A DNA stretch of 64,000 nucleotides, from the NCBI RefSeq assembly GCF_013401555.1, contig NZ_CP058552.1:4526001-4590000 (forward strand). The letters are read 5' to 3'. Source of the DNA: Paenibacillus sp. E222. Lineage in GTDB: Bacteria > Bacillota > Bacilli > Paenibacillales > Paenibacillaceae. Positions 1 through 64,000 of this stretch are shown here, piece by piece (within the stretch, counting starts at the first letter, position 1; every line of letters starts with the position of its first letter). Below the pieces are notes generated by a model. The model saw only the letters and a program-made list of their open reading frames with translations. It did not search any database and was not told where the DNA came from. The translations under genes and the position numbers were made by a program.

Positions 1-1
1 G

Positions 2-388
2 ATTATCGGTCTTAAGTTAAAGAAAAGAGCGGACGAGAGTATAAAAGAGCTGGGCTTAAACGCTCAACAAGGGAAAGTAATCGATTATATTTACGAAAAC
101 CAAAATAGTCATATTATTCAAATGGATCTCGCAGATCGGTTTCATCTAAGTCGGCCCAGCATTACAAGTATGCTTCAAGCTCTAGAGCAAAAAGGGTTAA
201 TCGAGCGTAAAATCCCTGCCAATAATGAACGACAAAAAAACATATACGTACTGCCAAAAGCGGTTGAACTGATTGAAGACTTCCAAGACTCTTTCCAAAA
301 GGTGGAGGAAGAAATCGTCCAAGTCCTTACCGACGAAGAGAGGCAAGTATTAAAGAAATTATTGATCAAAATTAATGAGACGATATAA
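2..388 (+). CDS. MarR-family transcriptional regulator, 5'-truncated by window edge
   Basis: The frame is open from base 2, so the gene begins before the window; the internal ATG at 122 is not the true start. The visible 128 residues contain a winged helix-turn-helix: a helix ending in LADRFHLSRPSITSML, then LEQKGLIERK and a wing with NNERQKN, followed by a C-terminal helix rich in Glu and Lys (VEEEIVQVLTDEERQVLKKL). This is the usual MarR order, and family members are dimeric repressors of efflux, stress or catabolic genes. The target cannot be told because the upstream neighbour is outside the window. No clear terminator follows. Confidence 0.8.
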   Translation: MIGLKLKKRADESIKELGLNAQQGKVIDYIYENQNSHIIQMDLADRFHLSRPSITSMLQALEQKGLIERKIPANNERQKNIYVLPKAVELIEDFQDSFQKVEEEIVQVLTDEERQVLKKLLIKINETI

Positions 389-558
389 AGAAGGCGATAT
401 TTAATTCGCTTGTATTGCGCTCCAACAACCGTCTCTGGTTATCGTCAATGAAATGATTATCCGCCTATTGATCCCACGACCGGCAAAGTGACCCCAGATA
501 GAACGGGTCGGACTAAACTCAGCCTTAGTGAAAGCTCGTTACTGCATGCAAAAAATGA

Positions 559-612
559 AAAGGGGCCAAGATGACATTATGGTTTACCATAAAATGTCAT
601 CTCGGCCCCTTC
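559..612 (-). terminator. Rho-independent terminator of the GntR-type gene
   Basis: Long inverted repeat (arms AAGGGGCCAAGATGACAT and ATGTCATCTCGGCCCCTT) with a short loop. Read on the minus strand it follows the GntR gene stop by about 20 bases and is followed by a T-rich tract. Confidence 0.8.
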
Positions 613-631
613 TATACGTCTCCCACAGTTA

Positions 632-1285
632 TTAAAAATGACCAGATGTGAGCATTCGTTCTCTGGAAAGACGTGTGAGCGATAGCACAACTTCCTGTGC
701 GGAGTCATAATCCTGATTCGACAATGCCTTCAGCGTATCCCTATTAATCCCAATGGCACTATAATGTTTGATATGAGGAGTAAGCTTGAAACGTACGATG
801 GCATACATACACAGCTTATCTTTAAAGGAATCAAATGTACTGAGCATTACGCCGTTTCCGAGTGATGCTAGAATTTCTCGCATAAATAAAAAATGATGCT
901 CTATATAAGAGGCATAGTCATTATTTTGTTCTGCGACCCGTTGTAATTCCACATGGACAGAAAGTGATTCGAGATTGACATTAATGTCTCTTTTCTCATC
1001 TTTCATTGCCTGAAAACAGTAAAAGAGCATCGATTGAATTTGTTCATTGAGATCAAGAAATTCAATTACGCTCACTTCCTTGACGAGCACTCCACGATTT
1101 TTGAGCGCAACAATATATCCTTCCGATTCAAGACGGGCTATAGCATGACGGACGGGTGTTCGGCTCATTTGAAATTCTTCTGCCAGTTCATTCTCTGAAA
1201 GCAATGTTCCCGGCATTAGCTCGCCGCTAACCATTCGTTCACGAAGAAGCAGATAAGCTGTATCTGCCAGCGAGTTTGTTTTCAT
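632..1285 (-). CDS. GntR-family transcriptional regulator
   Basis: 217 residues. The N-terminus is a GntR winged helix: YLLLRERMVSGELMPGTLLS, then ENELAEEFQMSRTPVRHAIARLESEGYI, the diagnostic recognition-helix pattern. The C-terminal 140 residues are helical and resemble the FCD effector-binding class, but they are short and I see no convincing metal-ligand set. It is divergent from phnD with about 210 bases between, so by position it is the likely local regulator of the phn operon; that link is inference. It has its own terminator. The ligand is unknown. Confidence 0.82.
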   Translation of the reverse strand: MKTNSLADTAYLLLRERMVSGELMPGTLLSENELAEEFQMSRTPVRHAIARLESEGYIVALKNRGVLVKEVSVIEFLDLNEQIQSMLFYCFQAMKDEKRDINVNLESLSVHVELQRVAEQNNDYASYIEHHFLFMREILASLGNGVMLSTFDSFKDKLCMYAIVRFKLTPHIKHYSAIGINRDTLKALSNQDYDSAQEVVLSLTRLSRERMLTSGHF

Positions 1286-1497
1286 ATATGTATTTCCCTT
1301 CTATCCTGACGTAGATTCACTTTACCAGTCTTCTTAAAACTAATCTGTGCTATTCCATAGTAACAGTACATGAAGAGGGGCTGCAACCTATCTGAACATT
1401 TTACAAATTTCCTGATATTGTGACACATTCTTCTTACATTCAACTTGTATCCTACTTGTGTACCGATAAATCAAAACATCGATTTTAGGAGGCTCAC

Positions 1498-2421
1498 ATG
1501 TTGGAAACGAATAAACGCAAAGGTCATCTAGGTTTGATTTTTTCTCTTGTGCTCATGCTTGTCATCCTGTCTGGTTGTGGAACCACCGCAAATTCAAGCG
1601 AAGGTGAGGCTGGAATGCCGGAAGTGATTCGAATCGGAATTATGCCAAGCGAAGAAGGCGAGATGAACCGTTCACAGGAACAACTTGCAAAAGATATTAC
1701 CGAAGCAACCGGTATCCCTGCTGAAATATTTGTAGCTGAAGATTATAACATGGTTATTGAAGCCCTGCGTGCAGGCAAGATCGAAATCGGACTAATCGGA
1801 CCATTCGGGTACATCATCGCTACGGAACGCGCCAATGCGAAACTGCTCGTTCGGTCTGAGAGTGATCAGCAATCCAATACCGTAATCCTTGTCCGTAATG
1901 ACTCCCCTTATCAAAGCGTAAAAGATCTTAAAGGAAAGGATTTCTTGTTTGCAGATCCGGCATCAACATCGGGAAATTTGTATCCACGTGCCACACTGAT
2001 GAAAGAGCTTGGTTTATCGAATAAAGAATTGGATTCCTTTTTTGGCAGTGTAGCGTTCTCAGGTGGACATGACAAATCGCTGCTTGCACTGGCTAACGGC
2101 AGTACTGACGCAATCGGTACATCGAGTCTCATGCTGCCAATGATGGCAGAATCGGGACTGGTAAAAGAGGAAGATTTCCGTGTCATTGCTGAATCCGACC
2201 CTATCGTTGGAGGAGCACCATTACTATATCGTCAAGACTTGCCAGAGGAATTAGTTAAACAACTGCGTGAGCTTATGCTGGAATATCACACGAAAAATCC
2301 TAGTTTCTTGGAAAGTGTGGGGGCCGCCCGTTTTGTAGAAGGAAGTGATAGTGACTTTGATCCGATTCGACAGGTTGCCAAAGATCTCGATATGTCTCCT
2401 GAGGAGCTGCTGAGAAAGTAG
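1498..2421 (+). CDS. phnD: Phosphonate-type ABC transporter substrate-binding lipoprotein
   Basis: 307 residues with a lipoprotein signal (LVMLVILSGCGTT, lipobox LSGC, Cys27), so it should be anchored to the outer face of the membrane. The mature part is a PhnD-type binding protein: IRIGIMPSEEGEMNRSQEQL near the start, later DPASTSGNLYPR and a central GSVAFSGGHDKS segment typical of PhnD/PtxB proteins that bind oxyanions with the phosphonate group in a hinge pocket. The start is fixed by AGGAGG at 1487-1492. It is first in a compact operon with phnC and two phnE genes. The exact ligand (phosphonate, phosphite or a phosphate ester) is not readable from sequence. Confidence 0.92.
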   Translation: MLETNKRKGHLGLIFSLVLMLVILSGCGTTANSSEGEAGMPEVIRIGIMPSEEGEMNRSQEQLAKDITEATGIPAEIFVAEDYNMVIEALRAGKIEIGLIGPFGYIIATERANAKLLVRSESDQQSNTVILVRNDSPYQSVKDLKGKDFLFADPASTSGNLYPRATLMKELGLSNKELDSFFGSVAFSGGHDKSLLALANGSTDAIGTSSLMLPMMAESGLVKEEDFRVIAESDPIVGGAPLLYRQDLPEELVKQLRELMLEYHTKNPSFLESVGAARFVEGSDSDFDPIRQVAKDLDMSPEELLRK

Positions 2422-2454
2422 AGTTCAGAAATGAGAGATAAGGAGGATTTTAGT

Positions 2455-3222
2455 ATGACACTTTTACAAGTGGAAGGGTTATCTAAAGTATATCCCGACG
2501 GAACAAAAGCGCTCGATAACATAAACCTGCAGATCAACCAAGGTGAGTTCGTCGTTGTTATTGGACCAAGCGGTGCGGGGAAGAGTACGCTGCTGCGCAG
2601 CCTGAACCGCATGATCGAACCAACCAACGGAAAGATCCAGTTTAAAGGCCGTGAAACCGTAGGAATCAAAGGCAAAAAGCTGCGTGAACTGCGTCGCCAC
2701 ATGGGCATGATTTTTCAGGGATACAATCTTGTTACTCGTGTGTCCGTTCTTAAAAACGTACTTCATGGCCGATTAGGATACATGAATGCATTTAAGGGAG
2801 CCCTGGGCTTATACTCCAAAGCAGATACGGAGGCCGCAAAGGGGATGCTGCAGCGTGTCGGCCTATTTGAGCAGATGTACAAGCGGGCAGATGAGCTTAG
2901 TGGTGGTCAGCAGCAGAGGGTGGGCATAGCCCGGGCTCTCTCCCAAAAACCGGATTTGATTCTGGCGGATGAACCCATAGCGAGTCTGGACCCTGCTTCC
3001 TCGGAGACGATTATGCATTATTTGTATACGATCTGCAAAGAGGAAGGGATTGCCTGCCTATGCAATTTGCATCAGGTGGATATCGCCAAGAAATACGCTA
3101 CTCGTATTATTGGTATCCATAAGGGGACGAAGGTATTTGACGGAACACCCGAAGAGCTTACGGACGATATGATCCGGCTAATCTACAACCAGACCAGTCC
3201 CAAAGTGAAGGAGACAGCCTGA
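2455..3222 (+). CDS. phnC: Phosphonate ABC transporter ATP-binding protein
   Basis: 255 residues from the ATG at 2455, chosen over an in-frame ATG at 2431 because AAGGAGG at 2440-2446 sits 8 bases before it. It carries all ABC ATPase motifs: Walker A GPSGAGKST, Q-loop (MIFQGYNLV), signature LSGGQQQR, Walker B LILADEP followed by IASLDP, and the switch histidine in LCNLHQVD. The NLV(T)R and LHGRLGYM patch after the Q-loop is characteristic of PhnC. It powers uptake of the PhnD ligand and lies 33 bases after phnD and 1 base before phnE. Confidence 0.94.
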   Translation: MTLLQVEGLSKVYPDGTKALDNINLQINQGEFVVVIGPSGAGKSTLLRSLNRMIEPTNGKIQFKGRETVGIKGKKLRELRRHMGMIFQGYNLVTRVSVLKNVLHGRLGYMNAFKGALGLYSKADTEAAKGMLQRVGLFEQMYKRADELSGGQQQRVGIARALSQKPDLILADEPIASLDPASSETIMHYLYTICKEEGIACLCNLHQVDIAKKYATRIIGIHKGTKVFDGTPEELTDDMIRLIYNQTSPKVKETA

Positions 3223-3223
3223 C

Positions 3224-4015
3224 ATGAATGCGGTACAGATACAATCCGCCCGAAAAATGAAACGTACTCAGACGATATTGTTTTTTATTGTGTTACTGGG
3301 TCTCATTATTTGGTCTTCAATAGGTGCAGAATTTTCGTTTGGTGCCCTGTTTTCAGGGATAGGTGAAAGCTTCCGTTTTATATTTTTCGATTTTCTTCCA
3401 CCTGATTTTTCATCGCTTTCCCAGCTCATTGAACCTGCCTTGCAGACCCTTTATATGAGTGTGGTCGCGATGGTAATTGGATCGGTTATCGCGGGGATGT
3501 TGTCTTTTCTTGCAGCGGCAACAACAAGTCCTCATCCTTACCTGCAAATAGGTGTTCGAGCAGCTACCTCGCTGTTTCGGAATATTCCGGTACTCATCTG
3601 GACCATTTTGCTGGTGGCAGCATTCGGATTGGGTGCAGTTGTTGGCACGATGTCCCTGATTCTAATCTCAATCGGTATGCTGACTCGTTCCTTTGCCGAG
3701 GTGCTTGAAGAGATTGACATGGGGCAGGTGGAAGCAGTTCGGGCAGCTGGTGGGAGTTATTTTCAAGTGTTGTCTCAAGCTGTAGTTCCTCAATTTTTAC
3801 CCGGATTTATCGGCTGGAGCCTGTACAACTTTGAAATCAACGTACGCGCCTCTACGATTGTCGGAATGGTTGGAGGTGGAGGTCTCGGATTTATTTTGCA
3901 ATCGAAATTGAAATTGTTCCAGTACCAAGAAGCAAGCATGGCGGTTCTACTCGTGCTCGTTATCGTCCTCATCGTTGAAATGATCACCAATCGCGTAAGG
4001 GAGCGAATTATATGA
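3224..4015 (+). CDS. phnE: Phosphonate ABC transporter permease (first copy)
   Basis: 263 residues with about six membrane segments. The cytoplasmic EAA loop that docks on PhnC is seen as EEIDMGQVEAVRAAGGSYFQ followed by VVPQFLPGF, the PhnE form. The conserved FRNIPVLIWTILL and VRASTIVGMVGGGGLGF segments are also present. It starts 1 base after phnC stops and overlaps the next permease by 4 bases (ATGA), so translation is probably coupled. With the second PhnE it would form a heterodimeric channel. Confidence 0.93.
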   Translation: MNAVQIQSARKMKRTQTILFFIVLLGLIIWSSIGAEFSFGALFSGIGESFRFIFFDFLPPDFSSLSQLIEPALQTLYMSVVAMVIGSVIAGMLSFLAAATTSPHPYLQIGVRAATSLFRNIPVLIWTILLVAAFGLGAVVGTMSLILISIGMLTRSFAEVLEEIDMGQVEAVRAAGGSYFQVLSQAVVPQFLPGFIGWSLYNFEINVRASTIVGMVGGGGLGFILQSKLKLFQYQEASMAVLLVLVIVLIVEMITNRVRERII

Positions 4016-4851
4016 GTATGCAAATGAATGATTTTAAACCGTCCTTTACTGTGCTCACTTCAATGGCAGAACCGCCTAAGCCGAAAAAAAACAAGCTGGT
4101 TATGATTGGGCTCCCGCTTATCGCCGTTCTGTTTGTGTTCAGTCTTGTTCAGCTTCATTTCGACTATTCCAAAATCGCACAAGGCTTTACGAAGCTTGGC
4201 GGTTACATGGGTACCATGTTTCCTCCTGATGTCTCGGCTTGGCGCCATGTTTTGCTTGCTGCTATAGAATCGTTGCAAGTTGCCATTATCGGATCGGTGC
4301 TTGGAATTGTCGTCGCTTTCTTTCTGTCCTTTTTAGCTGCGAGCAATTTGACGCCACATCCAATGATCGCCTGGATCATCCTAAGCGCTGCATCTCTGCT
4401 TCGGGCGATTCCTACGATCGTGTGGGCCCTTATATTTATCGTGTCCGTCGGTCTTGGTCCGCTTCCTGGTGTTCTTGCGATTGCCGTTTCTGCATCAGGC
4501 ATGCTTGTTAAGGTGTTTGCCCAGTCACTTGAAGAAATGGACAAAGGCGTGCTCGAAGCTATGCAGTCTACTGGTGCGAGCTGGCTGCAAATTGTCATGC
4601 AAGGCATTTTACCTACAGTAAAAACAGCTTTCATTGCCTGGTGTGTGCTGCAGCTGGAAGGAGGTATCGCTGAATCTACTATTCTAGGCGCAGTTGGTGC
4701 GGGCGGTATCGGATATGAAATGACTCATGCGATGAAATCATACAATTTCGCAGCCGCTTTGTTTGTGGGCTTGGTCGTTTTTGTTATGGTATTCAGTGTT
4801 GAATTCGTGGCAAACCGCTATAAAATGAAACTCAAAATACGACAGAACTAA
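4012..4851 (+). CDS. phnE: Phosphonate ABC transporter permease (second copy)
   Basis: 279 residues, a paralogue of the preceding permease: LRAIPTIVWALIF, EEMDKGVLEAMQSTGASWLQ (EAA loop) and AESTILGAVGAGGIGY match the same positions there. The N-terminal 30 residues are cytoplasmic and Lys/Pro-rich, then a first membrane helix. The ATG overlaps the stop of the upstream phnE; an ATG 6 bases later is an alternative. Split PhnE pairs are common in Gram-positive phosphonate importers. It is followed after 44 bases by the phosphatase gene. Confidence 0.92.
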   Translation: MSMQMNDFKPSFTVLTSMAEPPKPKKNKLVMIGLPLIAVLFVFSLVQLHFDYSKIAQGFTKLGGYMGTMFPPDVSAWRHVLLAAIESLQVAIIGSVLGIVVAFFLSFLAASNLTPHPMIAWIILSAASLLRAIPTIVWALIFIVSVGLGPLPGVLAIAVSASGMLVKVFAQSLEEMDKGVLEAMQSTGASWLQIVMQGILPTVKTAFIAWCVLQLEGGIAESTILGAVGAGGIGYEMTHAMKSYNFAAALFVGLVVFVMVFSVEFVANRYKMKLKIRQN

Positions 4852-4895
4852 GTTGAAATATCATCACAGAAGCGAAAGCTCTACGAGGAGGAAAT

Positions 4896-5891
4896 ATGAT
4901 GTCAACATCTAAACCACTTTTACAAGGTCCACTAGTACAGGCAAAATACAGCGATAATAACGTATTTACCCTTGCTTGGAATACAGCAGAGAATGTAAAA
5001 GCAGAGGCGATCTACCATTCCAATCATCCGGAATTCGATGAACTGAGCAGTACGTTGCTGGAGGTACGTATAGAGCCCATTGGAGCAACTTTCACAAGAA
5101 CACTATCGCCAGGCCGCAGCTATTATCACGTGAAGTTCAAGGACGGTTCTGTGTCTACGATACAAGATCGTATGATTTATACGGATGGCATTATTAATTT
5201 CCGTGATATGGGCGGATATCACACAGAAGATGGACGAACTACCCGATGGGGCATGCTGCTGCGTTCTGCTGATCTGCATGAGCTCGGTGACCAGGATCTT
5301 CAGACTGCTGAAGCTCTCGGCATAGATTGGATTTGTGATCTGCGTAGCGAATTCGAAGTGGCGAGTCGTCCAAGCCCTGTAATCGGAAAAGCAATGAACT
5401 CGAACATTCCTTTTATGGCAGAAGCAAACCCGGAAGAAATGCAGAAGATTGCGTTTGACTTAAACGTAGGCTATAAAGCTATGATTTTAAATACGGAAAA
5501 ATGTTCGCTTATCCTTCAGGAGCTATTAAAAGAAGGCCGCAGCACCTCCTTGTTCCACTGCGCCGCAGGTAAAGATCGGACAGGTGTAGTATGTGCAGTT
5601 ATCCTTCTTACCTTGGGCGTACCTCGGGAGGTAGTTATTGAAGACTACGAGCTAACGAATCTAGCGGTGGACGGGCTTATGCAGCGCTTCCTGTCGGATA
5701 CTAACAAAGTGTATATGGACCAGATGCCTGAATTAGAGGGCAATATTCCGGATATGATGAAAGCAGCCTTTATACAGGCTGCACTTGAAGCCATTGATGA
5801 GAACTATGGTTCTTTCGAAAAATATCTTCACGAGGGACTTGGCATCACGGAGCAAGAAAGAACTACGCTTCAAAATAGATATTTAGTTTGA
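4896..5891 (+). CDS. Tyrosine-protein-phosphatase-like enzyme of the phn operon
   Basis: 331 residues. The P-loop FHCAAGKDRTG (Cys222 nucleophile, Arg of the CX5R motif) and an upstream general-acid region define the Y_phosphatase3 type of cysteine phosphatase. The block IINFRDMGGY near residue 105 is the N-terminal NFRD(L/M)GG signature of the family. Residues 1-100 form a beta-rich extension of unknown role. There is no signal peptide, so it is cytoplasmic. GAGGAGG precedes the start. It is co-directional and 44 bases behind phnE, and a strong hairpin ends the unit. Family members act on phosphotyrosine, phosphoinositides or small phosphoesters; here a role on the imported phosphorus compound is inference. 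Confidence 0.85.
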   Translation: MMSTSKPLLQGPLVQAKYSDNNVFTLAWNTAENVKAEAIYHSNHPEFDELSSTLLEVRIEPIGATFTRTLSPGRSYYHVKFKDGSVSTIQDRMIYTDGIINFRDMGGYHTEDGRTTRWGMLLRSADLHELGDQDLQTAEALGIDWICDLRSEFEVASRPSPVIGKAMNSNIPFMAEANPEEMQKIAFDLNVGYKAMILNTEKCSLILQELLKEGRSTSLFHCAAGKDRTGVVCAVILLTLGVPREVVIEDYELTNLAVDGLMQRFLSDTNKVYMDQMPELEGNIPDMMKAAFIQAALEAIDENYGSFEKYLHEGLGITEQERTTLQNRYLV

Positions 5892-5915
5892 TAGTAGATT
5901 TAACGCTATGCATAC

Positions 5916-5967
5916 CAGTAGCAGACTTTTCCCCTTCTTACCGAGAAGGGGGGGAAGTCTGCTACTG
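5916..5967 (+). terminator. Terminator of the phn operon
   Basis: Large inverted repeat: CAGTAGCAGACTT...CCCCTTCT pairs with AGAAGGGG...AAGTCTGCTACTG. The T-tract after it is poor, but stem length and position 25 bases after the phosphatase stop support termination. Confidence 0.7.
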
Positions 5968-6041
5968 TTGGATTGAACTAATGAGTGGGATAGTTTAAGC
6001 TTATTCACACTGGTTTATTATAGATCGTATTTAAACACATT

Positions 6042-6082
6042 AAAAAGCCGATTCTTTCCTTATGGAGGAATCGACTTTTCTT
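6042..6082 (+). terminator. Imperfect hairpin with T-run upstream of the Mga-like gene
   Basis: AAAAAGCCGATTC pairs with GAATCGACTTTT across one mismatch, and T-rich sequence follows. It overlaps an in-frame ATG at 6062, which argues that translation of the regulator starts downstream at 6149. It may stop upstream transcription or attenuate the regulator. Confidence 0.5.
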
Positions 6083-6148
6083 TATCAAAAAAACTCTTTA
6101 TCAAAAAAACATGATGACAATCCAATTAAATTGAAACAGGGTGGGGAA

Positions 6149-7585
6149 ATGGATAAGGGATTTACATTAGCCAGTCAACTATTAACGCTGCTTGATACAG
6201 AACAAAGATGGTTTACTTTGGCCGAAGTTGAAAAGAGTCTAGGTATCTCAGATAAAACCATACGTAAGATGGTTGAAGAAATCAGCAAGCAATTACCCCC
6301 TACGGTTACCATAGAAGTTTCTAGAGGAAAGGGAATCGTTCTTCGGCGTGATGGACGAAGTGAGACGATGAGTGAAGTCATTTCTACGATGTTCAGACAA
6401 ACCATTTTTTATCGACTGATGAATGTATTGTTCACGAATATGGATCGACTGTCCGTGGAGGAGCTAGCCGGAGTTATGTTTATGAGTACCTCATCGTTGA
6501 AGAAACTGATTGTACAATTAAATAATAATGACCTAAAAGCGTATAAGTTACGCATTACGTATTCAACCCCGACAATTAAAGGGAATGAAATGAATATTCG
6601 ATATTTCTATTGGAAGTTATATTGTGATGCGTATGAGTTCACAGGATGGCCTTTTGCGAATGTCGATTTTGCATATATCAATCAATTAATTACGAATACA
6701 GAGAATGAGAAAAATATTGTGTATTTTATCAATTCCAAACGGAGATTGTCTTTTTTGTTGGCCATTGTTGTGGAAAGAGTAGCTAAAGGGAAATGCTTAA
6801 AAATCGACGAAAGTGCTTACCCCTGGGAAAAGGGAATGTTTTATATGCCCGTGAAGACCCTCGCCAAGAGTCTTGGAGATAAGCTTTCCATTGATTTTCC
6901 CCATAGTGAAATTTACTTTATGCAATCCCTGGTCAGTCTCAGCCAATATCATTATTATGAAGGATCAGAAATAACGCCGATGAAAGAAGTTGAATTGCAT
7001 AAGGACAAAGAAGAATATCAAATGGGTAATCTGCTTCTAAGGCTACTAGCCAAAGTATACCCTAACTTGGAGATGGAAGAACGATTTCTATTGGAGATAT
7101 ACGCATTCTTTGACAAGTTATTAATCGATAATGCAATTCCTGAATGGATGATGATATCAAAAAGTAATTTAACGGCGTACGTTCAAAAGGAATGCCAGCA
7201 GCTTTATCAAGAACTGCAAACTTGCATGCAAACGTGGAGTAAAGCTTATCCTGCCGTCTTGTATAATCATTTTCATTTAACCAAGCTAACCTTAATTGTT
7301 CGTTCAAGTTTACGTTATAAAAGAAAAAGGGCCTTCTTGGTGATTGGAGAAGAATTTTCAATTCGTCATTACATAGCGGATTTGATCAAGAAGGAAATTG
7401 GGGATCAGCTGATCATCAATACTTCCATAATGAAAGGGCTCTCCGACGAAATGATGCAGAAACATCAGATTGATTTTGTCATTAGTAATATCCCGGTAAC
7501 ATTGCAGACCGTGCCTGTTGTTATTATTTCTACGATCCCGTCTAAAAGAGATCTGGACAATATTCGTAAAGAACTGCTTTTATAA
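6149..7585 (+). CDS. Mga-type helix-turn-helix regulator of the nucleoside operon
   Basis: 478 residues from ATG 6149, preceded by GGGTGGGG; the longer in-frame version from 6062 runs through a hairpin and has no ribosome site. Residues 15-65 are a first HTH (TLAEVEKSLGISDKTIRKMV), residues about 110-165 a second HTH of the Mga class (LSVEELAGVMFMSTSSLKKL). The middle is a PRD-like helical region and the end (VIGEEFSIRHYIADLIKKEI...DFVISNIPV) resembles an EIIB-like alpha/beta domain. Mga/PRD regulators respond to PTS phosphorylation or metabolites. It lies 156 bases before deoD in the same direction. The region looks AT-rich by eye. Confidence 0.75.
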   Translation: MDKGFTLASQLLTLLDTEQRWFTLAEVEKSLGISDKTIRKMVEEISKQLPPTVTIEVSRGKGIVLRRDGRSETMSEVISTMFRQTIFYRLMNVLFTNMDRLSVEELAGVMFMSTSSLKKLIVQLNNNDLKAYKLRITYSTPTIKGNEMNIRYFYWKLYCDAYEFTGWPFANVDFAYINQLITNTENEKNIVYFINSKRRLSFLLAIVVERVAKGKCLKIDESAYPWEKGMFYMPVKTLAKSLGDKLSIDFPHSEIYFMQSLVSLSQYHYYEGSEITPMKEVELHKDKEEYQMGNLLLRLLAKVYPNLEMEERFLLEIYAFFDKLLIDNAIPEWMMISKSNLTAYVQKECQQLYQELQTCMQTWSKAYPAVLYNHFHLTKLTLIVRSSLRYKRKRAFLVIGEEFSIRHYIADLIKKEIGDQLIINTSIMKGLSDEMMQKHQIDFVISNIPVTLQTVPVVIISTIPSKRDLDNIRKELLL

Positions 7586-7741
7586 TTTGATCAATTATTT
7601 CCCGTATCCTCCGTAAGATTTTGGTCTAGTTTGTTATGCTGAAAAATCTTATGCTCAATGTACTTTCCGAACTGATTTTCTGAAGACAACGGAAGAGATT
7701 TCGGTAAGACGGGTTCAACATTGAAAGTAGGAGGCAGAAAT

Positions 7742-8449
7742 ATGAGTAGGCATTTAGGCGCAAAAAAAGGAGATATAGCGGACATCGTTTTGCTTCCGGG
7801 AGATCCTTTGCGTGCAAAATTTGTAGCAGAACACTTTCTAGATGAGGCCAATTGTTATAACGAAGTAAGAGGAATGTACGGGTACACCGGATTATACGAG
7901 GGGAAACGCGTATCGGTTCAAGGGACAGGGATGGGAAATCCATCGATGAGTATCTATGCAACAGAATTAATCGTCGATTATGAAGTGAAGAAATTGATTC
8001 GTATTGGTACATGTGGCGCGATGCAGAAAAACATTAATATCCGCGATATTATAATAGCCCAATCCGTGTCTTCGGATAGTAATATGACGGATAAGATCTT
8101 CCATGGCTGTAATTATGCACCTACAGCAGATTTCTCATTGTTAATGAAAGCGTATCAACAAGCACAAGCTAAACAAGTAAATGTCTTTGTCGGCAATATC
8201 TATAACTCCGATGAATTCTACCGTGAGAGCTTAGATCGACTTCACAAGTTTATGGATTTTGGTGTATTAGGAGTTGAAATGGAAAGCACAGCCTTATATA
8301 CGTTAGCCGCTAAATATGGTGTGAGAGCGCTATCCATTTTGACAGTAGGCAGTCAACTGTTAACACAGGAGCACTTAACTCATCAAGAAAGTGAACAATC
8401 ATTTTATGAAATGGTCGAAATCGCTCTTAACACAGCCATTGAGAGCTAA
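7742..8449 (+). CDS. deoD: DeoD-type purine nucleoside phosphorylase
   Basis: 235 residues from ATG 7742 (GTAGGAGG 7-14 bases upstream), the usual length for hexameric DeoD. Motifs: HLGAKKGDIADIVLLPGDPLRAK (phosphate-binding GDPLRA), GMYGYTG, QGTGMGNPS, RIGTCGA and VEMES (purine/ribose site). It splits purine (deoxy)nucleosides with phosphate to base plus (deoxy)ribose 1-phosphate in the cytoplasm. One oddity: the active-site Asp of the usual TVSD motif is replaced, the text reading LTVGSQLL; whether this shifts base preference is not known. Upstream of two permease genes, it forms a salvage operon. Confidence 0.92.
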   Translation: MSRHLGAKKGDIADIVLLPGDPLRAKFVAEHFLDEANCYNEVRGMYGYTGLYEGKRVSVQGTGMGNPSMSIYATELIVDYEVKKLIRIGTCGAMQKNINIRDIIIAQSVSSDSNMTDKIFHGCNYAPTADFSLLMKAYQQAQAKQVNVFVGNIYNSDEFYRESLDRLHKFMDFGVLGVEMESTALYTLAAKYGVRALSILTVGSQLLTQEHLTHQESEQSFYEMVEIALNTAIES

Positions 8450-8494
8450 TCTATCAATACGAGTACGGGTGCAAGAAAAGAGAGTGAGTAAGAA

Positions 8495-9811
8495 ATGAAG
8501 GAAATACTATCTGGATTGCAGTGGATGATGTTTATGATCGCAGGTGCAATTGCTGCGCCAATTGCTATCGCAGATTTATATAACCTAACACCTTTGGAGG
8601 CTTCTGGACTCATCCAGAGCACACTGATTACTTTAGGAATAGCTGGATTTTTACAAGGCGTCATCGGCCATAAATTCCCTATTCATGAAGGTCCAGCAGG
8701 ATTATGGTGGAGCATTTTCACCATTTACGCAAGTTTAGTGGGGGGATTGTATTCTTCGAGTATTGCTGCCCTGCAAGCTTTAAGCGCGGGAATGATCTGT
8801 AGTGGAGTTTTATTTATCCTAATCTCAGCATTTAAGCTAATGGATAAAATCGCTCGTCTATTTACGCCAACGGTCACTTTTATATATTTGCTCTTATTGA
8901 TCTTTCAATTAAGCGGTTCTTTTATGAAAGGTATGATGGGGATCACGTCAAGCCACACCTTGTTAGATGTTAAAGTGTTCGTGCTGAGTGTGATTGTGAT
9001 TTGCATTACCTTTGGGTTAGGGAACAGTCGCTTTGTTTTGCTGCGCCAATTTTCAGTAATAATCAGTATATCGATAGGCTGCTTATTGTTTATCATATGC
9101 GACAAGATGCCGGTGATTTCACCGGCGGATACGCTATTTAAACTGCCCCAAATATTTCCTTTTGGAAGTCCAAGATTTGATAGCGGGACAGCCACAACTG
9201 CCTTTCTATTAACACTATTATTAATAACCAATGCGCTTGCGTCTATTCGGTTGATGGAGACCGTTATGAAACAAAAGAAATTGGATTATAACCGTTATTT
9301 GCGTGCCGGATTTGCTTCTGGCATTACCCATTTTATTGGTGGCAGTTTCGGAGCGATTGGTTCAGTGCCTATTTCAGGAGCGGCGGGATATGTTGAACAA
9401 ACAGGAATGAGGGAACAGAAATCGTTTTTAATTGGATGCATCTTAGTCATCTCTGTATCCTTGTTTCCGCCAATAATGAACGTAATATCCGGTATCCCAG
9501 CGCCTATAGGTTATGCCGTTACATTCGTCATCTTTGTGAAGATGGTTGGATTATCGCTGAAGGAATTGAAGAAGGTTCTGCATGAAGAACGAACATGTAT
9601 TGTTAGCGGAGTTTCTCTTCTAGTTGGTGTGGGTTTAATGTTTATTCCTACATCCGCTACGAGCCATTTATCTCCGATTGTAATAGCCATTTTGAATAAT
9701 GGGTTAATTTGCGGAAGTCTATTGGCGATTATTTTGGAACAAGCGTTAATGTGGAAAGATGCAAATCGATATGAGGATTGCAAAAAAAGTATCGATAATT
9801 TGGAGGGTTAA
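8495..9811 (+). CDS. NCS2-family nucleobase:cation symporter (uracil/xanthine permease type)
   Basis: 438 residues, about 12-14 membrane segments. The family signatures are [12 protein letters not shown] in an early helix and [22 protein letters not shown] in the middle, the latter matching the NCS2 substrate-binding helices. Family members import uracil, xanthine or uric acid with H+ or Na+. The ribosome site is weak (GAGTGAG). It lies between deoD and a nucleoside permease, so a purine base released or recycled by DeoD is the likely substrate; the exact base is not readable. Confidence 0.88.
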
Positions 9812-9813
9812 TT

Positions 9814-10995
9814 ATGCATTATCTAATTTCTGTTGTTGGTCTGGTTATTGTTCTATTATTGGCCTGGCTTGCGAGTAATAATAAGCGGAAAATCAAATAT
9901 CGTCCAATCATCATAATGATTGTTATTCAGTTAGCTTTGGGATTAATTATACTAAAAACGAGTATAGGCGAATTCTTAATCAAAGGGTTTGCCGATAGTT
10001 TTTCGAAATTACTCGGATATGCCAACGAAGGAACGAACTTTGTTTTTGGTGGGATTGCCAATGAAGGAGCTCATACCTTTTTCCTGTTTGTGTTGATGCC
10101 AATTGTCTTCATGTCAGCATTAATAGGAATCCTGCAACATTACAAAATACTGCCGTTCATTATCAAGTATATTGGTCTGGTGCTAAGTAAAGTAAATGGC
10201 ATGGGAAAATTGGAATCTTATAATGCGGTTGCAGCCGCAATTGTAGGACAAAATGAAGTATTTATTTCTGTGAAAAATCAACTTGGATTATTGCCAAAAC
10301 ATCGCTTGTATACATTATGTGCATCTGCAATGTCGACGGTATCGATGTCCATTGTTGGTTCATATATGACGATGCTGGAACCTAAATATGTAGTAGCTGC
10401 ATTAATATTAAACCTATTTGGCGGCTTTATCATTGCATCCATCATTAACCCGTATGAAGTTACAGCTAAAGAAGATATTGTTGAAGTTCAGGAAGAGGGC
10501 AAACAAACGTTTTTTGAAATGCTGGGCGAATATATTATGGACGGCTTTAAAGTAGCCATTGTAGTGGGAGTAATGTTAGTTGGTTTTGTTGGAATCATTG
10601 CTTTAATTAACGGGGTCTTCAGCGGCATATTTGGTATCTCGTTTCAAGGAGTTCTAGGGTATGTCTTTGCACCAATTGCCTTTATGATCGGAGTGCCATG
10701 GCATGAAGCGGTTCATGCGGGGAGTATTATGGCAACGAAGCTGGTTGCGAATGAATTTGTTGCGATGCTTGACTTTGTTAAGATTCAAGACGGTTTAAGC
10801 GGGCGTACTACTGCCATTGTTTCCGTTTTTCTAATCTCATTTGCTAACTTTGGGTCCATTGGTACTATCGTGGGTGCAGTAAAAGGGCTGAATGAAAAAC
10901 AGGGGAATATTGTTGCACGTTTTGGATTGAAGCTGTTATATGGAGCCACACTTGTAAGCGTTTTATCTGCTATAATTATCGGAATTATATTTTAA
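9814..10995 (+). CDS. nupC: Concentrative nucleoside transporter (NupC family)
   Basis: 393 residues, around ten membrane helices. The CNT family core is visible: [55 protein letters not shown] and [16 protein letters not shown], which line the nucleoside site. It starts 2 bases after the NCS2 stop with GGAGGG just upstream, so the two permeases are translationally linked. With deoD this gives uptake plus phosphorolysis of nucleosides. A clear terminator follows at about 100 bases. Confidence 0.9.
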
Positions 10996-11092
10996 GGTAA
11001 ATCATTTTTCTTTTGAATACAAGTGAACTCGAAATAAGATTGTTCCAAAAGGACGGTTGATGTCGAGGGACACAAAAATTATCACATTACTT

Positions 11093-11118
11093 AAAAGCCG
11101 CGTAACTGCGGCTTTTTT
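11093..11118 (+). terminator. Terminator of the nucleoside operon
   Basis: AAAAGCCGCGTAACTGCGGC followed by six T residues: a compact GC stem, four-base loop and U-run. Confidence 0.88.
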
Positions 11119-11510
11119 ATATATTGATGTTAAACCGTAGGACAAGAACATGAATCGTTAGCCGGGGGGATTATAGAATATGACTCTGGGTTTCAAGACA
11201 GGGCATGAAAGAAATGAAACGTGATATTCTCTTCATGGAGCATGATTTGCGAGAAGAGGCAATGGTTTAGAAATTTGATGAAGTAAGCTAAGTGTACAAC
11301 ATTTTACTCGTTGGAGTATAAATTAACAATTATGTAAAATAGCTAGAAAAACTGTTTTATCTAAGAATGTTCGAATAAGGACATCTGGTGAGCAAACAGT
11401 AATTTTTATTTCGATTTTTATAAAACTGCTCTATACTTAATATTATTTTGAATTTATTATGAATTGAGAAGAGATTACATTATTCGATAAAATAAAGGTA
11501 TGGTGACAAA
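11119..11510. other. Gene-free AT-rich gap before ilvE
   Basis: Apart from very short frames (such as 22 codons from about 11206) no coding sequence is supported. It should hold the ilvE promoter; the AT content gives several possible -10 boxes (for example TATACT near 11432) and no single choice is convincing. No T-box leader signature was found. Confidence 0.5.
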
Positions 11511-12548
11511 ATGGAAAAGCAAAACTTGGACTGGAGTAACCTCGGATTCAATTACAGAAAGACTGAGAAACGATATGTGTCAAATTTTATAGACGGAAAA
11601 TGGGATGATGGAATTTTAACAGAGGATACCAATGTAGTCCTCAACGAATCGGCAGGCGTTCTTCAATATGCGCAGACATGTTTTGAAGGTTTAAAAGCCT
11701 ACACCACCCAAGACGGACAAATTGCAATTTTTCGTCCCGATTTAAATGCACAGCGCATGGAGGATTCCGCCACAAGACTTCATATGCAGCCCTTTCCAAA
11801 GGATAGGTTTATAGATGCTATTGTCGAGACCGTAAAAGCAAATGCATCATATGTACCACCGTATGGCTCTGGTGCCACACTATACATACGGCCTTCTCTA
11901 TTCGGAAGTGGCCCTGTAATTGGGATTAAACCTTCTGAAGAGTATCAGTTTAGAGTGTTTACTACACCAGTAGGTCCTTATTTTAAAGGAGGAGCTAAGC
12001 CCCTTACCCTCTGTGTTAGTGATTATGATCGTGCTGCGCCATATGGTACAGGACATATCAAAGCAGGATTGAATTATGCCATGAGTCTTCATGCGCTAAG
12101 AACAGCCCAACAAAATGGCTTTGATGAAAATATGTATTTGGATGCTGCAACCAGAACCAAGGTTGAAGAAACAGGCGGGGCCAATTTTATCTTTATAACC
12201 AAAGACAATAAAGTTGTTACACCCAAGTCGGAAAGTATTCTTCCGTCCATCACCAGACGTTCTTTGATGGTAGTTGCTGAGAAATATCTTGGCCTTGAAG
12301 TGGAGGAAAGGGAAGTTCTTTTCGAAGAGGTAAAAGATTTTGCAGAATGTGGTTTGTGTGGAACAGCAGCTGTTATTTCTCCTGTCGGTAAAATAGATGA
12401 CCATGGTAAAGAAATTTATTTCCCAAGTGGGATGTCCGAAATGGGGCCTATTTCAAAGAAACTGCTTGAAACTCTTACTGGTATCCAGATGGGAGTTCTC
12501 CCGGCACCAGAAGGCTGGATTAAAAACATTACTATTGGCGGGGCTTGA
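11511..12548 (+). CDS. ilvE: Branched-chain amino acid aminotransferase
   Basis: 345 residues, fold type IV PLP enzyme, class II BCAT length. The PLP lysine is Lys184 in GTGHIKAGLNYA; VEETGGANFIFI and LCGTAAVISPV are the conserved cofactor- and carboxylate-binding blocks, and QTCFEGLKAY lies near the N-terminus. It catalyses reversible transamination of Leu, Ile and Val with 2-oxoglutarate in the cytoplasm. It appears monocistronic, with a weak AAAGGTATGG ribosome site. No other ilv/leu genes are nearby. Confidence 0.93.
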   Translation: MEKQNLDWSNLGFNYRKTEKRYVSNFIDGKWDDGILTEDTNVVLNESAGVLQYAQTCFEGLKAYTTQDGQIAIFRPDLNAQRMEDSATRLHMQPFPKDRFIDAIVETVKANASYVPPYGSGATLYIRPSLFGSGPVIGIKPSEEYQFRVFTTPVGPYFKGGAKPLTLCVSDYDRAAPYGTGHIKAGLNYAMSLHALRTAQQNGFDENMYLDAATRTKVEETGGANFIFITKDNKVVTPKSESILPSITRRSLMVVAEKYLGLEVEEREVLFEEVKDFAECGLCGTAAVISPVGKIDDHGKEIYFPSGMSEMGPISKKLLETLTGIQMGVLPAPEGWIKNITIGGA

Positions 12549-12717
12549 TTCCCTGCTTTTTTCCATTTAAAGGTAGGGGGCGTAGAAGAATTGCTGAGTG
12601 CTGCACATGACGTGAAAACTGTACATGTACACATTGAAGCAAAATCGTGTAAAAGGATGTAAACCAGTGGGATTGTCATGTATTCAATACTTATTTTGAG
12701 TTACACGTATTATTTAT

Positions 12718-12746
12718 TTGACAACGATTACATGATTCGTTACAAT
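12718..12746 (+). promoter_or_regulatory. SigA promoter of licT with overlapping cre-like site
   Basis: TTGACA at 12718-12723, a 17-base spacer and TACAAT at 12741-12746, a near-consensus vegetative promoter. The same bases 12718-12732 (TTGACAACGATTACA) match the CcpA consensus WTGNAANCGNWNNCW at all but one defined position, so CcpA could block this promoter when a preferred sugar is present. The promoter is seen directly; cre function is inference. Confidence 0.78.
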
Positions 12747-12758
12747 ACAGCTAAATAA

Positions 12759-12788
12759 GGAGTGTCACTGATTCGATCAGGCACCACC
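12759..12788 (+). promoter_or_regulatory. RAT antiterminator element 1 (licT leader)
   Basis: 30-base ribonucleic antiterminator: GGAGTGTCACTG, spacer, CAGGCACCACC. It has the layout of the BglG/LicT target, and its last nine bases form the left arm of the terminator just downstream, so the two structures exclude each other. LicT binding would let RNA polymerase read into its own gene. It is almost identical to the element at 13742. Confidence 0.9.
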
Positions 12789-12845
12789 TCAGTCTCCATT
12801 TCACAAGTGTATACTTGTGTTCGAAGACGATGGTGGTGCTTTTCT
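12779..12845 (+). terminator. LicT-controlled conditional terminator in the licT leader
   Basis: GCACCACC at 12781-12788 pairs with GGTGGTGC at 12832-12839, then TTTTCT. An inner stem ACAAGT/ACTTGT sits at 12803-12818. The left arm overlaps the RAT. Confidence 0.85.
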
Positions 12846-12866
12846 CATATAGGGGGTGAAGGCAGC

Positions 12867-13715
12867 ATGAAATTCAAAAAGTCACTGAACAACAATATCG
12901 CCCTTGCAGAAGATGACGAAGGTTGCGAAGTCATTGTAATAGGTACTGGCATTGGTTTCAAAAAAGCGAAAGGGCAACCCCTTGATCGCGACAAGATCCA
13001 AAAAATGTTCAGAATTGGAGCCAATGACAAATACCAGCGGATCGAGCAGTTTTTTAACGACATTCCTCTGCAAGTCATTGATATAACCGATCAGATTATA
13101 GAAATGGGTCAAGAGAAGATTGGGAAAAAGCTTAACGATTCATTGCTGTTGACCCTTGCGGATCATATACATTTTGCACTGGAACGCCATAAAAGCGGGA
13201 TGGATGTTCAGAATCCCCTTCACTGGGACATTCGGCATCTGTATCCTGTGGAATATCTTGTAGGTGAACAAGCCGTTAACCGGATAAACGAAGCTTTTTG
13301 CGTGACGATGTCCCATAGCGAAGCAAGTTCCATTGCATTGCACTTCGTGAATTCGCAGATCGATTCAGGCGGCATGAACCAAACGATCAAGATTACTAAA
13401 ATGATTAATGACAGCCTGGAGATTATGTCCCATCATTTCGGCATCGCGCTGGATCAGAAATCTGTGAACTATTCCAGATTCATCACTCATTTGCGCTACT
13501 TCATCGTCCGCCAAATGAATCGGGAGGTACTTTCGTTCAAAGATCAGCATTTCTTGTATGCCGTGCTATCGGAAAGGTACCCTTCAAGCTTCCAATGTGC
13601 GCAAAAAATAAAGGAGTTTATGGAACGGCAGCATGAGTTCACGATTACTCCTGATGAGATGGTTTACCTAATGATTCACATCGAGAGAGTGACGTCGCAT
13701 TCCGATGCGGACTGA
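12867..13715 (+). CDS. licT: BglG/LicT-family transcriptional antiterminator
   Basis: 282 residues from ATG 12867, preceded by AGGGGGTGAAGG; an upstream in-frame start lies within the RAT/terminator and is rejected. Residues 1-57 are the CAT RNA-binding domain (MKFKKSLNNNIALAEDDEG, then VIGTGIGFKKAKGQPLD). Two PRD domains follow, with phosphorylatable histidines visible in DHIHFALERH (PRD1) and in HLRYFIVRQ and MIHIERV (PRD2). It binds RAT sites in nascent RNA when beta-glucosides are being transported, and is controlled by BglP and HPr phosphorylation. It is autoregulated through its own RAT and sits directly upstream of bglP. Confidence 0.93.
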   Translation: MKFKKSLNNNIALAEDDEGCEVIVIGTGIGFKKAKGQPLDRDKIQKMFRIGANDKYQRIEQFFNDIPLQVIDITDQIIEMGQEKIGKKLNDSLLLTLADHIHFALERHKSGMDVQNPLHWDIRHLYPVEYLVGEQAVNRINEAFCVTMSHSEASSIALHFVNSQIDSGGMNQTIKITKMINDSLEIMSHHFGIALDQKSVNYSRFITHLRYFIVRQMNREVLSFKDQHFLYAVLSERYPSSFQCAQKIKEFMERQHEFTITPDEMVYLMIHIERVTSHSDAD

Positions 13716-13741
13716 ACATCACGTTTGAATAAATAGAATAT

Positions 13742-13771
13742 GGAGTGTTACTGATTCGATCAGGCACCACC
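13742..13771 (+). promoter_or_regulatory. RAT antiterminator element 2 (bglP leader)
   Basis: 30-base element GGAGTGTTACTG, spacer, CAGGCACCACC, differing from the licT-leader copy at one base (T instead of C in GTTACTG). Its end overlaps the left arm of the following terminator. It lies 80 bases before bglP. Confidence 0.92.
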
Positions 13772-13826
13772 AAATGTTACCGACTCTGCACATGCAGAGG
13801 ACAGGTTTAGCATTTGGTTTTTTTTT
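13768..13826 (+). terminator. LicT-controlled conditional terminator before bglP
   Basis: ACCAAATG at 13769-13776 pairs with CATTTGGT at 13811-13818, followed by nine T residues. An inner stem CTCTGCACATGCAGAG strengthens it. It blocks bglP-bglH unless the RAT folds. Confidence 0.9.
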
Positions 13827-13851
13827 CGCCAAAAACAGAGGAGGAATCAGC

Positions 13852-15774
13852 ATGAACCACAGGGAGTTGTCCGCGGAGATCATCCAGTTAACAGGAGGAG
13901 AAGAAAACATCATACAGGCCTGGCACTGCATCACCAGACTCCGCTTCAATGTTAAGGATGAGAAGAAGGTTCAACTGGAGCAGATTAAAAAACTGAATGG
14001 TGTCCTGGGTGCCCAGTTTCAGAACGATCAATTCCAGGTCGTCATCGGAAATAACGTCGCTGCGGTATATGCGGAATTGGAGGGTCAACTGAAGCAGGAC
14101 ACCTCTACCGAGAAGGACAAACAGGCTCCGCGCTCCAGAGGCATCAACGCCGTTCTGGATACCATCTCGGGCATATTCACACCGATTCTGCCGGCTATTG
14201 TAGGCACTGGTATGCTCAAAGGAATTCTGGCATTGCTGGTGACCTTGGGACTGTTGCACGAAACCAGTGGCGAATATCAGATCTTGTCCTCCATTGGCAA
14301 TGCTGCTTTTTATTTCTTGCCTTTCCTGCTAGCGGTGTCATCCGCACGCAAATTCAAGGTGAACGAGTATATCGCTCTGACGCTTGCAGGGACGCTGTTA
14401 TATCCGACCATTCTGGATGCTTTCAATGCCAATCATCTTGAACCGATTCGTTTCCTTTCGCTCCCGGTTTCGATCGTGAATTATACGCAGTCCGTCATAC
14501 CGATTATTCTGGGTGTGTGGTTGCTTAGCTACGTGTATCGCTGGGTGGACAAGGTTATTCCAGGGCCGGTAAAAGTTATTTTTACATCGATGATTGTTCT
14601 GGTCATTACGGTGCCGGTTCTGTTGATTGCCATCGGCCCGTTAGGTACTTACATCGGTACTTATTTGGAAATGGGTACATCGTGGCTCTTCGCCCATTCC
14701 GGTCCTTTGACGGGAATTATCCTTGGCGGTTTGATGCCATTAATCGTCATGACAGGCATGCACTATGCATTTTTTCCGAGCACACTGCAAAATTTGAGCA
14801 AACTTGGTTATGACGTGCTTTTGTTGCCCATCAACCTCGTCACCAACATGAGTCAGGCTGGCGCGGTAATGGCGGTGTTTCTCAAAACGAAAAATCCAAA
14901 CATGAAGTCGATTGCACTGTCGAGTGGCATTTCCGCTTTACTGGGCATTACGGAACCTGCGTTGTACGGAGTTACGCTAAAGTTGAAAAAACCGTTCTAC
15001 GCATCACTCGTTGGTGGAGCCGCAGGCGGTGGGTTTATAACAGCAGTTGGCCTGAAATGTTTTGGATTTGCTGTTCCGGGATTGCTGTCACTGCCGTTAT
15101 ACATCGACCCGAAGGGTGGGATGTCCAACTTGTGGTATGCGTTAATTGGAGTCGCTATCAGTTTCGTCATTTCGTTTATCTTGACTCTGATGCTGAAATG
15201 GGATGATTCTGAGCCACAGCCTTCGGTATCGTTAGACCCCCCATCGATGGAAGTGAAACCTGAAACCTCGCCGAAGGAAAACAAATTGCCTGTCACGGTT
15301 CACTCCATTGAAGAGAAGAAAGGTGAGGTACAGAGTCCGCTGACCGGGGAACTTGTCCCACTTGCAGAGCTTCCAGACAAAACATTTGCAGATGAGTTGA
15401 CAGGTAAAGGAATTGCGATCAGACCGACAGAAGGCAAAGTGACCGCACCTTTTGACGGAATAGTCACGATGGTAGCCAAAAGCAAACATGCGATTATGCT
15501 TCAATCCATGGATGGGATTGATATACTCATCCACGTTGGACTAAACACGGTCTCGCTCAAAGGCAAGTTCTTTGATGTCAAAGTAGAAGCTGGACAAGAA
15601 GTCCGCTTGGGCGATCCGCTTATTGAATTCGATCTGGAGAGCATCAAAGCAGCGGGACTGGACATTGTTTCACCAGTTATTGTGACGAATACGCCGGATT
15701 ATCTGGATGTTGTGCCAGTGCATGTGAAGGGGGTGATTTCAATGAATGAATTGCTTCTAGTCACGGTTCGCTAA
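13852..15774 (+). CDS. bglP: PTS beta-glucoside transporter, EIIBCA
   Basis: 640 residues from ATG 13852 (GAGGAGG upstream); in-frame codons from 13774 lie in the terminator and are excluded. Domain order: EIIB residues 1-90 with phospho-Cys26 in WHCITRLRF; EIIC about 105-465 with eight to ten membrane helices and the conserved GITEPALYGV loop; a Pro/Glu linker; EIIA about 500-635 with phospho-His561 (ILIHVGLNTV) and His546. It takes up and phosphorylates aryl-beta-glucosides or cellobiose-like sugars, and phosphorylates LicT to silence it when substrate is absent. It forms an operon with bglH. Confidence 0.95.
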   Translation: MNHRELSAEIIQLTGGEENIIQAWHCITRLRFNVKDEKKVQLEQIKKLNGVLGAQFQNDQFQVVIGNNVAAVYAELEGQLKQDTSTEKDKQAPRSRGINAVLDTISGIFTPILPAIVGTGMLKGILALLVTLGLLHETSGEYQILSSIGNAAFYFLPFLLAVSSARKFKVNEYIALTLAGTLLYPTILDAFNANHLEPIRFLSLPVSIVNYTQSVIPIILGVWLLSYVYRWVDKVIPGPVKVIFTSMIVLVITVPVLLIAIGPLGTYIGTYLEMGTSWLFAHSGPLTGIILGGLMPLIVMTGMHYAFFPSTLQNLSKLGYDVLLLPINLVTNMSQAGAVMAVFLKTKNPNMKSIALSSGISALLGITEPALYGVTLKLKKPFYASLVGGAAGGGFITAVGLKCFGFAVPGLLSLPLYIDPKGGMSNLWYALIGVAISFVISFILTLMLKWDDSEPQPSVSLDPPSMEVKPETSPKENKLPVTVHSIEEKKGEVQSPLTGELVPLAELPDKTFADELTGKGIAIRPTEGKVTAPFDGIVTMVAKSKHAIMLQSMDGIDILIHVGLNTVSLKGKFFDVKVEAGQEVRLGDPLIEFDLESIKAAGLDIVSPVIVTNTPDYLDVVPVHVKGVISMNELLLVTVR

Positions 15775-15799
15775 ATGTTTTATCACATTTATCATATGA

Positions 15800-17320
<1,521 letters not shown>

Positions 17321-17340
17321 CAAGCATAAAACATCTGTGC

Positions 17341-17372
17341 AAGACAGCCGATCCATGGACCGGCTGTCTTTG
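17341..17372 (+). terminator. Terminator of the bgl operon
   Basis: AAGACAGCCG and CGGCTGTCTT form a stem around GATCCATGGAC; the T-run is short (TTTGG then TTT). Confidence 0.75.
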
Positions 17373-17487
17373 GTTTAAGGGCTATTATTTTTTCTGAAAC
17401 GAATGAATAATTAATATCATATGTGTAAGTTTAGTAAATTTCTTGATCAAATCGGTTGATTCGTTGACCGAGGCATGACCAAATGTA

Positions 17488-18621
17488 CTAACTCAATAAC
17501 CCCCAACGAAAAGCATAAGCAACGACCTGTGTCCGATTTTTTGCACGCAGCTTGGACATCAAGCTGCTTACATAATCTCTCACAGTATATTCGCTGAGGA
17601 ACAACAAGGAAGCGATTTTTTTGTTGTCGTATCCTTCCGCCAGAAGTTCGAGAACGGTGGACTCCCTTTCTGTTAAGGCGATGGCCATCGTTTTGGCGGT
17701 GTTTTCCTTCTCTTTTCTGGATAAAAACAAACCAATTCTCTTTCCCGCTTGTTCAAGCAAATCGAGTTCGCCCTTCGTACAATCAAATGAATCCCCCATT
17801 TGGTCAAAAGTGACCCAGCCATACAATTGCTGCTCGTGGGCAATCGGTATAAATATGATCGAAGACAACTGAAATAACTGGATATGCTCGTCCCTTAGAT
17901 AAGGTTTTGGATTTTTCAAGTAGATCGGTCTCTTGGAGTTAAAGATTAGATTTTGCTCGGTCAATTGTCCTTTCATACTCTGAATTTTCGGAAGTTCTTC
18001 ACCAATGACCCCATAGAACTGGTTGGACCAAGGTACATAGGCATAGAAGACACAACGTTTATAATTGAAATACTTCTCACATTTTTTCAGGATAAAGGCT
18101 AAATCTGAAGCTCCGGAAGAACTGACTAGGAGTTGGTTTAACTGATCCAGCAAGCGCAGGTTTCTTAATTCGTCATTTTCCTCCGTTCCTTGATTAACAG
18201 ACTCCGTATCAGCCCACTTATGAAAGCTATGCATCAGATAAGAAAAGACAGATAACAGGAACATTAGAGGGTCCAACATCCGTTGATGTTTCAGTTGTAT
18301 TAATAGTGTTAGTAAAGCTTTTTCCAATATAATTTGAAGCCATTGTAAGCTTGCCATATTTAAAATAGTTAGCTGGGATTGAACCCAGGTATCCAAATAA
18401 GAAGAATAATGATTATCCAAATGATCCAAGTCTGAATAAGTAAACATTTGAAAAAAGGATCTCATCAGTACTTCCGTTTCGTTCCGATGTATTTCAGGGA
18501 TGTTAGCTTCCGAAATCAAGTAAATGTTTGTATTTTCTTCGAGCTGTTTGCTGTGCGTTTTGAAAAATAATACAAATTCCTGAAAAGTCATTTCACCATA
18601 TGGATGAAAATGTTGGGTCAT
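17488..18621 (-). CDS. GAF-domain LuxR-type transcriptional regulator
   Basis: 377 residues. The last 65 residues are a LuxR HTH (LTERESTVLELLAEG, YDNKKIASLLFLSEYTVRDYV, KLRAKNRTQVVAYAF). Residues about 165-310 look like a GAF domain (LRNLRLLDQLNQLLVSSSGA; IIFIPIAHEQQLYGWVTFDQ). The N-terminal 150 residues are helical and unrecognised. No signal peptide or membrane segment was seen. It is divergent from the SDR gene, separated by about 160 bases, so it may control that gene; this rests only on position. Ligand unknown. Confidence 0.8.
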   Translation of the reverse strand: MTQHFHPYGEMTFQEFVLFFKTHSKQLEENTNIYLISEANIPEIHRNETEVLMRSFFQMFTYSDLDHLDNHYSSYLDTWVQSQLTILNMASLQWLQIILEKALLTLLIQLKHQRMLDPLMFLLSVFSYLMHSFHKWADTESVNQGTEENDELRNLRLLDQLNQLLVSSSGASDLAFILKKCEKYFNYKRCVFYAYVPWSNQFYGVIGEELPKIQSMKGQLTEQNLIFNSKRPIYLKNPKPYLRDEHIQLFQLSSIIFIPIAHEQQLYGWVTFDQMGDSFDCTKGELDLLEQAGKRIGLFLSRKEKENTAKTMAIALTERESTVLELLAEGYDNKKIASLLFLSEYTVRDYVSSLMSKLRAKNRTQVVAYAFRWGLLS

Positions 18622-18781
18622 AATAAGCCGTTCCCTTCCAATGAAATACCCTACAAATGGAGGGTATACAATCCATTATTACACAGAACCTTATAGGATA
18701 GTATTTCAAAATTAAAGGAGTAAGATTGAAGAGTACTGATTATTGAATCTTACTAATGATGAAACGGAGCGGTTGAATCTT

Positions 18782-19525
18782 ATGAAATTACATGCAAAAG
18801 TAGCTATTGTTACAGGCGGTGCCAGTGGAATTGGTGAGGCCACGGTTCGCCTTTTCGCAAAAGAAGGAGCAAAAGTGGTCATTGCTGACTATTCTGAACA
18901 TGGTAAAGAGCTAGCTGCCGAACTTAATGGAGAAGGTCATGATACGTTATTTGTCAAAACAGATGTGACTAAAGAAGAAGATATTAAACACATGATTAAG
19001 GAAACTGTTGAGAAATATGGCAAGCTGGATATTATGTATGCAAATGCAGGGGTTGCCGATGACGAAATCGCTGATGTATTGTCTTATGATAAATGGAAAC
19101 GCACAATCGATATTAACTTGTCGGGTGTATTTCTTTCCGATAAATATGCTATTGAGCAGTTCCTTAAGCAGGGAAATGGCGGAATTATTGTTAATGCTGG
19201 CTCGATCCACAGCTTTGTTGCATTGCCTAAAACGACAGCTTATGCTTCAGCAAAAGGAGGCGTTAAACTGTTAACTCAGAATTTATGTACTGCTTATGCA
19301 AGCGAGGGAATTCGTGTCAACGCGGTATGTCCTGGATACATTGAAACGCCTTTGTTGAAAAACGTAGATGCAAAGAGCAAAGAATATTTAACTTCACTTC
19401 ATCCACAGGGCAGACTTGGAAGACCAGAAGAAGTAGCTAAAGCTGTGTTGTTCCTAGCCAGCGATGATGCTAGCTTCGTGAATGGTACGACCTTGCTTGT
19501 TGATGGCGGCTATACCGCGCATTAA
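18782..19525 (+). CDS. Short-chain dehydrogenase/reductase (SDR)
   Basis: 248 residues from ATG 18782. Classical SDR: TGGASGIGEA cofactor loop, acidic ADYS at the end of strand 2 (an NAD-preferring sign), NAG at the fourth strand, catalytic Tyr154 and Lys158 in YASAKGG, a serine in NAGSIHS, and CPGYIETP. It ends FVNGTTLLVDGGYTAH as in 3-oxoacyl-ACP reductase or glucose 1-dehydrogenase relatives; substrate unknown. The start is uncertain: a TTG at 18743 is in frame and gives 13 extra residues, and the strong AAAGGAG at 18714-18720 lies too far upstream for the ATG. Confidence 0.88.
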   Translation: MKLHAKVAIVTGGASGIGEATVRLFAKEGAKVVIADYSEHGKELAAELNGEGHDTLFVKTDVTKEEDIKHMIKETVEKYGKLDIMYANAGVADDEIADVLSYDKWKRTIDINLSGVFLSDKYAIEQFLKQGNGGIIVNAGSIHSFVALPKTTAYASAKGGVKLLTQNLCTAYASEGIRVNAVCPGYIETPLLKNVDAKSKEYLTSLHPQGRLGRPEEVAKAVLFLASDDASFVNGTTLLVDGGYTAH

Positions 19526-19577
19526 TTTAGTTGAGATGTAGGATGAATTTATCTGAAAACAGATGATCAAATCGAAA

Positions 19578-19626
19578 TAAACCTCTAATCATTGAAAAAT
19601 TCATTCATGATTAGAGGTTTTCTTTT
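19578..19626 (+). terminator. Terminator of the SDR gene
   Basis: AAACCTCTAATCATTGAA pairs with TTCATTCATGATTAGAGGTTT (one small asymmetry), followed by TTCTTTT. Confidence 0.85.
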
Positions 19627-19665
19627 ACATACGGCGGAGGCTATAGAAGCTTCCTAAATTACCCT

Positions 19666-19695
19666 TTGACAGAGCATTAAGGTTTGCTGCATACT
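19666..19695 (+). promoter_or_regulatory. Candidate promoter for the small membrane protein
   Basis: TTGACA at 19666-19671, 18-base spacer, CATACT at 19690-19695, about 90 bases before the small gene at 19784. Confidence 0.5.
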
Positions 19696-19783
19696 GACTT
19701 TATAAAGTTATTTTATAAAGAGGGTTACAAAACGCACTGGATACATTTAGAAAGGATCAATGGAGATACAGGAGGTGAGCGTT

Positions 19784-19900
19784 ATGGTATATATAATTTT
19801 AGCAGCTATCATTTGGATTGGAGCATATGCGGCTTTGAAATTGTCGAGTCAGCCTATAGAAGTGAAGCCCATTCGATCCATTAATGATTTCTTTGAATAA
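19784..19900 (+). CDS. Small single-span membrane protein, 38 residues
   Basis: The start ATG at 19784 follows an excellent AGGAGGTGA with 5-6 base spacing, the best ribosome site in this stretch. The peptide begins MVYIILAAIIWIGAYAALKL, one hydrophobic helix, and then a short polar tail (SSQPIEVKPIRSINDFFE). A longer overlapping frame from 19684 lacks such a site and is not preferred. The function is unknown; single-helix miniproteins often modulate membrane enzymes or transporters. A possible promoter precedes it. Confidence 0.6.
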   Translation: MVYIILAAIIWIGAYAALKLSSQPIEVKPIRSINDFFE

Positions 19901-20103
19901 CTAAAGGAATTTCCATAGATACTTAATAAGTTTTCTTTATAAAGAAAAGTGAACGGACCCTGATGTGACTAAGAGCAGGCAGAAGTGACTGGCAGCAAAT
20001 GTTGTGAATTTAGCAGAATCCCTAAAACAATACTTCATTTGGGGGATTTGTTCTTTTGAATTCTGGTTCGAACATGTTTTCATTCAGAAGCACCCTATGA
20101 ATA

Positions 20104-20137
20104 AACGCCGGCGACCTTAACAGGTGACCGGCGCTTC
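20104..20137 (-). terminator. Terminator of the VOC-family gene
   Basis: GCCGGCGACCT and AGGTGACCGGC form an imperfect GC-rich stem; on the minus strand it lies just after the stop at 20140. Confidence 0.65.
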
Positions 20138-20139
20138 AC

Positions 20140-20541
20140 TTATTTTTTCGGCATTTTACTCTCATCCATGTATAGCAGGTTCCAGCGGTGACCGTCCAGG
20201 TCGGCAAATCCTGCGCCGTACATCCAGCCGTCGCTTTCACTCGGTTTGCCAAAGATGCTTCCTCCGGCAAACTCCACTTTTTGAATAAAGGTATCTATTT
20301 CTTCTCTGCTTTCAGCGCCAATGGAGAATATTACTTCTGCGCTATGGGAAGTATCTGCTGTTTTTGAACCTGTAAATTTCTCAAACGCTGACTCCGGGAA
20401 CAATAGAATCGCTGTTTGACCTATGGAAAGCTTGGCTCTTTCGTTCCCAACGCTCACCGCTTGGAATCCAATTTCATTGAAAAAGGCAGTTGACCTCTCA
20501 ACATCTTTGACCGGCAGGTTAATCCAGATCTCTTGTGGCAT
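20140..20541 (-). CDS. VOC-family (glyoxalase/bleomycin-resistance fold) protein
   Basis: 133 residues. The paired beta-alpha-beta-beta-beta fold is suggested by INLPVKDVERSTAFFNEIGF at the start and GFADLDGHRWNLLYMDE at the end, the latter being the usual metal-side strand of the fold. AGGAGG lies 8-13 bases before the ATG. Members include dioxygenases, glyoxalase-like enzymes and drug-binding proteins; the subfamily closest to this layout is usually annotated as glyoxalase/bleomycin resistance/extradiol dioxygenase without a known substrate. Monocistronic. Confidence 0.82.
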   Translation of the reverse strand: MPQEIWINLPVKDVERSTAFFNEIGFQAVSVGNERAKLSIGQTAILLFPESAFEKFTGSKTADTSHSAEVIFSIGAESREEIDTFIQKVEFAGGSIFGKPSESDGWMYGAGFADLDGHRWNLLYMDESKMPKK

Positions 20542-20662
20542 GGTTATAGCCTCCTAAAATAAAATTAACTAAGCTTAATATACTCTACTTCTGGTAGCAG
20601 ATGCGAATCTTATCAAAGAAATAAATGAATGTTATTATTATGAATATTGAACAAATGGAGGG

Positions 20663-20845
20663 ATGGACATAGATAAGAAGAAGTACTTTATCCTGATGCC
20701 ACCGATGTTAATCATTGGACTGTTTATAATTTACTTTCTTACAGCAAATCAGAGAGCTTATGTATTCTTAGTTCCTATTGTATTTTGGTTGACATACTAT
20801 ATCTGGGTATTTGTTGAAAGAAAACAAGATAAAAAAATAGAATAA
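20663..20845 (+). CDS. Small two-helix membrane protein
   Basis: 60 residues: short charged head MDIDKKKY, two hydrophobic helices (FILMPPMLIIGLFIIYFL and AYVFLVPIVFWLTYYIWVFV) joined by TANQR, and a Lys-rich tail. No family recognised. GGAG is only 2 bases from the ATG, a poor spacing, so the start is uncertain. It lies 26 bases before the GNAT gene, probably in the same transcript. Confidence 0.55.
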   Translation: MDIDKKKYFILMPPMLIIGLFIIYFLTANQRAYVFLVPIVFWLTYYIWVFVERKQDKKIE

Positions 20846-20871
20846 GAAATTATAGGTTGAGAGGTGTTAAA

Positions 20872-21672
20872 ATGTTTTCGCATCGCTTGCTTACTCACGA
20901 TACAATTATTGAATTATTGCCCAACATTAATACAGAACAGAATCTGCTTTTTTATAGTTATTTAACGCAACGTAAGGATAAGGCTCAATATGTTGGTCAA
21001 TTTATGAATAGCCAACTTACAGCTGTATTAGCTTATTTTAGCGAACTATCTTTTCCTGCATTTTCTTTCTTCCGAGTGGAAGATCAGGACATCTTTTTGC
21101 CAGAACTAATTGCTTTTACAAGAGAAACTATCCAACTTGACGAAAGTGCTGTATGTGGCACGATACTCTGTCAACGAGACCTTGAACTTTTTCAATCCTG
21201 CGGACTCATCAAAGGAATTCCTCAGCGTTTTTTAACTATGAAACATCAGGATGAATCGAAACTCCTTGAAGCTCACATTGCAAAAAAGATAAATGAAAAT
21301 GAATATTCTAAGGTAATTGATTTTTTACATAGTGGGGAAATGAGTTTTTTTACAAGGAGTGAGTTAGAGAATTACCCTTTTCTTGGAATTAAGGAAGGGG
21401 AGGATTTCATCGCTGTTGGCGGCTACCATTTTTATGACTCTCAGCTAGTAGAGCTTGGGAACATTGTTACCAGGTTAGATTACAGAGGCAGAGGATTAGC
21501 TAAACGCCTAACAAGTGAATTGACACACCTCGGTAAAAAACGGTCACCAGATGTTTATCTGGGCGTTTTAGCAAATAACGTGCCTGCTGTTCGCTTATAT
21601 AAAGGCTTGGGGTATCAAACAACAATGGAACTTTATATTGTCAATTTTACTTTATTCACAACAAAAATATAA
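20872..21672 (+). CDS. GNAT-family N-acetyltransferase
   Basis: 266 residues from ATG 20872 (GAGAGGTG upstream). The C-terminal 120 residues carry the acetyl-CoA-binding motif A, LDYRGRGLAKRLTSEL (RGRGLA), and motif B LANNVPAVRLYKGLGY. The N-terminal half lacks this motif and looks like a degenerate second GNAT half, the layout of the two-domain FR47-like group. The acceptor is unknown. A short terminator follows. Confidence 0.8.
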   Translation: MFSHRLLTHDTIIELLPNINTEQNLLFYSYLTQRKDKAQYVGQFMNSQLTAVLAYFSELSFPAFSFFRVEDQDIFLPELIAFTRETIQLDESAVCGTILCQRDLELFQSCGLIKGIPQRFLTMKHQDESKLLEAHIAKKINENEYSKVIDFLHSGEMSFFTRSELENYPFLGIKEGEDFIAVGGYHFYDSQLVELGNIVTRLDYRGRGLAKRLTSELTHLGKKRSPDVYLGVLANNVPAVRLYKGLGYQTTMELYIVNFTLFTTKI

Positions 21673-21683
21673 TTCGATGTATA

Positions 21684-21708
21684 GTCGCTACTTTAGCGGC
21701 TTTTTTTG
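21684..21708 (+). terminator. Terminator of the GNAT gene
   Basis: GTCGCTACTTTAGCGGC (one G-U pair) followed by seven T residues. Confidence 0.8.
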
Positions 21709-21818
21709 TTTGATTGGTACAAGAACTAAATTCATTGTAACTTACTCTAAAAAACGAATGAATATTCCCTATCATCTCTATATAGTTCGTAAATAACTGT
21801 GAACAATACGTTAATTCA

Positions 21819-21847
21819 TTGACAATGAGTGATATATTTATTAAAAT
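21819..21847 (+). promoter_or_regulatory. SigA promoter of pbuG
   Basis: TTGACA at 21819-21824, exactly 17 bases, TAAAAT at 21842-21847. Transcription would start near 21854, giving an unusually long leader of about 170 bases before pbuG. Confidence 0.75.
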
Positions 21848-21854
21848 TCGAAAG

Positions 21855-21977
21855 GGCATCAGGGTAAAGCAGATATGAGTATCCTTATCATTGGTTTAGA
21901 ATCTTAGCTTTTTAATCCTAATGACGAATATAGGAGCGGTAATATTACAATCCTATGACGATGATTAGGATTTTTTT
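21855..21977 (+). promoter_or_regulatory. pbuG leader RNA with intrinsic terminator (candidate attenuator)
   Basis: Between the promoter and pbuG lies a long hairpin, AATCCTAAT at 21914-21922 pairing with ATTAGGATT at 21964-21972, with an inner ATAGGA/TCCTAT stem and a self-complementary GTAATATTAC, followed by seven T residues. This is a terminator inside the leader, the layout of a riboswitch or attenuator. The conserved core of the purine riboswitch was looked for and not found, so the sensing part is unidentified. Confidence 0.55.
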
Positions 21978-22025
21978 ATTTTTAGCTTTGGTGAATAATT
22001 TGAAAGTTGGAGGCTGGCTTTAATC

Positions 22026-23324
22026 ATGGACAATTGGTTCAAACTAAAAGAAAGAGGCACGACCGTTTCAACAGAGATCATCGCAGGGATTACAACATTT
22101 TTCACGATGGTATACATCGTAATCGTAAACCCAGGAATACTCAGCAGCACGGGCATGGACTTTAACGGAGTATTCATTGCTACAGTGTTGGCGAGTATTG
22201 TGGCGACGTTGATCATGGGAATCGGGTCCAATTATCCGATCGTTATAGCGCCTGGTATGGGTCTGAATGCATTCTTTGCTTATAGTGTAGTTGCTGGATA
22301 TGGCGTGTCTTGGCAGGTTGCACTGGGAGCGGTATTTATAGCAGGGCTTTTGTTTATTATTTTATCGCTTACTTCATTTCGTTACATGCTGCTTGATGCC
22401 ATTCCTGCGAACCTTAAGCACGCGATAACAGCAGGGATTGGATTGTTTATTACAACGGTAGGCCTGCAAAATTCCGGGATTATTGCTGATTCCGAATCCA
22501 ATTTGATTACGATCGGGAACTTGGCAGAACCTATGACTTACTTGACCATAATCGGATTAATTATCACTGTTGTGCTTATGGCTTACAATGTAAAAGGTTA
22601 TCTGTTCATCGGAATGGTGGTAACAGCGATTCTTGCCTGGATCATGGGGCTGTTTCAAATGCCGGAGTCGATTGTATCCTTGCCACAAGGCCTCACGTCA
22701 ACGGCTTTCCAATTGGATTTGGCAGGCGTATTCTCTAATGGTTTGTATACCATCATATTTACGTTCCTGTTGATTACGCTGTTTGATACGACGGGGACGA
22801 TGCTCGGCGTTGCTGAACAAGCAGGGCTGCTGAAGGAAGGTAAATTTCCGCGCTCACGCGGCGCCCTATTGGCAGATGCCGTTGGGACTACCACTGGCGC
22901 TTTGCTTGGAACGAGCCCAACATCGGCTTATATCGAGTCCAGCACAGGGGTGGCTGCAGGAGGAAGAACAGGACTGACGGCGGTAACGGTAAGTGTACTA
23001 CTTGCTCTTACTTTGTTCTTTACACCAATCGTAAGTGTCATATCAGGTATCCCGGCGATCACTTCTCCGGCACTGATTATTGTTGGTTACTTTATGATTA
23101 GCGTAATCAGCAAAATCAATTGGAAGGATCTCGAAGAAACATTTCCTGCCTTTTTGATTATCATCCTTACTCCGTTGACGCACAGTATTGCGACAGGCAT
23201 CGGTGTTGGCTTCATTTTCTATCCGGTACTCAAGCTGCTTCGCGGAAAGGGCAAGGATGTTCATCCGATATTCTACATTTTTGCGGTATTGTTCTTCATC
23301 CAGCTTGTATTCCTGGACCACTAA
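22026..23324 (+). CDS. pbuG: AzgA-type guanine/hypoxanthine permease
   Basis: 432 residues, 12-14 membrane helices. AzgA-type NCS2 signatures: TEIIAGITTFFTMVYIVIVNP at the N-terminus, PGMGLNAFFAY, LFDTTGTMLG and GTSPTSAYIESSTGVAAGG. Members are proton-driven importers of adenine, guanine or hypoxanthine. GGAGG precedes the start by about 12 bases. It complements the nucleoside operon at 6149-10995 but is a separate transcription unit with its own long leader. Confidence 0.92.
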   Translation: MDNWFKLKERGTTVSTEIIAGITTFFTMVYIVIVNPGILSSTGMDFNGVFIATVLASIVATLIMGIGSNYPIVIAPGMGLNAFFAYSVVAGYGVSWQVALGAVFIAGLLFIILSLTSFRYMLLDAIPANLKHAITAGIGLFITTVGLQNSGIIADSESNLITIGNLAEPMTYLTIIGLIITVVLMAYNVKGYLFIGMVVTAILAWIMGLFQMPESIVSLPQGLTSTAFQLDLAGVFSNGLYTIIFTFLLITLFDTTGTMLGVAEQAGLLKEGKFPRSRGALLADAVGTTTGALLGTSPTSAYIESSTGVAAGGRTGLTAVTVSVLLALTLFFTPIVSVISGIPAITSPALIIVGYFMISVISKINWKDLEETFPAFLIIILTPLTHSIATGIGVGFIFYPVLKLLRGKGKDVHPIFYIFAVLFFIQLVFLDH

Positions 23325-23340
23325 GAAACGGTTTAATCAC

Positions 23341-23381
23341 AAAAAGGAGAACTGCTTATATAAAGGCAGCTCTCCTTTTTT
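23341..23381. terminator. Bidirectional terminator between pbuG and the MerR gene
   Basis: AAAAAGGAGA and TCTCCTTTTT flank GCT/AGC-type inner pairs; T-runs are present on both strands, serving the two converging genes. Confidence 0.85.
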
Positions 23382-23397
23382 ATATGAAACCCTCTTT

Positions 23398-24150
23398 TCA
23401 ATCCTGTAGAGAAGAATTATTCTTCGTATTTAATACCTCAAATGCTTCCTTTAAAAAATCCATGGTATGCTTAGGCACCAACGCCTCATAGGGTTTTACG
23501 CTTTTATTCAGTTCTTCGTTATTTACCTCGTCATTGAACATGAGATTACGTAATGGAGTATCTGCACATATGCCATGCAACTGCTGCTGTATGATAGGAT
23601 GATCTGGTGTAAGATCATTTACGATAGCCCGATGGACAAGCAATAACAAATTGTAAAATCGTCCATCCATATGGGTTTGCTTAGAGATATCCTCTGGAAA
23701 CACCTGATCAATAATATCTATAGAGACATACTTTTGAAGCAGCTTTTTTTGAGCCTCCTCAACACGCATGGAATTCATAAGTAACATGAGTATTTCAGAG
23801 TTTGATTCATTGAGTTGATCTTGCTCGGTTAACAATTGGACTCGTTCAATGAGTGCTAAAGAACAATCAATGGCTTCCCTCCGCTGTCGAAGTAATTGTT
23901 CTTGAACTCTAATGATTTCATGGAAAGAATATTTCGGATTTTCCAAACAGACTTTAATCTCGTTTAAGGAAAGACCTAGACTTTGCAATAGTTGGATTTC
24001 ATGAAGCCTTTTAAAGTCCGCATCCACATATATATAATGATCTTTTTCATTTTTCTGTGAGGGGACTAATATTCCAAGTTGTCGATAATGTCGTAAGGTA
24101 CGAACCGTCGTATCTGCCAGCTTTGCAAATTTACTTGCCGTTAATCTCAT
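23398..24150 (-). CDS. MerR-family transcriptional regulator
   Basis: 250 residues. N-terminal MerR HTH with wing: RLTASKFAKLADTTVRTLRHYRQLGIL, then the dimer helix start LHEIQLLQSLGLSLNEIK and a coiled coil about residues 75-120. No CXC or Cys pair for metals was seen, and residues 130-250 form a separate helical domain, so a drug- or small-molecule-sensing role is more likely than metal sensing. It lies 22 bases behind the CPBP gene, and the shared promoter has the 19-base spacer typical of MerR targets. Confidence 0.85.
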   Translation of the reverse strand: MRLTASKFAKLADTTVRTLRHYRQLGILVPSQKNEKDHYIYVDADFKRLHEIQLLQSLGLSLNEIKVCLENPKYSFHEIIRVQEQLLRQRREAIDCSLALIERVQLLTEQDQLNESNSEILMLLMNSMRVEEAQKKLLQKYVSIDIIDQVFPEDISKQTHMDGRFYNLLLLVHRAIVNDLTPDHPIIQQQLHGICADTPLRNLMFNDEVNNEELNKSVKPYEALVPKHTMDFLKEAFEVLNTKNNSSLQD

Positions 24151-24172
24151 CTAAAATTCCTCTTTTCCAAAA

Positions 24173-24784
24173 TCATTTCTTGTATTTTTTCGCCAGAATC
24201 ATTCCAATACAGGTATTATAAATCCCATGGGCAAGCATTGACGGGATTAACGAGCCGGTAAAATAAAAGAGTAGTGCAAAAATCAAACCATTTACAAATA
24301 CACCTGTGAGGATACCAGTGGCTCCTTTATATTGGGGAACATGTATTACCCAAAATAGAAAAGTGCTTATTAGGATAACGAGCCAATCCACAATTATAGA
24401 GTATCCAATACATAATCCGATCAGGACACCTCTAAAAAAGAATTCTTCAAACACCCCACCACCTATTGCAGATAAAGCTATACCACTTGGTTGGATCATT
24501 ATTTTTTTGATCAGATCTGATCCCTCGGTTTTGGGGAGTTCTGTTCTGGTTTTGATGAATGCAACTAGAACAATAGTTGTTATAACCAAACTAGAAATAA
24601 GACCAATGAGTACTGCGGATAAAATACTAATCTCGTTTGGTATAAATAGGTCAGCTATAAATGGTAACATATCTCCCCGTTTGAATATCCAAATAAAAAC
24701 CAATCCGATAAAAAGAAATGATGTTAGCGTTAGTGATGCTCTCAACAGTATTTTGTACTGTTCCTTTGCCGTGGTGTCAGTCAT
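24173..24784 (-). CDS. CPBP (Abi/CAAX) intramembrane protease-like protein
   Basis: 203 residues, about six membrane helices. Motif 1 is GGGVFEEFFFRGVLIGL (the EExxxR glutamates of CPBP glutamic proteases); motif 2 (FWVIHVP) and motif 3 (HGIYNTCIG) are also present, so the active site seems intact. Family roles include prenyl-protein processing, bacteriocin self-immunity and sigma-factor release. AAAGGAG precedes the start. It is first in a two-gene operon with the MerR regulator. Confidence 0.86.
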   Translation of the reverse strand: MTDTTAKEQYKILLRASLTLTSFLFIGLVFIWIFKRGDMLPFIADLFIPNEISILSAVLIGLISSLVITTIVLVAFIKTRTELPKTEGSDLIKKIMIQPSGIALSAIGGGVFEEFFFRGVLIGLCIGYSIIVDWLVILISTFLFWVIHVPQYKGATGILTGVFVNGLIFALLFYFTGSLIPSMLAHGIYNTCIGMILAKKYKK

Positions 24785-24813
24785 AATTAAACTCCTTTTA
24801 TCTGTTTTTTTTC

Positions 24814-24844
24814 ATTATAGATTGTGACGTAGCGTCCCCCGCAA
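24814..24844 (-). promoter_or_regulatory. MerR-type promoter with 19-base spacer and operator dyad
   Basis: On the minus strand TTGCGG (24844-24839), 19 bases, TATAAT (24819-24814). The spacer holds the dyad GACG-N3-CGTC at 24826-24836, close to the centre. MerR-family activators characteristically untwist promoters with 19-20 base spacers carrying such a dyad. It drives the CPBP-MerR operon, pointing to autoregulation. Confidence 0.75.
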
Positions 24845-25009
24845 CATTTGCTTTTTGTTTAAAAAAACAAAGTTCCTGTCCCAAATGGAGGGCAAAACTT
24901 GGGGTCATAACTGATTAGGTGTAAAAAATAATGAATATAATTATGCTTACGGGCAATTCTAACCTCTAGAAATGAATGAAGAAGTATCCAGGATGAGGAG
25001 GGGATAGTT

Positions 25010-25549
25010 ATGACCTACACGCCAGCTTTATTGATCATAGATATACAGATCGGATCATTTATGGATCCTCTCTTTATACATAACAGTGAAAAATTATTAG
25101 ATAATATCAAACAACTTATTACGTGGGCCCACATAAGTAAGATTCCAGTCATACTTACGCAGCATAATGGGAAATTAGGGACGCTTACCTCAAAAAATTC
25201 CTCAGGGTGGAGTCTTCATCCCGCCTTACCCTTGATCGCTCAAGATGTGAAAATTGAAAAGAACTTTCCAGATTCATTTCAAGATACCACCCTTGAATCC
25301 CATTTAACTCATCTAGGGGTTAATCAACTGGTTGTCGCGGGAATTCAGACTGAGATATGTGTTGATGCGACATGTCGTAGAGCATTTAGCTTGGGATATG
25401 ACGTTATTTTAGCAAAAGATGCTCACAGTACCGCGGACTCTTCCGTTTTAATTGCAGATCAAATCATTACACATCATAATATTCTTCTACAAAACTGGTT
25501 TGTTTCTTTAAGCGATACCCAGGATATCATAATGTCGGTTTCAAGATAA
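25010..25549 (+). CDS. Isochorismatase-like cysteine hydrolase
   Basis: 179 residues. The catalytic triad of the family is visible: Asp11 (LLIIDIQ), Lys84 (IEKNFPDSF) and Cys117 (GIQTEICVDATCRRAF, with the usual cis-peptide region just before). Members hydrolyse isochorismate, nicotinamide, N-carbamoyl compounds or ureido groups; the substrate cannot be chosen here. GAGGAGGGG lies upstream of the ATG. It is not clearly in an operon. Confidence 0.86.
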   Translation: MTYTPALLIIDIQIGSFMDPLFIHNSEKLLDNIKQLITWAHISKIPVILTQHNGKLGTLTSKNSSGWSLHPALPLIAQDVKIEKNFPDSFQDTTLESHLTHLGVNQLVVAGIQTEICVDATCRRAFSLGYDVILAKDAHSTADSSVLIADQIITHHNILLQNWFVSLSDTQDIIMSVSR

Positions 25550-25550
25550 A

Positions 25551-25656
25551 CAAGGAATCAACCCGGTCTCTGGATGTCCAATTAAATAAAAGTGACTTGA
25601 AAAGAATTGAAGCCGAAATTCCGGAGAATGAAAAAGCAGGTGGGAGTTTTCCGTAG
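25551..25656 (+). pseudogene. 3' remnant of an aldo/keto reductase gene
   Basis: Immediately after the hydrolase stop, a frame ending at the TAG of 25654-25656 reads LDVQLNKSDLKRIEAE, then IPENEKAGGSFP. This is the C-terminal pattern of aldo/keto reductases (xxVxLTxxDLxxIxxxxP...GxRY). No start codon, Rossmann/TIM barrel or catalytic Tyr precedes it, so only about 30 codons remain. It may mark a deletion junction. Confidence 0.55.
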
Positions 25657-25707
25657 ATAAATTTTAAAAATGGTGTTGTGGTCCGTCCATAAGTTAATAG
25701 ATAATTC

Positions 25708-25745
25708 AAGACCTTGAGGGTGCTAAACTCTCAAGGTCTTTCTTA
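25708..25745 (+). terminator. Terminator after the hydrolase/reductase remnant
   Basis: AAGACCTTGAG pairs with CTCAAGGTCTT (loop about 11 bases), followed by TCTTATTTT. Confidence 0.82.
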
Positions 25746-25901
25746 TTTTCTCTCTCCCAGCATCGAATGAATAAAAACCACGCTGAAATCGATCCATAAT
25801 TTACAAGTTTACTAGAAACTTTTTCCTGAATCTAGCGTCTATACTATGACTTTTTGAGAGTATAACAATTACTTGGGAGCAGAAGGAGATAAAGACAACG
25901 C

Positions 25902-28202
25902 ATGAATATGAAAAAGAAATTATCCATTTTTACCGCTTTAGCCGTTTTACAAGCATTTGCAGTCGGTTCAGTGAATGCGCAGTCAGCACCGCAGGATGAC
26001 ACATCGTCAGTAAATACGGCCAAAGTAGAATCGGTTGAGGTATTAAAGCAGGAGCAGCCGATTGCTGAGCGTGAAGTAAAGACAGGGAGCAGTAATGCAT
26101 CTGCCATTACACCGTCTTCTGAAGGGAAGAAAACTGAAAATCCAACAGACACTGAGGCAACACGTACAACAGATATCGAGAAACCCGCTATAGATGGGGG
26201 AGAGACGACTACAAACGAAACAAGCACGAAACCTGTAACTCAAGAGGGAACTCCTGAGGATGCTGAAACGCCAGCTACGCCTGCTCAAATAGAGCAGCCA
26301 TCCATTGATGGAAATTCTGCTGTAGCAGCAGGCGGCAATCTGACGTTGTACATGAATAGTAACAAGATGGAGCAGGATGGGAAAACGTATCTGGCTGGCC
26401 AGCCAATGACTGTAAAAAACGGCGTATCCTATGTTGCGATCCGTGCACTGGTGGACCGTGTGGGATACGGGGTCAAATACGATAACAAGACCAAAGAAAC
26501 GATCATCATTAGTGGTGATAATGAGCTCCGATTCAAAACCAACAGCACGGTCTATACCGTAAATGGAGAGTCCAGAACGATGAAAGGCCCTGCTTATCAG
26601 CAAAAAAATACGTTCATGGTGCCGTTAACTTCCATTACTCAAGCTCTGAACATCACCTATAAAGTGAATCAGTCGGCTAAAACGGTTGTGCTGAATCTCA
26701 ATACTAAACCCGTTGCAAGCTTTGTGATTACACAAAAGGAAATTTTTGCTGGCGATAAGGTGGACTATGTGACTTCTTCCAGTTCTCCAAATGGCTTGGA
26801 TATCCTAGACGAACGCTGGACAGGTCGTCAGGATTCGTTTGATCAAGCGGGTACATATACGATTTCATATCAAGTACAGGATTCAAACGGCCAATGGAGC
26901 GATCCCTATTCGATGACGATTCAAGTTTTGAGTCCTAATCTTCCTCCTGTAGCCATGTTCACCACAGACAAGGAACAGTATAAAATGGGTGAGAAAATAA
27001 CATACATCGACCAAAGTACAGATGATGAAAACAGTATTGATAAAACGGTATGGGAGAATAATTCGCTGGCTTTCTTTGAACCCGGTCCAAAAACGGTGAC
27101 ACTCACCGTTACTGACAATCACGGCGCGACGAACACGTACTCCAAAGTTATAACTATAACCAATGAGACATTATATTCATTTTCCGATTTCAATTTACTC
27201 TTCACGCCGGTAGGACAGAAATTTACCTTTAACGGTGGCGAAGTAACTTCCATGGAAAAAGTGTCTTATACGTACACGGATGAGCCAAGTTTGTTGATCC
27301 GCAGCAACAGTCCGGAAACGGTTAATACGGAAGGAATCGTGTATAAAGAATCATCTTCAGGGCAGACCCGTTTCATGATTCACCACGTGAACAATACGGG
27401 AAAAAGAGTGAAGATGTATGTAATTGCAACAAATAACAACCTAAATCCGGCAGTATTCGAACAACAAAATATGGGCTTTGCTGGGCCTACACCGTATGCT
27501 ACCGTAGCTGGGAAATTGTCGATTGATAAATGGTTCAAGTCAATTCAGACCCGGGCGGATCAAAAGAAAGAAGTTATTCAACCTGGAGAAAGCAAACTGA
27601 TTTTGACCGAACTAAATAAAACTCCAATCAAAGAAGGACAAGTGATCTCACTCTATTCGGATGCTTATAGTGATTATACCCTTGACTATAACGTTATCCT
27701 GGTCGAAGAAAATAAAGATCCGTTCGAGACTTTACCAATGCTGCCTGTGCTTGATCGTGACGGTGTGCACAACCGTGGAACGTATCCGAATGCGACTCGT
27801 ATCATTACGTATGATCAGCTAGTGGGAGCCGAACCTGCTCGTCTGCCACTGGGTGATAACGCAAGCGATCCCAATCTGGTTGGAACAGATCCAATGGCTT
27901 ACACAGACGCATCCAACGCGGGTAATTTTGGCGTATTGTACAAAATCACGCTGAATAATGTGGCTCCGCGTACGTTAATCTCATTTAACCCTCGTGGAGG
28001 GAAGTACTCAGGAGTGGCTCTAGTAAACAATCAGGTTGTATCCATTGCCGATGGTAACGTTGCTGTTAGCAATTCAAGTGAACAAAGCGTTCTTTACCGC
28101 ACAGGGGCATATGGAGAGAGCGTAACGATTCTTTTCTCTGCCGCGCCAGGAAGCAACCTGCCGGTTAATCTACTCTTTACACCGCTCCCATCGGAGAAGT
28201 GA
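25902..28202 (+). CDS. Secreted surface protein with copper-amine-oxidase-N and PKD domains
   Basis: 766 residues with a Sec signal peptide (MNMKKKLSIFTALAVLQAFA, cleavage near VNAQS). Residues about 30-145 are a Thr/Glu/Pro-rich low-complexity spacer; 150-265 are a copper amine oxidase N-terminal-like domain (KTYLAGQPMTVKNGVSYVAI, then VPLTSITQAL), a wall-associated module that does not make it an oxidase; 270-350 and 352-430 are PKD-type beta-sandwiches (AGTYTISYQVQDSNGQW; TVTLTVTDNHGATNTYS). The 330 C-terminal residues are unrecognised. No sortase or SLH anchor was seen. It stands alone, ended by a perfect hairpin. Confidence 0.78.
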   Translation: MNMKKKLSIFTALAVLQAFAVGSVNAQSAPQDDTSSVNTAKVESVEVLKQEQPIAEREVKTGSSNASAITPSSEGKKTENPTDTEATRTTDIEKPAIDGGETTTNETSTKPVTQEGTPEDAETPATPAQIEQPSIDGNSAVAAGGNLTLYMNSNKMEQDGKTYLAGQPMTVKNGVSYVAIRALVDRVGYGVKYDNKTKETIIISGDNELRFKTNSTVYTVNGESRTMKGPAYQQKNTFMVPLTSITQALNITYKVNQSAKTVVLNLNTKPVASFVITQKEIFAGDKVDYVTSSSSPNGLDILDERWTGRQDSFDQAGTYTISYQVQDSNGQWSDPYSMTIQVLSPNLPPVAMFTTDKEQYKMGEKITYIDQSTDDENSIDKTVWENNSLAFFEPGPKTVTLTVTDNHGATNTYSKVITITNETLYSFSDFNLLFTPVGQKFTFNGGEVTSMEKVSYTYTDEPSLLIRSNSPETVNTEGIVYKESSSGQTRFMIHHVNNTGKRVKMYVIATNNNLNPAVFEQQNMGFAGPTPYATVAGKLSIDKWFKSIQTRADQKKEVIQPGESKLILTELNKTPIKEGQVISLYSDAYSDYTLDYNVILVEENKDPFETLPMLPVLDRDGVHNRGTYPNATRIITYDQLVGAEPARLPLGDNASDPNLVGTDPMAYTDASNAGNFGVLYKITLNNVAPRTLISFNPRGGKYSGVALVNNQVVSIADGNVAVSNSSEQSVLYRTGAYGESVTILFSAAPGSNLPVNLLFTPLPSEK

Positions 28203-28264
28203 TGAAGTTGTTTCACATAAGCTAGAGCGGGAACGAATGATTTGGCTGGTGTGTTAATGATCGA

Positions 28265-28295
28265 AAGAAGGGACTCCATATGGAGTCCCTTCTTA
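28265..28295 (+). terminator. Terminator of the surface-protein gene
   Basis: Perfect palindrome: AAGAAGGGACTCC joined by ATAT to GGAGTCCCTTCTT; the T-tract is minimal. Confidence 0.72.
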
Positions 28296-28386
28296 TCACG
28301 GGGCAATAAGAGGACATACGGAATGGATACCGCTTAAAAAGTTACGATAGAACCGCTTATTTCTACTGAGGAGGAATCAAATTCCG

Positions 28387-30672
28387 ATGAATGTAGTCGT
28401 CAAGTTGATACGTGAATTCAAAGAGCGCGATACCCGGCGTTTGTTGAAAGATTATCGAGACAAAGTGGAGCTTATCAGGAAACGGAGTTTGGAAGCTTGG
28501 GACAATCAGCGGCTGCAAGCGGAATCCCTTCGGCTGCAAAATGAGGCAAAATCAGGCACGTCTTTGGATGAGCTGCTTGTTGATGCTTATGCGCTAGTCT
28601 GCGAGGCTGCGAAGAGAACACTCAGATTACAGCCTTACGATGTCCAGATTATGGCTGCTATCGCTTTGCACGAGAGATTTTTGATCGAACAGCATACCGG
28701 TGAAGGAAAAACACTCTCTGCTGTTATGCCTGCTTATCTAAACGCATTGACCGGCAAAGGCGTTCATGTGCTCACATTTAACGACTACTTGGCAAATCGA
28801 GATGCAGAGTGGATGGGCCCAATCTACCGCTTCCTTGGGTTAACGGTAAGCTCGGTTCAAGCGGGCATGAGTTTGCTCGAAAAACGGGAAGCTTACGCCA
28901 AGGATATAACCTATGTTACGGCTAAAGAAGCAGGGTTTGATTATTTGCGCGACACAATCGCATTCAATGAAGCTGATACCGTACACCGTCCTTTCCACTA
29001 CGTCATCGTCGACGAAGCGGATTCACTGCTTCTTGATGAAGCGCGGGTGCCGCTAGTCATTAGTGGCGATTCGAGTGCTTCCAAGAATGACGGCATTCTT
29101 TTCGCAGAAGTGGCCCGGCAGCTGCAGCCAGCAGAGCATTACGATTTTGACGAGTTCAAGCGGAACGTTTACTTGAATGATGCGGGTGCTGCAAAAGCGG
29201 AGTTGCTGCTGGGATGCGGTAATTTGTACGATAGCCATAATAGTCATTTGTTAACGTCATTGAATTGTGCGCTGCATGTGGAATCGTTATTAAAAAAAGA
29301 CGTCGATTACATCGTCCGGCACGGTGAAATTGAGCTAATCGAAGAACATACCGGCCGTGTGGCCGAGAACAGGTATTTGCCGGACGGGCTTCAAGCTGCA
29401 CTGGTGGCGAAAGAAGGGTTGCAGTGGAAGGCTGGTGGTAGAATCCTCGGTACGATCACCATTCAACACTTCATTAGCCTGTATTCGGGAATTTGCGGAA
29501 TGACGGCTACGGCGCACGCTTCAGCAATGGAATTCGAGGATATCTATGCACTGCAGGTCGTGCAAATTCCGCCGAACCAGCCAAACATACGGATCGACCA
29601 CAAACATCGGATTTACACCCATAAAGAAGCCAAATATAAGGCGCTTGTACAAGAAATATCTTCCGTCCATAGGGTGGGACGCCCCATTCTTATTGGTACG
29701 TCAAGCGTCGAGGAATCTGACATGCTGGCGGAGGCACTTGCGGTTGCCGGAGTACCTTGCCAGGTTCTGAATGCAAAAAACGATGCAAAAGAAGCCGAAA
29801 TCATCGCTAAAGCGGGAGAAATCGGGGCCGTAACGGTATCTACGAATATGGCAGGGCGCGGCGTCGACATTCGTCTCGGCGGCGGTAATCCTGCTCAGGC
29901 AGAAGTGGTTGCCAAGCTGGGCGGATTATACGTAATAGGTACACATGTGAACGAAAGCATGCGAATTGATAACCAGCTGCGCGGGCGTTCCGGCCGCCAA
30001 GGCGACCCGGGAGCTTCCGTATTTTATATAAGCCTGGAAGACGAGTTGATGCTTCGCTTTGGCATTCATAGACTGTTTCGCGCTCCCAGGCAGGACGAGG
30101 TTCTTGATGATCCGGCGCTCCGCAGCAAAATCGAGCATATTCAGCGCGTTATTATAGGTCAAAACTTCGATATTCAGCGGGAATTGAACTGTTATTCGGA
30201 TATGGTGGAGGATCAGAGGCGAATTCTATACGAGGAGCGGCTCGGAATTTTGAAAGGCGAGAGACCGATGAGCTCATCGGAGCAGCGGGTACGGCTTTTT
30301 TATATCGACGAGTTATGGGCTGACCATCTGGCATACGTTTCTTACATTCGCGAAAGCATCCATCTCCAGAGCATTACCAGTCGCAACCCGATCGACGAGT
30401 TTCATACGCAAATCACCCAAGCATTCGAGCAAATTCCGGCTAAAATAGATCATGAGTCGGCGAATATGCTTAGAAAACTTGGAGGTTCGAATGATCCGGC
30501 GAAATGGGAAGAGTTCGGTCTGAAGAGTCCTATTTCGACTCGAACCTATATGATCAACGATCAATACAGCCAAGATAAGCGCAGCTCATGGACCGGAACG
30601 ACGGTATTTGCTTTTTGGGGCAGTAAGATTTTGAAACTGTTACTGAGGCCAGTATATAGGATGTCAAAATAG
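28387..30672 (+). CDS. secA2: Accessory Sec translocase ATPase SecA2
   Basis: 761 residues, shorter than housekeeping SecA (about 840). SecA order is kept: Walker A in HTGEGKTL (about residue 105), FNDYLANRDAEWM, DEAD-box DEAD at 209-212 with SLLLDEARVPLVISG, the preprotein cross-linking domain, then GTSSVEES, ATVSTNMAGRGVDIRLGGG and QLRGRSGRQGDPG of motor domain 2. The C-terminal zinc-binding CxCxSG tail is missing, as in accessory SecA2 proteins. It would export a subset of wall proteins with the normal SecYEG; no SecY2, glycosyltransferase or obvious serine-rich substrate lies nearby. A methyltransferase follows after 20 bases. Confidence 0.88.
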   Translation: MNVVVKLIREFKERDTRRLLKDYRDKVELIRKRSLEAWDNQRLQAESLRLQNEAKSGTSLDELLVDAYALVCEAAKRTLRLQPYDVQIMAAIALHERFLIEQHTGEGKTLSAVMPAYLNALTGKGVHVLTFNDYLANRDAEWMGPIYRFLGLTVSSVQAGMSLLEKREAYAKDITYVTAKEAGFDYLRDTIAFNEADTVHRPFHYVIVDEADSLLLDEARVPLVISGDSSASKNDGILFAEVARQLQPAEHYDFDEFKRNVYLNDAGAAKAELLLGCGNLYDSHNSHLLTSLNCALHVESLLKKDVDYIVRHGEIELIEEHTGRVAENRYLPDGLQAALVAKEGLQWKAGGRILGTITIQHFISLYSGICGMTATAHASAMEFEDIYALQVVQIPPNQPNIRIDHKHRIYTHKEAKYKALVQEISSVHRVGRPILIGTSSVEESDMLAEALAVAGVPCQVLNAKNDAKEAEIIAKAGEIGAVTVSTNMAGRGVDIRLGGGNPAQAEVVAKLGGLYVIGTHVNESMRIDNQLRGRSGRQGDPGASVFYISLEDELMLRFGIHRLFRAPRQDEVLDDPALRSKIEHIQRVIIGQNFDIQRELNCYSDMVEDQRRILYEERLGILKGERPMSSSEQRVRLFYIDELWADHLAYVSYIRESIHLQSITSRNPIDEFHTQITQAFEQIPAKIDHESANMLRKLGGSNDPAKWEEFGLKSPISTRTYMINDQYSQDKRSSWTGTTVFAFWGSKILKLLLRPVYRMSK

Positions 30673-30692
30673 TGATGGGAGTGTGACGATCG

Positions 30693-31448
30693 ATGAACAA
30701 TAGAGAACGGTTTACGAGCCGGGTCGATTCGTATTTAAAATACCGCCCGAGTTACCCAAAAGAGGCTATTGACCATTTGTATGAGGTCGTCGGTTTACGT
30801 GCGAGCAGTAATATAGCAGACATCGGTTCAGGTACTGGCATCATCTCAAAGTTGCTTCTGGAACGCGGAAGCTATGTAATCGCGGTCGAGCCAAATCAGG
30901 CAATGCGTGAGGCCGCCGAGCAAATGTTAGAAAGTAATCCGCAATTCCAGAGTATAGAAGGTTCCGCAGAATCTACTGGATTACCTGATCAGTCGGTTGA
31001 TTTTATTGTCTGCGCTCAGGCATTTCACTGGTTCGATCGCTCTGCAACCCAAATCGAGTTTCGCAGAATTCTAAGGCCAGGTGGGAGAGTAATACTCATC
31101 TGGAACTCACGTCTTACAAACGGTACTCCGTTTCGTGAAGAGTACAATCATCTGCTTCATACTTACGGAACCGACTACGAAAAAGTCAATCATAAAAATA
31201 TTTCTCAGACGATGCTGCTCTCTTTTTTCAAGGAAGGTTCAATGCATGAAATGCGAGTCAGAATGAGTCAGCAGTTCGATTTTGAGGGCTTGAAAGGCCG
31301 GTTGCTGTCCTCTTCCTACAGCCCTGCACCCGGGCATGCAAATTATGATCCCATGATGAAAGAACTGCGGAATCTATTCAATAGGAATAATCAAGATGGT
31401 ATTGTTGAATTCGATTATGAGACTGAGATTTTTTGGGGAGAAGTATAG
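30693..31448 (+). CDS. Class I SAM-dependent methyltransferase
   Basis: 251 residues. Motif I is ADIGSGTGIISKLLLERG, followed by the acidic VEPNQAM (ribose binding), SIEGSAESTGLPDQSVD and CAQAFHWFD (motif for post-I/IV), and LRPGGRVILIWNSR (motif III-like). This is the Methyltransf_11 class acting on small molecules; substrate unknown. GGGAGTGTG precedes the start. It lies 20 bases after secA2 and is probably co-transcribed, ending at the hairpin at 31571. Confidence 0.87.
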   Translation: MNNRERFTSRVDSYLKYRPSYPKEAIDHLYEVVGLRASSNIADIGSGTGIISKLLLERGSYVIAVEPNQAMREAAEQMLESNPQFQSIEGSAESTGLPDQSVDFIVCAQAFHWFDRSATQIEFRRILRPGGRVILIWNSRLTNGTPFREEYNHLLHTYGTDYEKVNHKNISQTMLLSFFKEGSMHEMRVRMSQQFDFEGLKGRLLSSSYSPAPGHANYDPMMKELRNLFNRNNQDGIVEFDYETEIFWGEV

Positions 31449-31570
31449 TTCTTCAAAATGATACCCAGCTATGCATAGCTATGCCTGAGCTGAGTAGTGA
31501 TGAAATCGATTCATGTAAATGCCATTCAGCTTCTGATCTCGGGAATAGAGCATATGATTACCGGATCAGA

Positions 31571-31608
31571 AAAATGCCGCTTATCTTTGAATGGATAAGC
31601 GGCATTTT
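31571..31608. terminator. Terminator after the methyltransferase gene
   Basis: AAAATGCCGCTTATC and GATAAGCGGCATTTT form a perfect stem around an 8-base loop, with T-rich flanks in both directions. Confidence 0.85.
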
Positions 31609-31726
31609 CATTATTTATTCAAATCTTGAGGGCTTAAATAGACTTCTACAGCGTCCCGCTATCCAGATATTCGGCATATCAAGGCAGCTCCCCGTACACA
31701 GAAAAATCCCTTTAAACCTATTTCCA

Positions 31727-33292
<1,566 letters not shown>

Positions 33293-33344
33293 TTAGTTAA
33301 TATGTATCATAATGCAACTATAGGAGCAAGTTTGTTTTGCAGAG

Positions 33345-33360
33345 TTCGCAAAATAGCGAA
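33345..33360. promoter_or_regulatory. Operator-like site 2 in the abfA/regulator gap
   Basis: TTCGCAAAATAGCGAA, a perfect dyad (TTCGC-N6-GCGAA), 25 bases before the regulator start. Candidate binding site of the ArsR-type protein, allowing it to control both divergent genes. Confidence 0.65.
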
Positions 33361-33384
33361 TTCAATATAAGGAGAGTGAGATTG

Positions 33385-34302
33385 ATGATGCTTGGCACAG
33401 ATGCATCTTCGCTAGTCATTTATGAGGCGCTGGCAAGCGAAGCGCGGTTAAATATTGTTCGGTTATTGCTGTTGAACAGAGAAATGCACATTAATGCGCT
33501 CTCCAAGGAGCTTTATTTGAGTAAAGCCATCGTAAGTACCCATGTGAGCAAGCTGCAAAAGGCCGGAATTGTAGGCAGCCGAATGAAGCGGGAGAACGGT
33601 GGCACATATAAATATTGTTTTATTCAGCAAGAGTTCATGCTCATCAATCTGTCACCCGAACCGCTCGATGTCCCATACCATGAGGTATCCATTCCGGTTG
33701 GACAATATACGGATTACGAAGCGTGGCCGACATGCGGGATTGCAACGACGACCCAAATGATTGGACAATATGACACACCCGCATGCTTCATGGACCCGGA
33801 CCGGGTGAATGCAGGCATACTCTGGTTGGCACGAGGTTTTCTCGAATATAAGATACCTAATTATCTGTACAAAGATCAGGTACTGCGTGAAATTGAAATT
33901 TCACTGGAGCTTGGATCGGAGGCTCCGCAAGTCAATGAGAACTGGCCTTCGGACATCCGTTTTGTCCTTAATGGCCATCACCTCGGAACGTGGACAAGCC
34001 CTGGTGATTTTGGCGACCGCAAGGGTAAACTGACACCGCAATGGTGGCATTCCGACGTGAACCAGTACGGCGTACTGAAAGTGCTTCGTATCAATGCAGA
34101 AGGTACCTTTATCGACGGTCAGCGCATCTCGGATGTCCGCATTCACGATCTGGATCTCCAAGCCGCAACGTATTGGACCATTCAATTAAGTCCTGAAGAA
34201 GGGGTACCCGGCCGGGGTGGACTTACGCTGTTTGGAAAGGGATTCGGGAACTACGACCAGGACATTTTGATTCGGTACTATTACGAGGGTGCTCTGTTAT
34301 AA
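33385..34302 (+). CDS. ArsR-type regulator with large C-terminal domain
   Basis: 305 residues from ATG 33385 (AAGGAG 8 bases upstream; TTG 33382 is an alternative). Residues about 10-95 are an ArsR winged helix: YEALASEARLNIVRLLLLN, INALSKELYLSKAIVSTHVSKLQKAGI. There is no metal-binding Cys set in the HTH. The remaining 200 residues are beta-rich with many aromatic residues (FVLNGHHLGTWTSPGDFGDR, QWWHSDVNQYGVLKV), suggesting a jelly-roll ligand domain. Divergent from abfA, so it probably senses an arabinose-containing ligand; that is inference. ArsR proteins are usually about 100 residues, so this is an unusual architecture. Confidence 0.78.
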   Translation: MMLGTDASSLVIYEALASEARLNIVRLLLLNREMHINALSKELYLSKAIVSTHVSKLQKAGIVGSRMKRENGGTYKYCFIQQEFMLINLSPEPLDVPYHEVSIPVGQYTDYEAWPTCGIATTTQMIGQYDTPACFMDPDRVNAGILWLARGFLEYKIPNYLYKDQVLREIEISLELGSEAPQVNENWPSDIRFVLNGHHLGTWTSPGDFGDRKGKLTPQWWHSDVNQYGVLKVLRINAEGTFIDGQRISDVRIHDLDLQAATYWTIQLSPEEGVPGRGGLTLFGKGFGNYDQDILIRYYYEGALL

Positions 34303-34532
34303 ATCAGATCGAAAAATGTATAGCTGGAGGGTAGACCTTCTTCAATTGCTTTTGATACAAAGGTGTATAACTTTAATAATTCCTGTTTTGGCTGGTACAT
34401 GTATGAGTATTTCCAAACCGTGCTCTCCGGAATACGGTTATGGACAATTTCAGTTGTTCTTTTGGTAAGAATAAAGGATTGGCATGATTGCTCAAGAAGG
34501 TGCTCAGCCTTATACGAATGAAACTAACATAT

Positions 34533-34572
34533 CTTTAAAAATGAATATACATTCTTTAAAGTTTGCTATAGT
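34533..34572 (+). promoter_or_regulatory. Lichenase promoter with upstream palindrome
   Basis: Extended -10 TTTGCTATAGT (TG at 34564-34565, TATAGT at 34567-34572). Directly upstream, over the -35 region, CTTTAAAAATG (34533-34543) and CATTCTTTAAAG (34550-34561) form an imperfect dyad, a likely regulator site. No good -35 box was seen, which suits an activated or extended -10 promoter. The rest of the 34303-34657 gap shows no gene. Confidence 0.55.
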
Positions 34573-34611
34573 TCACTTCAGGTGGAATATATAAAATGGA
34601 AACAACACCCA

Positions 34612-34625
34612 TGTAAGCGTTTTAT
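34612..34625 (+). promoter_or_regulatory. cre site for CcpA before the lichenase gene
   Basis: TGTAAGCGTTTTAT matches TGWAARCGYTWNCW at 13 of 14 positions and lies 33 bases before the start codon, inside the transcribed leader, where CcpA can act as a roadblock. Confidence 0.75.
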
Positions 34626-34657
34626 ATTAGGTGGGTGAATTTGAATGGAGGTGTATG

Positions 34658-35371
34658 ATGAAAAGGAAGACATGGTGGACGTTAACGATTTCGGGAGTGG
34701 TTTCATTATTTCTTTCGGTAAGCGCTTTCGCAGGGTATGTATTTTGGGAGCCGCTAACGTACCACAACCCGAGCACCTGGCAAAAGGCGGATGGTTATTC
34801 CAACGGTTCAATGTTTAATTGCACCTGGCGAGCGAACAATGCAAACTTTACGAGTGATGGTAAGCTGAGACTGAGCTTGACCAGCCCGTCCAACAACAAA
34901 TTTGATTGTGGTGAATATCGATCAACCAATTCTCAAGGATATGGTCTGTATGAGGTAAGTATGAAACCTGCCAAAAACACAGGCATTGTCTCTTCATTTT
35001 TCACGTATACCGGACCTGCTCACGGAACGCAATGGGATGAGATTGATATTGAATTCTTGGGAAAAGACACTACCAAAGTACAGTTCAATTATTACACCAA
35101 TGGTGTCGGCAATCATGAGAAGATCGTTAATTTGGGATTTGATGCATCTCAGGGCTTCCACACCTACGCGTTTGATTGGCAACCAGGCCATATCAAGTGG
35201 TACGTGGATGGCGTTCTGAAACATACGGCCACAACGAACATTCCAACGACGCCTGGTAAAATTATGATGAATCTGTGGAACGGAACGGGCGTGGACAGCT
35301 GGCTGGGGTCTTACAACGGAGCTAACCCGCTGTATGCTGAATATGACTGGGTGAAATATACAAGTAATTAG
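34658..35371 (+). CDS. bglS: Secreted lichenase (endo-beta-1,3-1,4-glucanase), GH16
   Basis: 237 residues from ATG 34658 (GGAGG 6 bases upstream; ATG 34655 also possible). Signal peptide [20 protein letters not shown] with cleavage near AFA. The mature enzyme is a Bacillus-type lichenase: [20 protein letters not shown], catalytic [10 protein letters not shown] with Glu128 nucleophile, Asp130 and Glu132 acid/base, and [12 protein letters not shown]. It cuts mixed-linkage cereal beta-glucan outside the cell. Monocistronic with its own terminator, and controlled by a cre. It would feed oligosaccharides to locus A or to the bgl PTS. Confidence 0.95.
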
Positions 35372-35409
35372 AGTGATCCATTTGCAAGAAGGCGATAAAC
35401 GAAGAGGAT

Positions 35410-35445
35410 AAGAGGAGAGGGGCGTATGTCGCTGTCCTCTTTTTT
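35410..35445 (+). terminator. Terminator of the lichenase gene
   Basis: AAGAGGA...TCCTCTTTTTT with a larger loop containing further complementary bases; U-run of six. Confidence 0.72.
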
Positions 35446-35534
35446 GCATGTTATTTTAGACATTTCATAAGGACCATTGCACTAATGCAACATCCATATC
35501 CATTTTCCAATATCCTAAATTAATGCAATAAATG

Positions 35535-35578
35535 TTGTAATATTAGTATGGGCATGCACCTGGATCATTCATTATGAT
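35535..35578 (+). promoter_or_regulatory. Promoter region of locus A binding protein with shared 15-mer
   Basis: TTGTAATATTAGTAT at 35535-35549 matches TTGCAATATTAGGAT before the locus A permeases at 13 of 15 bases, in the same orientation. A -10 (TATGAT, 35573-35578) follows at 38 bases from the motif start, against 37 in the other promoter. Likely activator site for the local YesN; the factor is inferred. Confidence 0.55.
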
Positions 35579-35623
35579 GGATTCTGTAGACAACACCATT
35601 ACATAGACAGGGGGAAACATAAG

Positions 35624-37309
35624 TTGGTAACAAGCAAAAAGAAAAAGATCGGTGGTTTGGCTTTGGCAGGAATGTTCGCGCTTTCAGCAGTGCTGAGCGG
35701 CTGTAACAGTGGAGCAAGTAAAGAGGCTGCACCGAGCACACCGAGTGCTACACTGGAATTGAAGGACGGTAAGTATGATCCACCCGTAAAACTTACTTAT
35801 TTGCGTCCTTGGGGACCTGAAATCAAATTCAAATCTGGTGAAGATCAGGACAATAACGTGCACACGAAATGGGCGAAAGACAAGCTCGGCATTGAATTGA
35901 AAAATCAATGGGTCTCACCATCCACAAACAACGCGTTTGAAACGAAGCTTCGTCTGTCGCTGGCTTCCAATGCAGAAATGCCGGACATTATCTCGTATCG
36001 CGGCGACTTTAATCTGGCACGTGAGTTGATTGAAACGGGCAAGTTCGTTGATGCAGGTGAATTGTTTGATCAATATGCAAGTGATACCTGGAAAGCCGCA
36101 GTGAATGAAGATCCTTCCGTATGGTATCCGTACATGCAGGATGGTAAACGAATTGGTATTCCGATTCTCGATTACTCCTATAATAGTGATCCAGTGATGT
36201 GGATTCGCGAGGATTGGATGAAGAAGTTTAATTTGAAAGCACCTGAAACGCTGGCTGATCTTGAAGTAATTATGGAAACGTTTACGAATAAAGACCCGGA
36301 TGGCAATGGTAAAAAAGACACATACGGTCTCACCATCGGATTCAAAAACTGGTTGAGCACATGGATGTCTGATGCTGGCTGGATCTTCGGAGCCTACGGC
36401 ACGATGCCAAATCAGTGGAATCTGAACGCAGAAGGAAAACTGGAGTACGGCTCTGTAAACCCTGGAGCAAAACAAGCCTTGGCAACACTGGCTGACTGGA
36501 TGAGCAAAGGATACATTCCAGAAGAAGCAGGGGTATATGATGAAACCAAAGCAGCAGAAGAGTTTACAGCAGGTAAAGCGGGGATTGTTGTCGGACCTCA
36601 CTGGATGCCGTCATGGCCGCTCGAAGATGTGAAGAAAAACAATCCGGAAGCGGAGTACAAAGCTTACCCGATTCCATCTGGACCTGATGGCAAGGCAGGC
36701 AGACGCGGTACCGCGAACGACAACGGTGTAATTCTGATTAACAAAGATATGAAGAACCCAGAAGTCTTTTTCACATATCAAAACTATCTATTTGATCACT
36801 ATGCCAATCCAAAAGCAGGTGATGAATTTGAAAATGGCTTTGCTGAAGGATATGACTGGGCAATGAAAGACGGCAAAGTAACAACGGATGCTAGTGTGAC
36901 AGGCGGTTATGCACCTGAGAAATACACATTAACGTTTGATGGTGCACGTATCCCGAGTCTGAATATGGCTACGCTTGCGAAGTTTGCTAACGGTGAAGAA
37001 GCAACAACACCTTTCGAGAAAAAACTCAAATCTGGCGTACCGGCACCAATGGTGGAAGCGGCCAAGATTGTTCAGGATCAAAAAGATATTGCATTAAAAC
37101 AGATGTTCACAGGTGCGCCAACGATGTCGATGCAAATGAATAACGACATCTTAACCAAAATGGAAAAAGATACGTTCTCTCAGATCATTTATGGTAAAGC
37201 TCCAATCGACGCATTCGATACGTTCGTAGAGAAATGGAATTCTTCAGGTGGAGATCAAAATACGAAGGAAGTTAATGAGTGGTATCAATCCGTAACTAGC
37301 GGCAAGTAA
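35624..37309 (+). CDS. ABC transporter sugar-binding lipoprotein (locus A)
   Basis: 561 residues from TTG 35624 with AGGGGG upstream. Lipoprotein signal, lipobox LSGC in SAVLSGCNSG. The mature chain is a long LipO-type solute-binding protein: YDPPVKLTYLRPWGPEIKF at the start, FTNKDPDGNGKKDTYGL (the Ca-loop-like sequence common in this group), ending with DAFDTFVEKWNSSGG. It captures oligosaccharides for the CUT1 permeases at 40972-42816, from which it is split by an inverted two-component pair. No ATPase is encoded; such systems share a common MsmX-type ATPase. Confidence 0.9.
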   Translation: MVTSKKKKIGGLALAGMFALSAVLSGCNSGASKEAAPSTPSATLELKDGKYDPPVKLTYLRPWGPEIKFKSGEDQDNNVHTKWAKDKLGIELKNQWVSPSTNNAFETKLRLSLASNAEMPDIISYRGDFNLARELIETGKFVDAGELFDQYASDTWKAAVNEDPSVWYPYMQDGKRIGIPILDYSYNSDPVMWIREDWMKKFNLKAPETLADLEVIMETFTNKDPDGNGKKDTYGLTIGFKNWLSTWMSDAGWIFGAYGTMPNQWNLNAEGKLEYGSVNPGAKQALATLADWMSKGYIPEEAGVYDETKAAEEFTAGKAGIVVGPHWMPSWPLEDVKKNNPEAEYKAYPIPSGPDGKAGRRGTANDNGVILINKDMKNPEVFFTYQNYLFDHYANPKAGDEFENGFAEGYDWAMKDGKVTTDASVTGGYAPEKYTLTFDGARIPSLNMATLAKFANGEEATTPFEKKLKSGVPAPMVEAAKIVQDQKDIALKQMFTGAPTMSMQMNNDILTKMEKDTFSQIIYGKAPIDAFDTFVEKWNSSGGDQNTKEVNEWYQSVTSGK

Positions 37310-37334
37310 GCTGGAGAAAAACAGAGCAATAGAG

Positions 37335-37374
37335 AAAAGGCCTTGCTGGAGTAAGATCCGGCAAGGCCTTTTGA
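37335..37374. terminator. Terminator between the binding protein and the YesN gene
   Basis: AAAAGGCCTTGC pairs with GCAAGGCCTTTT around a 14-base loop; it can serve both converging genes. Confidence 0.82.
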
Positions 37375-37466
37375 TGTGTTAATCTAATCTTTTACGAGAA
37401 TTGACGAAATTTATTCGTGATGCTTAAATCAGGCAGGCAGCTAAGTAGGGTTTCGAAAACATCATA

Positions 37467-39107
37467 TCAAACAGGCAGGTTCTCTCTGTATTCCTGTGGA
37501 GTCAAATCGTAAAACTTCTTGAACACCCGAATGAAATAAGCGGTGTTGTTGTACCCGACAAGCTCGGCAATTTCAAATACTTTGGCGCTGGACGAGCGCA
37601 AATAATATGCTGCTTTTTCCATCCGCAATCGATATACATAAGCTGTTAACGCCTCGCCGGTCTCGGTTTTATACACTTTGGACAAATATACCGGGTGCAG
37701 GTGAACATGCTCGGCAATTGCCGGGAGTGAGACATCTGATGCGAGATGCTGATCCACAAAGCTTTTGACACTTCGAACGATGGTGCTGTGATTGTCCTTC
37801 AGCTCTTGTTCAGCATCCTCACTGATCGAATACAGTGTTCGTATGGACCAGTCCTTCAGCTGCTGTGCTGTGGCATATACAGGAGCTTGGAAGTACTTAT
37901 AGGATTCAGCAGGCAGAACAGAAGAAATCTGTTTGCCATTCTTATGAATGATATAAGCAAAAGCTCCGGCCAACGCGTGATAGACCTCAATGGTTGTTTC
38001 GGCAATATCGTGATGCTGTCCTGACTCCAGTAATTCTTCAAAAATAACTTCAATTTTCTGCTCTACCGCATCAAACCGTCCCGCTTCCAGCAGACTGATC
38101 AATGTCGGTGGATTGTAAAGGGATCGAATGGCAGGCAGGGGATGTACATCCTTGTCATCAGATGCGGTGATAAACAGCCCCTGTGCCTGACCCATACGCT
38201 TCCGCATGGACCGAACCGCACTTTCATAGATTGCTCCGATCTCATAAGGGAACTTGCCCCAATGGGAGACGGAGATCGAGATGGCCCCTTTGAGGTACAA
38301 CTGAACATTGGTCTGAATCTGCGCCGCATAATGCTCCAGCAATGTCTGGGGTTTCTCCTCTTTGTTCATGCTCTGCACTGCGCCCCTCTTAACACTGACC
38401 AGAACCACCAGATAATCATGCACGTCCCGTGTGTGCCAGATGTGAAAATGATGCTGCATCACTTCACTGATGATATTGCTAATGGCGTACTGCATCAGTG
38501 ACAGATCGTGATCTCCCATCTCGGACAGATGCTCCTCCATGCGAATGACCAGCATGCCGAGCTCCTCGCCGATGGAGTAGGGCAGTTCAAGCAGTTCCAG
38601 CTTGTCCGCCAGCGCAGAAGGAGAGTAGGTTTTGCCTGTAAGTAATTCGTGAAGCATGGTGGACTGCAGCAGTGGCAGATTATCCTGAAACGCATGCAAA
38701 GCCCGTTGATAGGATGCGGCGGTTTCCCACTTTTGTTTGATCCGATCGACCAGTCGTTGCACGGTTTCAATCAGGTCCTCATCACTCACGGGTTTCAGCA
38801 AATAATCAAAGCTTTCCTGAGCCATCGCTTGCTTGGCATATTCAAAGTCGGCAAAACCCGACAGTAAAATGGTTTGCACATGAGGCCACTTCTCGTGAAT
38901 GGTCGTAATCAAATCAATGCCGGACATCTCTGGCATACGAATGTCGGTGATCACAATATCGATATCATGGTTTTCCATAATTTCAAGTGCGACAGCACCG
39001 GATAATGCCTCGTGCACCGTACTGATTCCGCAGCTTTCCCAAGAGATCGTTTCAGCCAGTGTTTCTACGACGGATCGTTCATCGTCTACTAATAAAATTT
39101 GTAACAT
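37467..39107 (-). CDS. YesN-type AraC-family response regulator (locus A)
   Basis: 546 residues from ATG 39107 (AGGTGA 5-6 bases upstream; a GTG at 39116 is an alternative that abuts the kinase stop). Receiver domain 1-120 with ILLVDDE, phospho-acceptor Asp55 (VITDIRMPEMSG), and LLKPVSDEDL. A helical middle of about 300 residues follows, then two AraC HTH motifs at the end (LPAIAEHVHLHPVYLSKVYKTETGEALTAYV; KVFEIAELVGYNNTAYFIRVFKKFYDLTPQEYR). It is partner of the adjacent kinase and predicted to activate locus A when the kinase senses extracellular sugar. Confidence 0.92.
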   Translation of the reverse strand: MLQILLVDDERSVVETLAETISWESCGISTVHEALSGAVALEIMENHDIDIVITDIRMPEMSGIDLITTIHEKWPHVQTILLSGFADFEYAKQAMAQESFDYLLKPVSDEDLIETVQRLVDRIKQKWETAASYQRALHAFQDNLPLLQSTMLHELLTGKTYSPSALADKLELLELPYSIGEELGMLVIRMEEHLSEMGDHDLSLMQYAISNIISEVMQHHFHIWHTRDVHDYLVVLVSVKRGAVQSMNKEEKPQTLLEHYAAQIQTNVQLYLKGAISISVSHWGKFPYEIGAIYESAVRSMRKRMGQAQGLFITASDDKDVHPLPAIRSLYNPPTLISLLEAGRFDAVEQKIEVIFEELLESGQHHDIAETTIEVYHALAGAFAYIIHKNGKQISSVLPAESYKYFQAPVYATAQQLKDWSIRTLYSISEDAEQELKDNHSTIVRSVKSFVDQHLASDVSLPAIAEHVHLHPVYLSKVYKTETGEALTAYVYRLRMEKAAYYLRSSSAKVFEIAELVGYNNTAYFIRVFKKFYDLTPQEYRENLPV

Positions 39108-39116
39108 GTACTTCAC

Positions 39117-40826
39117 CTACTCGTTGATATTGTTGTACCATGTGATGCTCACTTTGACTCCGCCGCGTGACCCATGTTCATAACTCAGACCCGCTCGTTC
39201 ACCATACAAAAAAGACAAACGCTGATGAACATTCCAGGTCCCGCATCCTATGCTGCCGTCAAGCGGTTTGTGCAAATTATTGGTTAACTCTTGCATCTGA
39301 TTTTCTGTCATACCCCGTCCGCTGTCCTCCACAGTTATCGTGCTCAATTCATCCGTATGATGGCCTGTAATCGTAATATGCCCATCTTCTGTACGAGGTT
39401 CGATGCCGTGAATGATAGCGTTCTCAACGATCGGCTGCAGGGTTAATCGGGGTAATGTTTTATGCAGCATATCATCTGGCACATCCATCGTAAAATGCAT
39501 TCGTTCCAGCCTGAGCGCCTGTATTTCCAGGTAATTTTTCACCATCGTAAGCTCTTCCTTGATCGTTGCCTGATCATTCTCCGATCTGGTTATGTAACGG
39601 TAATACTCACCCAAATTAAGCGCCATCGCCACAACGGCCTTTTCATTTTTCATTCTTGCCATATTTTTAATATAGAAGAGACAGTTGTACAGAAAATGCG
39701 GATTAATCTGTGATTGCAACTGCTTCAGCGTAGCTTCACGTCTTCTAAGCTGCTCCTCATATACGTTCTCTATCAGCTCTTGAATCCGCTGGGCCATGAT
39801 GTTAAATCGTGCAAACAACAAACTGAACTCATTACGAGAAGTATAGTGCAAACGAACGGAAAAATCTCCAGTCGATAATCGATTCGTTCCCTTAACAAGC
39901 TGAAGCAATGGGAGCTGAACACTGCGATACAGTACATATAACACCACCACACTCATGGCAATCAGAACGGCGATGGAAGCATAAAAGAGATTACGGCTGT
40001 TAGTAATGGGCCCTAAAATCTGCTGCATCGGTACATAATCCACGTAGTACCATCCAAGACTGCCCGATTGAATATACGAGACATAGTACTCCGTGTGGTC
40101 AAGGGTCGCGGTAAATCCGCCTTTACCCGAAAGTTCCGTCGCTTTGAGCTTGGACTGGATCGCATTCAAGGTGTCATTTGCGCTGCTGTTGCTTATTAAG
40201 CCCAGATCGGGATGGAACATAAAGGGGTCACCTTTGTTATTCAGCTTGTTCTGATCGAGCATAGCGATTAAATGATGTACCGGGAAACTGATCTTGGTGA
40301 TAAGTCTGGATTTTCCCGGAGTATCCATAGCCGTTGTGGGGTCCGTTGTGTACCACTCAAACTGCTCATGTGTATAAGCCCAGGATTTTGAAAGCGGCTT
40401 GGAAAATTCATCCTTCCTGTATGGGATATAAGCATAATAATCCGTGGAAATGACTTTTTGCAACCTTGGAAAATACAGTGTAATCGTCGAATGCCATTTG
40501 CTGGCGGCGTTATACAAATTTATTTTTTCGAGAATAGCGCTTCCAACCTTGACACGTTCATAGGGGATATCTTTATAGTCCGGACGCTGGTACTCCTGAA
40601 TGCTGGAATCCTGTCCAATGGATATGCCATATAGAGAAAGTTGGTAAATATTGGATTCTACAGAATCGGCAAAAGTGGATAGATGATTCATCGTATTATT
40701 CTGGATTTCGTGCTCAATTACACGCACACTTTCTCTGTTGGAGTAAGTGTAGAGGAATAACACCAGGATGAGCAACATGACAAACAGCAATGTGATTTTG
40801 GTAAAGACATTCAAACGGGCGAACAA
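39117..40826 (-). CDS. YesM-type sensor histidine kinase (locus A)
   Basis: 569 residues from a TTG at 40826, with AAGGAGG 8 bases upstream. One membrane helix at 12-32, an extracellular Cache-like sensor about 35-280, a second helix about 285-305, HAMP 305-358, then the His_kinase module with the phospho-His in SQINPHFLYN and HATPase_c (VENAIIHGIE; VEDSGRGMTENQ; GCGTWNVHQRLSFLYG). The gene ends 7 bases or less before the YesN start. It faces away from the permeases it probably controls. Confidence 0.92.
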   Translation of the reverse strand: MFARLNVFTKITLLFVMLLILVLFLYTYSNRESVRVIEHEIQNNTMNHLSTFADSVESNIYQLSLYGISIGQDSSIQEYQRPDYKDIPYERVKVGSAILEKINLYNAASKWHSTITLYFPRLQKVISTDYYAYIPYRKDEFSKPLSKSWAYTHEQFEWYTTDPTTAMDTPGKSRLITKISFPVHHLIAMLDQNKLNNKGDPFMFHPDLGLISNSSANDTLNAIQSKLKATELSGKGGFTATLDHTEYYVSYIQSGSLGWYYVDYVPMQQILGPITNSRNLFYASIAVLIAMSVVVLYVLYRSVQLPLLQLVKGTNRLSTGDFSVRLHYTSRNEFSLLFARFNIMAQRIQELIENVYEEQLRRREATLKQLQSQINPHFLYNCLFYIKNMARMKNEKAVVAMALNLGEYYRYITRSENDQATIKEELTMVKNYLEIQALRLERMHFTMDVPDDMLHKTLPRLTLQPIVENAIIHGIEPRTEDGHITITGHHTDELSTITVEDSGRGMTENQMQELTNNLHKPLDGSIGCGTWNVHQRLSFLYGERAGLSYEHGSRGGVKVSITWYNNINE

Positions 40827-40866
40827 CGCTCAACCTCCTTAACTCATTAAAATATTGTTATCGTTG

Positions 40867-40909
40867 TTGCAATATTAGGATATAGATCGCAAATGGGCGT
40901 TGCTATAAT
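40867..40909 (+). promoter_or_regulatory. Promoter region of locus A permeases with shared 15-mer
   Basis: TTGCAATATTAGGAT at 40867-40881 followed by the extended -10 TGCTATAAT at 40901-40909. The 15-mer is the partner of the one at 35535. It sits in the gap between the divergent kinase and permease genes. Confidence 0.6.
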
Positions 40910-40971
40910 TTTAATATACAAGTTCACGCGCACTTGTAAAATACAAAATTGATAACATGGGGGATGTTGGG

Positions 40972-41922
40972 GTGAAGGAACATACGTTAGAGACGCCGCG
41001 CAAACGGCGGGCCATCAAGGTAAAACAGCGCTGGAATATGCAACGAAACTGGTCCTTGCATTTGATGCTTGTTCCAGCGGTTTTGCTGGCAATCATTTTT
41101 CAGTACATACCAATGGGAGGCATTGTCATTGCTTTTCAGGATTTCAAACCTTATCTGGGATTTACCGAATCCAAATGGGTAGGTTGGGATAATTTCAAAT
41201 ATTTGTTCCTGTATCCAGATGTGGGGCAAGTGATCTGGAACACGCTGGTAATTGCATTTTTTAAAATTATTGCCGGGTTAATCGCTCCGTTCCTGTTCGC
41301 CGTTCTGTTAAACGAAGTTCGCCTGGTCGCTTTTAAAAGGGTCAGTCAAACACTCGTTTATCTGCCGCACTTTCTCTCATGGGTTATCCTCGGCGGGATT
41401 TTGCTGGATATCCTTTCTCCGCAAGGAGGCATGGTGAACAAGCTTGTTGTTGCCTTGGGTGGAGACCCGATATTTTTCCTGGGAGATGGAACGTGGTTTC
41501 GGATAACACTGATTGTCAGTGATGTGTGGAAGGAATTTGGTTTTGGCACAATTGTATTTTTGGCTTCTCTCTCGGGCATCAACCCGGCATTATACGAAGC
41601 TGCTGAGGTGGATGGAGCGAACCGGTTCAAGCAGACCCTGCATATTACGTTTCCTGCGTTGATGCCGATCACCATCGTACTGATGACCCTTTCCATCGGA
41701 AATATTCTGAATGCGGGATTCGATCAGGTGTTCAACCTGTACAATCCGCTTGTGTATGACAAAGGCGACATCATTGATACGTTCGTATATCGACTCGGTA
41801 TCCTGAACGGCAAAATGAGCTTTGCCACAGCTGTAGGATTGTTCAAATCGGTGGTGGCGACAATTCTGATCGTTATTTCATATCGACTCGCTTACAAACT
41901 GGCTAACTATCGCGTGTTCTAG
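40972..41922 (+). CDS. CUT1 ABC transporter permease, LplB type (locus A)
   Basis: 316 residues from GTG 40972, preferred because GGGGGA lies 6-9 bases before it; the ATG at 40957 has no ribosome site. Six membrane helices; LplB hallmarks QYIPMGGIVIAFQDFKPYLG, YLPHFLSWVILGGILLDIL and the EAA loop YEAAEVDGANRFKQTLHITFPALMP. It forms the channel with the next permease and receives sugars from the lipoprotein at 35624. The next gene starts 15 bases on. Confidence 0.92.
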   Translation: MKEHTLETPRKRRAIKVKQRWNMQRNWSLHLMLVPAVLLAIIFQYIPMGGIVIAFQDFKPYLGFTESKWVGWDNFKYLFLYPDVGQVIWNTLVIAFFKIIAGLIAPFLFAVLLNEVRLVAFKRVSQTLVYLPHFLSWVILGGILLDILSPQGGMVNKLVVALGGDPIFFLGDGTWFRITLIVSDVWKEFGFGTIVFLASLSGINPALYEAAEVDGANRFKQTLHITFPALMPITIVLMTLSIGNILNAGFDQVFNLYNPLVYDKGDIIDTFVYRLGILNGKMSFATAVGLFKSVVATILIVISYRLAYKLANYRVF

Positions 41923-41937
41923 AGAGGAGAAAAGGGC

Positions 41938-42816
41938 TTGTATTACAAAACAAAAGGCTATCGAGTATTCAGCATATTTAATTATATCTTTCTCGGCGTA
42001 TTATCGTTGCTGTGCATATTGCCCATTATTCATATTTTGGCCGTCTCGTTCAGCAGCATGGCGCCAGCCTCATCCAATCTCGTCAGCTTCTGGCCGATTG
42101 GATTCACCACCGACGCTTATGTGAAGACATTTGGCAATTCCAATTTTATTAACTCCTTGCTGGTCTCGGTGAAACGAACGGTGATTGCGACCATCATTGG
42201 CATGGTTATTATGCTGCTTACGGCATTTCCGCTCTCGAAGGAAGATATCAGCTTCAAGGGCCGTTCGATCTACACATGGTTTTTCGTTTTTACCATTTTG
42301 TTCAGTGGGGGCCTGATCCCCAGTTACATTCTGATTCAGAAGCTGGGACTTATGGATACGATCTGGGCACTGATTCTGCCAGGAGCACTGTCCGTATGGA
42401 ATGTTATTCTCATGATGAATTTCTTCCGCGGTCTGCCCAAGGAACTGGAGGAAGCAGCCTATCTAGATGGGGCGGGTCATATCAAGACTCTGGCGCTGGT
42501 CTACGTGCCGCTGTCTCTTCCGGCCATTGCTACGCTGTCCCTTTTCACTATGGTAGGTCAGTGGAATTCCTGGTTTGACGGTATGATCTATATGTCGGAC
42601 GTGAAAAATTATCCACTGGCTTCCTTACTGCAGACGATTATCGTGCAGCAGGATCTTAGTAAAATCAACGTAGATCCGTCCATGCTGGAGAACGTCTCCC
42701 AGCGTACGGTTCGTGCAGCGCAAATCTTTATAGGGGCTTTGCCTATTTTGCTGGTGTATCCATTTTTACAACGCTTTTTCGTTAAAGGCATCGTTATCGG
42801 GGCAGTGAAAGAATAG
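41938..42816 (+). CDS. CUT1 ABC transporter permease, LplC/YtcP type (locus A)
   Basis: 292 residues from TTG 41938 (GAGAGGAG about 9 bases upstream). Six membrane helices, LCILPIIHILAVSFSS in the first, FSGGLIPSYILIQKLGLMDT, EAA loop LEEAAYLDGAGHIKTLALVYVPLSLP and the typical end FVKGIVIGAVKE. Second half of the oligosaccharide channel. It is followed after 41 bases by the SLH-GH16 gene in the same direction, so transport and depolymerisation are probably co-expressed. Confidence 0.93.
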   Translation: MYYKTKGYRVFSIFNYIFLGVLSLLCILPIIHILAVSFSSMAPASSNLVSFWPIGFTTDAYVKTFGNSNFINSLLVSVKRTVIATIIGMVIMLLTAFPLSKEDISFKGRSIYTWFFVFTILFSGGLIPSYILIQKLGLMDTIWALILPGALSVWNVILMMNFFRGLPKELEEAAYLDGAGHIKTLALVYVPLSLPAIATLSLFTMVGQWNSWFDGMIYMSDVKNYPLASLLQTIIVQQDLSKINVDPSMLENVSQRTVRAAQIFIGALPILLVYPFLQRFFVKGIVIGAVKE

Positions 42817-42857
42817 CATGGCCGTGCAAGTAACAACACATAAGGGGAGGAATACGG

Positions 42858-45800
42858 GTGAAAAAAGGATTGGCTTGTCTCTTGGCAGGAAGCATGATGG
42901 TTTCACTACTATATCCGGCAATGGCCGGAGCAGACAGCGCAACAAAGCAAGCGAAGGGAATGGAGCAGGTGCAGGCGAACAGCCTGCATTCCATACCCTA
43001 TCGGGACATGACGGCCCACTGGGCAGAACAAGCAGTGACACAGATGCAGGAGCTTGCTGTGATTCAAGGTTATACGGACGGCACGTTCAAGCCGAATGAA
43101 CGCATCAGCCGCGCCGAGTTTGTTATGATGCTGGACCGGATAATGGGCTTTGCTCGCGGGCAAGAATCAGCGTCTGTATCTTTTTCCGACCTGAATGAAA
43201 ACGATTGGTATTATGAAGCACTGGTTAGAGCGAATAGCGCAGGAATAATACTGGGCACTGTTGCTGGACAGCTGTCACCCAATCAACCCGTGACCAGACA
43301 GGATGCCGCAGTTATGGCTGACCGAGCGTTCCAACTATCAACAGGCCAGGAAGATGAGCACGTGCTGACTCGTTTTACAGATGCGAAACAAGTGGCAGAC
43401 TACGCCAAAAAAGCGTTCAGTTATTTCATTCAGGAGAAAATTGTAAACGGATACAATAACCAATTGGCTCCGACTGCCGACATTACGAGAGCAGAGGCAG
43501 CAACGCTGATATCCAACATGATTAAGGATGTGAAAAGCAGCCCGGGCACGTATGAGTCAAGCGTTGATGGCAACCTGGTCGTTCGATCAGCTGATGTCAC
43601 CCTCCAAAACATGACCGTTGGCGGCAATCTATTGCTGGCCGAAGGGATTGGCGAAGGTACAGTGACGCTTGATGGGGTGACGGTTACGGGAAGTGTCATC
43701 ATCAAAGGTGGAGGAAGCCATTCCATTAATATTCGTAATACCCAACTGAAACGAGTGGTGGTGGACAACGCTTCGGGACCGGTACATGTGAATATCACGG
43801 GTAACAGCCTGATTGAAGAAATGATTATTCTACGCAAAGCGACGGTTGAATTGTCTGACGAGAGCGTCATTGCTGCATTAAGCGTGAACAGCAAAGCTCG
43901 GCATACCCGGATTGATGCAAAAGGAAAAATCAAACTGCTCAATGTGGAAGCGGAAAACGTGCTTGTTAACGGGAAAGAGGTCACAACAGGCCAGCACAGT
44001 GTTAATATGACGCTGGGTAATGATCAGCCAGCAGCATCAAGACCTCCTACACCTGGAAACGGTAACGGTTCAAATGGTTCCACGCCTTCGAATCCGGGTG
44101 GACAGAGCCCTTCTGTTCCTGGTAATCCTGTGGGAGAGAAGCCCATTCCGGCAACGATGATCCCGAACAAGGATTGGGAAATGATCTGGAATGACGAATT
44201 TAGCAGTTCAGCTATCGATGCATCCAAGTGGACTGTTCAGGATACAGGACTTGTCTACAACAATGAATTGCAATATTACAGCCCTGACAATACACGCATC
44301 GTCAAGGACGGGGATCGCAATGTACTGCAAATTGAGGCCAAACGGGAGCAAAAAAGCGGCAAGTCGTTTACCTCAGGCAAACTGATGACGATGGGAAAAG
44401 GGGACTGGACCTACGGTAAAGTTGTCGTTCGGGCAAAGCTGCCGGTGCAGCAGGGCATGTGGCCAGCTATCTGGATGATGCCTACGGATGAAGCGCATTA
44501 TGGCGGATGGCCAGCTTCAGGTGAGATCGATATTATGGAACTGATCGGTGGCAAAAATAAAGACCATGAAGTGTACAGCACCATCCACTATGATGCCGTC
44601 AAGTCTGACGGTTCGCATGGGCATGATCAAGGCAAGTTTACTCTTCCTGCTGGCGAGTCATTTGCAGATGATTACCATGATTTTCAGGTGGAATGGCTGC
44701 CTGGCATGATTCGTTTCTATGTGGATGGCAAGCTTCATCATCAGGTGAATGATTGGCAGACGACTGCTGCAGGTCAGCCGGAGAGCTATACCTTCCCTGC
44801 ACCCTTCGACAGACCGTTCTATTTGATCCTCAATCTCGCGGTGGGCGGAGACTGGCCGGGATCACCTGAGAACGAATTTGTCTCCGAGAAGATGAATGTT
44901 GACTTTGTTCGGGTGTACTCTTATAAAAAAATAAACGACTGGCCGGACGTGACTTCAAGTCCAATGGAGCCTGAACGGCAACGTGCTCCGCAAGCAGACG
45001 GCAACGAAATCTATAATGAACGCTTCACTGAAGGCTCCGATGCAGCCGGAGTGCCGAACGAATGGAAGTTTATTGCAAATGCAGACGGAGCTGGTGCAGT
45101 TGAAATCGTTGACGATGAACAGAAGGGCAAGGCTGCGAAAGTGACCATCTCCCAGGCGGGCACCGAGAGTTATTCCGTACAATTGACGCAAATGCCGATC
45201 TATATGAAGAAAAATAAAAAGTATAAAGTAGAGTTCGATGCCAAAGCATCCGTTAACCGTGATCTTCGCTCCAAAGTAACACAATTTGAGAAAAGCTGGA
45301 CGAATTACTCCGGTGAAAAAACCTTCTCATTGACCACTGAATGGCAGCCGTTCGAATACACATTTAATATGCGGGATGGCGCAGACAATAATGCTCGATT
45401 AGAATTCAATCTGGGCCTGGATGAAGGGACAGTCCTGTTGTCCAATGTCAGACTGACGGAGATAGGAGAGGCTGATCCGATCCCTGTGGAGCGGAAAGCA
45501 TTACCGGATGGGAATTATGTTTATAACGGTACGTTTGATCAAGGCAAGGAACGACTTGGCTTCTGGTCCAAGCAGATTCAACCTGATGCTGAAGCTCAGA
45601 TTTCCGTCAACAATTTCCTGAAGTTCCCGATCATGGAGCGGCAGCTCGTGGTTGATGTGAAACAAACGAATGGCGAACCCGGTCAAGTTGCTGTCGTGCA
45701 GCCTGATATGAAACTGGAAGGTGGCACAACCTACGGATTCTCTTTTGATGCCAAGGCCGATGTATCTCGCACGATGGATGTGGAGTTGTCTACCGCTGAG

Positions 45801-47318
45801 GGTCATGACGTACAGATACATCAAGGACAACTCATTCAGATTAGTCAAGAAATGAAGAATTATACGGGTGAGATTGTGATTGGAGAGGGCCCGGCTGCAG
45901 CAACGTCTGAACTGAAATTATTATTTGGCAGTTCTGCAGGAAAGGTCTACGTCGATAACGTTCGCCTGACGAAACGGGGAAAGCCTGTATCGATCCAGAA
46001 GTATGCACATATTCCTGCAACAGAAGCGTGGCTCATGCAAGGCTTGCAACTCGAAAACTCCGATGAAGGCGGCAAACATGTCAGCTACATGGACGAAGGT
46101 GATCTGCTGCAATTCAAAATAGACGGGGCGAACGATGGAGAGTACGTCTTCTCCACACGGATGGCAAGTGCCAAAGCTGATTCAAAAGTTCGATTCAGTG
46201 TCAAGGATGAACAAGGTACAACGGTGGCCACCTCACAGCTGGTGCTTGGAGATACAGGTGGTTGGCAGACCTATAAAACCATATATTTCCCAGCGGTTTC
46301 CCTGAAAGCCGGGGCAGTGTACTACGTTAATTTTGAAGGGAATGAATACAATACACGCTGGCTGGACGTCTCGCAGAACATACTTCAGAACGGGGAGCTG
46401 ACTTCAGATCGAAGTGGTTGGGAATTGATCCCCCCTGATCTCGAGGTATCCAATGGAGAAGATGGAGGTATTAGCATCAATTTGCCGGGAACAAGTGAGA
46501 ACTGGTGGGAAGTGTTATTGCAGCAGGGGAAACTTGTGCTGGAGGGAAGAAAAACGTATCGTTTAAGCTTTGAGGCATCAGCAACCGCTCCAAAATCCAT
46601 GCAAGTGGTAGTGTCGCAGGGGAACGGCGAAGACACAAAGTATATGGATGAAACGGTAAACCTGACAGAAACCAAACAATCATATGTATATACCTTTGGG
46701 ATGGGGGAGCAAGGGGATTCAGCTGCCTTGTTGAACTTTGGTCTCGGCACCGCTTCGGCAGGAGAGCATAACGTATCCATTCAAAATGTAATGTTGTACG
46801 AAGTGAATCCTGGTGCGGATCAAGGGGGACAGCCGGTACATGTCAATCTGATTCCGAATGGCGACTTTGCAAAAGGCAGCGAAGGATGGTTTAAACATTC
46901 TGACGGGAATAGCGAAGAACTGGTATTCCAAGTTGCGAATCAGAAGCTGCAAGCTCAAATCGGTCAGGCGGGAACTAATCCGTGGGATCGACAGATTATT
47001 AATGAAGGTTTTGCAATGCAACAGGGATATAAATACAAACTGACGTTCAAAGCCAAAGCGGATAAACCGCGTAAAATGGGCCTAGGCATCGGTTGGGTTG
47101 ACGTTCCCGCAGGATATGCATGGCACGGATTTTTTGGTGAACAAGTGGACTTGTCTACCACGGAGCGGGAGTATACCTTCATATTTGATACTACCGAGCC
47201 GAGCTATGCGAACAGCCGCCTCGTGTTTGATATGGGCAACATTAGTGGTGTCGAAGACGGGAATACAGCGATTATGTTATCGGATGTGAGTCTCATCCTG
47301 ATGGGGCCAACACAATAA
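42858..47318 (+). CDS. Cell-surface laminarinase: SLH-GH16-carbohydrate-binding modules
   Basis: 1486 residues from GTG 42858 (GGGGAGG upstream). Signal peptide 1-26. Three SLH repeats about 45-225 (DMTAHWAEQAVTQMQELAVI, GYTDGTFKPNERISRAEFVMM) anchor it to wall polymer. Residues 235-385 are a beta-solenoid-like stretch; 395-425 a Pro/Gly/Ser linker. GH16 about 435-690 has nucleophile Glu556 and acid/base Glu561 in SGEIDIMELIGG, with MIWNDEFSS and GMWPAIWMMPT, the laminarinase form. Residues 715-1486 hold four CBM4/9-like beta-sandwiches and a further CBM6-like stretch near 1060-1180. It cleaves beta-1,3-glucan at the cell surface. Confidence 0.9.
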   Translation: MKKGLACLLAGSMMVSLLYPAMAGADSATKQAKGMEQVQANSLHSIPYRDMTAHWAEQAVTQMQELAVIQGYTDGTFKPNERISRAEFVMMLDRIMGFARGQESASVSFSDLNENDWYYEALVRANSAGIILGTVAGQLSPNQPVTRQDAAVMADRAFQLSTGQEDEHVLTRFTDAKQVADYAKKAFSYFIQEKIVNGYNNQLAPTADITRAEAATLISNMIKDVKSSPGTYESSVDGNLVVRSADVTLQNMTVGGNLLLAEGIGEGTVTLDGVTVTGSVIIKGGGSHSINIRNTQLKRVVVDNASGPVHVNITGNSLIEEMIILRKATVELSDESVIAALSVNSKARHTRIDAKGKIKLLNVEAENVLVNGKEVTTGQHSVNMTLGNDQPAASRPPTPGNGNGSNGSTPSNPGGQSPSVPGNPVGEKPIPATMIPNKDWEMIWNDEFSSSAIDASKWTVQDTGLVYNNELQYYSPDNTRIVKDGDRNVLQIEAKREQKSGKSFTSGKLMTMGKGDWTYGKVVVRAKLPVQQGMWPAIWMMPTDEAHYGGWPASGEIDIMELIGGKNKDHEVYSTIHYDAVKSDGSHGHDQGKFTLPAGESFADDYHDFQVEWLPGMIRFYVDGKLHHQVNDWQTTAAGQPESYTFPAPFDRPFYLILNLAVGGDWPGSPENEFVSEKMNVDFVRVYSYKKINDWPDVTSSPMEPERQRAPQADGNEIYNERFTEGSDAAGVPNEWKFIANADGAGAVEIVDDEQKGKAAKVTISQAGTESYSVQLTQMPIYMKKNKKYKVEFDAKASVNRDLRSKVTQFEKSWTNYSGEKTFSLTTEWQPFEYTFNMRDGADNNARLEFNLGLDEGTVLLSNVRLTEIGEADPIPVERKALPDGNYVYNGTFDQGKERLGFWSKQIQPDAEAQISVNNFLKFPIMERQLVVDVKQTNGEPGQVAVVQPDMKLEGGTTYGFSFDAKADVSRTMDVELSTAEGHDVQIHQGQLIQISQEMKNYTGEIVIGEGPAAATSELKLLFGSSAGKVYVDNVRLTKRGKPVSIQKYAHIPATEAWLMQGLQLENSDEGGKHVSYMDEGDLLQFKIDGANDGEYVFSTRMASAKADSKVRFSVKDEQGTTVATSQLVLGDTGGWQTYKTIYFPAVSLKAGAVYYVNFEGNEYNTRWLDVSQNILQNGELTSDRSGWELIPPDLEVSNGEDGGISINLPGTSENWWEVLLQQGKLVLEGRKTYRLSFEASATAPKSMQVVVSQGNGEDTKYMDETVNLTETKQSYVYTFGMGEQGDSAALLNFGLGTASAGEHNVSIQNVMLYEVNPGADQGGQPVHVNLIPNGDFAKGSEGWFKHSDGNSEELVFQVANQKLQAQIGQAGTNPWDRQIINEGFAMQQGYKYKLTFKAKADKPRKMGLGIGWVDVPAGYAWHGFFGEQVDLSTTEREYTFIFDTTEPSYANSRLVFDMGNISGVEDGNTAIMLSDVSLILMGPTQ

Positions 47319-47633
47319 AATGGCATAATTTTTAATAATGAGTTTGTTACACTAAAGAATGCATTGCAAGTCAAGGGAAAATAATATAGCCCTCCATCAA
47401 GTGCATGAAAGAGATCCATTTAACATTTTCACTATCATAACGATGAGATTTTTAGCAAACAAGCACGTTTATCCTTTGGGGATGAACAGTGCTTGTTTGT
47501 ATTTTGGGAAGATAAGCTGAGTATAAAAGAATATGAAGATCCATTCATGATTTGTCGGTATAAGTTCCGGTACGCATCGCTTGTTCAGTTTAGTCTCATT
47601 GCTTGTTTATTAGGCTAGTACGGCCTACATACA
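47319..47633. other. Gene-free gap between loci A and B
   Basis: It holds only the terminator at 47456-47505 and AT-rich flanks; no coding sequence is supported. The promoter element of locus B begins directly after it. Confidence 0.6.
47456..47505 (+). terminator. Terminator of locus A
   Basis: CAAACAAGCAC pairs perfectly with GTGCTTGTTTG (loop about 22 bases), followed by TATTTT. Confidence 0.75.
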
Positions 47634-47694
47634 TAAAATCTTATAAGAAATTCTTGAAATTTCAGAAATTTATCCGTTAGGCGGGTGCTAATAT
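47634..47694 (+). promoter_or_regulatory. Locus B promoter 1: 9-bp-repeat activator element plus extended -10
   Basis: TAAAATC, then three abutting 9-mers AGAAATTCT, TGAAATTTC, AGAAATTTA (47646-47672), then extended -10 TGCTAATAT (TGC 47686-47688, TAATAT 47689-47694). No -35 box; the repeats occupy that place, as expected for an AraC-type activator. The same arrangement is found at 58295-58356. Confidence 0.75.
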
Positions 47695-47723
47695 ACAAAT
47701 ACAAACAAAGACGAGGTGATGAT

Positions 47724-48671
47724 ATGCAAGTGAAATTGGCAGCGGACGCCATTCCTCTCTCCAAAAAGCGGAAGTCATGGATAAGGACGATCCAAAAATA
47801 TAAAGTGATGTATGCTCTCTTATTACCAGCATTAATTTACTTTGCCGTATTCAAATACATCCCTATGGCGGGAATATTGATTGCTTTTAAAAACTACAAC
47901 CTGGCTTTGGGAGTATGGGATAGCCCATGGGTGGGATTCAAAAATTTTACGGATTTTATGAACGGCGTTTATTTCTGGGACATCATGAAAAATACGATTG
48001 TTATATCGCTGTATAAGCTATTGTTCGGTTTCTCCGCTCCCATCGTACTTGCTTTATTGCTCAATGAAGTTCATACCCAATGGTTTAAGAAAATCGTACA
48101 AACCATTACTTATTTACCCCACTTTTTGTCTTGGGTCATTGTATATGGATTGATGGTAGCATTATTAGCCCCAGGCGATGGCCTTTTTAATATGATTTTG
48201 AAGGAAAGTGGTTTTCAGCCCATTTCATTTCTAACGGAGCCTGCTTGGGGAAGACTGCTGGTCATCACATCTGAAATATGGAAGGACATTGGATGGGGAG
48301 CGATACTGTACCTCGCCGCATTAGCAGGTATTGATCCAAGCTTATATGAAGCGGCTCGAATGGATGGTGCTTCCAAATGGAGACAGCTCTGGCATATCAC
48401 TTTACCCGGCATTCGAGGAGTCATTATTCTGATGCTGATCCTTAAATTAAGCCATATTCTGGATGCTGGCTTTGACCAAATATTCATGTTTGCCAACACC
48501 TTTAACCAGGAGAAGATCGACATTATCGACACATGGGTATACCGTGAGGGGTTGGAGCGTCTTAAGATTGGCTTGGCTACTGCTGTAGGATTGTTTAAAG
48601 CTGTCATTGGATTTGCTTTAGTGTTGGCGGCCAATAAGCTCGCCAAAAAATTCGATGGGCAAATTTGGTGA
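47724..48671 (+). CDS. CUT1 ABC transporter permease, LplB type (locus B)
   Basis: 315 residues from ATG 47724 (GAGGTGATG upstream). Six membrane helices, KYIPMAGILIAFKNYNLALG, YLPHFLSWVIVYGLM, EAA loop YEAARMDGASKWRQLWHITLPGIRG. Paralogous to the locus A permease at 40972. First gene of a three-gene transport operon; the next gene begins 13 bases after the stop. Confidence 0.93.
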   Translation: MQVKLAADAIPLSKKRKSWIRTIQKYKVMYALLLPALIYFAVFKYIPMAGILIAFKNYNLALGVWDSPWVGFKNFTDFMNGVYFWDIMKNTIVISLYKLLFGFSAPIVLALLLNEVHTQWFKKIVQTITYLPHFLSWVIVYGLMVALLAPGDGLFNMILKESGFQPISFLTEPAWGRLLVITSEIWKDIGWGAILYLAALAGIDPSLYEAARMDGASKWRQLWHITLPGIRGVIILMLILKLSHILDAGFDQIFMFANTFNQEKIDIIDTWVYREGLERLKIGLATAVGLFKAVIGFALVLAANKLAKKFDGQIW

Positions 48672-48684
48672 GGTGGTTTTTAAT

Positions 48685-49554
48685 ATGATCAATTTGACAA
48701 TCGGGGAAAAAGTCTGGCAATCCGTCGTTTATGTTATTCTTATTTTTCTATCCCTACTTTGCTTACTGCCCTTTCTATATGTAATTGCTGTCTCAGTGAC
48801 GCCAGAATCGGAAGTATTAAGGAGAGGGATTGTGATTATACCAGAATCTTTTACCTTTCTGGCTTATAAAGAAGTCTTCATCTCTCATGGGATCTGGCAG
48901 GCGTATAAAATTACGTTGTTTCGAACAATTGTAGGCACTGCGTTAAATGTGTTTTTTACGGTCTTAGCAGCTTATCCGTTATCCAAAAAATATTTGCCGG
49001 GACGCAGTCCGTTTTTACTATTCATTGTGTTTACCATGATGTTTAGTGGGGGGTTAATTCCGACTTATCTACTAATTCGCTCTCTCGGGTTGCTAAACAG
49101 TCCGTGGGTATTGATTATTCCAAATCTCATTAGTGCATTTAATCTGGTGATCATTAAAGGCTTTTTTGAGCAATTGCCTGGTGAAATCGAGGAATCAGCG
49201 AGGGTTGACGGTGCAAGTGAACTTCAATCGTTATGGCGGATCATTTTACCTCTGTCTTTGCCCGTCATTTCCACCATTTCTTTATTTTACGCAGTGGGGC
49301 ATTGGAACAGTTATTTTGATGCTATTGTTTATATCAATGATTCCAACCTCATGCCGCTTCAAGTCGTCTTGCGCAACATCCTGCTTAACGTTGCAACACA
49401 AAGCGCTGAGTCGCTCGCCAATTCCGGAGCTGTAAGTACGTTCGCTGTACAGATGGCTACCGTTGTTGTGACTACGATTCCGATTTTAATCGTTTACCCA
49501 TTTTTACAAAAGCATTTTACCAAAGGTGTGCTCTTGGGATCCGTTAAAGGTTAA
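48685..49554 (+). CDS. CUT1 ABC transporter permease, LplC type (locus B)
   Basis: 289 residues from ATG 48685, with GAGGTGG 9-15 bases before it; a longer frame from 48655 overlaps the upstream gene and has no ribosome site. LCLLPFLYVIAVSVTPESEV, FSGGLIPTYLLIRSLGLLNS, EAA loop IEESARVDGASELQSLWRIILPLSLP and end FTKGVLLGSVKG are all standard for the family. It is 65 bases before the binding lipoprotein. Confidence 0.93.
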   Translation: MINLTIGEKVWQSVVYVILIFLSLLCLLPFLYVIAVSVTPESEVLRRGIVIIPESFTFLAYKEVFISHGIWQAYKITLFRTIVGTALNVFFTVLAAYPLSKKYLPGRSPFLLFIVFTMMFSGGLIPTYLLIRSLGLLNSPWVLIIPNLISAFNLVIIKGFFEQLPGEIEESARVDGASELQSLWRIILPLSLPVISTISLFYAVGHWNSYFDAIVYINDSNLMPLQVVLRNILLNVATQSAESLANSGAVSTFAVQMATVVVTTIPILIVYPFLQKHFTKGVLLGSVKG

Positions 49555-49619
49555 AAGGTGTTCCAACCTAACTTATTACGGTGAAACCGTGATAATATAC
49601 AAGCAAAGGAGAGGTCAAT

Positions 49620-51206
49620 ATGCAGCGTAAGAAGATTTCATTTGCTATTCTGTCGGCAATCTTAGGATTGGGTACGCTACTGTCAGGATGTGGGGGAAAT
49701 GAAGAAGTTACATCGACAGCTTCGGGTAATTCGCAAGGGCAATCTGGCCAGTTTGCAACCAAAATGAAAATCTCAATGTTTAACCAAGGCACTTTCAATG
49801 CTGCTGCTCCGGTACCTCCACGTGATGAAGATGTTCAACGTCAAATGTTGGAAAAAGAGATGAACATCGACTTGGATATGATGATTCCTCAAGCTGGGCA
49901 AGCAACAACCAAACTGAATACACTCATTGCAGGCGGAGATATTCCAGATTTGATCTTCTTGAAGAGTCGGGCTGATCTTGCGCAATATTACGACCAAGGC
50001 GTTCTTGCGGATTTGACACCGTATCTGGATCAATTCCCTGAATTAAAGAAACGGTTTGGCAACGACTCCTGGGAAGCAATGTCCTATCAAGGAAAAACGA
50101 TTGGAGTTCCAGGCTATGATAATGTAAACGGTATCAGTCGAAGCTTCTTTATCCGCAATGATTGGCTGAAAAAGCTGAATATGGAGGTACCAACGACACC
50201 GGATGAGTTGTTCGAAGTTATGAAAGCCTTTACAGAGAAAGATCCGGACGGGAATGGTAAAAACGATACGTACGGATTCATCGGCGGTATGAATAAAGAA
50301 GGTAATCTGCAAACCTACGGCTTCGATAGCTTGATGTGGATGTTTGGTGTCAATCCTCCTTCGGCCGTTGAGATAAAAGATAATGAACCGATATTCCTGT
50401 TTATTGATCCAAAAATGAAAGAGGCGCTTGCTTACATTAACAAAATGATGGCAGCCAAAGTGGTAGACCCAGACTGGGTGACGATGAATTCGCCTGATCT
50501 GTTGGATCAAAAGATGTTTAAGGGTAAAGTTGGCTTCATGATCAGAGATGCCCGCAGGCTGGAGCCGGATTATCAGCAGAAAATGAAAGAAATTAGTGGC
50601 GAGGTGCCGGAATGGATTGTTATTCCTCCGATGAAAGGTCCTTACGGTGATCAAATTGTAGAGAGAAAATCGTTCCAAGGCAATTCATGGGCCATTTCCG
50701 CGAAAGCGGATAAGGACAAAATCATTCGGATCTTGTCCATGCTGAATTATCTCTTTACGGACGAAGAAGCTTATCCGAACTTTGCATACGGAATTAAAGG
50801 GATTCATTGGGACGTGGTGGACGGCAAGATCAAAAATAAAACCTCCGAGTTATCGAAGGAAATGAAAGAGAAGTACCTGTGGGTCGATCATTATAGAATG
50901 CCGCGCCGTGGTGATGATGCGGAGTACTTCAGCTTCCAGAATCCGAAGACGGCGGAAGCTTTCAAGGATAATCAGCAATATGTGGGGCCAACGCTGCCCG
51001 GAAATTTATTGACCCCTGACCCCAGCGATACCTTGGATGCTGACCGCACACGTTTCATTAATGAAAGTTTAGTTAAATTTATGACGGGCAAAGAGCCTCT
51101 TTCCAACTGGGACAATTTCCTCCAAACGTTGGATACCAAGTTTGACATGCAGAAATATAAGGAAACAGCAATCCAGCAATTTAAAGAAGCCGACCTTATC
51201 AAGTAA
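49620..51206 (+). CDS. ABC transporter sugar-binding lipoprotein (locus B)
   Basis: 528 residues; AAAGGAGAGG upstream. Signal peptide with lipobox LSGC (GTLLSGCGGNEE). LipO-type binding protein: FTEKDPDGNGKNDTYGFIGG and the C-terminal NWDNFLQTLDTKFDMQKY. It delivers a glycan fragment to the two preceding permeases. Last gene of its transcript, as a stem-loop follows. No ATPase gene is present, so a shared ATPase elsewhere is implied. Confidence 0.91.
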   Translation: MQRKKISFAILSAILGLGTLLSGCGGNEEVTSTASGNSQGQSGQFATKMKISMFNQGTFNAAAPVPPRDEDVQRQMLEKEMNIDLDMMIPQAGQATTKLNTLIAGGDIPDLIFLKSRADLAQYYDQGVLADLTPYLDQFPELKKRFGNDSWEAMSYQGKTIGVPGYDNVNGISRSFFIRNDWLKKLNMEVPTTPDELFEVMKAFTEKDPDGNGKNDTYGFIGGMNKEGNLQTYGFDSLMWMFGVNPPSAVEIKDNEPIFLFIDPKMKEALAYINKMMAAKVVDPDWVTMNSPDLLDQKMFKGKVGFMIRDARRLEPDYQQKMKEISGEVPEWIVIPPMKGPYGDQIVERKSFQGNSWAISAKADKDKIIRILSMLNYLFTDEEAYPNFAYGIKGIHWDVVDGKIKNKTSELSKEMKEKYLWVDHYRMPRRGDDAEYFSFQNPKTAEAFKDNQQYVGPTLPGNLLTPDPSDTLDADRTRFINESLVKFMTGKEPLSNWDNFLQTLDTKFDMQKYKETAIQQFKEADLIK

Positions 51207-51218
51207 AATAAATAAACG

Positions 51219-51254
51219 AAGAGAGTGGCTATTCGTAGCCCCTCTCTTTATTAG
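51219..51254 (+). terminator. Terminator of the locus B transport operon
   Basis: AGAGAGTGGCTA and TAGCCCCTCTCT around a TTCG tetraloop, followed by TTTATT. It may be partial, letting some transcription reach the kinase gene. Confidence 0.82.
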
Positions 51255-51300
51255 CATATGCTATTCTTAGTTTAAAACGGAACTAAAAGGAAGATGATCG

Positions 51301-53040
51301 ATGCGAAGAAGAATCAGCTTGCCTTTAAAATTATTTTTTATCGTGTTTGCCTTTGTATTAGGGTGCATCATCTTGATAAGCCAATTGTCTTATCGCTATG
51401 TCCAAAAGGAAATAAGAACCAATGACATTTTTTACACCAATCAAATCCTTGACAAGGTAGACCAGTACTTCACTGTTAATTTTTCCTCCTTCCAAACGAT
51501 GCTCTTCTCAGTCGAAACATCAGTGAAAGCCAATATTGACAATACGGAAGTGATTAAAAAGCAATTAAGAGAACTGTATGAACTCAATAGTAATTACGTC
51601 AGTAATATTTATTTGATCAAAAGCGATTTATCCATTCTAGGCGGAAGTACAGCTACTCGAATATTCGATGAACCTTTAACTGAGAGAGAACCTTTGTTTG
51701 ATGCGGCTGATAAGAACAGAAGGACTACCTTTATTAGTGAACCATACAAATCGAAGTATTCTGGCTGGACCGTTACGATGGTTCGATATCTGAACGGTGC
51801 TCCGTTTCCAATGGCCATTGCGGTTGACTTGGATCTAAATGCCATTGAGGAAACCTTGTTCAAGATTAATAAACAAGAACAAATGAATCTGGCTCTGATC
51901 ACCGCGACAGGTAAAATCATTGCCGGATTTTCTGAAAATAAAGGACTACTGAATATTCAAGATCATACGTTTTCGATCGGAGAAACGTCAGCGGAACAAA
52001 TTCTTGATACGACAGAAACAAGTCTTCAACTGCATACCAAGGATGGCATTCCGGTCTCCCTTCTGAAAAAACCGACGGAGAAATTCAACTGGACCATAAT
52101 CTCGATCAATGATGAATCACGCTTGAAAGCAGCTTTGTCCAGATTGGAAACCTATTATATTGAGCTTCTAGCTGCAGGTCTTCTCTTAAGTTTGTTCATT
52201 TCTTTTTTGGTTGCCAAATATATAAGAAAACCACTTTATACGCTCAAAACAAAAATGAAGCAGGTGGAACAAGGCATCCTCACAACGACAATAACAATTA
52301 ATCGAAACGATGAGTTTGGCGATCTTTCACGAGCATTCGATCGTATGCTGCAACAAATTGTGGAACTGATTCGGGGGGCTGAGCTTCATAATGAACTTGA
52401 GCGGAAGCTGGAAATCCAGGTGTTACAGTCTCAAATTAACCCTCATTTTCTGTATAACACACTTGGTTCGATCAGCAATGTCATACGTCTCGGACAAATA
52501 GAGAAAGTAGATGTGGTGATCGGGTCGCTCATTTCATTATTGGAATACGGGATAGACGATGCTTCAGAGAAGGTTTCCCTACGCCAGGAATTACGCAATG
52601 TAGCGGACTATATCGAGATCCAGAACATTCGGTATAACCGAAACTTCCACTTGATTGAAAATATCGAAGCAGGGTTAATGGATTTCCCTGTTTTTCGAAT
52701 GCTGCTGCAGCCTCTTGTGGAGAATAGTATCTTCCATGGTTATAACGGAGGGGGAATTGAGGGGCCTATTACGATTCATGCGTACAGGGAGGACGGCATC
52801 GTCATCATCGAAGTTGTTGATCAAGGTGAGGGAATTCCAGCTGATAAAATAAAGCATATTTTAATCTCTGAACCGAGTGAAGAGGAAGTAAAAAGAAAAC
52901 GAATCGGGCTGAACAATATTCATGGCCGAATAAGACTTCACTACGGCGATCAATTCGGACTGCAAATCATTAGCATACCTAAGGAAATAACCCGTGTACG
53001 CGCTGTATTCCCGGCAGAATTGCAAAAAGGAGATGCATAA
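51301..53040 (+). CDS. YesM-type sensor histidine kinase (locus B)
   Basis: 579 residues. Membrane helix 12-32, extracellular Cache-like domain about 35-275, helix about 283-305 (LLAAGLLLSLFISFLVAKYI), HAMP 305-360, His_kinase with phospho-His in SQINPHFLYNTLG and HATPase_c (LLQPLVENSIFHGY; VVDQGEGIP; IGLNNIHGRIRLHYG). AAAGGAAG precedes the start. Its stop overlaps the response-regulator start by 1 base. It is predicted to sense a locus B sugar outside the cell. Confidence 0.93.
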   Translation: MRRRISLPLKLFFIVFAFVLGCIILISQLSYRYVQKEIRTNDIFYTNQILDKVDQYFTVNFSSFQTMLFSVETSVKANIDNTEVIKKQLRELYELNSNYVSNIYLIKSDLSILGGSTATRIFDEPLTEREPLFDAADKNRRTTFISEPYKSKYSGWTVTMVRYLNGAPFPMAIAVDLDLNAIEETLFKINKQEQMNLALITATGKIIAGFSENKGLLNIQDHTFSIGETSAEQILDTTETSLQLHTKDGIPVSLLKKPTEKFNWTIISINDESRLKAALSRLETYYIELLAAGLLLSLFISFLVAKYIRKPLYTLKTKMKQVEQGILTTTITINRNDEFGDLSRAFDRMLQQIVELIRGAELHNELERKLEIQVLQSQINPHFLYNTLGSISNVIRLGQIEKVDVVIGSLISLLEYGIDDASEKVSLRQELRNVADYIEIQNIRYNRNFHLIENIEAGLMDFPVFRMLLQPLVENSIFHGYNGGGIEGPITIHAYREDGIVIIEVVDQGEGIPADKIKHILISEPSEEEVKRKRIGLNNIHGRIRLHYGDQFGLQIISIPKEITRVRAVFPAELQKGDA

Positions 53041-54662
53041 TGATGAGAGACTATACCTGCTTCATTGTTGACGATGAAGACCTGATCATTCAACGATTGG
53101 AATTGTTTTTTAATGAACTCTCTCATAGGGATAAGCGATTTGTTCTAGTGGGCAAAGCGAATAATGGGCTGAATGGGGTCGAGGAGATCATAAAACTGAA
53201 GCCGGACATCGTCATATCCGATATCGTTATGCCGCGAATGGACGGAATCTCCATGATTGAGCAGCTCAAGAGGGAGCTCCCCCATACGCAATACATACTT
53301 TTGACCGCCTATTCATCCTTTGAATACGCCCAGCGAGCGATTCAAGCCAACGTATTGGAGTACATTGTAAAGGTTCCCTTGCGGGAAGCGGATTTGAATC
53401 GAGCTTTGGATAAGGCAGCCGGAATTTTAAATGAGTTTAAGAAAAAAGAAGCGGAATTTCAATCGTTAAATGTATCCGTCCTTGAAAATAAATATAGAGT
53501 GCGCAAGCAATTTTTTAACGAACTGATCAGAGGCGAAATTCCTTCTCATCGGGCATCGGATTTTGCTAATCGCATGCAGTTTCATTTCTTTCAAGCCAAC
53601 TATTGCTGCTTCATCGTTGAAATGAATACGTATGAAAGTTTTCGAAACGAATACGCTGCCTCAGATCAAAACATCTTGAAATATGCGATTACGAATATCA
53701 TCGAAGAAACGGTGATGAATGGTGGCAGTGGGGTAGCTGCGGATCTGTCCGATAATCGTTTTATTGGCTTTCTATCCTGGGAAAATAACCGCAGTGATAT
53801 GGAAACGGAATATGCTTGCCTATCCTTGGGAGGGCAGATCGTATCTCATTTGCATCAATATTTGAATCAAAGGGTATCTGTCGCTTTTGGTGGTCCACAC
53901 CGAGGCTGGGAATCGATCAAACAGGCGTACACGGAAGCTAAAAATGTGAGTGAGGATTTCTATTATCATACCGAAAAAGTAGTCAAAACACCGATGCATC
54001 GGTTCCAATACCATAATGACAAAAAAGCAGACTTTCAGCAGAAACTGGCTGATTTTCTTATCCGGCTGAAACGAAAGATTTCCAAGGAAGAGCTGGACAA
54101 TGCACTTGCCGAGCTGTTGCACTTTGTTTCGGACCATAAAATCCACAAGTCCATCATGGCGCCCATGATTAGAGACTTGTACAGAGAAATTACCGTAAAG
54201 TTTAAATTGGGGAACAAGCTGACTACGGAAGCAGCTGAATTCCCTATGGAATATATGGCATTTCAAGAACAACTCGCTTATATTGGCGACTTCACATTTG
54301 AATACGTGCACTCGGGCCAACGATTACATCGTGCAGAAATCATGAGTGCTATGCATTTTATAGAGAAAAACTTGAAACAACGCTTAACGTTGGAGGCAAT
54401 TGCGGAGGAAGTGAATCTAGCGCCATCGTATTTTAGCAGCTTATTCAAAAAAACAATGAACGAAGGCGTGATCAGCTACATCAACCGTAAAAAAATCCAT
54501 CTCGCTCTCGAGTTGTTAAACGTCCGGGATTATTCTTTATTGGAATTGTGCGAGGAAGTAGGTATCGTCAATGAAGGTTATTTCTGCAAACTGTTTAAAG
54601 AATATACGGGTGATACACCTAAGCAATATCGGATAAAAATGACACGGTACGAGTCCAAATAA
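53040..54662 (+). CDS. YesN-type AraC-family response regulator (locus B)
   Basis: 540 residues; ATG 53040 overlaps the kinase stop (TAATG), with AAAAGGAG upstream. Receiver 1-125 with FIVDDED and phospho-Asp61 (VISDIVMPRMDG). The conserved Lys-Pro near residue 111 reads KVPL, so the proline of the KP pair is displaced by one. Two AraC HTH motifs close the protein (LEAIAEEVNLAPSYFSSLFKKTM; LLELCEEVGIVNEGYFCKLFKEY). It is the probable activator acting on the repeat elements at 47646 and 58307. Confidence 0.92.
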   Translation: MMRDYTCFIVDDEDLIIQRLELFFNELSHRDKRFVLVGKANNGLNGVEEIIKLKPDIVISDIVMPRMDGISMIEQLKRELPHTQYILLTAYSSFEYAQRAIQANVLEYIVKVPLREADLNRALDKAAGILNEFKKKEAEFQSLNVSVLENKYRVRKQFFNELIRGEIPSHRASDFANRMQFHFFQANYCCFIVEMNTYESFRNEYAASDQNILKYAITNIIEETVMNGGSGVAADLSDNRFIGFLSWENNRSDMETEYACLSLGGQIVSHLHQYLNQRVSVAFGGPHRGWESIKQAYTEAKNVSEDFYYHTEKVVKTPMHRFQYHNDKKADFQQKLADFLIRLKRKISKEELDNALAELLHFVSDHKIHKSIMAPMIRDLYREITVKFKLGNKLTTEAAEFPMEYMAFQEQLAYIGDFTFEYVHSGQRLHRAEIMSAMHFIEKNLKQRLTLEAIAEEVNLAPSYFSSLFKKTMNEGVISYINRKKIHLALELLNVRDYSLLELCEEVGIVNEGYFCKLFKEYTGDTPKQYRIKMTRYESK

Positions 54663-54761
54663 GGATGCAAAAAATGTATGATTTTTTCGCGAAATCCTGT
54701 AAAAAAAAAGGCGCCAAAACCATTACCATGATAGGAGCATCTAATCATGGAGGTTATCAAA

Positions 54762-56978
54762 ATGGAGCTTATGAAAGCAGATGTAACCGTCGTAGGTGGA
54801 GGTATTGCAGGGATATGCGCTGCCATTGCAGCTGCACGCCAAGGTCTGCAGGTTTCACTTATTAATGATCGGCCGGTGCTTGGGGGAAATGCGAGCAGCG
54901 AGGTCAGAGTTCATATCAACGGGTCGGCATATCTCGGAAATAGTCCATCCTATTATGCCCGCGAGGGCGGGTTGGTAGAAGAACTCAAGCTGAAGATCTT
55001 TCATTATAATCCGTTATACAACAAGAAGCTTATGCTTTCGCTTTCGGATACGGTCTTGCTCGACATGGTTTATGATGAGCCTAACATTTCTCTGTTTCTG
55101 AATACATGTGTACATGAAACGGGCATCGAGAACGGCAGAATCAAGTGGGTGGAGGGCCTTCAATTAGCTTCCGAAAGAAAATTTCGTTTTGAAAGCCCAA
55201 CCTATATCGATTGCTCTGGTGATGGAATTGTTGGATACCAAGCAGGTGCTGACTTCCGATGGGGAAGAGAGGCGAAGCATGAATACAAGGAGGAGCTTGC
55301 TCCAGAAGTGGCGGATCATTACACGATGGGGGATACGATTCTGTTTCAAGCCCGTGACGTAAACTATTCCGTTCCTTACAAAAGGCCTGGCTTTGCGTAT
55401 GATATCACGAAGCTGGAGTTTTTCGAGAGAATCAAAAAAGGAATAAACCATCGGTCTTTTCCAAGGAAAATCAATGGACTTGGCGGATTGTGGTGGCTGG
55501 AATACGGCGGACATATGGATATTATCAAGAATAATGAAGACATCGCATTGGAACTGCGGAAATTGGTGTATGGAATCTGGGATTATATCAAAAATAGCGG
55601 TGAGTTTGATGATGTAGACAATCTCATCTTGGATTATGTATGCCCGATTCCGGGAAAGCGGGAGTCGAGACGTTTTATCGGGGAACACATGCTGTCTCAG
55701 AACGATCTTACACAAAAGACTCATTTCGAAGATGCTGTATCCGTCGGAGGCTGGTATATGGATCTGCATGCGAATAAAGGCATCTACGATGAGGGGCCGG
55801 CTACAGCGTGGAATTTCGTGCCGGGATTGTATAATATCCCTTTCCGCAGCTTATTTTCACGCAATATTCCCAATCTCATGTTCGCTGGCCGCAATATAAG
55901 CGCTACCCATGTAGCTTTTGGGTCTACAAGGGTGATGGCGACCTGTGGTTGTATGGGGCAGGCGGTAGGAACAGCTGCTGCGTTATGCGTAAAATATGAT
56001 ACAGACCCCGCGGACATCGTCAAAGCGCATATGGGTGAGCTTCAGACGCAGCTGCTTCGAGACGGGCAAACGATTGTAGGGCTTCAAGAGCCGTTGGACC
56101 CTTATTTCGCTGACGGATTAACGATTCGTGCCTCGTCTCAGCGAAGCTATGAACATCTTCATCCTACCGAAGAGATCTCCTTGGACAAAGCGTTATGTTT
56201 GGTCTTGCCGATCCAGACATCCGTGGCTGAAAGTGTGCAGATCAAAATTAAAAATAGATCCGAGCATTCGGAAACGTTGCAAGTGAAGCTGTTTGGCGGG
56301 GAACGGAAGGAAAACTATATTCCAGCCAGCGAGCTGAAAGGCTACAACTTGATGATTTCAGCGGGGCACGATGACTGGATTACACTGGATTTGGGCTGTC
56401 AGAAGCCTGCTGACGATAAAATCTACATCGTATTGGAAGGTACAGCGAGCCTTGACGTATATGGTAATGAAGAAAAAATGACAGGAGCGGTGAGCTTCTA
56501 TTATAGACCGGAAGAGCCATCCAGACTGAAGAAATTCAACAGAAGCATTTGCTTCAAGGATCTGATGCCATCCCAGGATATGTATAATCCCGCGAATGTC
56601 GTCAACGGCTTCTCCAGACCTTATGGTCTGCCGAACGGCTGGATTTCTGAACGTTCGGAAGGACAGGAGTGGTTGGAATTTGGTTTTGCAAGCCCCAAGA
56701 ATCTGGATGAAATCCATCTTGTTTTCAATTCGCAGCTGAATTTGGAGCATTTCGACGATCCGATCGAGCCGTTGATTCAAGATTATGATGTGATCTTAAC
56801 CTTAGAAGACGGAACCGAGAGTGAAATGAATATCCGTGGTAATTATCTTTCGTTGAATAAACATCAGGTGCATGCAAAAGGTGTAACCCGAGTCCGATTT
56901 GATTTCTGTGCAACGTATGGTTCGCCTTATTATGAAGTGTTTGCTGTCAAATTTTTTGCTCCTAAAAACGCTAAGTGA
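54762..56978 (+). CDS. FAD-dependent oxidoreductase of the glycan locus
   Basis: 738 residues from ATG 54762, because GGAGG lies 8 bases upstream; an in-frame ATG at 54747 overlaps that site. N-terminal Rossmann fold VTVVGGGIAGICAAIAAARQG (GGGIAG) and the FAD_oxidored signature RPVLGGNASSEVRVHINGSA, then a mid-protein FAD block (NLMFAGRNISATHVAFGSTRVMATCGCMGQAVGTAAAL). Residues 1-460 are the enzyme; 480-738 look like one or two beta-sandwich modules with discoidin-like features (NGWISERSEGQEWLEFGFAS). No signal peptide, so cytoplasmic. It overlaps the glycan system by position: 99 bases after yesN and 17 before the SGNH gene. Substrate unknown, possibly a sugar or sugar acid. Confidence 0.82.
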   Translation: MELMKADVTVVGGGIAGICAAIAAARQGLQVSLINDRPVLGGNASSEVRVHINGSAYLGNSPSYYAREGGLVEELKLKIFHYNPLYNKKLMLSLSDTVLLDMVYDEPNISLFLNTCVHETGIENGRIKWVEGLQLASERKFRFESPTYIDCSGDGIVGYQAGADFRWGREAKHEYKEELAPEVADHYTMGDTILFQARDVNYSVPYKRPGFAYDITKLEFFERIKKGINHRSFPRKINGLGGLWWLEYGGHMDIIKNNEDIALELRKLVYGIWDYIKNSGEFDDVDNLILDYVCPIPGKRESRRFIGEHMLSQNDLTQKTHFEDAVSVGGWYMDLHANKGIYDEGPATAWNFVPGLYNIPFRSLFSRNIPNLMFAGRNISATHVAFGSTRVMATCGCMGQAVGTAAALCVKYDTDPADIVKAHMGELQTQLLRDGQTIVGLQEPLDPYFADGLTIRASSQRSYEHLHPTEEISLDKALCLVLPIQTSVAESVQIKIKNRSEHSETLQVKLFGGERKENYIPASELKGYNLMISAGHDDWITLDLGCQKPADDKIYIVLEGTASLDVYGNEEKMTGAVSFYYRPEEPSRLKKFNRSICFKDLMPSQDMYNPANVVNGFSRPYGLPNGWISERSEGQEWLEFGFASPKNLDEIHLVFNSQLNLEHFDDPIEPLIQDYDVILTLEDGTESEMNIRGNYLSLNKHQVHAKGVTRVRFDFCATYGSPYYEVFAVKFFAPKNAK

Positions 56979-56995
56979 GGGCGGGTGAAGTCACG

Positions 56996-58204
56996 ATGAA
57001 GGAATTTTTCCCTCGAAGAGGGCTGCCTAATGTCATTCAAAAGTTGGAAAATGGGGAGACAGTAACAATTGTCTATTTTGGCGGCAGTAATACGCGTTCT
57101 GAAGGATACAGGGTCATGACGGCGGATTGGCTGCGAGGGCAATATCCCCATGCAGATATCCGCTCTGTGAACGCAGGCATTGATGGGACAGGATCGGACC
57201 TCGGCTGCGCCCGTTTGGAGACAGATGTACTGCGTCATCAGCCTGATCTCGTGTTTGTTGAATTTGTTGGAAACGATGGGGGAGTTCCCGAATCCAAAGC
57301 ACGGATCGAAGGTATTGTCCGACAGATTCGCAAGCACAGCCGTTTTACGGATGTCCTGTTTGTGTATACGGTTAAGGAACGGGATTTGACCTCATTTCAA
57401 TCCGGCCAATACCAGAAGGGCGCTCGTATGCAAGAGGAAGTCGCCGACTATTACGGCATTCCTTCGATTCATCTGGGCGTAGCAGTCAGTCAATTGGTTT
57501 TGGATGGAAAGCTCATTTTCACCTTAAGAGCAGACGTATCTATTCCCGAAGCCGTTATTTTTACGCATGATTCGATCCATCCAACGATTCCCGAAGGACA
57601 TCAGATTTACACAGATACAATCACCCGGTCGTTTGAGAAAATCAGAGAGCTTCGAGATCACGTAGGAAAAGTCGAACATCACTTGCCGGAGGAGCCTTTG
57701 GTCCCGGCCAACCCTTGGGAGTATGCAACCATGCTGCCACTGGATCGTCTTACTCATTTTTCCGCGGGGTGGTCTTACATGACCCCTGATGATTTTGCTT
57801 TAGTGCGCGAGTATGATTGGTTGTTCCCCGGTCTATGGCGAGCAGTCGATCCCGGAGAGACGATCACAGTGGAGTTTGAGGGAACCCACATCGGATTATT
57901 CGATATTGGGGGGCCGGATTCCGGCAGATTGAAGGTGACGGTGGATGGAGGGGAACCCTTTCTTATCGATCGATTCACATCATATAACGATCATAATCGA
58001 AATCAATATGTTTTCTTACCGGAGCTACCAAATGGGAAACATAAAGTTCGCTTCGAAATTGATCACGAGAAGACTGACAAAGCGGCCGTATTTGAGGCTA
58101 GCGGCAATGAACGAAGTATGGAGCACGTGCGGCAGCATCCAGCTTGGTATGATCAAACGGTCATTCAGCTTGGTAAGTTACTATTGGTGCAGCCGCCATT
58201 ATAA
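56996..58204 (+). CDS. SGNH/GDSL-type hydrolase with C-terminal beta domain
   Basis: 402 residues from ATG 56996 (GGGTGA upstream). SGNH blocks: FGGSNT with Ser31 in place of GDS, GND with Asn93 (VEFVGNDGG), and DSIHPT with Asp192 and His195, so the triad and oxyanion residues look intact. Residues about 240-400 form a beta-sandwich (TVEFEGTHIGLFDIGGPDSG; VTVDGGEPFLID). No signal peptide was seen. Relatives deacetylate or deacylate sugars, so removal of ester groups from an imported glycan is the likely role; inference. It is 17 bases behind the oxidoreductase, in the same operon. Confidence 0.83.
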   Translation: MKEFFPRRGLPNVIQKLENGETVTIVYFGGSNTRSEGYRVMTADWLRGQYPHADIRSVNAGIDGTGSDLGCARLETDVLRHQPDLVFVEFVGNDGGVPESKARIEGIVRQIRKHSRFTDVLFVYTVKERDLTSFQSGQYQKGARMQEEVADYYGIPSIHLGVAVSQLVLDGKLIFTLRADVSIPEAVIFTHDSIHPTIPEGHQIYTDTITRSFEKIRELRDHVGKVEHHLPEEPLVPANPWEYATMLPLDRLTHFSAGWSYMTPDDFALVREYDWLFPGLWRAVDPGETITVEFEGTHIGLFDIGGPDSGRLKVTVDGGEPFLIDRFTSYNDHNRNQYVFLPELPNGKHKVRFEIDHEKTDKAAVFEASGNERSMEHVRQHPAWYDQTVIQLGKLLLVQPPL

Positions 58205-58294
58205 TTGATTAGTCCTTTTGGAACACTTGGAAGACCTATATTCTATCTGACTGCAACTGAGCAATCAATTAGGATGTAGGTTTCTTTTTTTACT

Positions 58295-58356
58295 TAAAAT
58301 CATATAAGAAATTCTTAAAATGAAAGAAATTTCACCGTGATGTAACATGCTAAGAT
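58295..58356 (+). promoter_or_regulatory. Locus B promoter 2: 9-bp-repeat activator element plus extended -10
   Basis: TTAAAATC, AGAAATTCT at 58307-58315, a diverged middle unit TAAAATGAA, AGAAATTTC at 58325-58333, then TGCTAAGAT (TGC 58348-58350, TAAGAT 58351-58356). The third repeat to TGC distance is 23 bases against 22 in promoter 1. It drives the giant golvesin-module gene. Confidence 0.75.
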
Positions 58357-58474
58357 AAAAACGACAGAGCGGGATTAGCCAGAAGACTAGGTTAATTGCT
58401 TTTTTACGATCATTCGAGCAAGAGGCAATGCATTTATGGAAGCGTTATCATTAATAGGAGAGGCTGTGAGTTGT

Positions 58475-61400
58475 ATGGTCAAAAGGAAGCTTTTTTTCTT
58501 CATCGTTTTCATGTTGACGATCGTAGTTCCTTCCAGCCTGATCGGAATAAGGGCCGCTTATGCGGAGACCTTACCTTATCAGACCATTATCATCGATGAC
58601 GGGAGCATTAAGATTAATGATGTTGTGACACCTGATGCGGGTAACGAGAACAATGGATATTCGGCTCCAAATTGGACCACAAGCACAGGGGTGAAGGGGT
58701 ATGATCTTTCAAGCACCCAATATACGAGTACAGCAGGCAGAACGATCACATGGAATCCACGCTTGGAAGCAGGAACCGCGAAAATATCTTTCTATAAGCT
58801 GGATTGGGCGGATAAGGCTGATAGCAATGTGAAAATCGAAATTGTTCATAATGGAACGACGGATGTAGTCTTTATGGATCTAAGACCCTCATCTGGCGCT
58901 CCAGCAGGTTGGGTTGATTTGGGAGAGTACTATTTTTCCGGAGTTGGTGAAGAATTCGTTAAATTGACTCGGTCTACCGGCACCACGAACACGATCCTTA
59001 CGCGTGCGGATGCGGTCAAGTTCGAAGGGAATATAAGGCAGAAAGAACCACATAAGACGATCATCATTGATGATGGAAGCCTCACAATTGATAATGTCGT
59101 CACTGTTGATTCAGGCAATGTCAATAACGGGTTCTCCGCTCCTTATTGGACCACAAGCGCAGGAGTGAAGGGATACAATAATTCCAGTTCCAAATACACA
59201 GACGCTGTAGGTAGAACGATCACATGGAATCCGCGCTTGGAAGCAGGGACGGCGAGAATATCGTTCTATAAGCTGGATTGGGCGGATAAAGCAGACAGTA
59301 ATGTGAAAATTGAGATTGTTCATAACGGGATAACGGATGTCAAGTTTATGGATCTAAGACCTTCGTCAGGTCCATCGGTTGGATGGGTGGATCTCGGGGA
59401 GTATGAGTTTAGTGGTAATGATAGCGAATTTGTCAGGCTGACTCGAACGCAACCTACGACGGGGACAATTATTACACGGGCCGATGCAGTCAAGTTCGAA
59501 GGAAATATCCGACAGCAAGCACCACCGTTGCCCCCGCTGCGGAGCCGCACATTAGCGAATCTCAGTTACACGGAAAAAGGCAGCATCGAAAATGCTAACT
59601 ATAAGGCGACCTTCTATGAGGCAGCATGGGATGGGGGCAAATCCATCGTTCGTGACATGTTCTACAAGAACACGGACACGGGAAACTGGATGCCGATTAA
59701 TAATGTATCGGAAAGACTTGAGGAGCAATGGGTTTTATTGGATGGGAATGCGGGCAGCCGAACCAATTACTACGATACGATGAACAAACGCTGGATTACA
59801 TTCGACGAGGTCCATTTTCCAGACAGCCACACGGCGGTATTAACCGATTCTACGCATGGCAGTGATTACGATTTTGAAGTGAACTGGTCCATGGCAGGGG
59901 ATAAACCAGATGTTTCCTTTGCTTTTACACCTCGCCGCGACGGCAATTATGTTATAGGATATCAGTCCTTCACAACAGAGGCAGTCTCGGGCATCAATGA
60001 AGTGTTAAATGGATTCAGGTCCCATGCCAAAATGGTAGGTACGGTGGAATCAACAAGCTTGAGAGAGCTGAGCGCTCCGATGAGCCTGGTTGAGAAAAAT
60101 GATGGTTCGGGAAATCCATTGACGTATGGTGTTTTTGTACCTTCGGCAGAGCTTCCGATTGAATTTGAACCGACGGGAGGCGTTACGAAACAACGGCTTG
60201 GCATGAGCCTGGTCAACAACGAAGGCAGCGTGCAGCCAATCCTGTATGCGCCTCAATTAGGGACTTATTCGCAAATGACCGCAGAAAGCACTTATCAATT
60301 TCATATGGGGCTAATCGCTCAAAAAAGCAATCTGTATGAGTCCTACGCGGATATTCTTCGCAATGAGTACGGTTATTCAGCATACCGGGAAAATGTGTCA
60401 GATCAGTCGCTCACTGACGCGATGTTCAATATGATCGATTTGCTTAAGATTGAGCCGCAAGGGGACGACTCTGTCAATTATGTCCCGTCACCCAGCGGGT
60501 GGTGGAGCCGTGCCAAGGGCTTTATTGATATCGAAAACGAGGATAGCGTCCGAACAAGCTCGAATGCGGTTCTTTTGGGGGCTTACTATTTGACTGGGGA
60601 TGACCAGCTATACGATACGAGAGCACTGCCGTCCGTCCAGTATGGCGTATCGCGAAACGGTATCGGTTGGTCGCCGACCCAGAAGAAAGTTTACGGTGTG
60701 CCTTCCTTATGGAAAATGGCTACTCTGCCGTTCGATGTTTCAAGCGTAGCCGCCGTCAATCAGATGATGGGCACTTCGGCAGGAATTGGGGCGCTGGCAC
60801 AGGAAGAGTACCTCATGCGTGATCCTGACCAGAAAGACCGGGGGCCTGTCATTCAACCCCTGATGATGTATCGTATGACAGGAGAGGCCCAGTATTTGCA
60901 GGCTGCCAAGGATGCAGCCGATAGTTATATCTTGCAATATATCGATACGCCTGCAACCGTGGATGTGAGTAAAAATGAGTTCATTTATTATTATAGCAAG
61001 CTGTGGATGGAGATCTTGGAGCTATATGAGGAAACTCAAGATCCCAAATATTTGAATGCCGCTTATAAGGAAGCCAAACGGTATGCAACCATGTTCGTTG
61101 CTCGTCCAGTTCCTGAAGGAAACGTTACGATTCCGCAGCCAGAGACGTATAATTACGCGGAGTCGTTCCATTGGCCGGAAAGTGGTAAATTTCAATATCC
61201 TAGGCTCAAGCTTCCAGAAGATATAGCTGGAGGCGTTCAAGCTGCGAGTTGGCTGGTTTCACCGAGCGGATTGACGTTTGAAGCAGGAAGTACAACCGGC
61301 TATTATCGGATGAATGCTCAGGAAGCTCCATTCATGCTGAGATTGTCGCTTTATACAGGGGATAAACTGCTGCAGGATATTGCTCATAATGCGGTTATTG

Positions 61401-63538
61401 GCCGATATTCCAGTTATCCAGGTTATTACTATAAGGGTTTCGCCGTTAGTCAACTTGAATCAGACTTTCCGCTGGAAGGCCCCAGCGGGGCTACATCCAT
61501 CTATTACCACCATATTCCGGGGCAGCTTGGGCAAACGATGGATTATTTGATCAGCGAACAATCATTAAAATCGAACGGGAGTATTACATTTCCTTCCGTA
61601 TTTGAAACGAATTTTTTATGGTTCAAATATCACCTCTATGGGAATAAACCAGGTCAATTTTATGGCAATTCCGACGTTTGGCTTTGGATGCCCAAGGGGA
61701 TTATTAAGACCAACCATCCTCAATTGAATTGGATAACGGGTGAGAGCGGTGATAAATTCTACATCGGGCTAAGCAATGCATCGTCAGAAGAAATTCAGAC
61801 TCCGATTGAATTGAATGAACAAATCATTGGATTCAACCCAACACAGGATTATACCGTAACGATCATCCGCGACAATGGTACACCAGAGCAAGCAGTTATG
61901 AGTGGCGGAATCATTCAAGCCACGGTTTCAGGCAAGGGCATCACCGCTATCATTGTAGAAGGACTTAACATTGATGTGCCGCTGCATCAGGTTAGAACGG
62001 CTGAACCATCGGATGCAAGCTATTTCTTTGATACCCACAGTCCAATTGATGCGGTTAAAGGCATGCTGATGGTTAAACCCGACGAAACGGTCTATGATGC
62101 ATATGTGCAGGCCAAAACGACGAAACCAGCGACAATCCATTATTCCTTGGATGGCGGGGCTACGTATACAACCGTCCCAGATACGATATACCCGATGGAA
62201 TGGTCGATACGGGTGAATGATTTATCCCAAACCTTCACGTATTACGTGGAATCAGAGGGGAAACAGACCCGCAAGCGGACACTTTATCTGCCTGATCAGG
62301 TTACGGAAACTCCAGTCCAACCCGATGGGCAGGAGAGTTCATCTATCATAGTGGATAATACGGAGGCGGAGACAGAAGGCGTCTGGATAAGGGATACGAC
62401 GGCTGACAACTATTACTATGATAACTATGTGTATGCCAAATCTACGGCTGGCACAGCGACAAGCAAAATGAGATGGCGGCCTGAGCTGCCGGAAAGTGTC
62501 ACTTACAGTGTGTATTACAAGATTCCGCAAATCACCGCTGCGAGTGAAAATTGGACAACGAATGCCTCATTTACCGTGTATTACAGCGGAGGCTCCGAGA
62601 CGGTTACTGTTGATGAGACAGCAGCGAATGGTACTTGGGTGCACCTAGGGGATTATCCTTTTGCTGCAGGCGATAGCGGGTACGTGGAACTAACCAACAA
62701 GGCCAACAAGTCTCGGGTCGTTGCCGATGCGATCATGTGGGTGGACGCGAACCAGATACCGCAATTGGAGTCTGCTGTGATCCTGTCTGATCGGAACGAG
62801 CTGCAGATGACTCAAACCGCACAGCTGAGCGTAACCGGCTATTTGGATAACGGTTTGATCGGTGATCTAACACAGGCCAATGTACAGTATTTCGTTGATC
62901 GTACGGATCTGGCCGAAGTGGATAGCAGTGGCTTGTTGACCCTTCTAAATCTCGATGGGGATACGAATCACATTGAGGTATGGGCCACAGTAACGATTGA
63001 TGGTGTGACCTTAACCACACCACCTTTGAACATCACGATTAAGGACCTAACGGTTATCGTGGACAGTACAAATACAACTGGGTTGTACACGACAGAAGGG
63101 TCTTGGAGTCAAAGCAATTTAGCCGGATACAAAATTGGGGTTAAATCCCGTTACTCAACAGTTGAAGGATCATCCGCAACTTGGAAAGGCCAGTTTCCAG
63201 AGGGGAAATATACGGTCTCGATCTACAAGCTCGTCCATACGACGGGTAACGATAATCATGTCAAAGTGGAAGTGAAGCATAAGACGGGTACCGAGGTCAC
63301 CTATATCGATGCAACGGTCGGCTCATCGGGTTGGGTTAATCTAGGAACGTTCGACTTTACGGGTGACGGCAGCGAGTATGTCCGGTTAACCAGGGTTACG
63401 CCTACAACGGTAGACCCGCCAACGCTTCCTGCAGATATGATCTATACGAGGGCTGATGCAGTTATGTTCGAACGGCATTCCGATGATTCGGAGCTGCTTG
63501 CAAATGAAGCTCAAGGTGAACCGACACTTTCTGAATAA
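58475..63538 (+). CDS. Giant secreted protein with four golvesin-like modules
   Basis: 1687 residues from ATG 58475 (AGGAGAGG upstream; in-frame GTG 58466 also possible). Signal peptide MVKRKLFFFIVFMLTIVVPS, cleavage near AYA. Golvesin/Xly-CBD-like modules lie at about 37-190, 195-350, 1289-1420 and 1525-1670; the first two are near copies. Typical strings are TITWNPRLEAGTAKISFYKL, WVDLGEYYFSG and TRADAVKFEGN. A BIG2-like Ig domain sits near 1430-1520. The core, about 355-1280, is unrecognised; it has helical stretches with many Tyr, Trp and Glu (YYYSKLWMEILELYEETQDP) that suggest an (alpha/alpha) toroid glycan lyase or hydrolase. No SLH or sortase anchor. Confidence 0.8.
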   Translation: MVKRKLFFFIVFMLTIVVPSSLIGIRAAYAETLPYQTIIIDDGSIKINDVVTPDAGNENNGYSAPNWTTSTGVKGYDLSSTQYTSTAGRTITWNPRLEAGTAKISFYKLDWADKADSNVKIEIVHNGTTDVVFMDLRPSSGAPAGWVDLGEYYFSGVGEEFVKLTRSTGTTNTILTRADAVKFEGNIRQKEPHKTIIIDDGSLTIDNVVTVDSGNVNNGFSAPYWTTSAGVKGYNNSSSKYTDAVGRTITWNPRLEAGTARISFYKLDWADKADSNVKIEIVHNGITDVKFMDLRPSSGPSVGWVDLGEYEFSGNDSEFVRLTRTQPTTGTIITRADAVKFEGNIRQQAPPLPPLRSRTLANLSYTEKGSIENANYKATFYEAAWDGGKSIVRDMFYKNTDTGNWMPINNVSERLEEQWVLLDGNAGSRTNYYDTMNKRWITFDEVHFPDSHTAVLTDSTHGSDYDFEVNWSMAGDKPDVSFAFTPRRDGNYVIGYQSFTTEAVSGINEVLNGFRSHAKMVGTVESTSLRELSAPMSLVEKNDGSGNPLTYGVFVPSAELPIEFEPTGGVTKQRLGMSLVNNEGSVQPILYAPQLGTYSQMTAESTYQFHMGLIAQKSNLYESYADILRNEYGYSAYRENVSDQSLTDAMFNMIDLLKIEPQGDDSVNYVPSPSGWWSRAKGFIDIENEDSVRTSSNAVLLGAYYLTGDDQLYDTRALPSVQYGVSRNGIGWSPTQKKVYGVPSLWKMATLPFDVSSVAAVNQMMGTSAGIGALAQEEYLMRDPDQKDRGPVIQPLMMYRMTGEAQYLQAAKDAADSYILQYIDTPATVDVSKNEFIYYYSKLWMEILELYEETQDPKYLNAAYKEAKRYATMFVARPVPEGNVTIPQPETYNYAESFHWPESGKFQYPRLKLPEDIAGGVQAASWLVSPSGLTFEAGSTTGYYRMNAQEAPFMLRLSLYTGDKLLQDIAHNAVIGRYSSYPGYYYKGFAVSQLESDFPLEGPSGATSIYYHHIPGQLGQTMDYLISEQSLKSNGSITFPSVFETNFLWFKYHLYGNKPGQFYGNSDVWLWMPKGIIKTNHPQLNWITGESGDKFYIGLSNASSEEIQTPIELNEQIIGFNPTQDYTVTIIRDNGTPEQAVMSGGIIQATVSGKGITAIIVEGLNIDVPLHQVRTAEPSDASYFFDTHSPIDAVKGMLMVKPDETVYDAYVQAKTTKPATIHYSLDGGATYTTVPDTIYPMEWSIRVNDLSQTFTYYVESEGKQTRKRTLYLPDQVTETPVQPDGQESSSIIVDNTEAETEGVWIRDTTADNYYYDNYVYAKSTAGTATSKMRWRPELPESVTYSVYYKIPQITAASENWTTNASFTVYYSGGSETVTVDETAANGTWVHLGDYPFAAGDSGYVELTNKANKSRVVADAIMWVDANQIPQLESAVILSDRNELQMTQTAQLSVTGYLDNGLIGDLTQANVQYFVDRTDLAEVDSSGLLTLLNLDGDTNHIEVWATVTIDGVTLTTPPLNITIKDLTVIVDSTNTTGLYTTEGSWSQSNLAGYKIGVKSRYSTVEGSSATWKGQFPEGKYTVSIYKLVHTTGNDNHVKVEVKHKTGTEVTYIDATVGSSGWVNLGTFDFTGDGSEYVRLTRVTPTTVDPPTLPADMIYTRADAVMFERHSDDSELLANEAQGEPTLSE
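58583..59520 (+). repeat. 474-bp direct tandem duplication encoding two golvesin modules
   Basis: Copies begin at 58583 and 59057, a period of 158 codons in frame. Long runs are nearly identical at the DNA level, for example AGAACGATCACATGGAATCC and CTATAAGCTGGATTGGGCGG in both. Differences are mostly third-position, as expected for a recent in-frame duplication kept by selection. Confidence 0.88.
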
Positions 63539-63609
63539 TGGCAGTGAATTGCGAATGGAAGTGGAACTAAGGTAAGTAATGTTAAACAAATGATTGTAAA
63601 ATAACATAA

Positions 63610-63648
63610 GAGCCGAGTGGATGAGAACGATCCATTCGGCTTTTTTGT
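63610..63648. terminator. Terminator between locus B and the last gene
   Basis: AGCCGAGTGGAT and ATCCATTCGGCT (one G-U) around a 7-base loop, followed by six T residues; it may also stop the converging minus-strand gene. Confidence 0.85.
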
Positions 63649-63704
63649 TGAGTAATGGCGTATATCAGTATCTTCAGAAAGGATTCAGTTACAAGAACTC
63701 CAGG

Positions 63705-64000
63705 TTAATCATTAAATTCAACAAATACATGCATATTTCGATCTACTCCTGCGATCCCGGTTGTTTGTTTAATATCCAAAAATTCAAGTCGTTCTTCCCA
63801 TTCAACTCTTTCATGATCCGATTCATCTGCGTAATATTCAAAAATATACGTTAAGACAAATGCATTAATGGTGGAGACTCCGTTCTTCAATTGTACCCAC
63901 TCTTGAGGGATAACAACTTGATTCTGCTCAGCTAAGACCGTATTCCCCGAGAAATTGAGAATTAGCTCTTGTCCTTGATTTTTAATTGTCGTTATTTTTT
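63705..64000 (-). CDS. 3' part of an unidentified gene, 5' end outside the window
   Basis: On the minus strand a frame is open without stops from the window edge to a TAA at 63705-63707 (about 97 codons). It includes QGQELILNFSGNTVLAEQNQ, a run VVIPQEWVQLKNGVS and an acidic helix-like VEWEERLEFLDIKQ. No family recognised. The internal TTG at 63890 is not needed, as coding-like sequence runs on upstream. It converges on locus B with the terminator between. Confidence 0.55.
   Translation of the reverse strand, partial: KITTIKNQGQELILNFSGNTVLAEQNQVVIPQEWVQLKNGVSTINAFVLTYIFEYYADESDHERVEWEERLEFLDIKQTTGIAGVDRNMHVFVEFND

Follow-up and report, generated by a model that had tools for sequence, protein, structure and literature searches.

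Gram-positive polysaccharide-utilisation loci built around a CUT1 importer and YesM/YesN regulators are a known kind of system, and the Paenibacillus locus analysed here has much in common with them: an importer, a binding lipoprotein, a sensor kinase, a dedicated AraC-type regulator, a large and predicted secreted protein, and a shared operator, the last recognized from sequence. It differs from them in that Pfam and NCBIfam recognised neither a classified depolymerase nor a cytoplasmic glycosidase among its eight proteins. A literature search by titles and the starts of abstracts found no work on this locus, and none that links YesM/YesN or FAD-dependent oxidoreductases with Paenibacillus and polysaccharide utilisation.

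Single parts of the locus have described relatives. RiCE17 (6hfz/6hh9), a 2-O-acetyl mannan esterase of Roseburia intestinalis, resembles the SGNH hydrolase in its Ser-Asp-His triad and oxyanion asparagine, but at ~65 bits only, and no recognised mannanase adjoins the SGNH gene here. A Paenibacillus xanthan lyase (6f2p), a PL8 enzyme with its toroid ahead of the sandwich, shares a golvesin-type C-terminal module with the giant protein of the locus (E 1e-11, residues 1302-1436), but the sequence match is confined to that module. Enzymes of the GH94/GH65 type and PL26 consist of a super-sandwich followed by an alpha/alpha toroid and beta domains, an order that the predicted fold of the giant's core may share over residues ~22-755, but with 6-10% identity, a full-length rmsd of ~20 A or more and no family signal in sequence.

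Gene content of the locus

The window, a 64,000-nucleotide stretch of Paenibacillus sp. E222, was initially annotated as holding a contiguous CUT1/YesM/YesN/FAD/SGNH/giant set, and all eight genes were found in place, adjoining one another on the + strand. Seven form a cassette (CUT1 importer, binding lipoprotein, YesM/YesN pair, FAD oxidoreductase and SGNH hydrolase) and the giant comes next:

47642..47671, +, operator copy 1 (TATAAGAAATTCTTNAAATNNNAGAAATTT); extended -10 like stretch at 47686-47694
47724..48671, +, CUT1 ABC permease A (permA); PF00528; start picked by ribosome-binding-like sequence
48655..49554, +, CUT1 ABC permease B; PF00528
49620..51206, +, solute-binding lipoprotein; PF01547 (SBP_bac_1); closest solved structures AlgQ2/AlgQ1
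51301..53040, +, YesM-type sensor histidine kinase; His_kinase, HAMP, HATPase_c
53040..54662, +, YesN-type response regulator; Response_reg receiver and HTH_AraC
54747..56978, +, FAD-dependent oxidoreductase; PF12831 (FAD_oxidored); start codon uncertain
56975..58204, +, SGNH hydrolase, CE17-like; PF13472 (Lipase_GDSL_2); start codon uncertain
58303..58332, +, operator copy 2; extended -10 like stretch at 58348-58356
58475..63538, +, giant of 1687 aa, putatively secreted; Golvesin_C stretches; signal-like N-terminus by eye
59498..62305, +, 936-aa core within the giant; in the predicted model a super-sandwich, an alpha/alpha toroid and beta domains

Models over the Pfam cut-off were BPD_transp_1 (twice), SBP_bac_1, His_kinase, Response_reg, HTH_AraC, FAD_oxidored, Lipase_GDSL_2 and Golvesin_C; no GH or PL model of Pfam or NCBIfam exceeded its cut-off in any of the eight proteins, and Rfam gave no match at gathering scores within the window. 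AlgQ2 and AlgQ1, the nearest solved relatives of the lipoprotein, are alginate binders.

By Pfam the cassette lacks a glycosidase, its only cytoplasmic enzymes being the SGNH hydrolase and the FAD oxidoreductase, neither of which has a signal peptide recognizable by eye. When the SGNH protein was aligned with 6hfz (E 5e-17), S38, D199, H202 and N100 fell on S41, D190, H193 and N110 of RiCE17, whose catalytic residues are a Ser-Asp-His triad and an oxyanion asparagine (PMC13276840); the four residues were invariant in 29/29 sequences. As to a C-terminal CBM35 clamp such as CE17 enzymes have, the alignment stops at residue 308, and CE2_N reached 22 bits, below its cut-off of 27.9. Deacylation of an imported sugar would fit these residues; the mannan substrate is not transferable, since the CE17 relation is too distant. 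The FAD enzyme scored 293 bits against PF12831 (gathering score 27) and would oxidise a sugar. With regard to the added beta-sandwiches noted at the outset, two of its homologues (P0074 and P0075) carry precomputed F5/8-type-C domains. A GH3-like gene was seen in the stretch around a distant homologue (L169), where neighbours were judged by eye. No literature joining PF12831 with polysaccharide was found; the family by itself led to work on the Brucella flavoproteome.

Architecture of the giant and its core

The modules of the giant, assigned partly by eye, run as two N-terminal golvesin modules, the core, a golvesin module, a linker domain and a further golvesin module; Golvesin_C scored 198.8 bits over four stretches, above the Pfam gathering score. 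The golvesin literature found is mostly amoeba or vacuole work, with one paper on bacterial lectins. No family exceeded the Pfam or NCBIfam cut-off in the core, and the original remark that it contains no familiar hydrolase or lyase family holds against these curated thresholds. Assignment to GH127 was rejected (17.9 bits against a Pfam cut-off of 24.9, over ~65 residues; weak matches in 14/31 core members, the best being P0030 at 22.5 bits), as was GH88 (11.5 bits against 26.6, with weak matches in 2/31 members), and GH76, a possible match to the fold of the toroid, was set aside for want of family-level scores. A plasmid collection yielded no match to the core.

In the predicted model of the core (pLDDT 87.6, pTM 0.90) a super-sandwich is joined to an alpha/alpha toroid and beta domains, parts that glycoside hydrolases and lyases have as well. 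Its fold matches were mostly carbohydrate-active or sugar-acting enzymes; non-enzymes were listed too, no single family among those listed stood out, and a shared fold by itself is no proof of function. In core numbering, E346 was kept in 51/52 sequences and E595 in 52/52, and the toroid's long loops are flanked by invariant residues of acidic, aromatic and His/Tyr type across the 52 sequences. Judged solely by this architecture and these conserved polar residues, the core may be a depolymerase.

Such an enzyme could also be a polysaccharide lyase, in which Y640, Y643, H672 and arginines would serve in proton abstraction adjacent to a uronate, with release of unsaturated oligosaccharides. We regard this as possible but doubtful: the carboxylates E346 and E595 fit a hydrolase equally well, the cassette has no unsaturated-uronyl hydrolase by Pfam, and the Pfam-checked neighbours of core relatives, which were picked by eye, are largely of exo-glycosidase types. 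Alpha-galactosidase-type neighbours around other cores are a lead only, the proteins having been eye-picked for Pfam (8 + 20) with no background rate.

A shared operator and genomes that lack the giant

A 30-bp element precedes both the importer (copy 1) and the giant (copy 2). It did not occur in 100 shuffles of the window, and a third copy at <=3 mismatches was absent from the 7.5-Mb genome, as were matches to a reversed-pattern control; a shorter form of the pattern had one off-locus site at 3 mismatches. Across 45 genomes, 76/79 matches lay at this system, compared with 3 for the reversed-pattern control. The shared promoter element proposed at the outset is thus real and beyond chance, both copies being at this locus only, and YesN would be the protein that binds it. 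Both copies were found in 9/10 loci showing the whole cassette plus giant (L124-L133). Where the cassette stood without the giant, a copy preceded permA in 15/15 loci; it was the single copy in 13, and a decayed second copy accompanied it in the remaining 2. None was found at 7 distinct loci that have the core without an adjoining cassette.

The adjoining GH16 protein (42858-47318), with its own importer and regulators, was rejected as part of the system; none of these carries an operator copy. A relative of the GH16 protein at 66-74% identity was present in 11/14 same-genus genomes with the cassette and adjacent in 0/11: it lay on another contig in 2/11, and in 9/11 the FAD gene was ~20 to 108 kb away. 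Weak matches (28-35% over 158-186 residues) were seen in L058, L114, L144, L163 and L164.

The locus was found in many soil and plant bacteria, Paenibacillus and relatives, and is tightly conserved. The order YesM-YesN-FAD-SGNH-giant was kept in 40/46 loci, and the five genes are therefore not separate in all relatives. Among 392 genomes, 72 had the FAD orthologue, 63 a type-A core and 57 both (Fisher p 3e-47, uncorrected for shared ancestry). Together, synteny, co-occurrence and operator support well the initial view of one regulated system. CUT1-type permeases also adjoin more distant core homologues in 10/22 loci, which speaks for the system proposed below. The giant is linked to the cassette but separable: of the 72 genomes that carry the FAD gene, 15 keep the cassette and its element but have no intact core of the giant, and six genomes have a core 61-74% identical and no FAD orthologue. 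The giant is thus dispensable, a point against the explanation favoured below. No replacement enzyme common to the giant-less genomes was seen by eye in the fetched stretches; a 2071-aa protein (L145) and an 803-aa protein (L141) were noted downstream in two such loci.

These giant-less genomes would suit a cassette that imports a small plant or microbial glycoside, with the giant as a separate add-on sharing the regulator, as would the missing glycosidase and the FAD homologues at 37-42% identity, which adjoin CUT1-type permeases and YesM/YesN in 7/12 stretches examined. We consider this unlikely: the operator of the giant is nearly a copy of that of the cassette, and a degraded copy persists after the SGNH gene in 4/15 genomes without an intact core, most simply because giant and cassette were once a unit in those ancestors and the giant was lost in these lineages.

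Proposed mechanism and significance

With moderate confidence, we favour a Gram-positive glycan-utilisation system in which cutting by a secreted giant is followed by import, deacylation and FAD oxidation. An extracellular saccharide would be sensed by YesM, leading to phosphorylation of YesN, which on the 30-bp operator would switch on two promoters, that of the seven-gene cassette and that of the giant. The giant would hold the polymer through its golvesin modules while the alpha/alpha-toroid core cuts; oligosaccharides would enter through the CUT1 importer, and in the cytoplasm the SGNH hydrolase would strip acyl groups and the FAD enzyme carry out the initial oxidation of the sugar. That the giant is instead a non-enzyme surface or matrix glycan-binding protein, its toroid a scaffold, would agree with its four golvesin stretches and lack of a recognised catalytic family but is very improbable, given the invariant residues by the toroid's loops in 52 sequences and the existence of golvesin-free relatives of ~940-1100 aa.

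The substrate is probably a plant or soil polymer, acylated and perhaps acidic or alpha-galactosylated. An acylated or uronate-containing glycan, as initially proposed, is weakly suggested by the SGNH hydrolase, whose catalytic residues match those of a mannan 2-O-acetyl esterase, and by the AlgQ2/AlgQ1-like binding protein.

A bolder combination, which we hold tentatively and think rather unlikely as a whole, is that the giant founds a new carbohydrate-active family outside Pfam and NCBIfam, that the glycosidase-free cassette works by FAD-driven oxidation, and that the giant is a repeatedly lost shared good. The deacylated oligosaccharide would then be dismantled by FAD oxidation, a flavin counterpart of NAD-dependent oxidation-elimination routes, and lineages losing the giant would keep import and oxidation and become scavengers of other cells' products.

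The absence of a glycosidase from the cassette makes a large, little studied FAD-enzyme family a possible source of sugar-opening enzymes. The operator offers a ready reporter in the search for the inducing glycan, and genome pairs with and without the giant give a direct way to test the loss of a shared, secreted enzyme. Paenibacillus thus holds a conserved, widespread and experimentally tractable locus whose core lies outside the Pfam and NCBIfam families.

Gene content and conservation of the locus

Gene calling on the window (G000:C1:4526001-4590000 of a 7.5-Mb genome) placed eight genes, all in the same direction, between positions 47724 and 63538; together with Pfam searches, it confirmed the coordinates and lengths given for them in the initial annotation. 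Seven of these, the cassette, encode two CUT1-type permeases (permA, permB), a binding protein (SBP), a YesM-type kinase, a YesN-type regulator, a PF12831 FAD oxidoreductase (FAD; 293 bits) and a GDSL/SGNH hydrolase, all above the Pfam cut-off. The eighth encodes a 1687-residue, probably secreted protein (the giant), in which Golvesin_C exceeded the cut-off in four stretches flanking or outside a 936-residue unclassified core.

In a collection where each species is represented by a single genome, core relatives were found at 46 loci; the named genomes with 95-99% core identity are all Paenibacillus, including P. taichungensis, P. pabuli and P. xylanexedens. The order YesM-YesN-FAD-SGNH-giant was preserved at 40 of the 46, with the binding protein ahead in 39 of those 40, the flank examined stopping short of the permeases at most loci. 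Median identities, over loci with the gene, were 92% for the core, 93% for YesM, 91% for YesN, 90% for FAD and 87% for SGNH. At L047 and L048 the permeases, binding protein, SGNH and giant stand together, with YesM, YesN and FAD on a different contig. The remaining four loci showed the core only (61-74% identity); at one, L062, a contig end truncates the giant, and L117 and L157 (G186), apparently from the same genome, hold the cassette and the giant's start on another contig. Ten stretches with longer upstream DNA (L124-L133), overlapping in part with genomes already among the 46 loci, each contained the complete seven-gene cassette plus the giant. The binding protein of L125 is spread over two frames, the giant at L124:11584-17041 (G109) lies in two frames with its core split across two overlapping ones, and at L133:11505-16574 (G247) a stop closes the frame at 1287 residues, cutting off the C-terminal part. 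Separately, the cassette of G193 (L156:7552-12533) includes a diverged SGNH (36%) and an additional lipoprotein-like gene of 443 aa, and the giant of this genome lies upstream of the permeases, not downstream (L115).

Among 392 genomes of the order, the core family was matched to some degree in 80. Of these, 63 carry the window's type (>1350 bits, the split copy in G109 included), and in the other 17 the match is distant or fragmentary. FAD orthologues (≥70% identity, the next group being at ≤45%) occurred in 72 of the 392, and 57 genomes had both (Fisher p 3e-47, genomes counted regardless of shared ancestry); the six with the core and no FAD orthologue all carry diverged cores (61-74%). A phylum-wide draw of 398 genomes gave seven core matches, namely the window's genome and two relatives with a full core, plus four short weak matches. 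The family extends beyond the order: a protein search returned at least 32 relatives, under the names Paenibacillus, Micromonospora, Ruania, Streptosporangiaceae and Thermomicrobiales.

Other features near the locus were named by eye. In a separate second glycan locus (35624-47318), YesN/YesM and two CUT1-type permeases accompany a binding protein and an S-layer-type protein of 1486 aa that includes a GH16-like domain; relatives of this S-layer-type protein occurred in 11 of 14 genomes, adjoining the cassette in none. Upstream of a 761-aa SecA-like ATPase (28387-30672) is a secreted protein of 766 aa bearing PKD-like repeats, and two similar beta-glucoside PTS clusters, each an antiterminator, a PTS enzyme and a GH1-like gene, flank the region on both sides (window 12762-17320; L075:12839-17000).

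A shared operator and absence or probable loss of the giant

The operator TATAAGAAATTCTTNAAATNNNAGAAATTT stands upstream of both the first permease and the giant, with the TGC of an extended -10 like stretch starting 14 and 15 bp past the two copies. No third copy was found at ≤3 mismatches in the whole 7.5-Mb genome (reversed-pattern control, 0); a shortened pattern gave one extra off-locus site at 3 mismatches. From 79 distinct extended sites the consensus is ATCTTATAAGAAATTCTTgAAATnnnAGAAATTT, followed further downstream by a sequence resembling an extended -10, TGCTATGATA. A slightly looser pattern (≤3 mismatches), applied to 45 chosen genomes nearly all carrying the system, yielded 79 matches, 76 at this system by position and three elsewhere (G166:C5, G011:4252443 and G317:2994305); the reversed pattern gave three in total, and G071 was the sole genome of the 45 with no match. 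When 46 named loci were scanned at ≤5 mismatches, the giant's copy was present at 41 of 42 with cassette genes, the exception being L058, where the giant comes straight after SGNH. The copy was missing from the three core-only loci with a visible upstream side (L063, L067, L072) and from four further loci with a core and no adjoining cassette (L114, L118, L120, L121). In the split cassettes L154 and L155 the detached YesM-YesN-FAD piece carries its own copy. Because operator occurrence tracks this system across loci, we infer that YesN binds it.

The window's core type was missing from 15 of the 72 FAD-orthologue genomes. All 15 retain the order permA-permB-SBP-YesM-YesN-FAD-SGNH, one YesM being spread over two frames, together with the operator copy ahead of permA. 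In four, a remnant of the giant's copy lies 92-98 bp past the SGNH stop:

Relics of the giant's operator in core-less genomes
L141, 2 mismatches
L147, 6 mismatches
L140, 8 mismatches
L144, 9 mismatches ungapped, shortened copy

In the other 11, the best window after SGNH has 12-14 mismatches. At L140, giant fragments remain, with approximately residues 460-1258, most of the core, gone. Persistence of the relic after SGNH would most simply mean that these four genomes lost the giant; loss of a secreted enzyme with uptake retained would fit scavenging. Downstream of giant-less cassettes lie possible replacements, a 2071-aa protein (L145:2-6214) and an 803-aa protein (L141:13318-15729). The DNA right after another (L139:5374-8062) holds, by eye, an enolase-superfamily-like gene alongside a dehydrogenase and a GntR-like regulator, gene types that recur near distant cores.

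Enzymes and possible substrate

The best solved relative of the SGNH protein is 6hfz, RiCE17 (E 5e-17, 65 bits), for which PMC13276840 gives a triad of Ser41-His193-Asp190, plus Asn110. The aligned residues S38, H202, D199 and N100 are invariant in 29/29 sequences, including the window's. Given the distance (65 bits), the RiCE17 substrate cannot be transferred to this protein.

The family of the FAD enzyme is very large (at least 8000 matches, all 8000 candidates scored). Of 12 examined stretches holding homologues of 37-42% identity, 7 have YesM/YesN and CUT1-type permeases beside the homologue (L161, L162, L165, L166, L168, L169, L170); by eye, a GH3-like gene is close by in L169 and heparinase-like genes in L164 and L167. 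A second homologue (40%) in the window's own genome, about 25 kb ahead of the window's start (G000:C1:4498711-4500957, in L161), has its own adjoining permeases and YesM/YesN. Because Pfam recognised no glycosidase among the cassette proteins, a bold reading is that the FAD enzyme might open the imported sugar by oxidation.

The nearest solved relatives of the binding protein are AlgQ2 and AlgQ1. Around cores outside the cassette, Pfam searches of proteins chosen by eye, which carry no background rate, identified GLAA-B domains (GH110 type; L095, L121), GH97 (L097, L098, L118), raffinose-synthase or melibiase types (L067, L096), GH4 (L095, L076), rhamnosidases (L095, L101), fucosidases (L072, L112), and enolase-superfamily, DHDPS and SDR genes (L104, L111). 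In the L116 cassette, a GH28 gene is inserted between FAD and SGNH (Pfam). Of 22 loci with a distant core, four of them on stretches of 6-11 kb, 5 have PF12831 or FAD homologues close by (L095, L096, L107, L077/L078, L099) and 10 have CUT1-type permeases. The binding-protein relatives and these neighbours, the latter counted without a background rate, offer hints of a glycan that is alpha-galactosylated and possibly acidic.

The initial observation was borne out and reinforced. The locus is a variant of a familiar kind of glycan-utilisation system, novel as a variant, and the unclassified core of its giant protein merits biochemical study.
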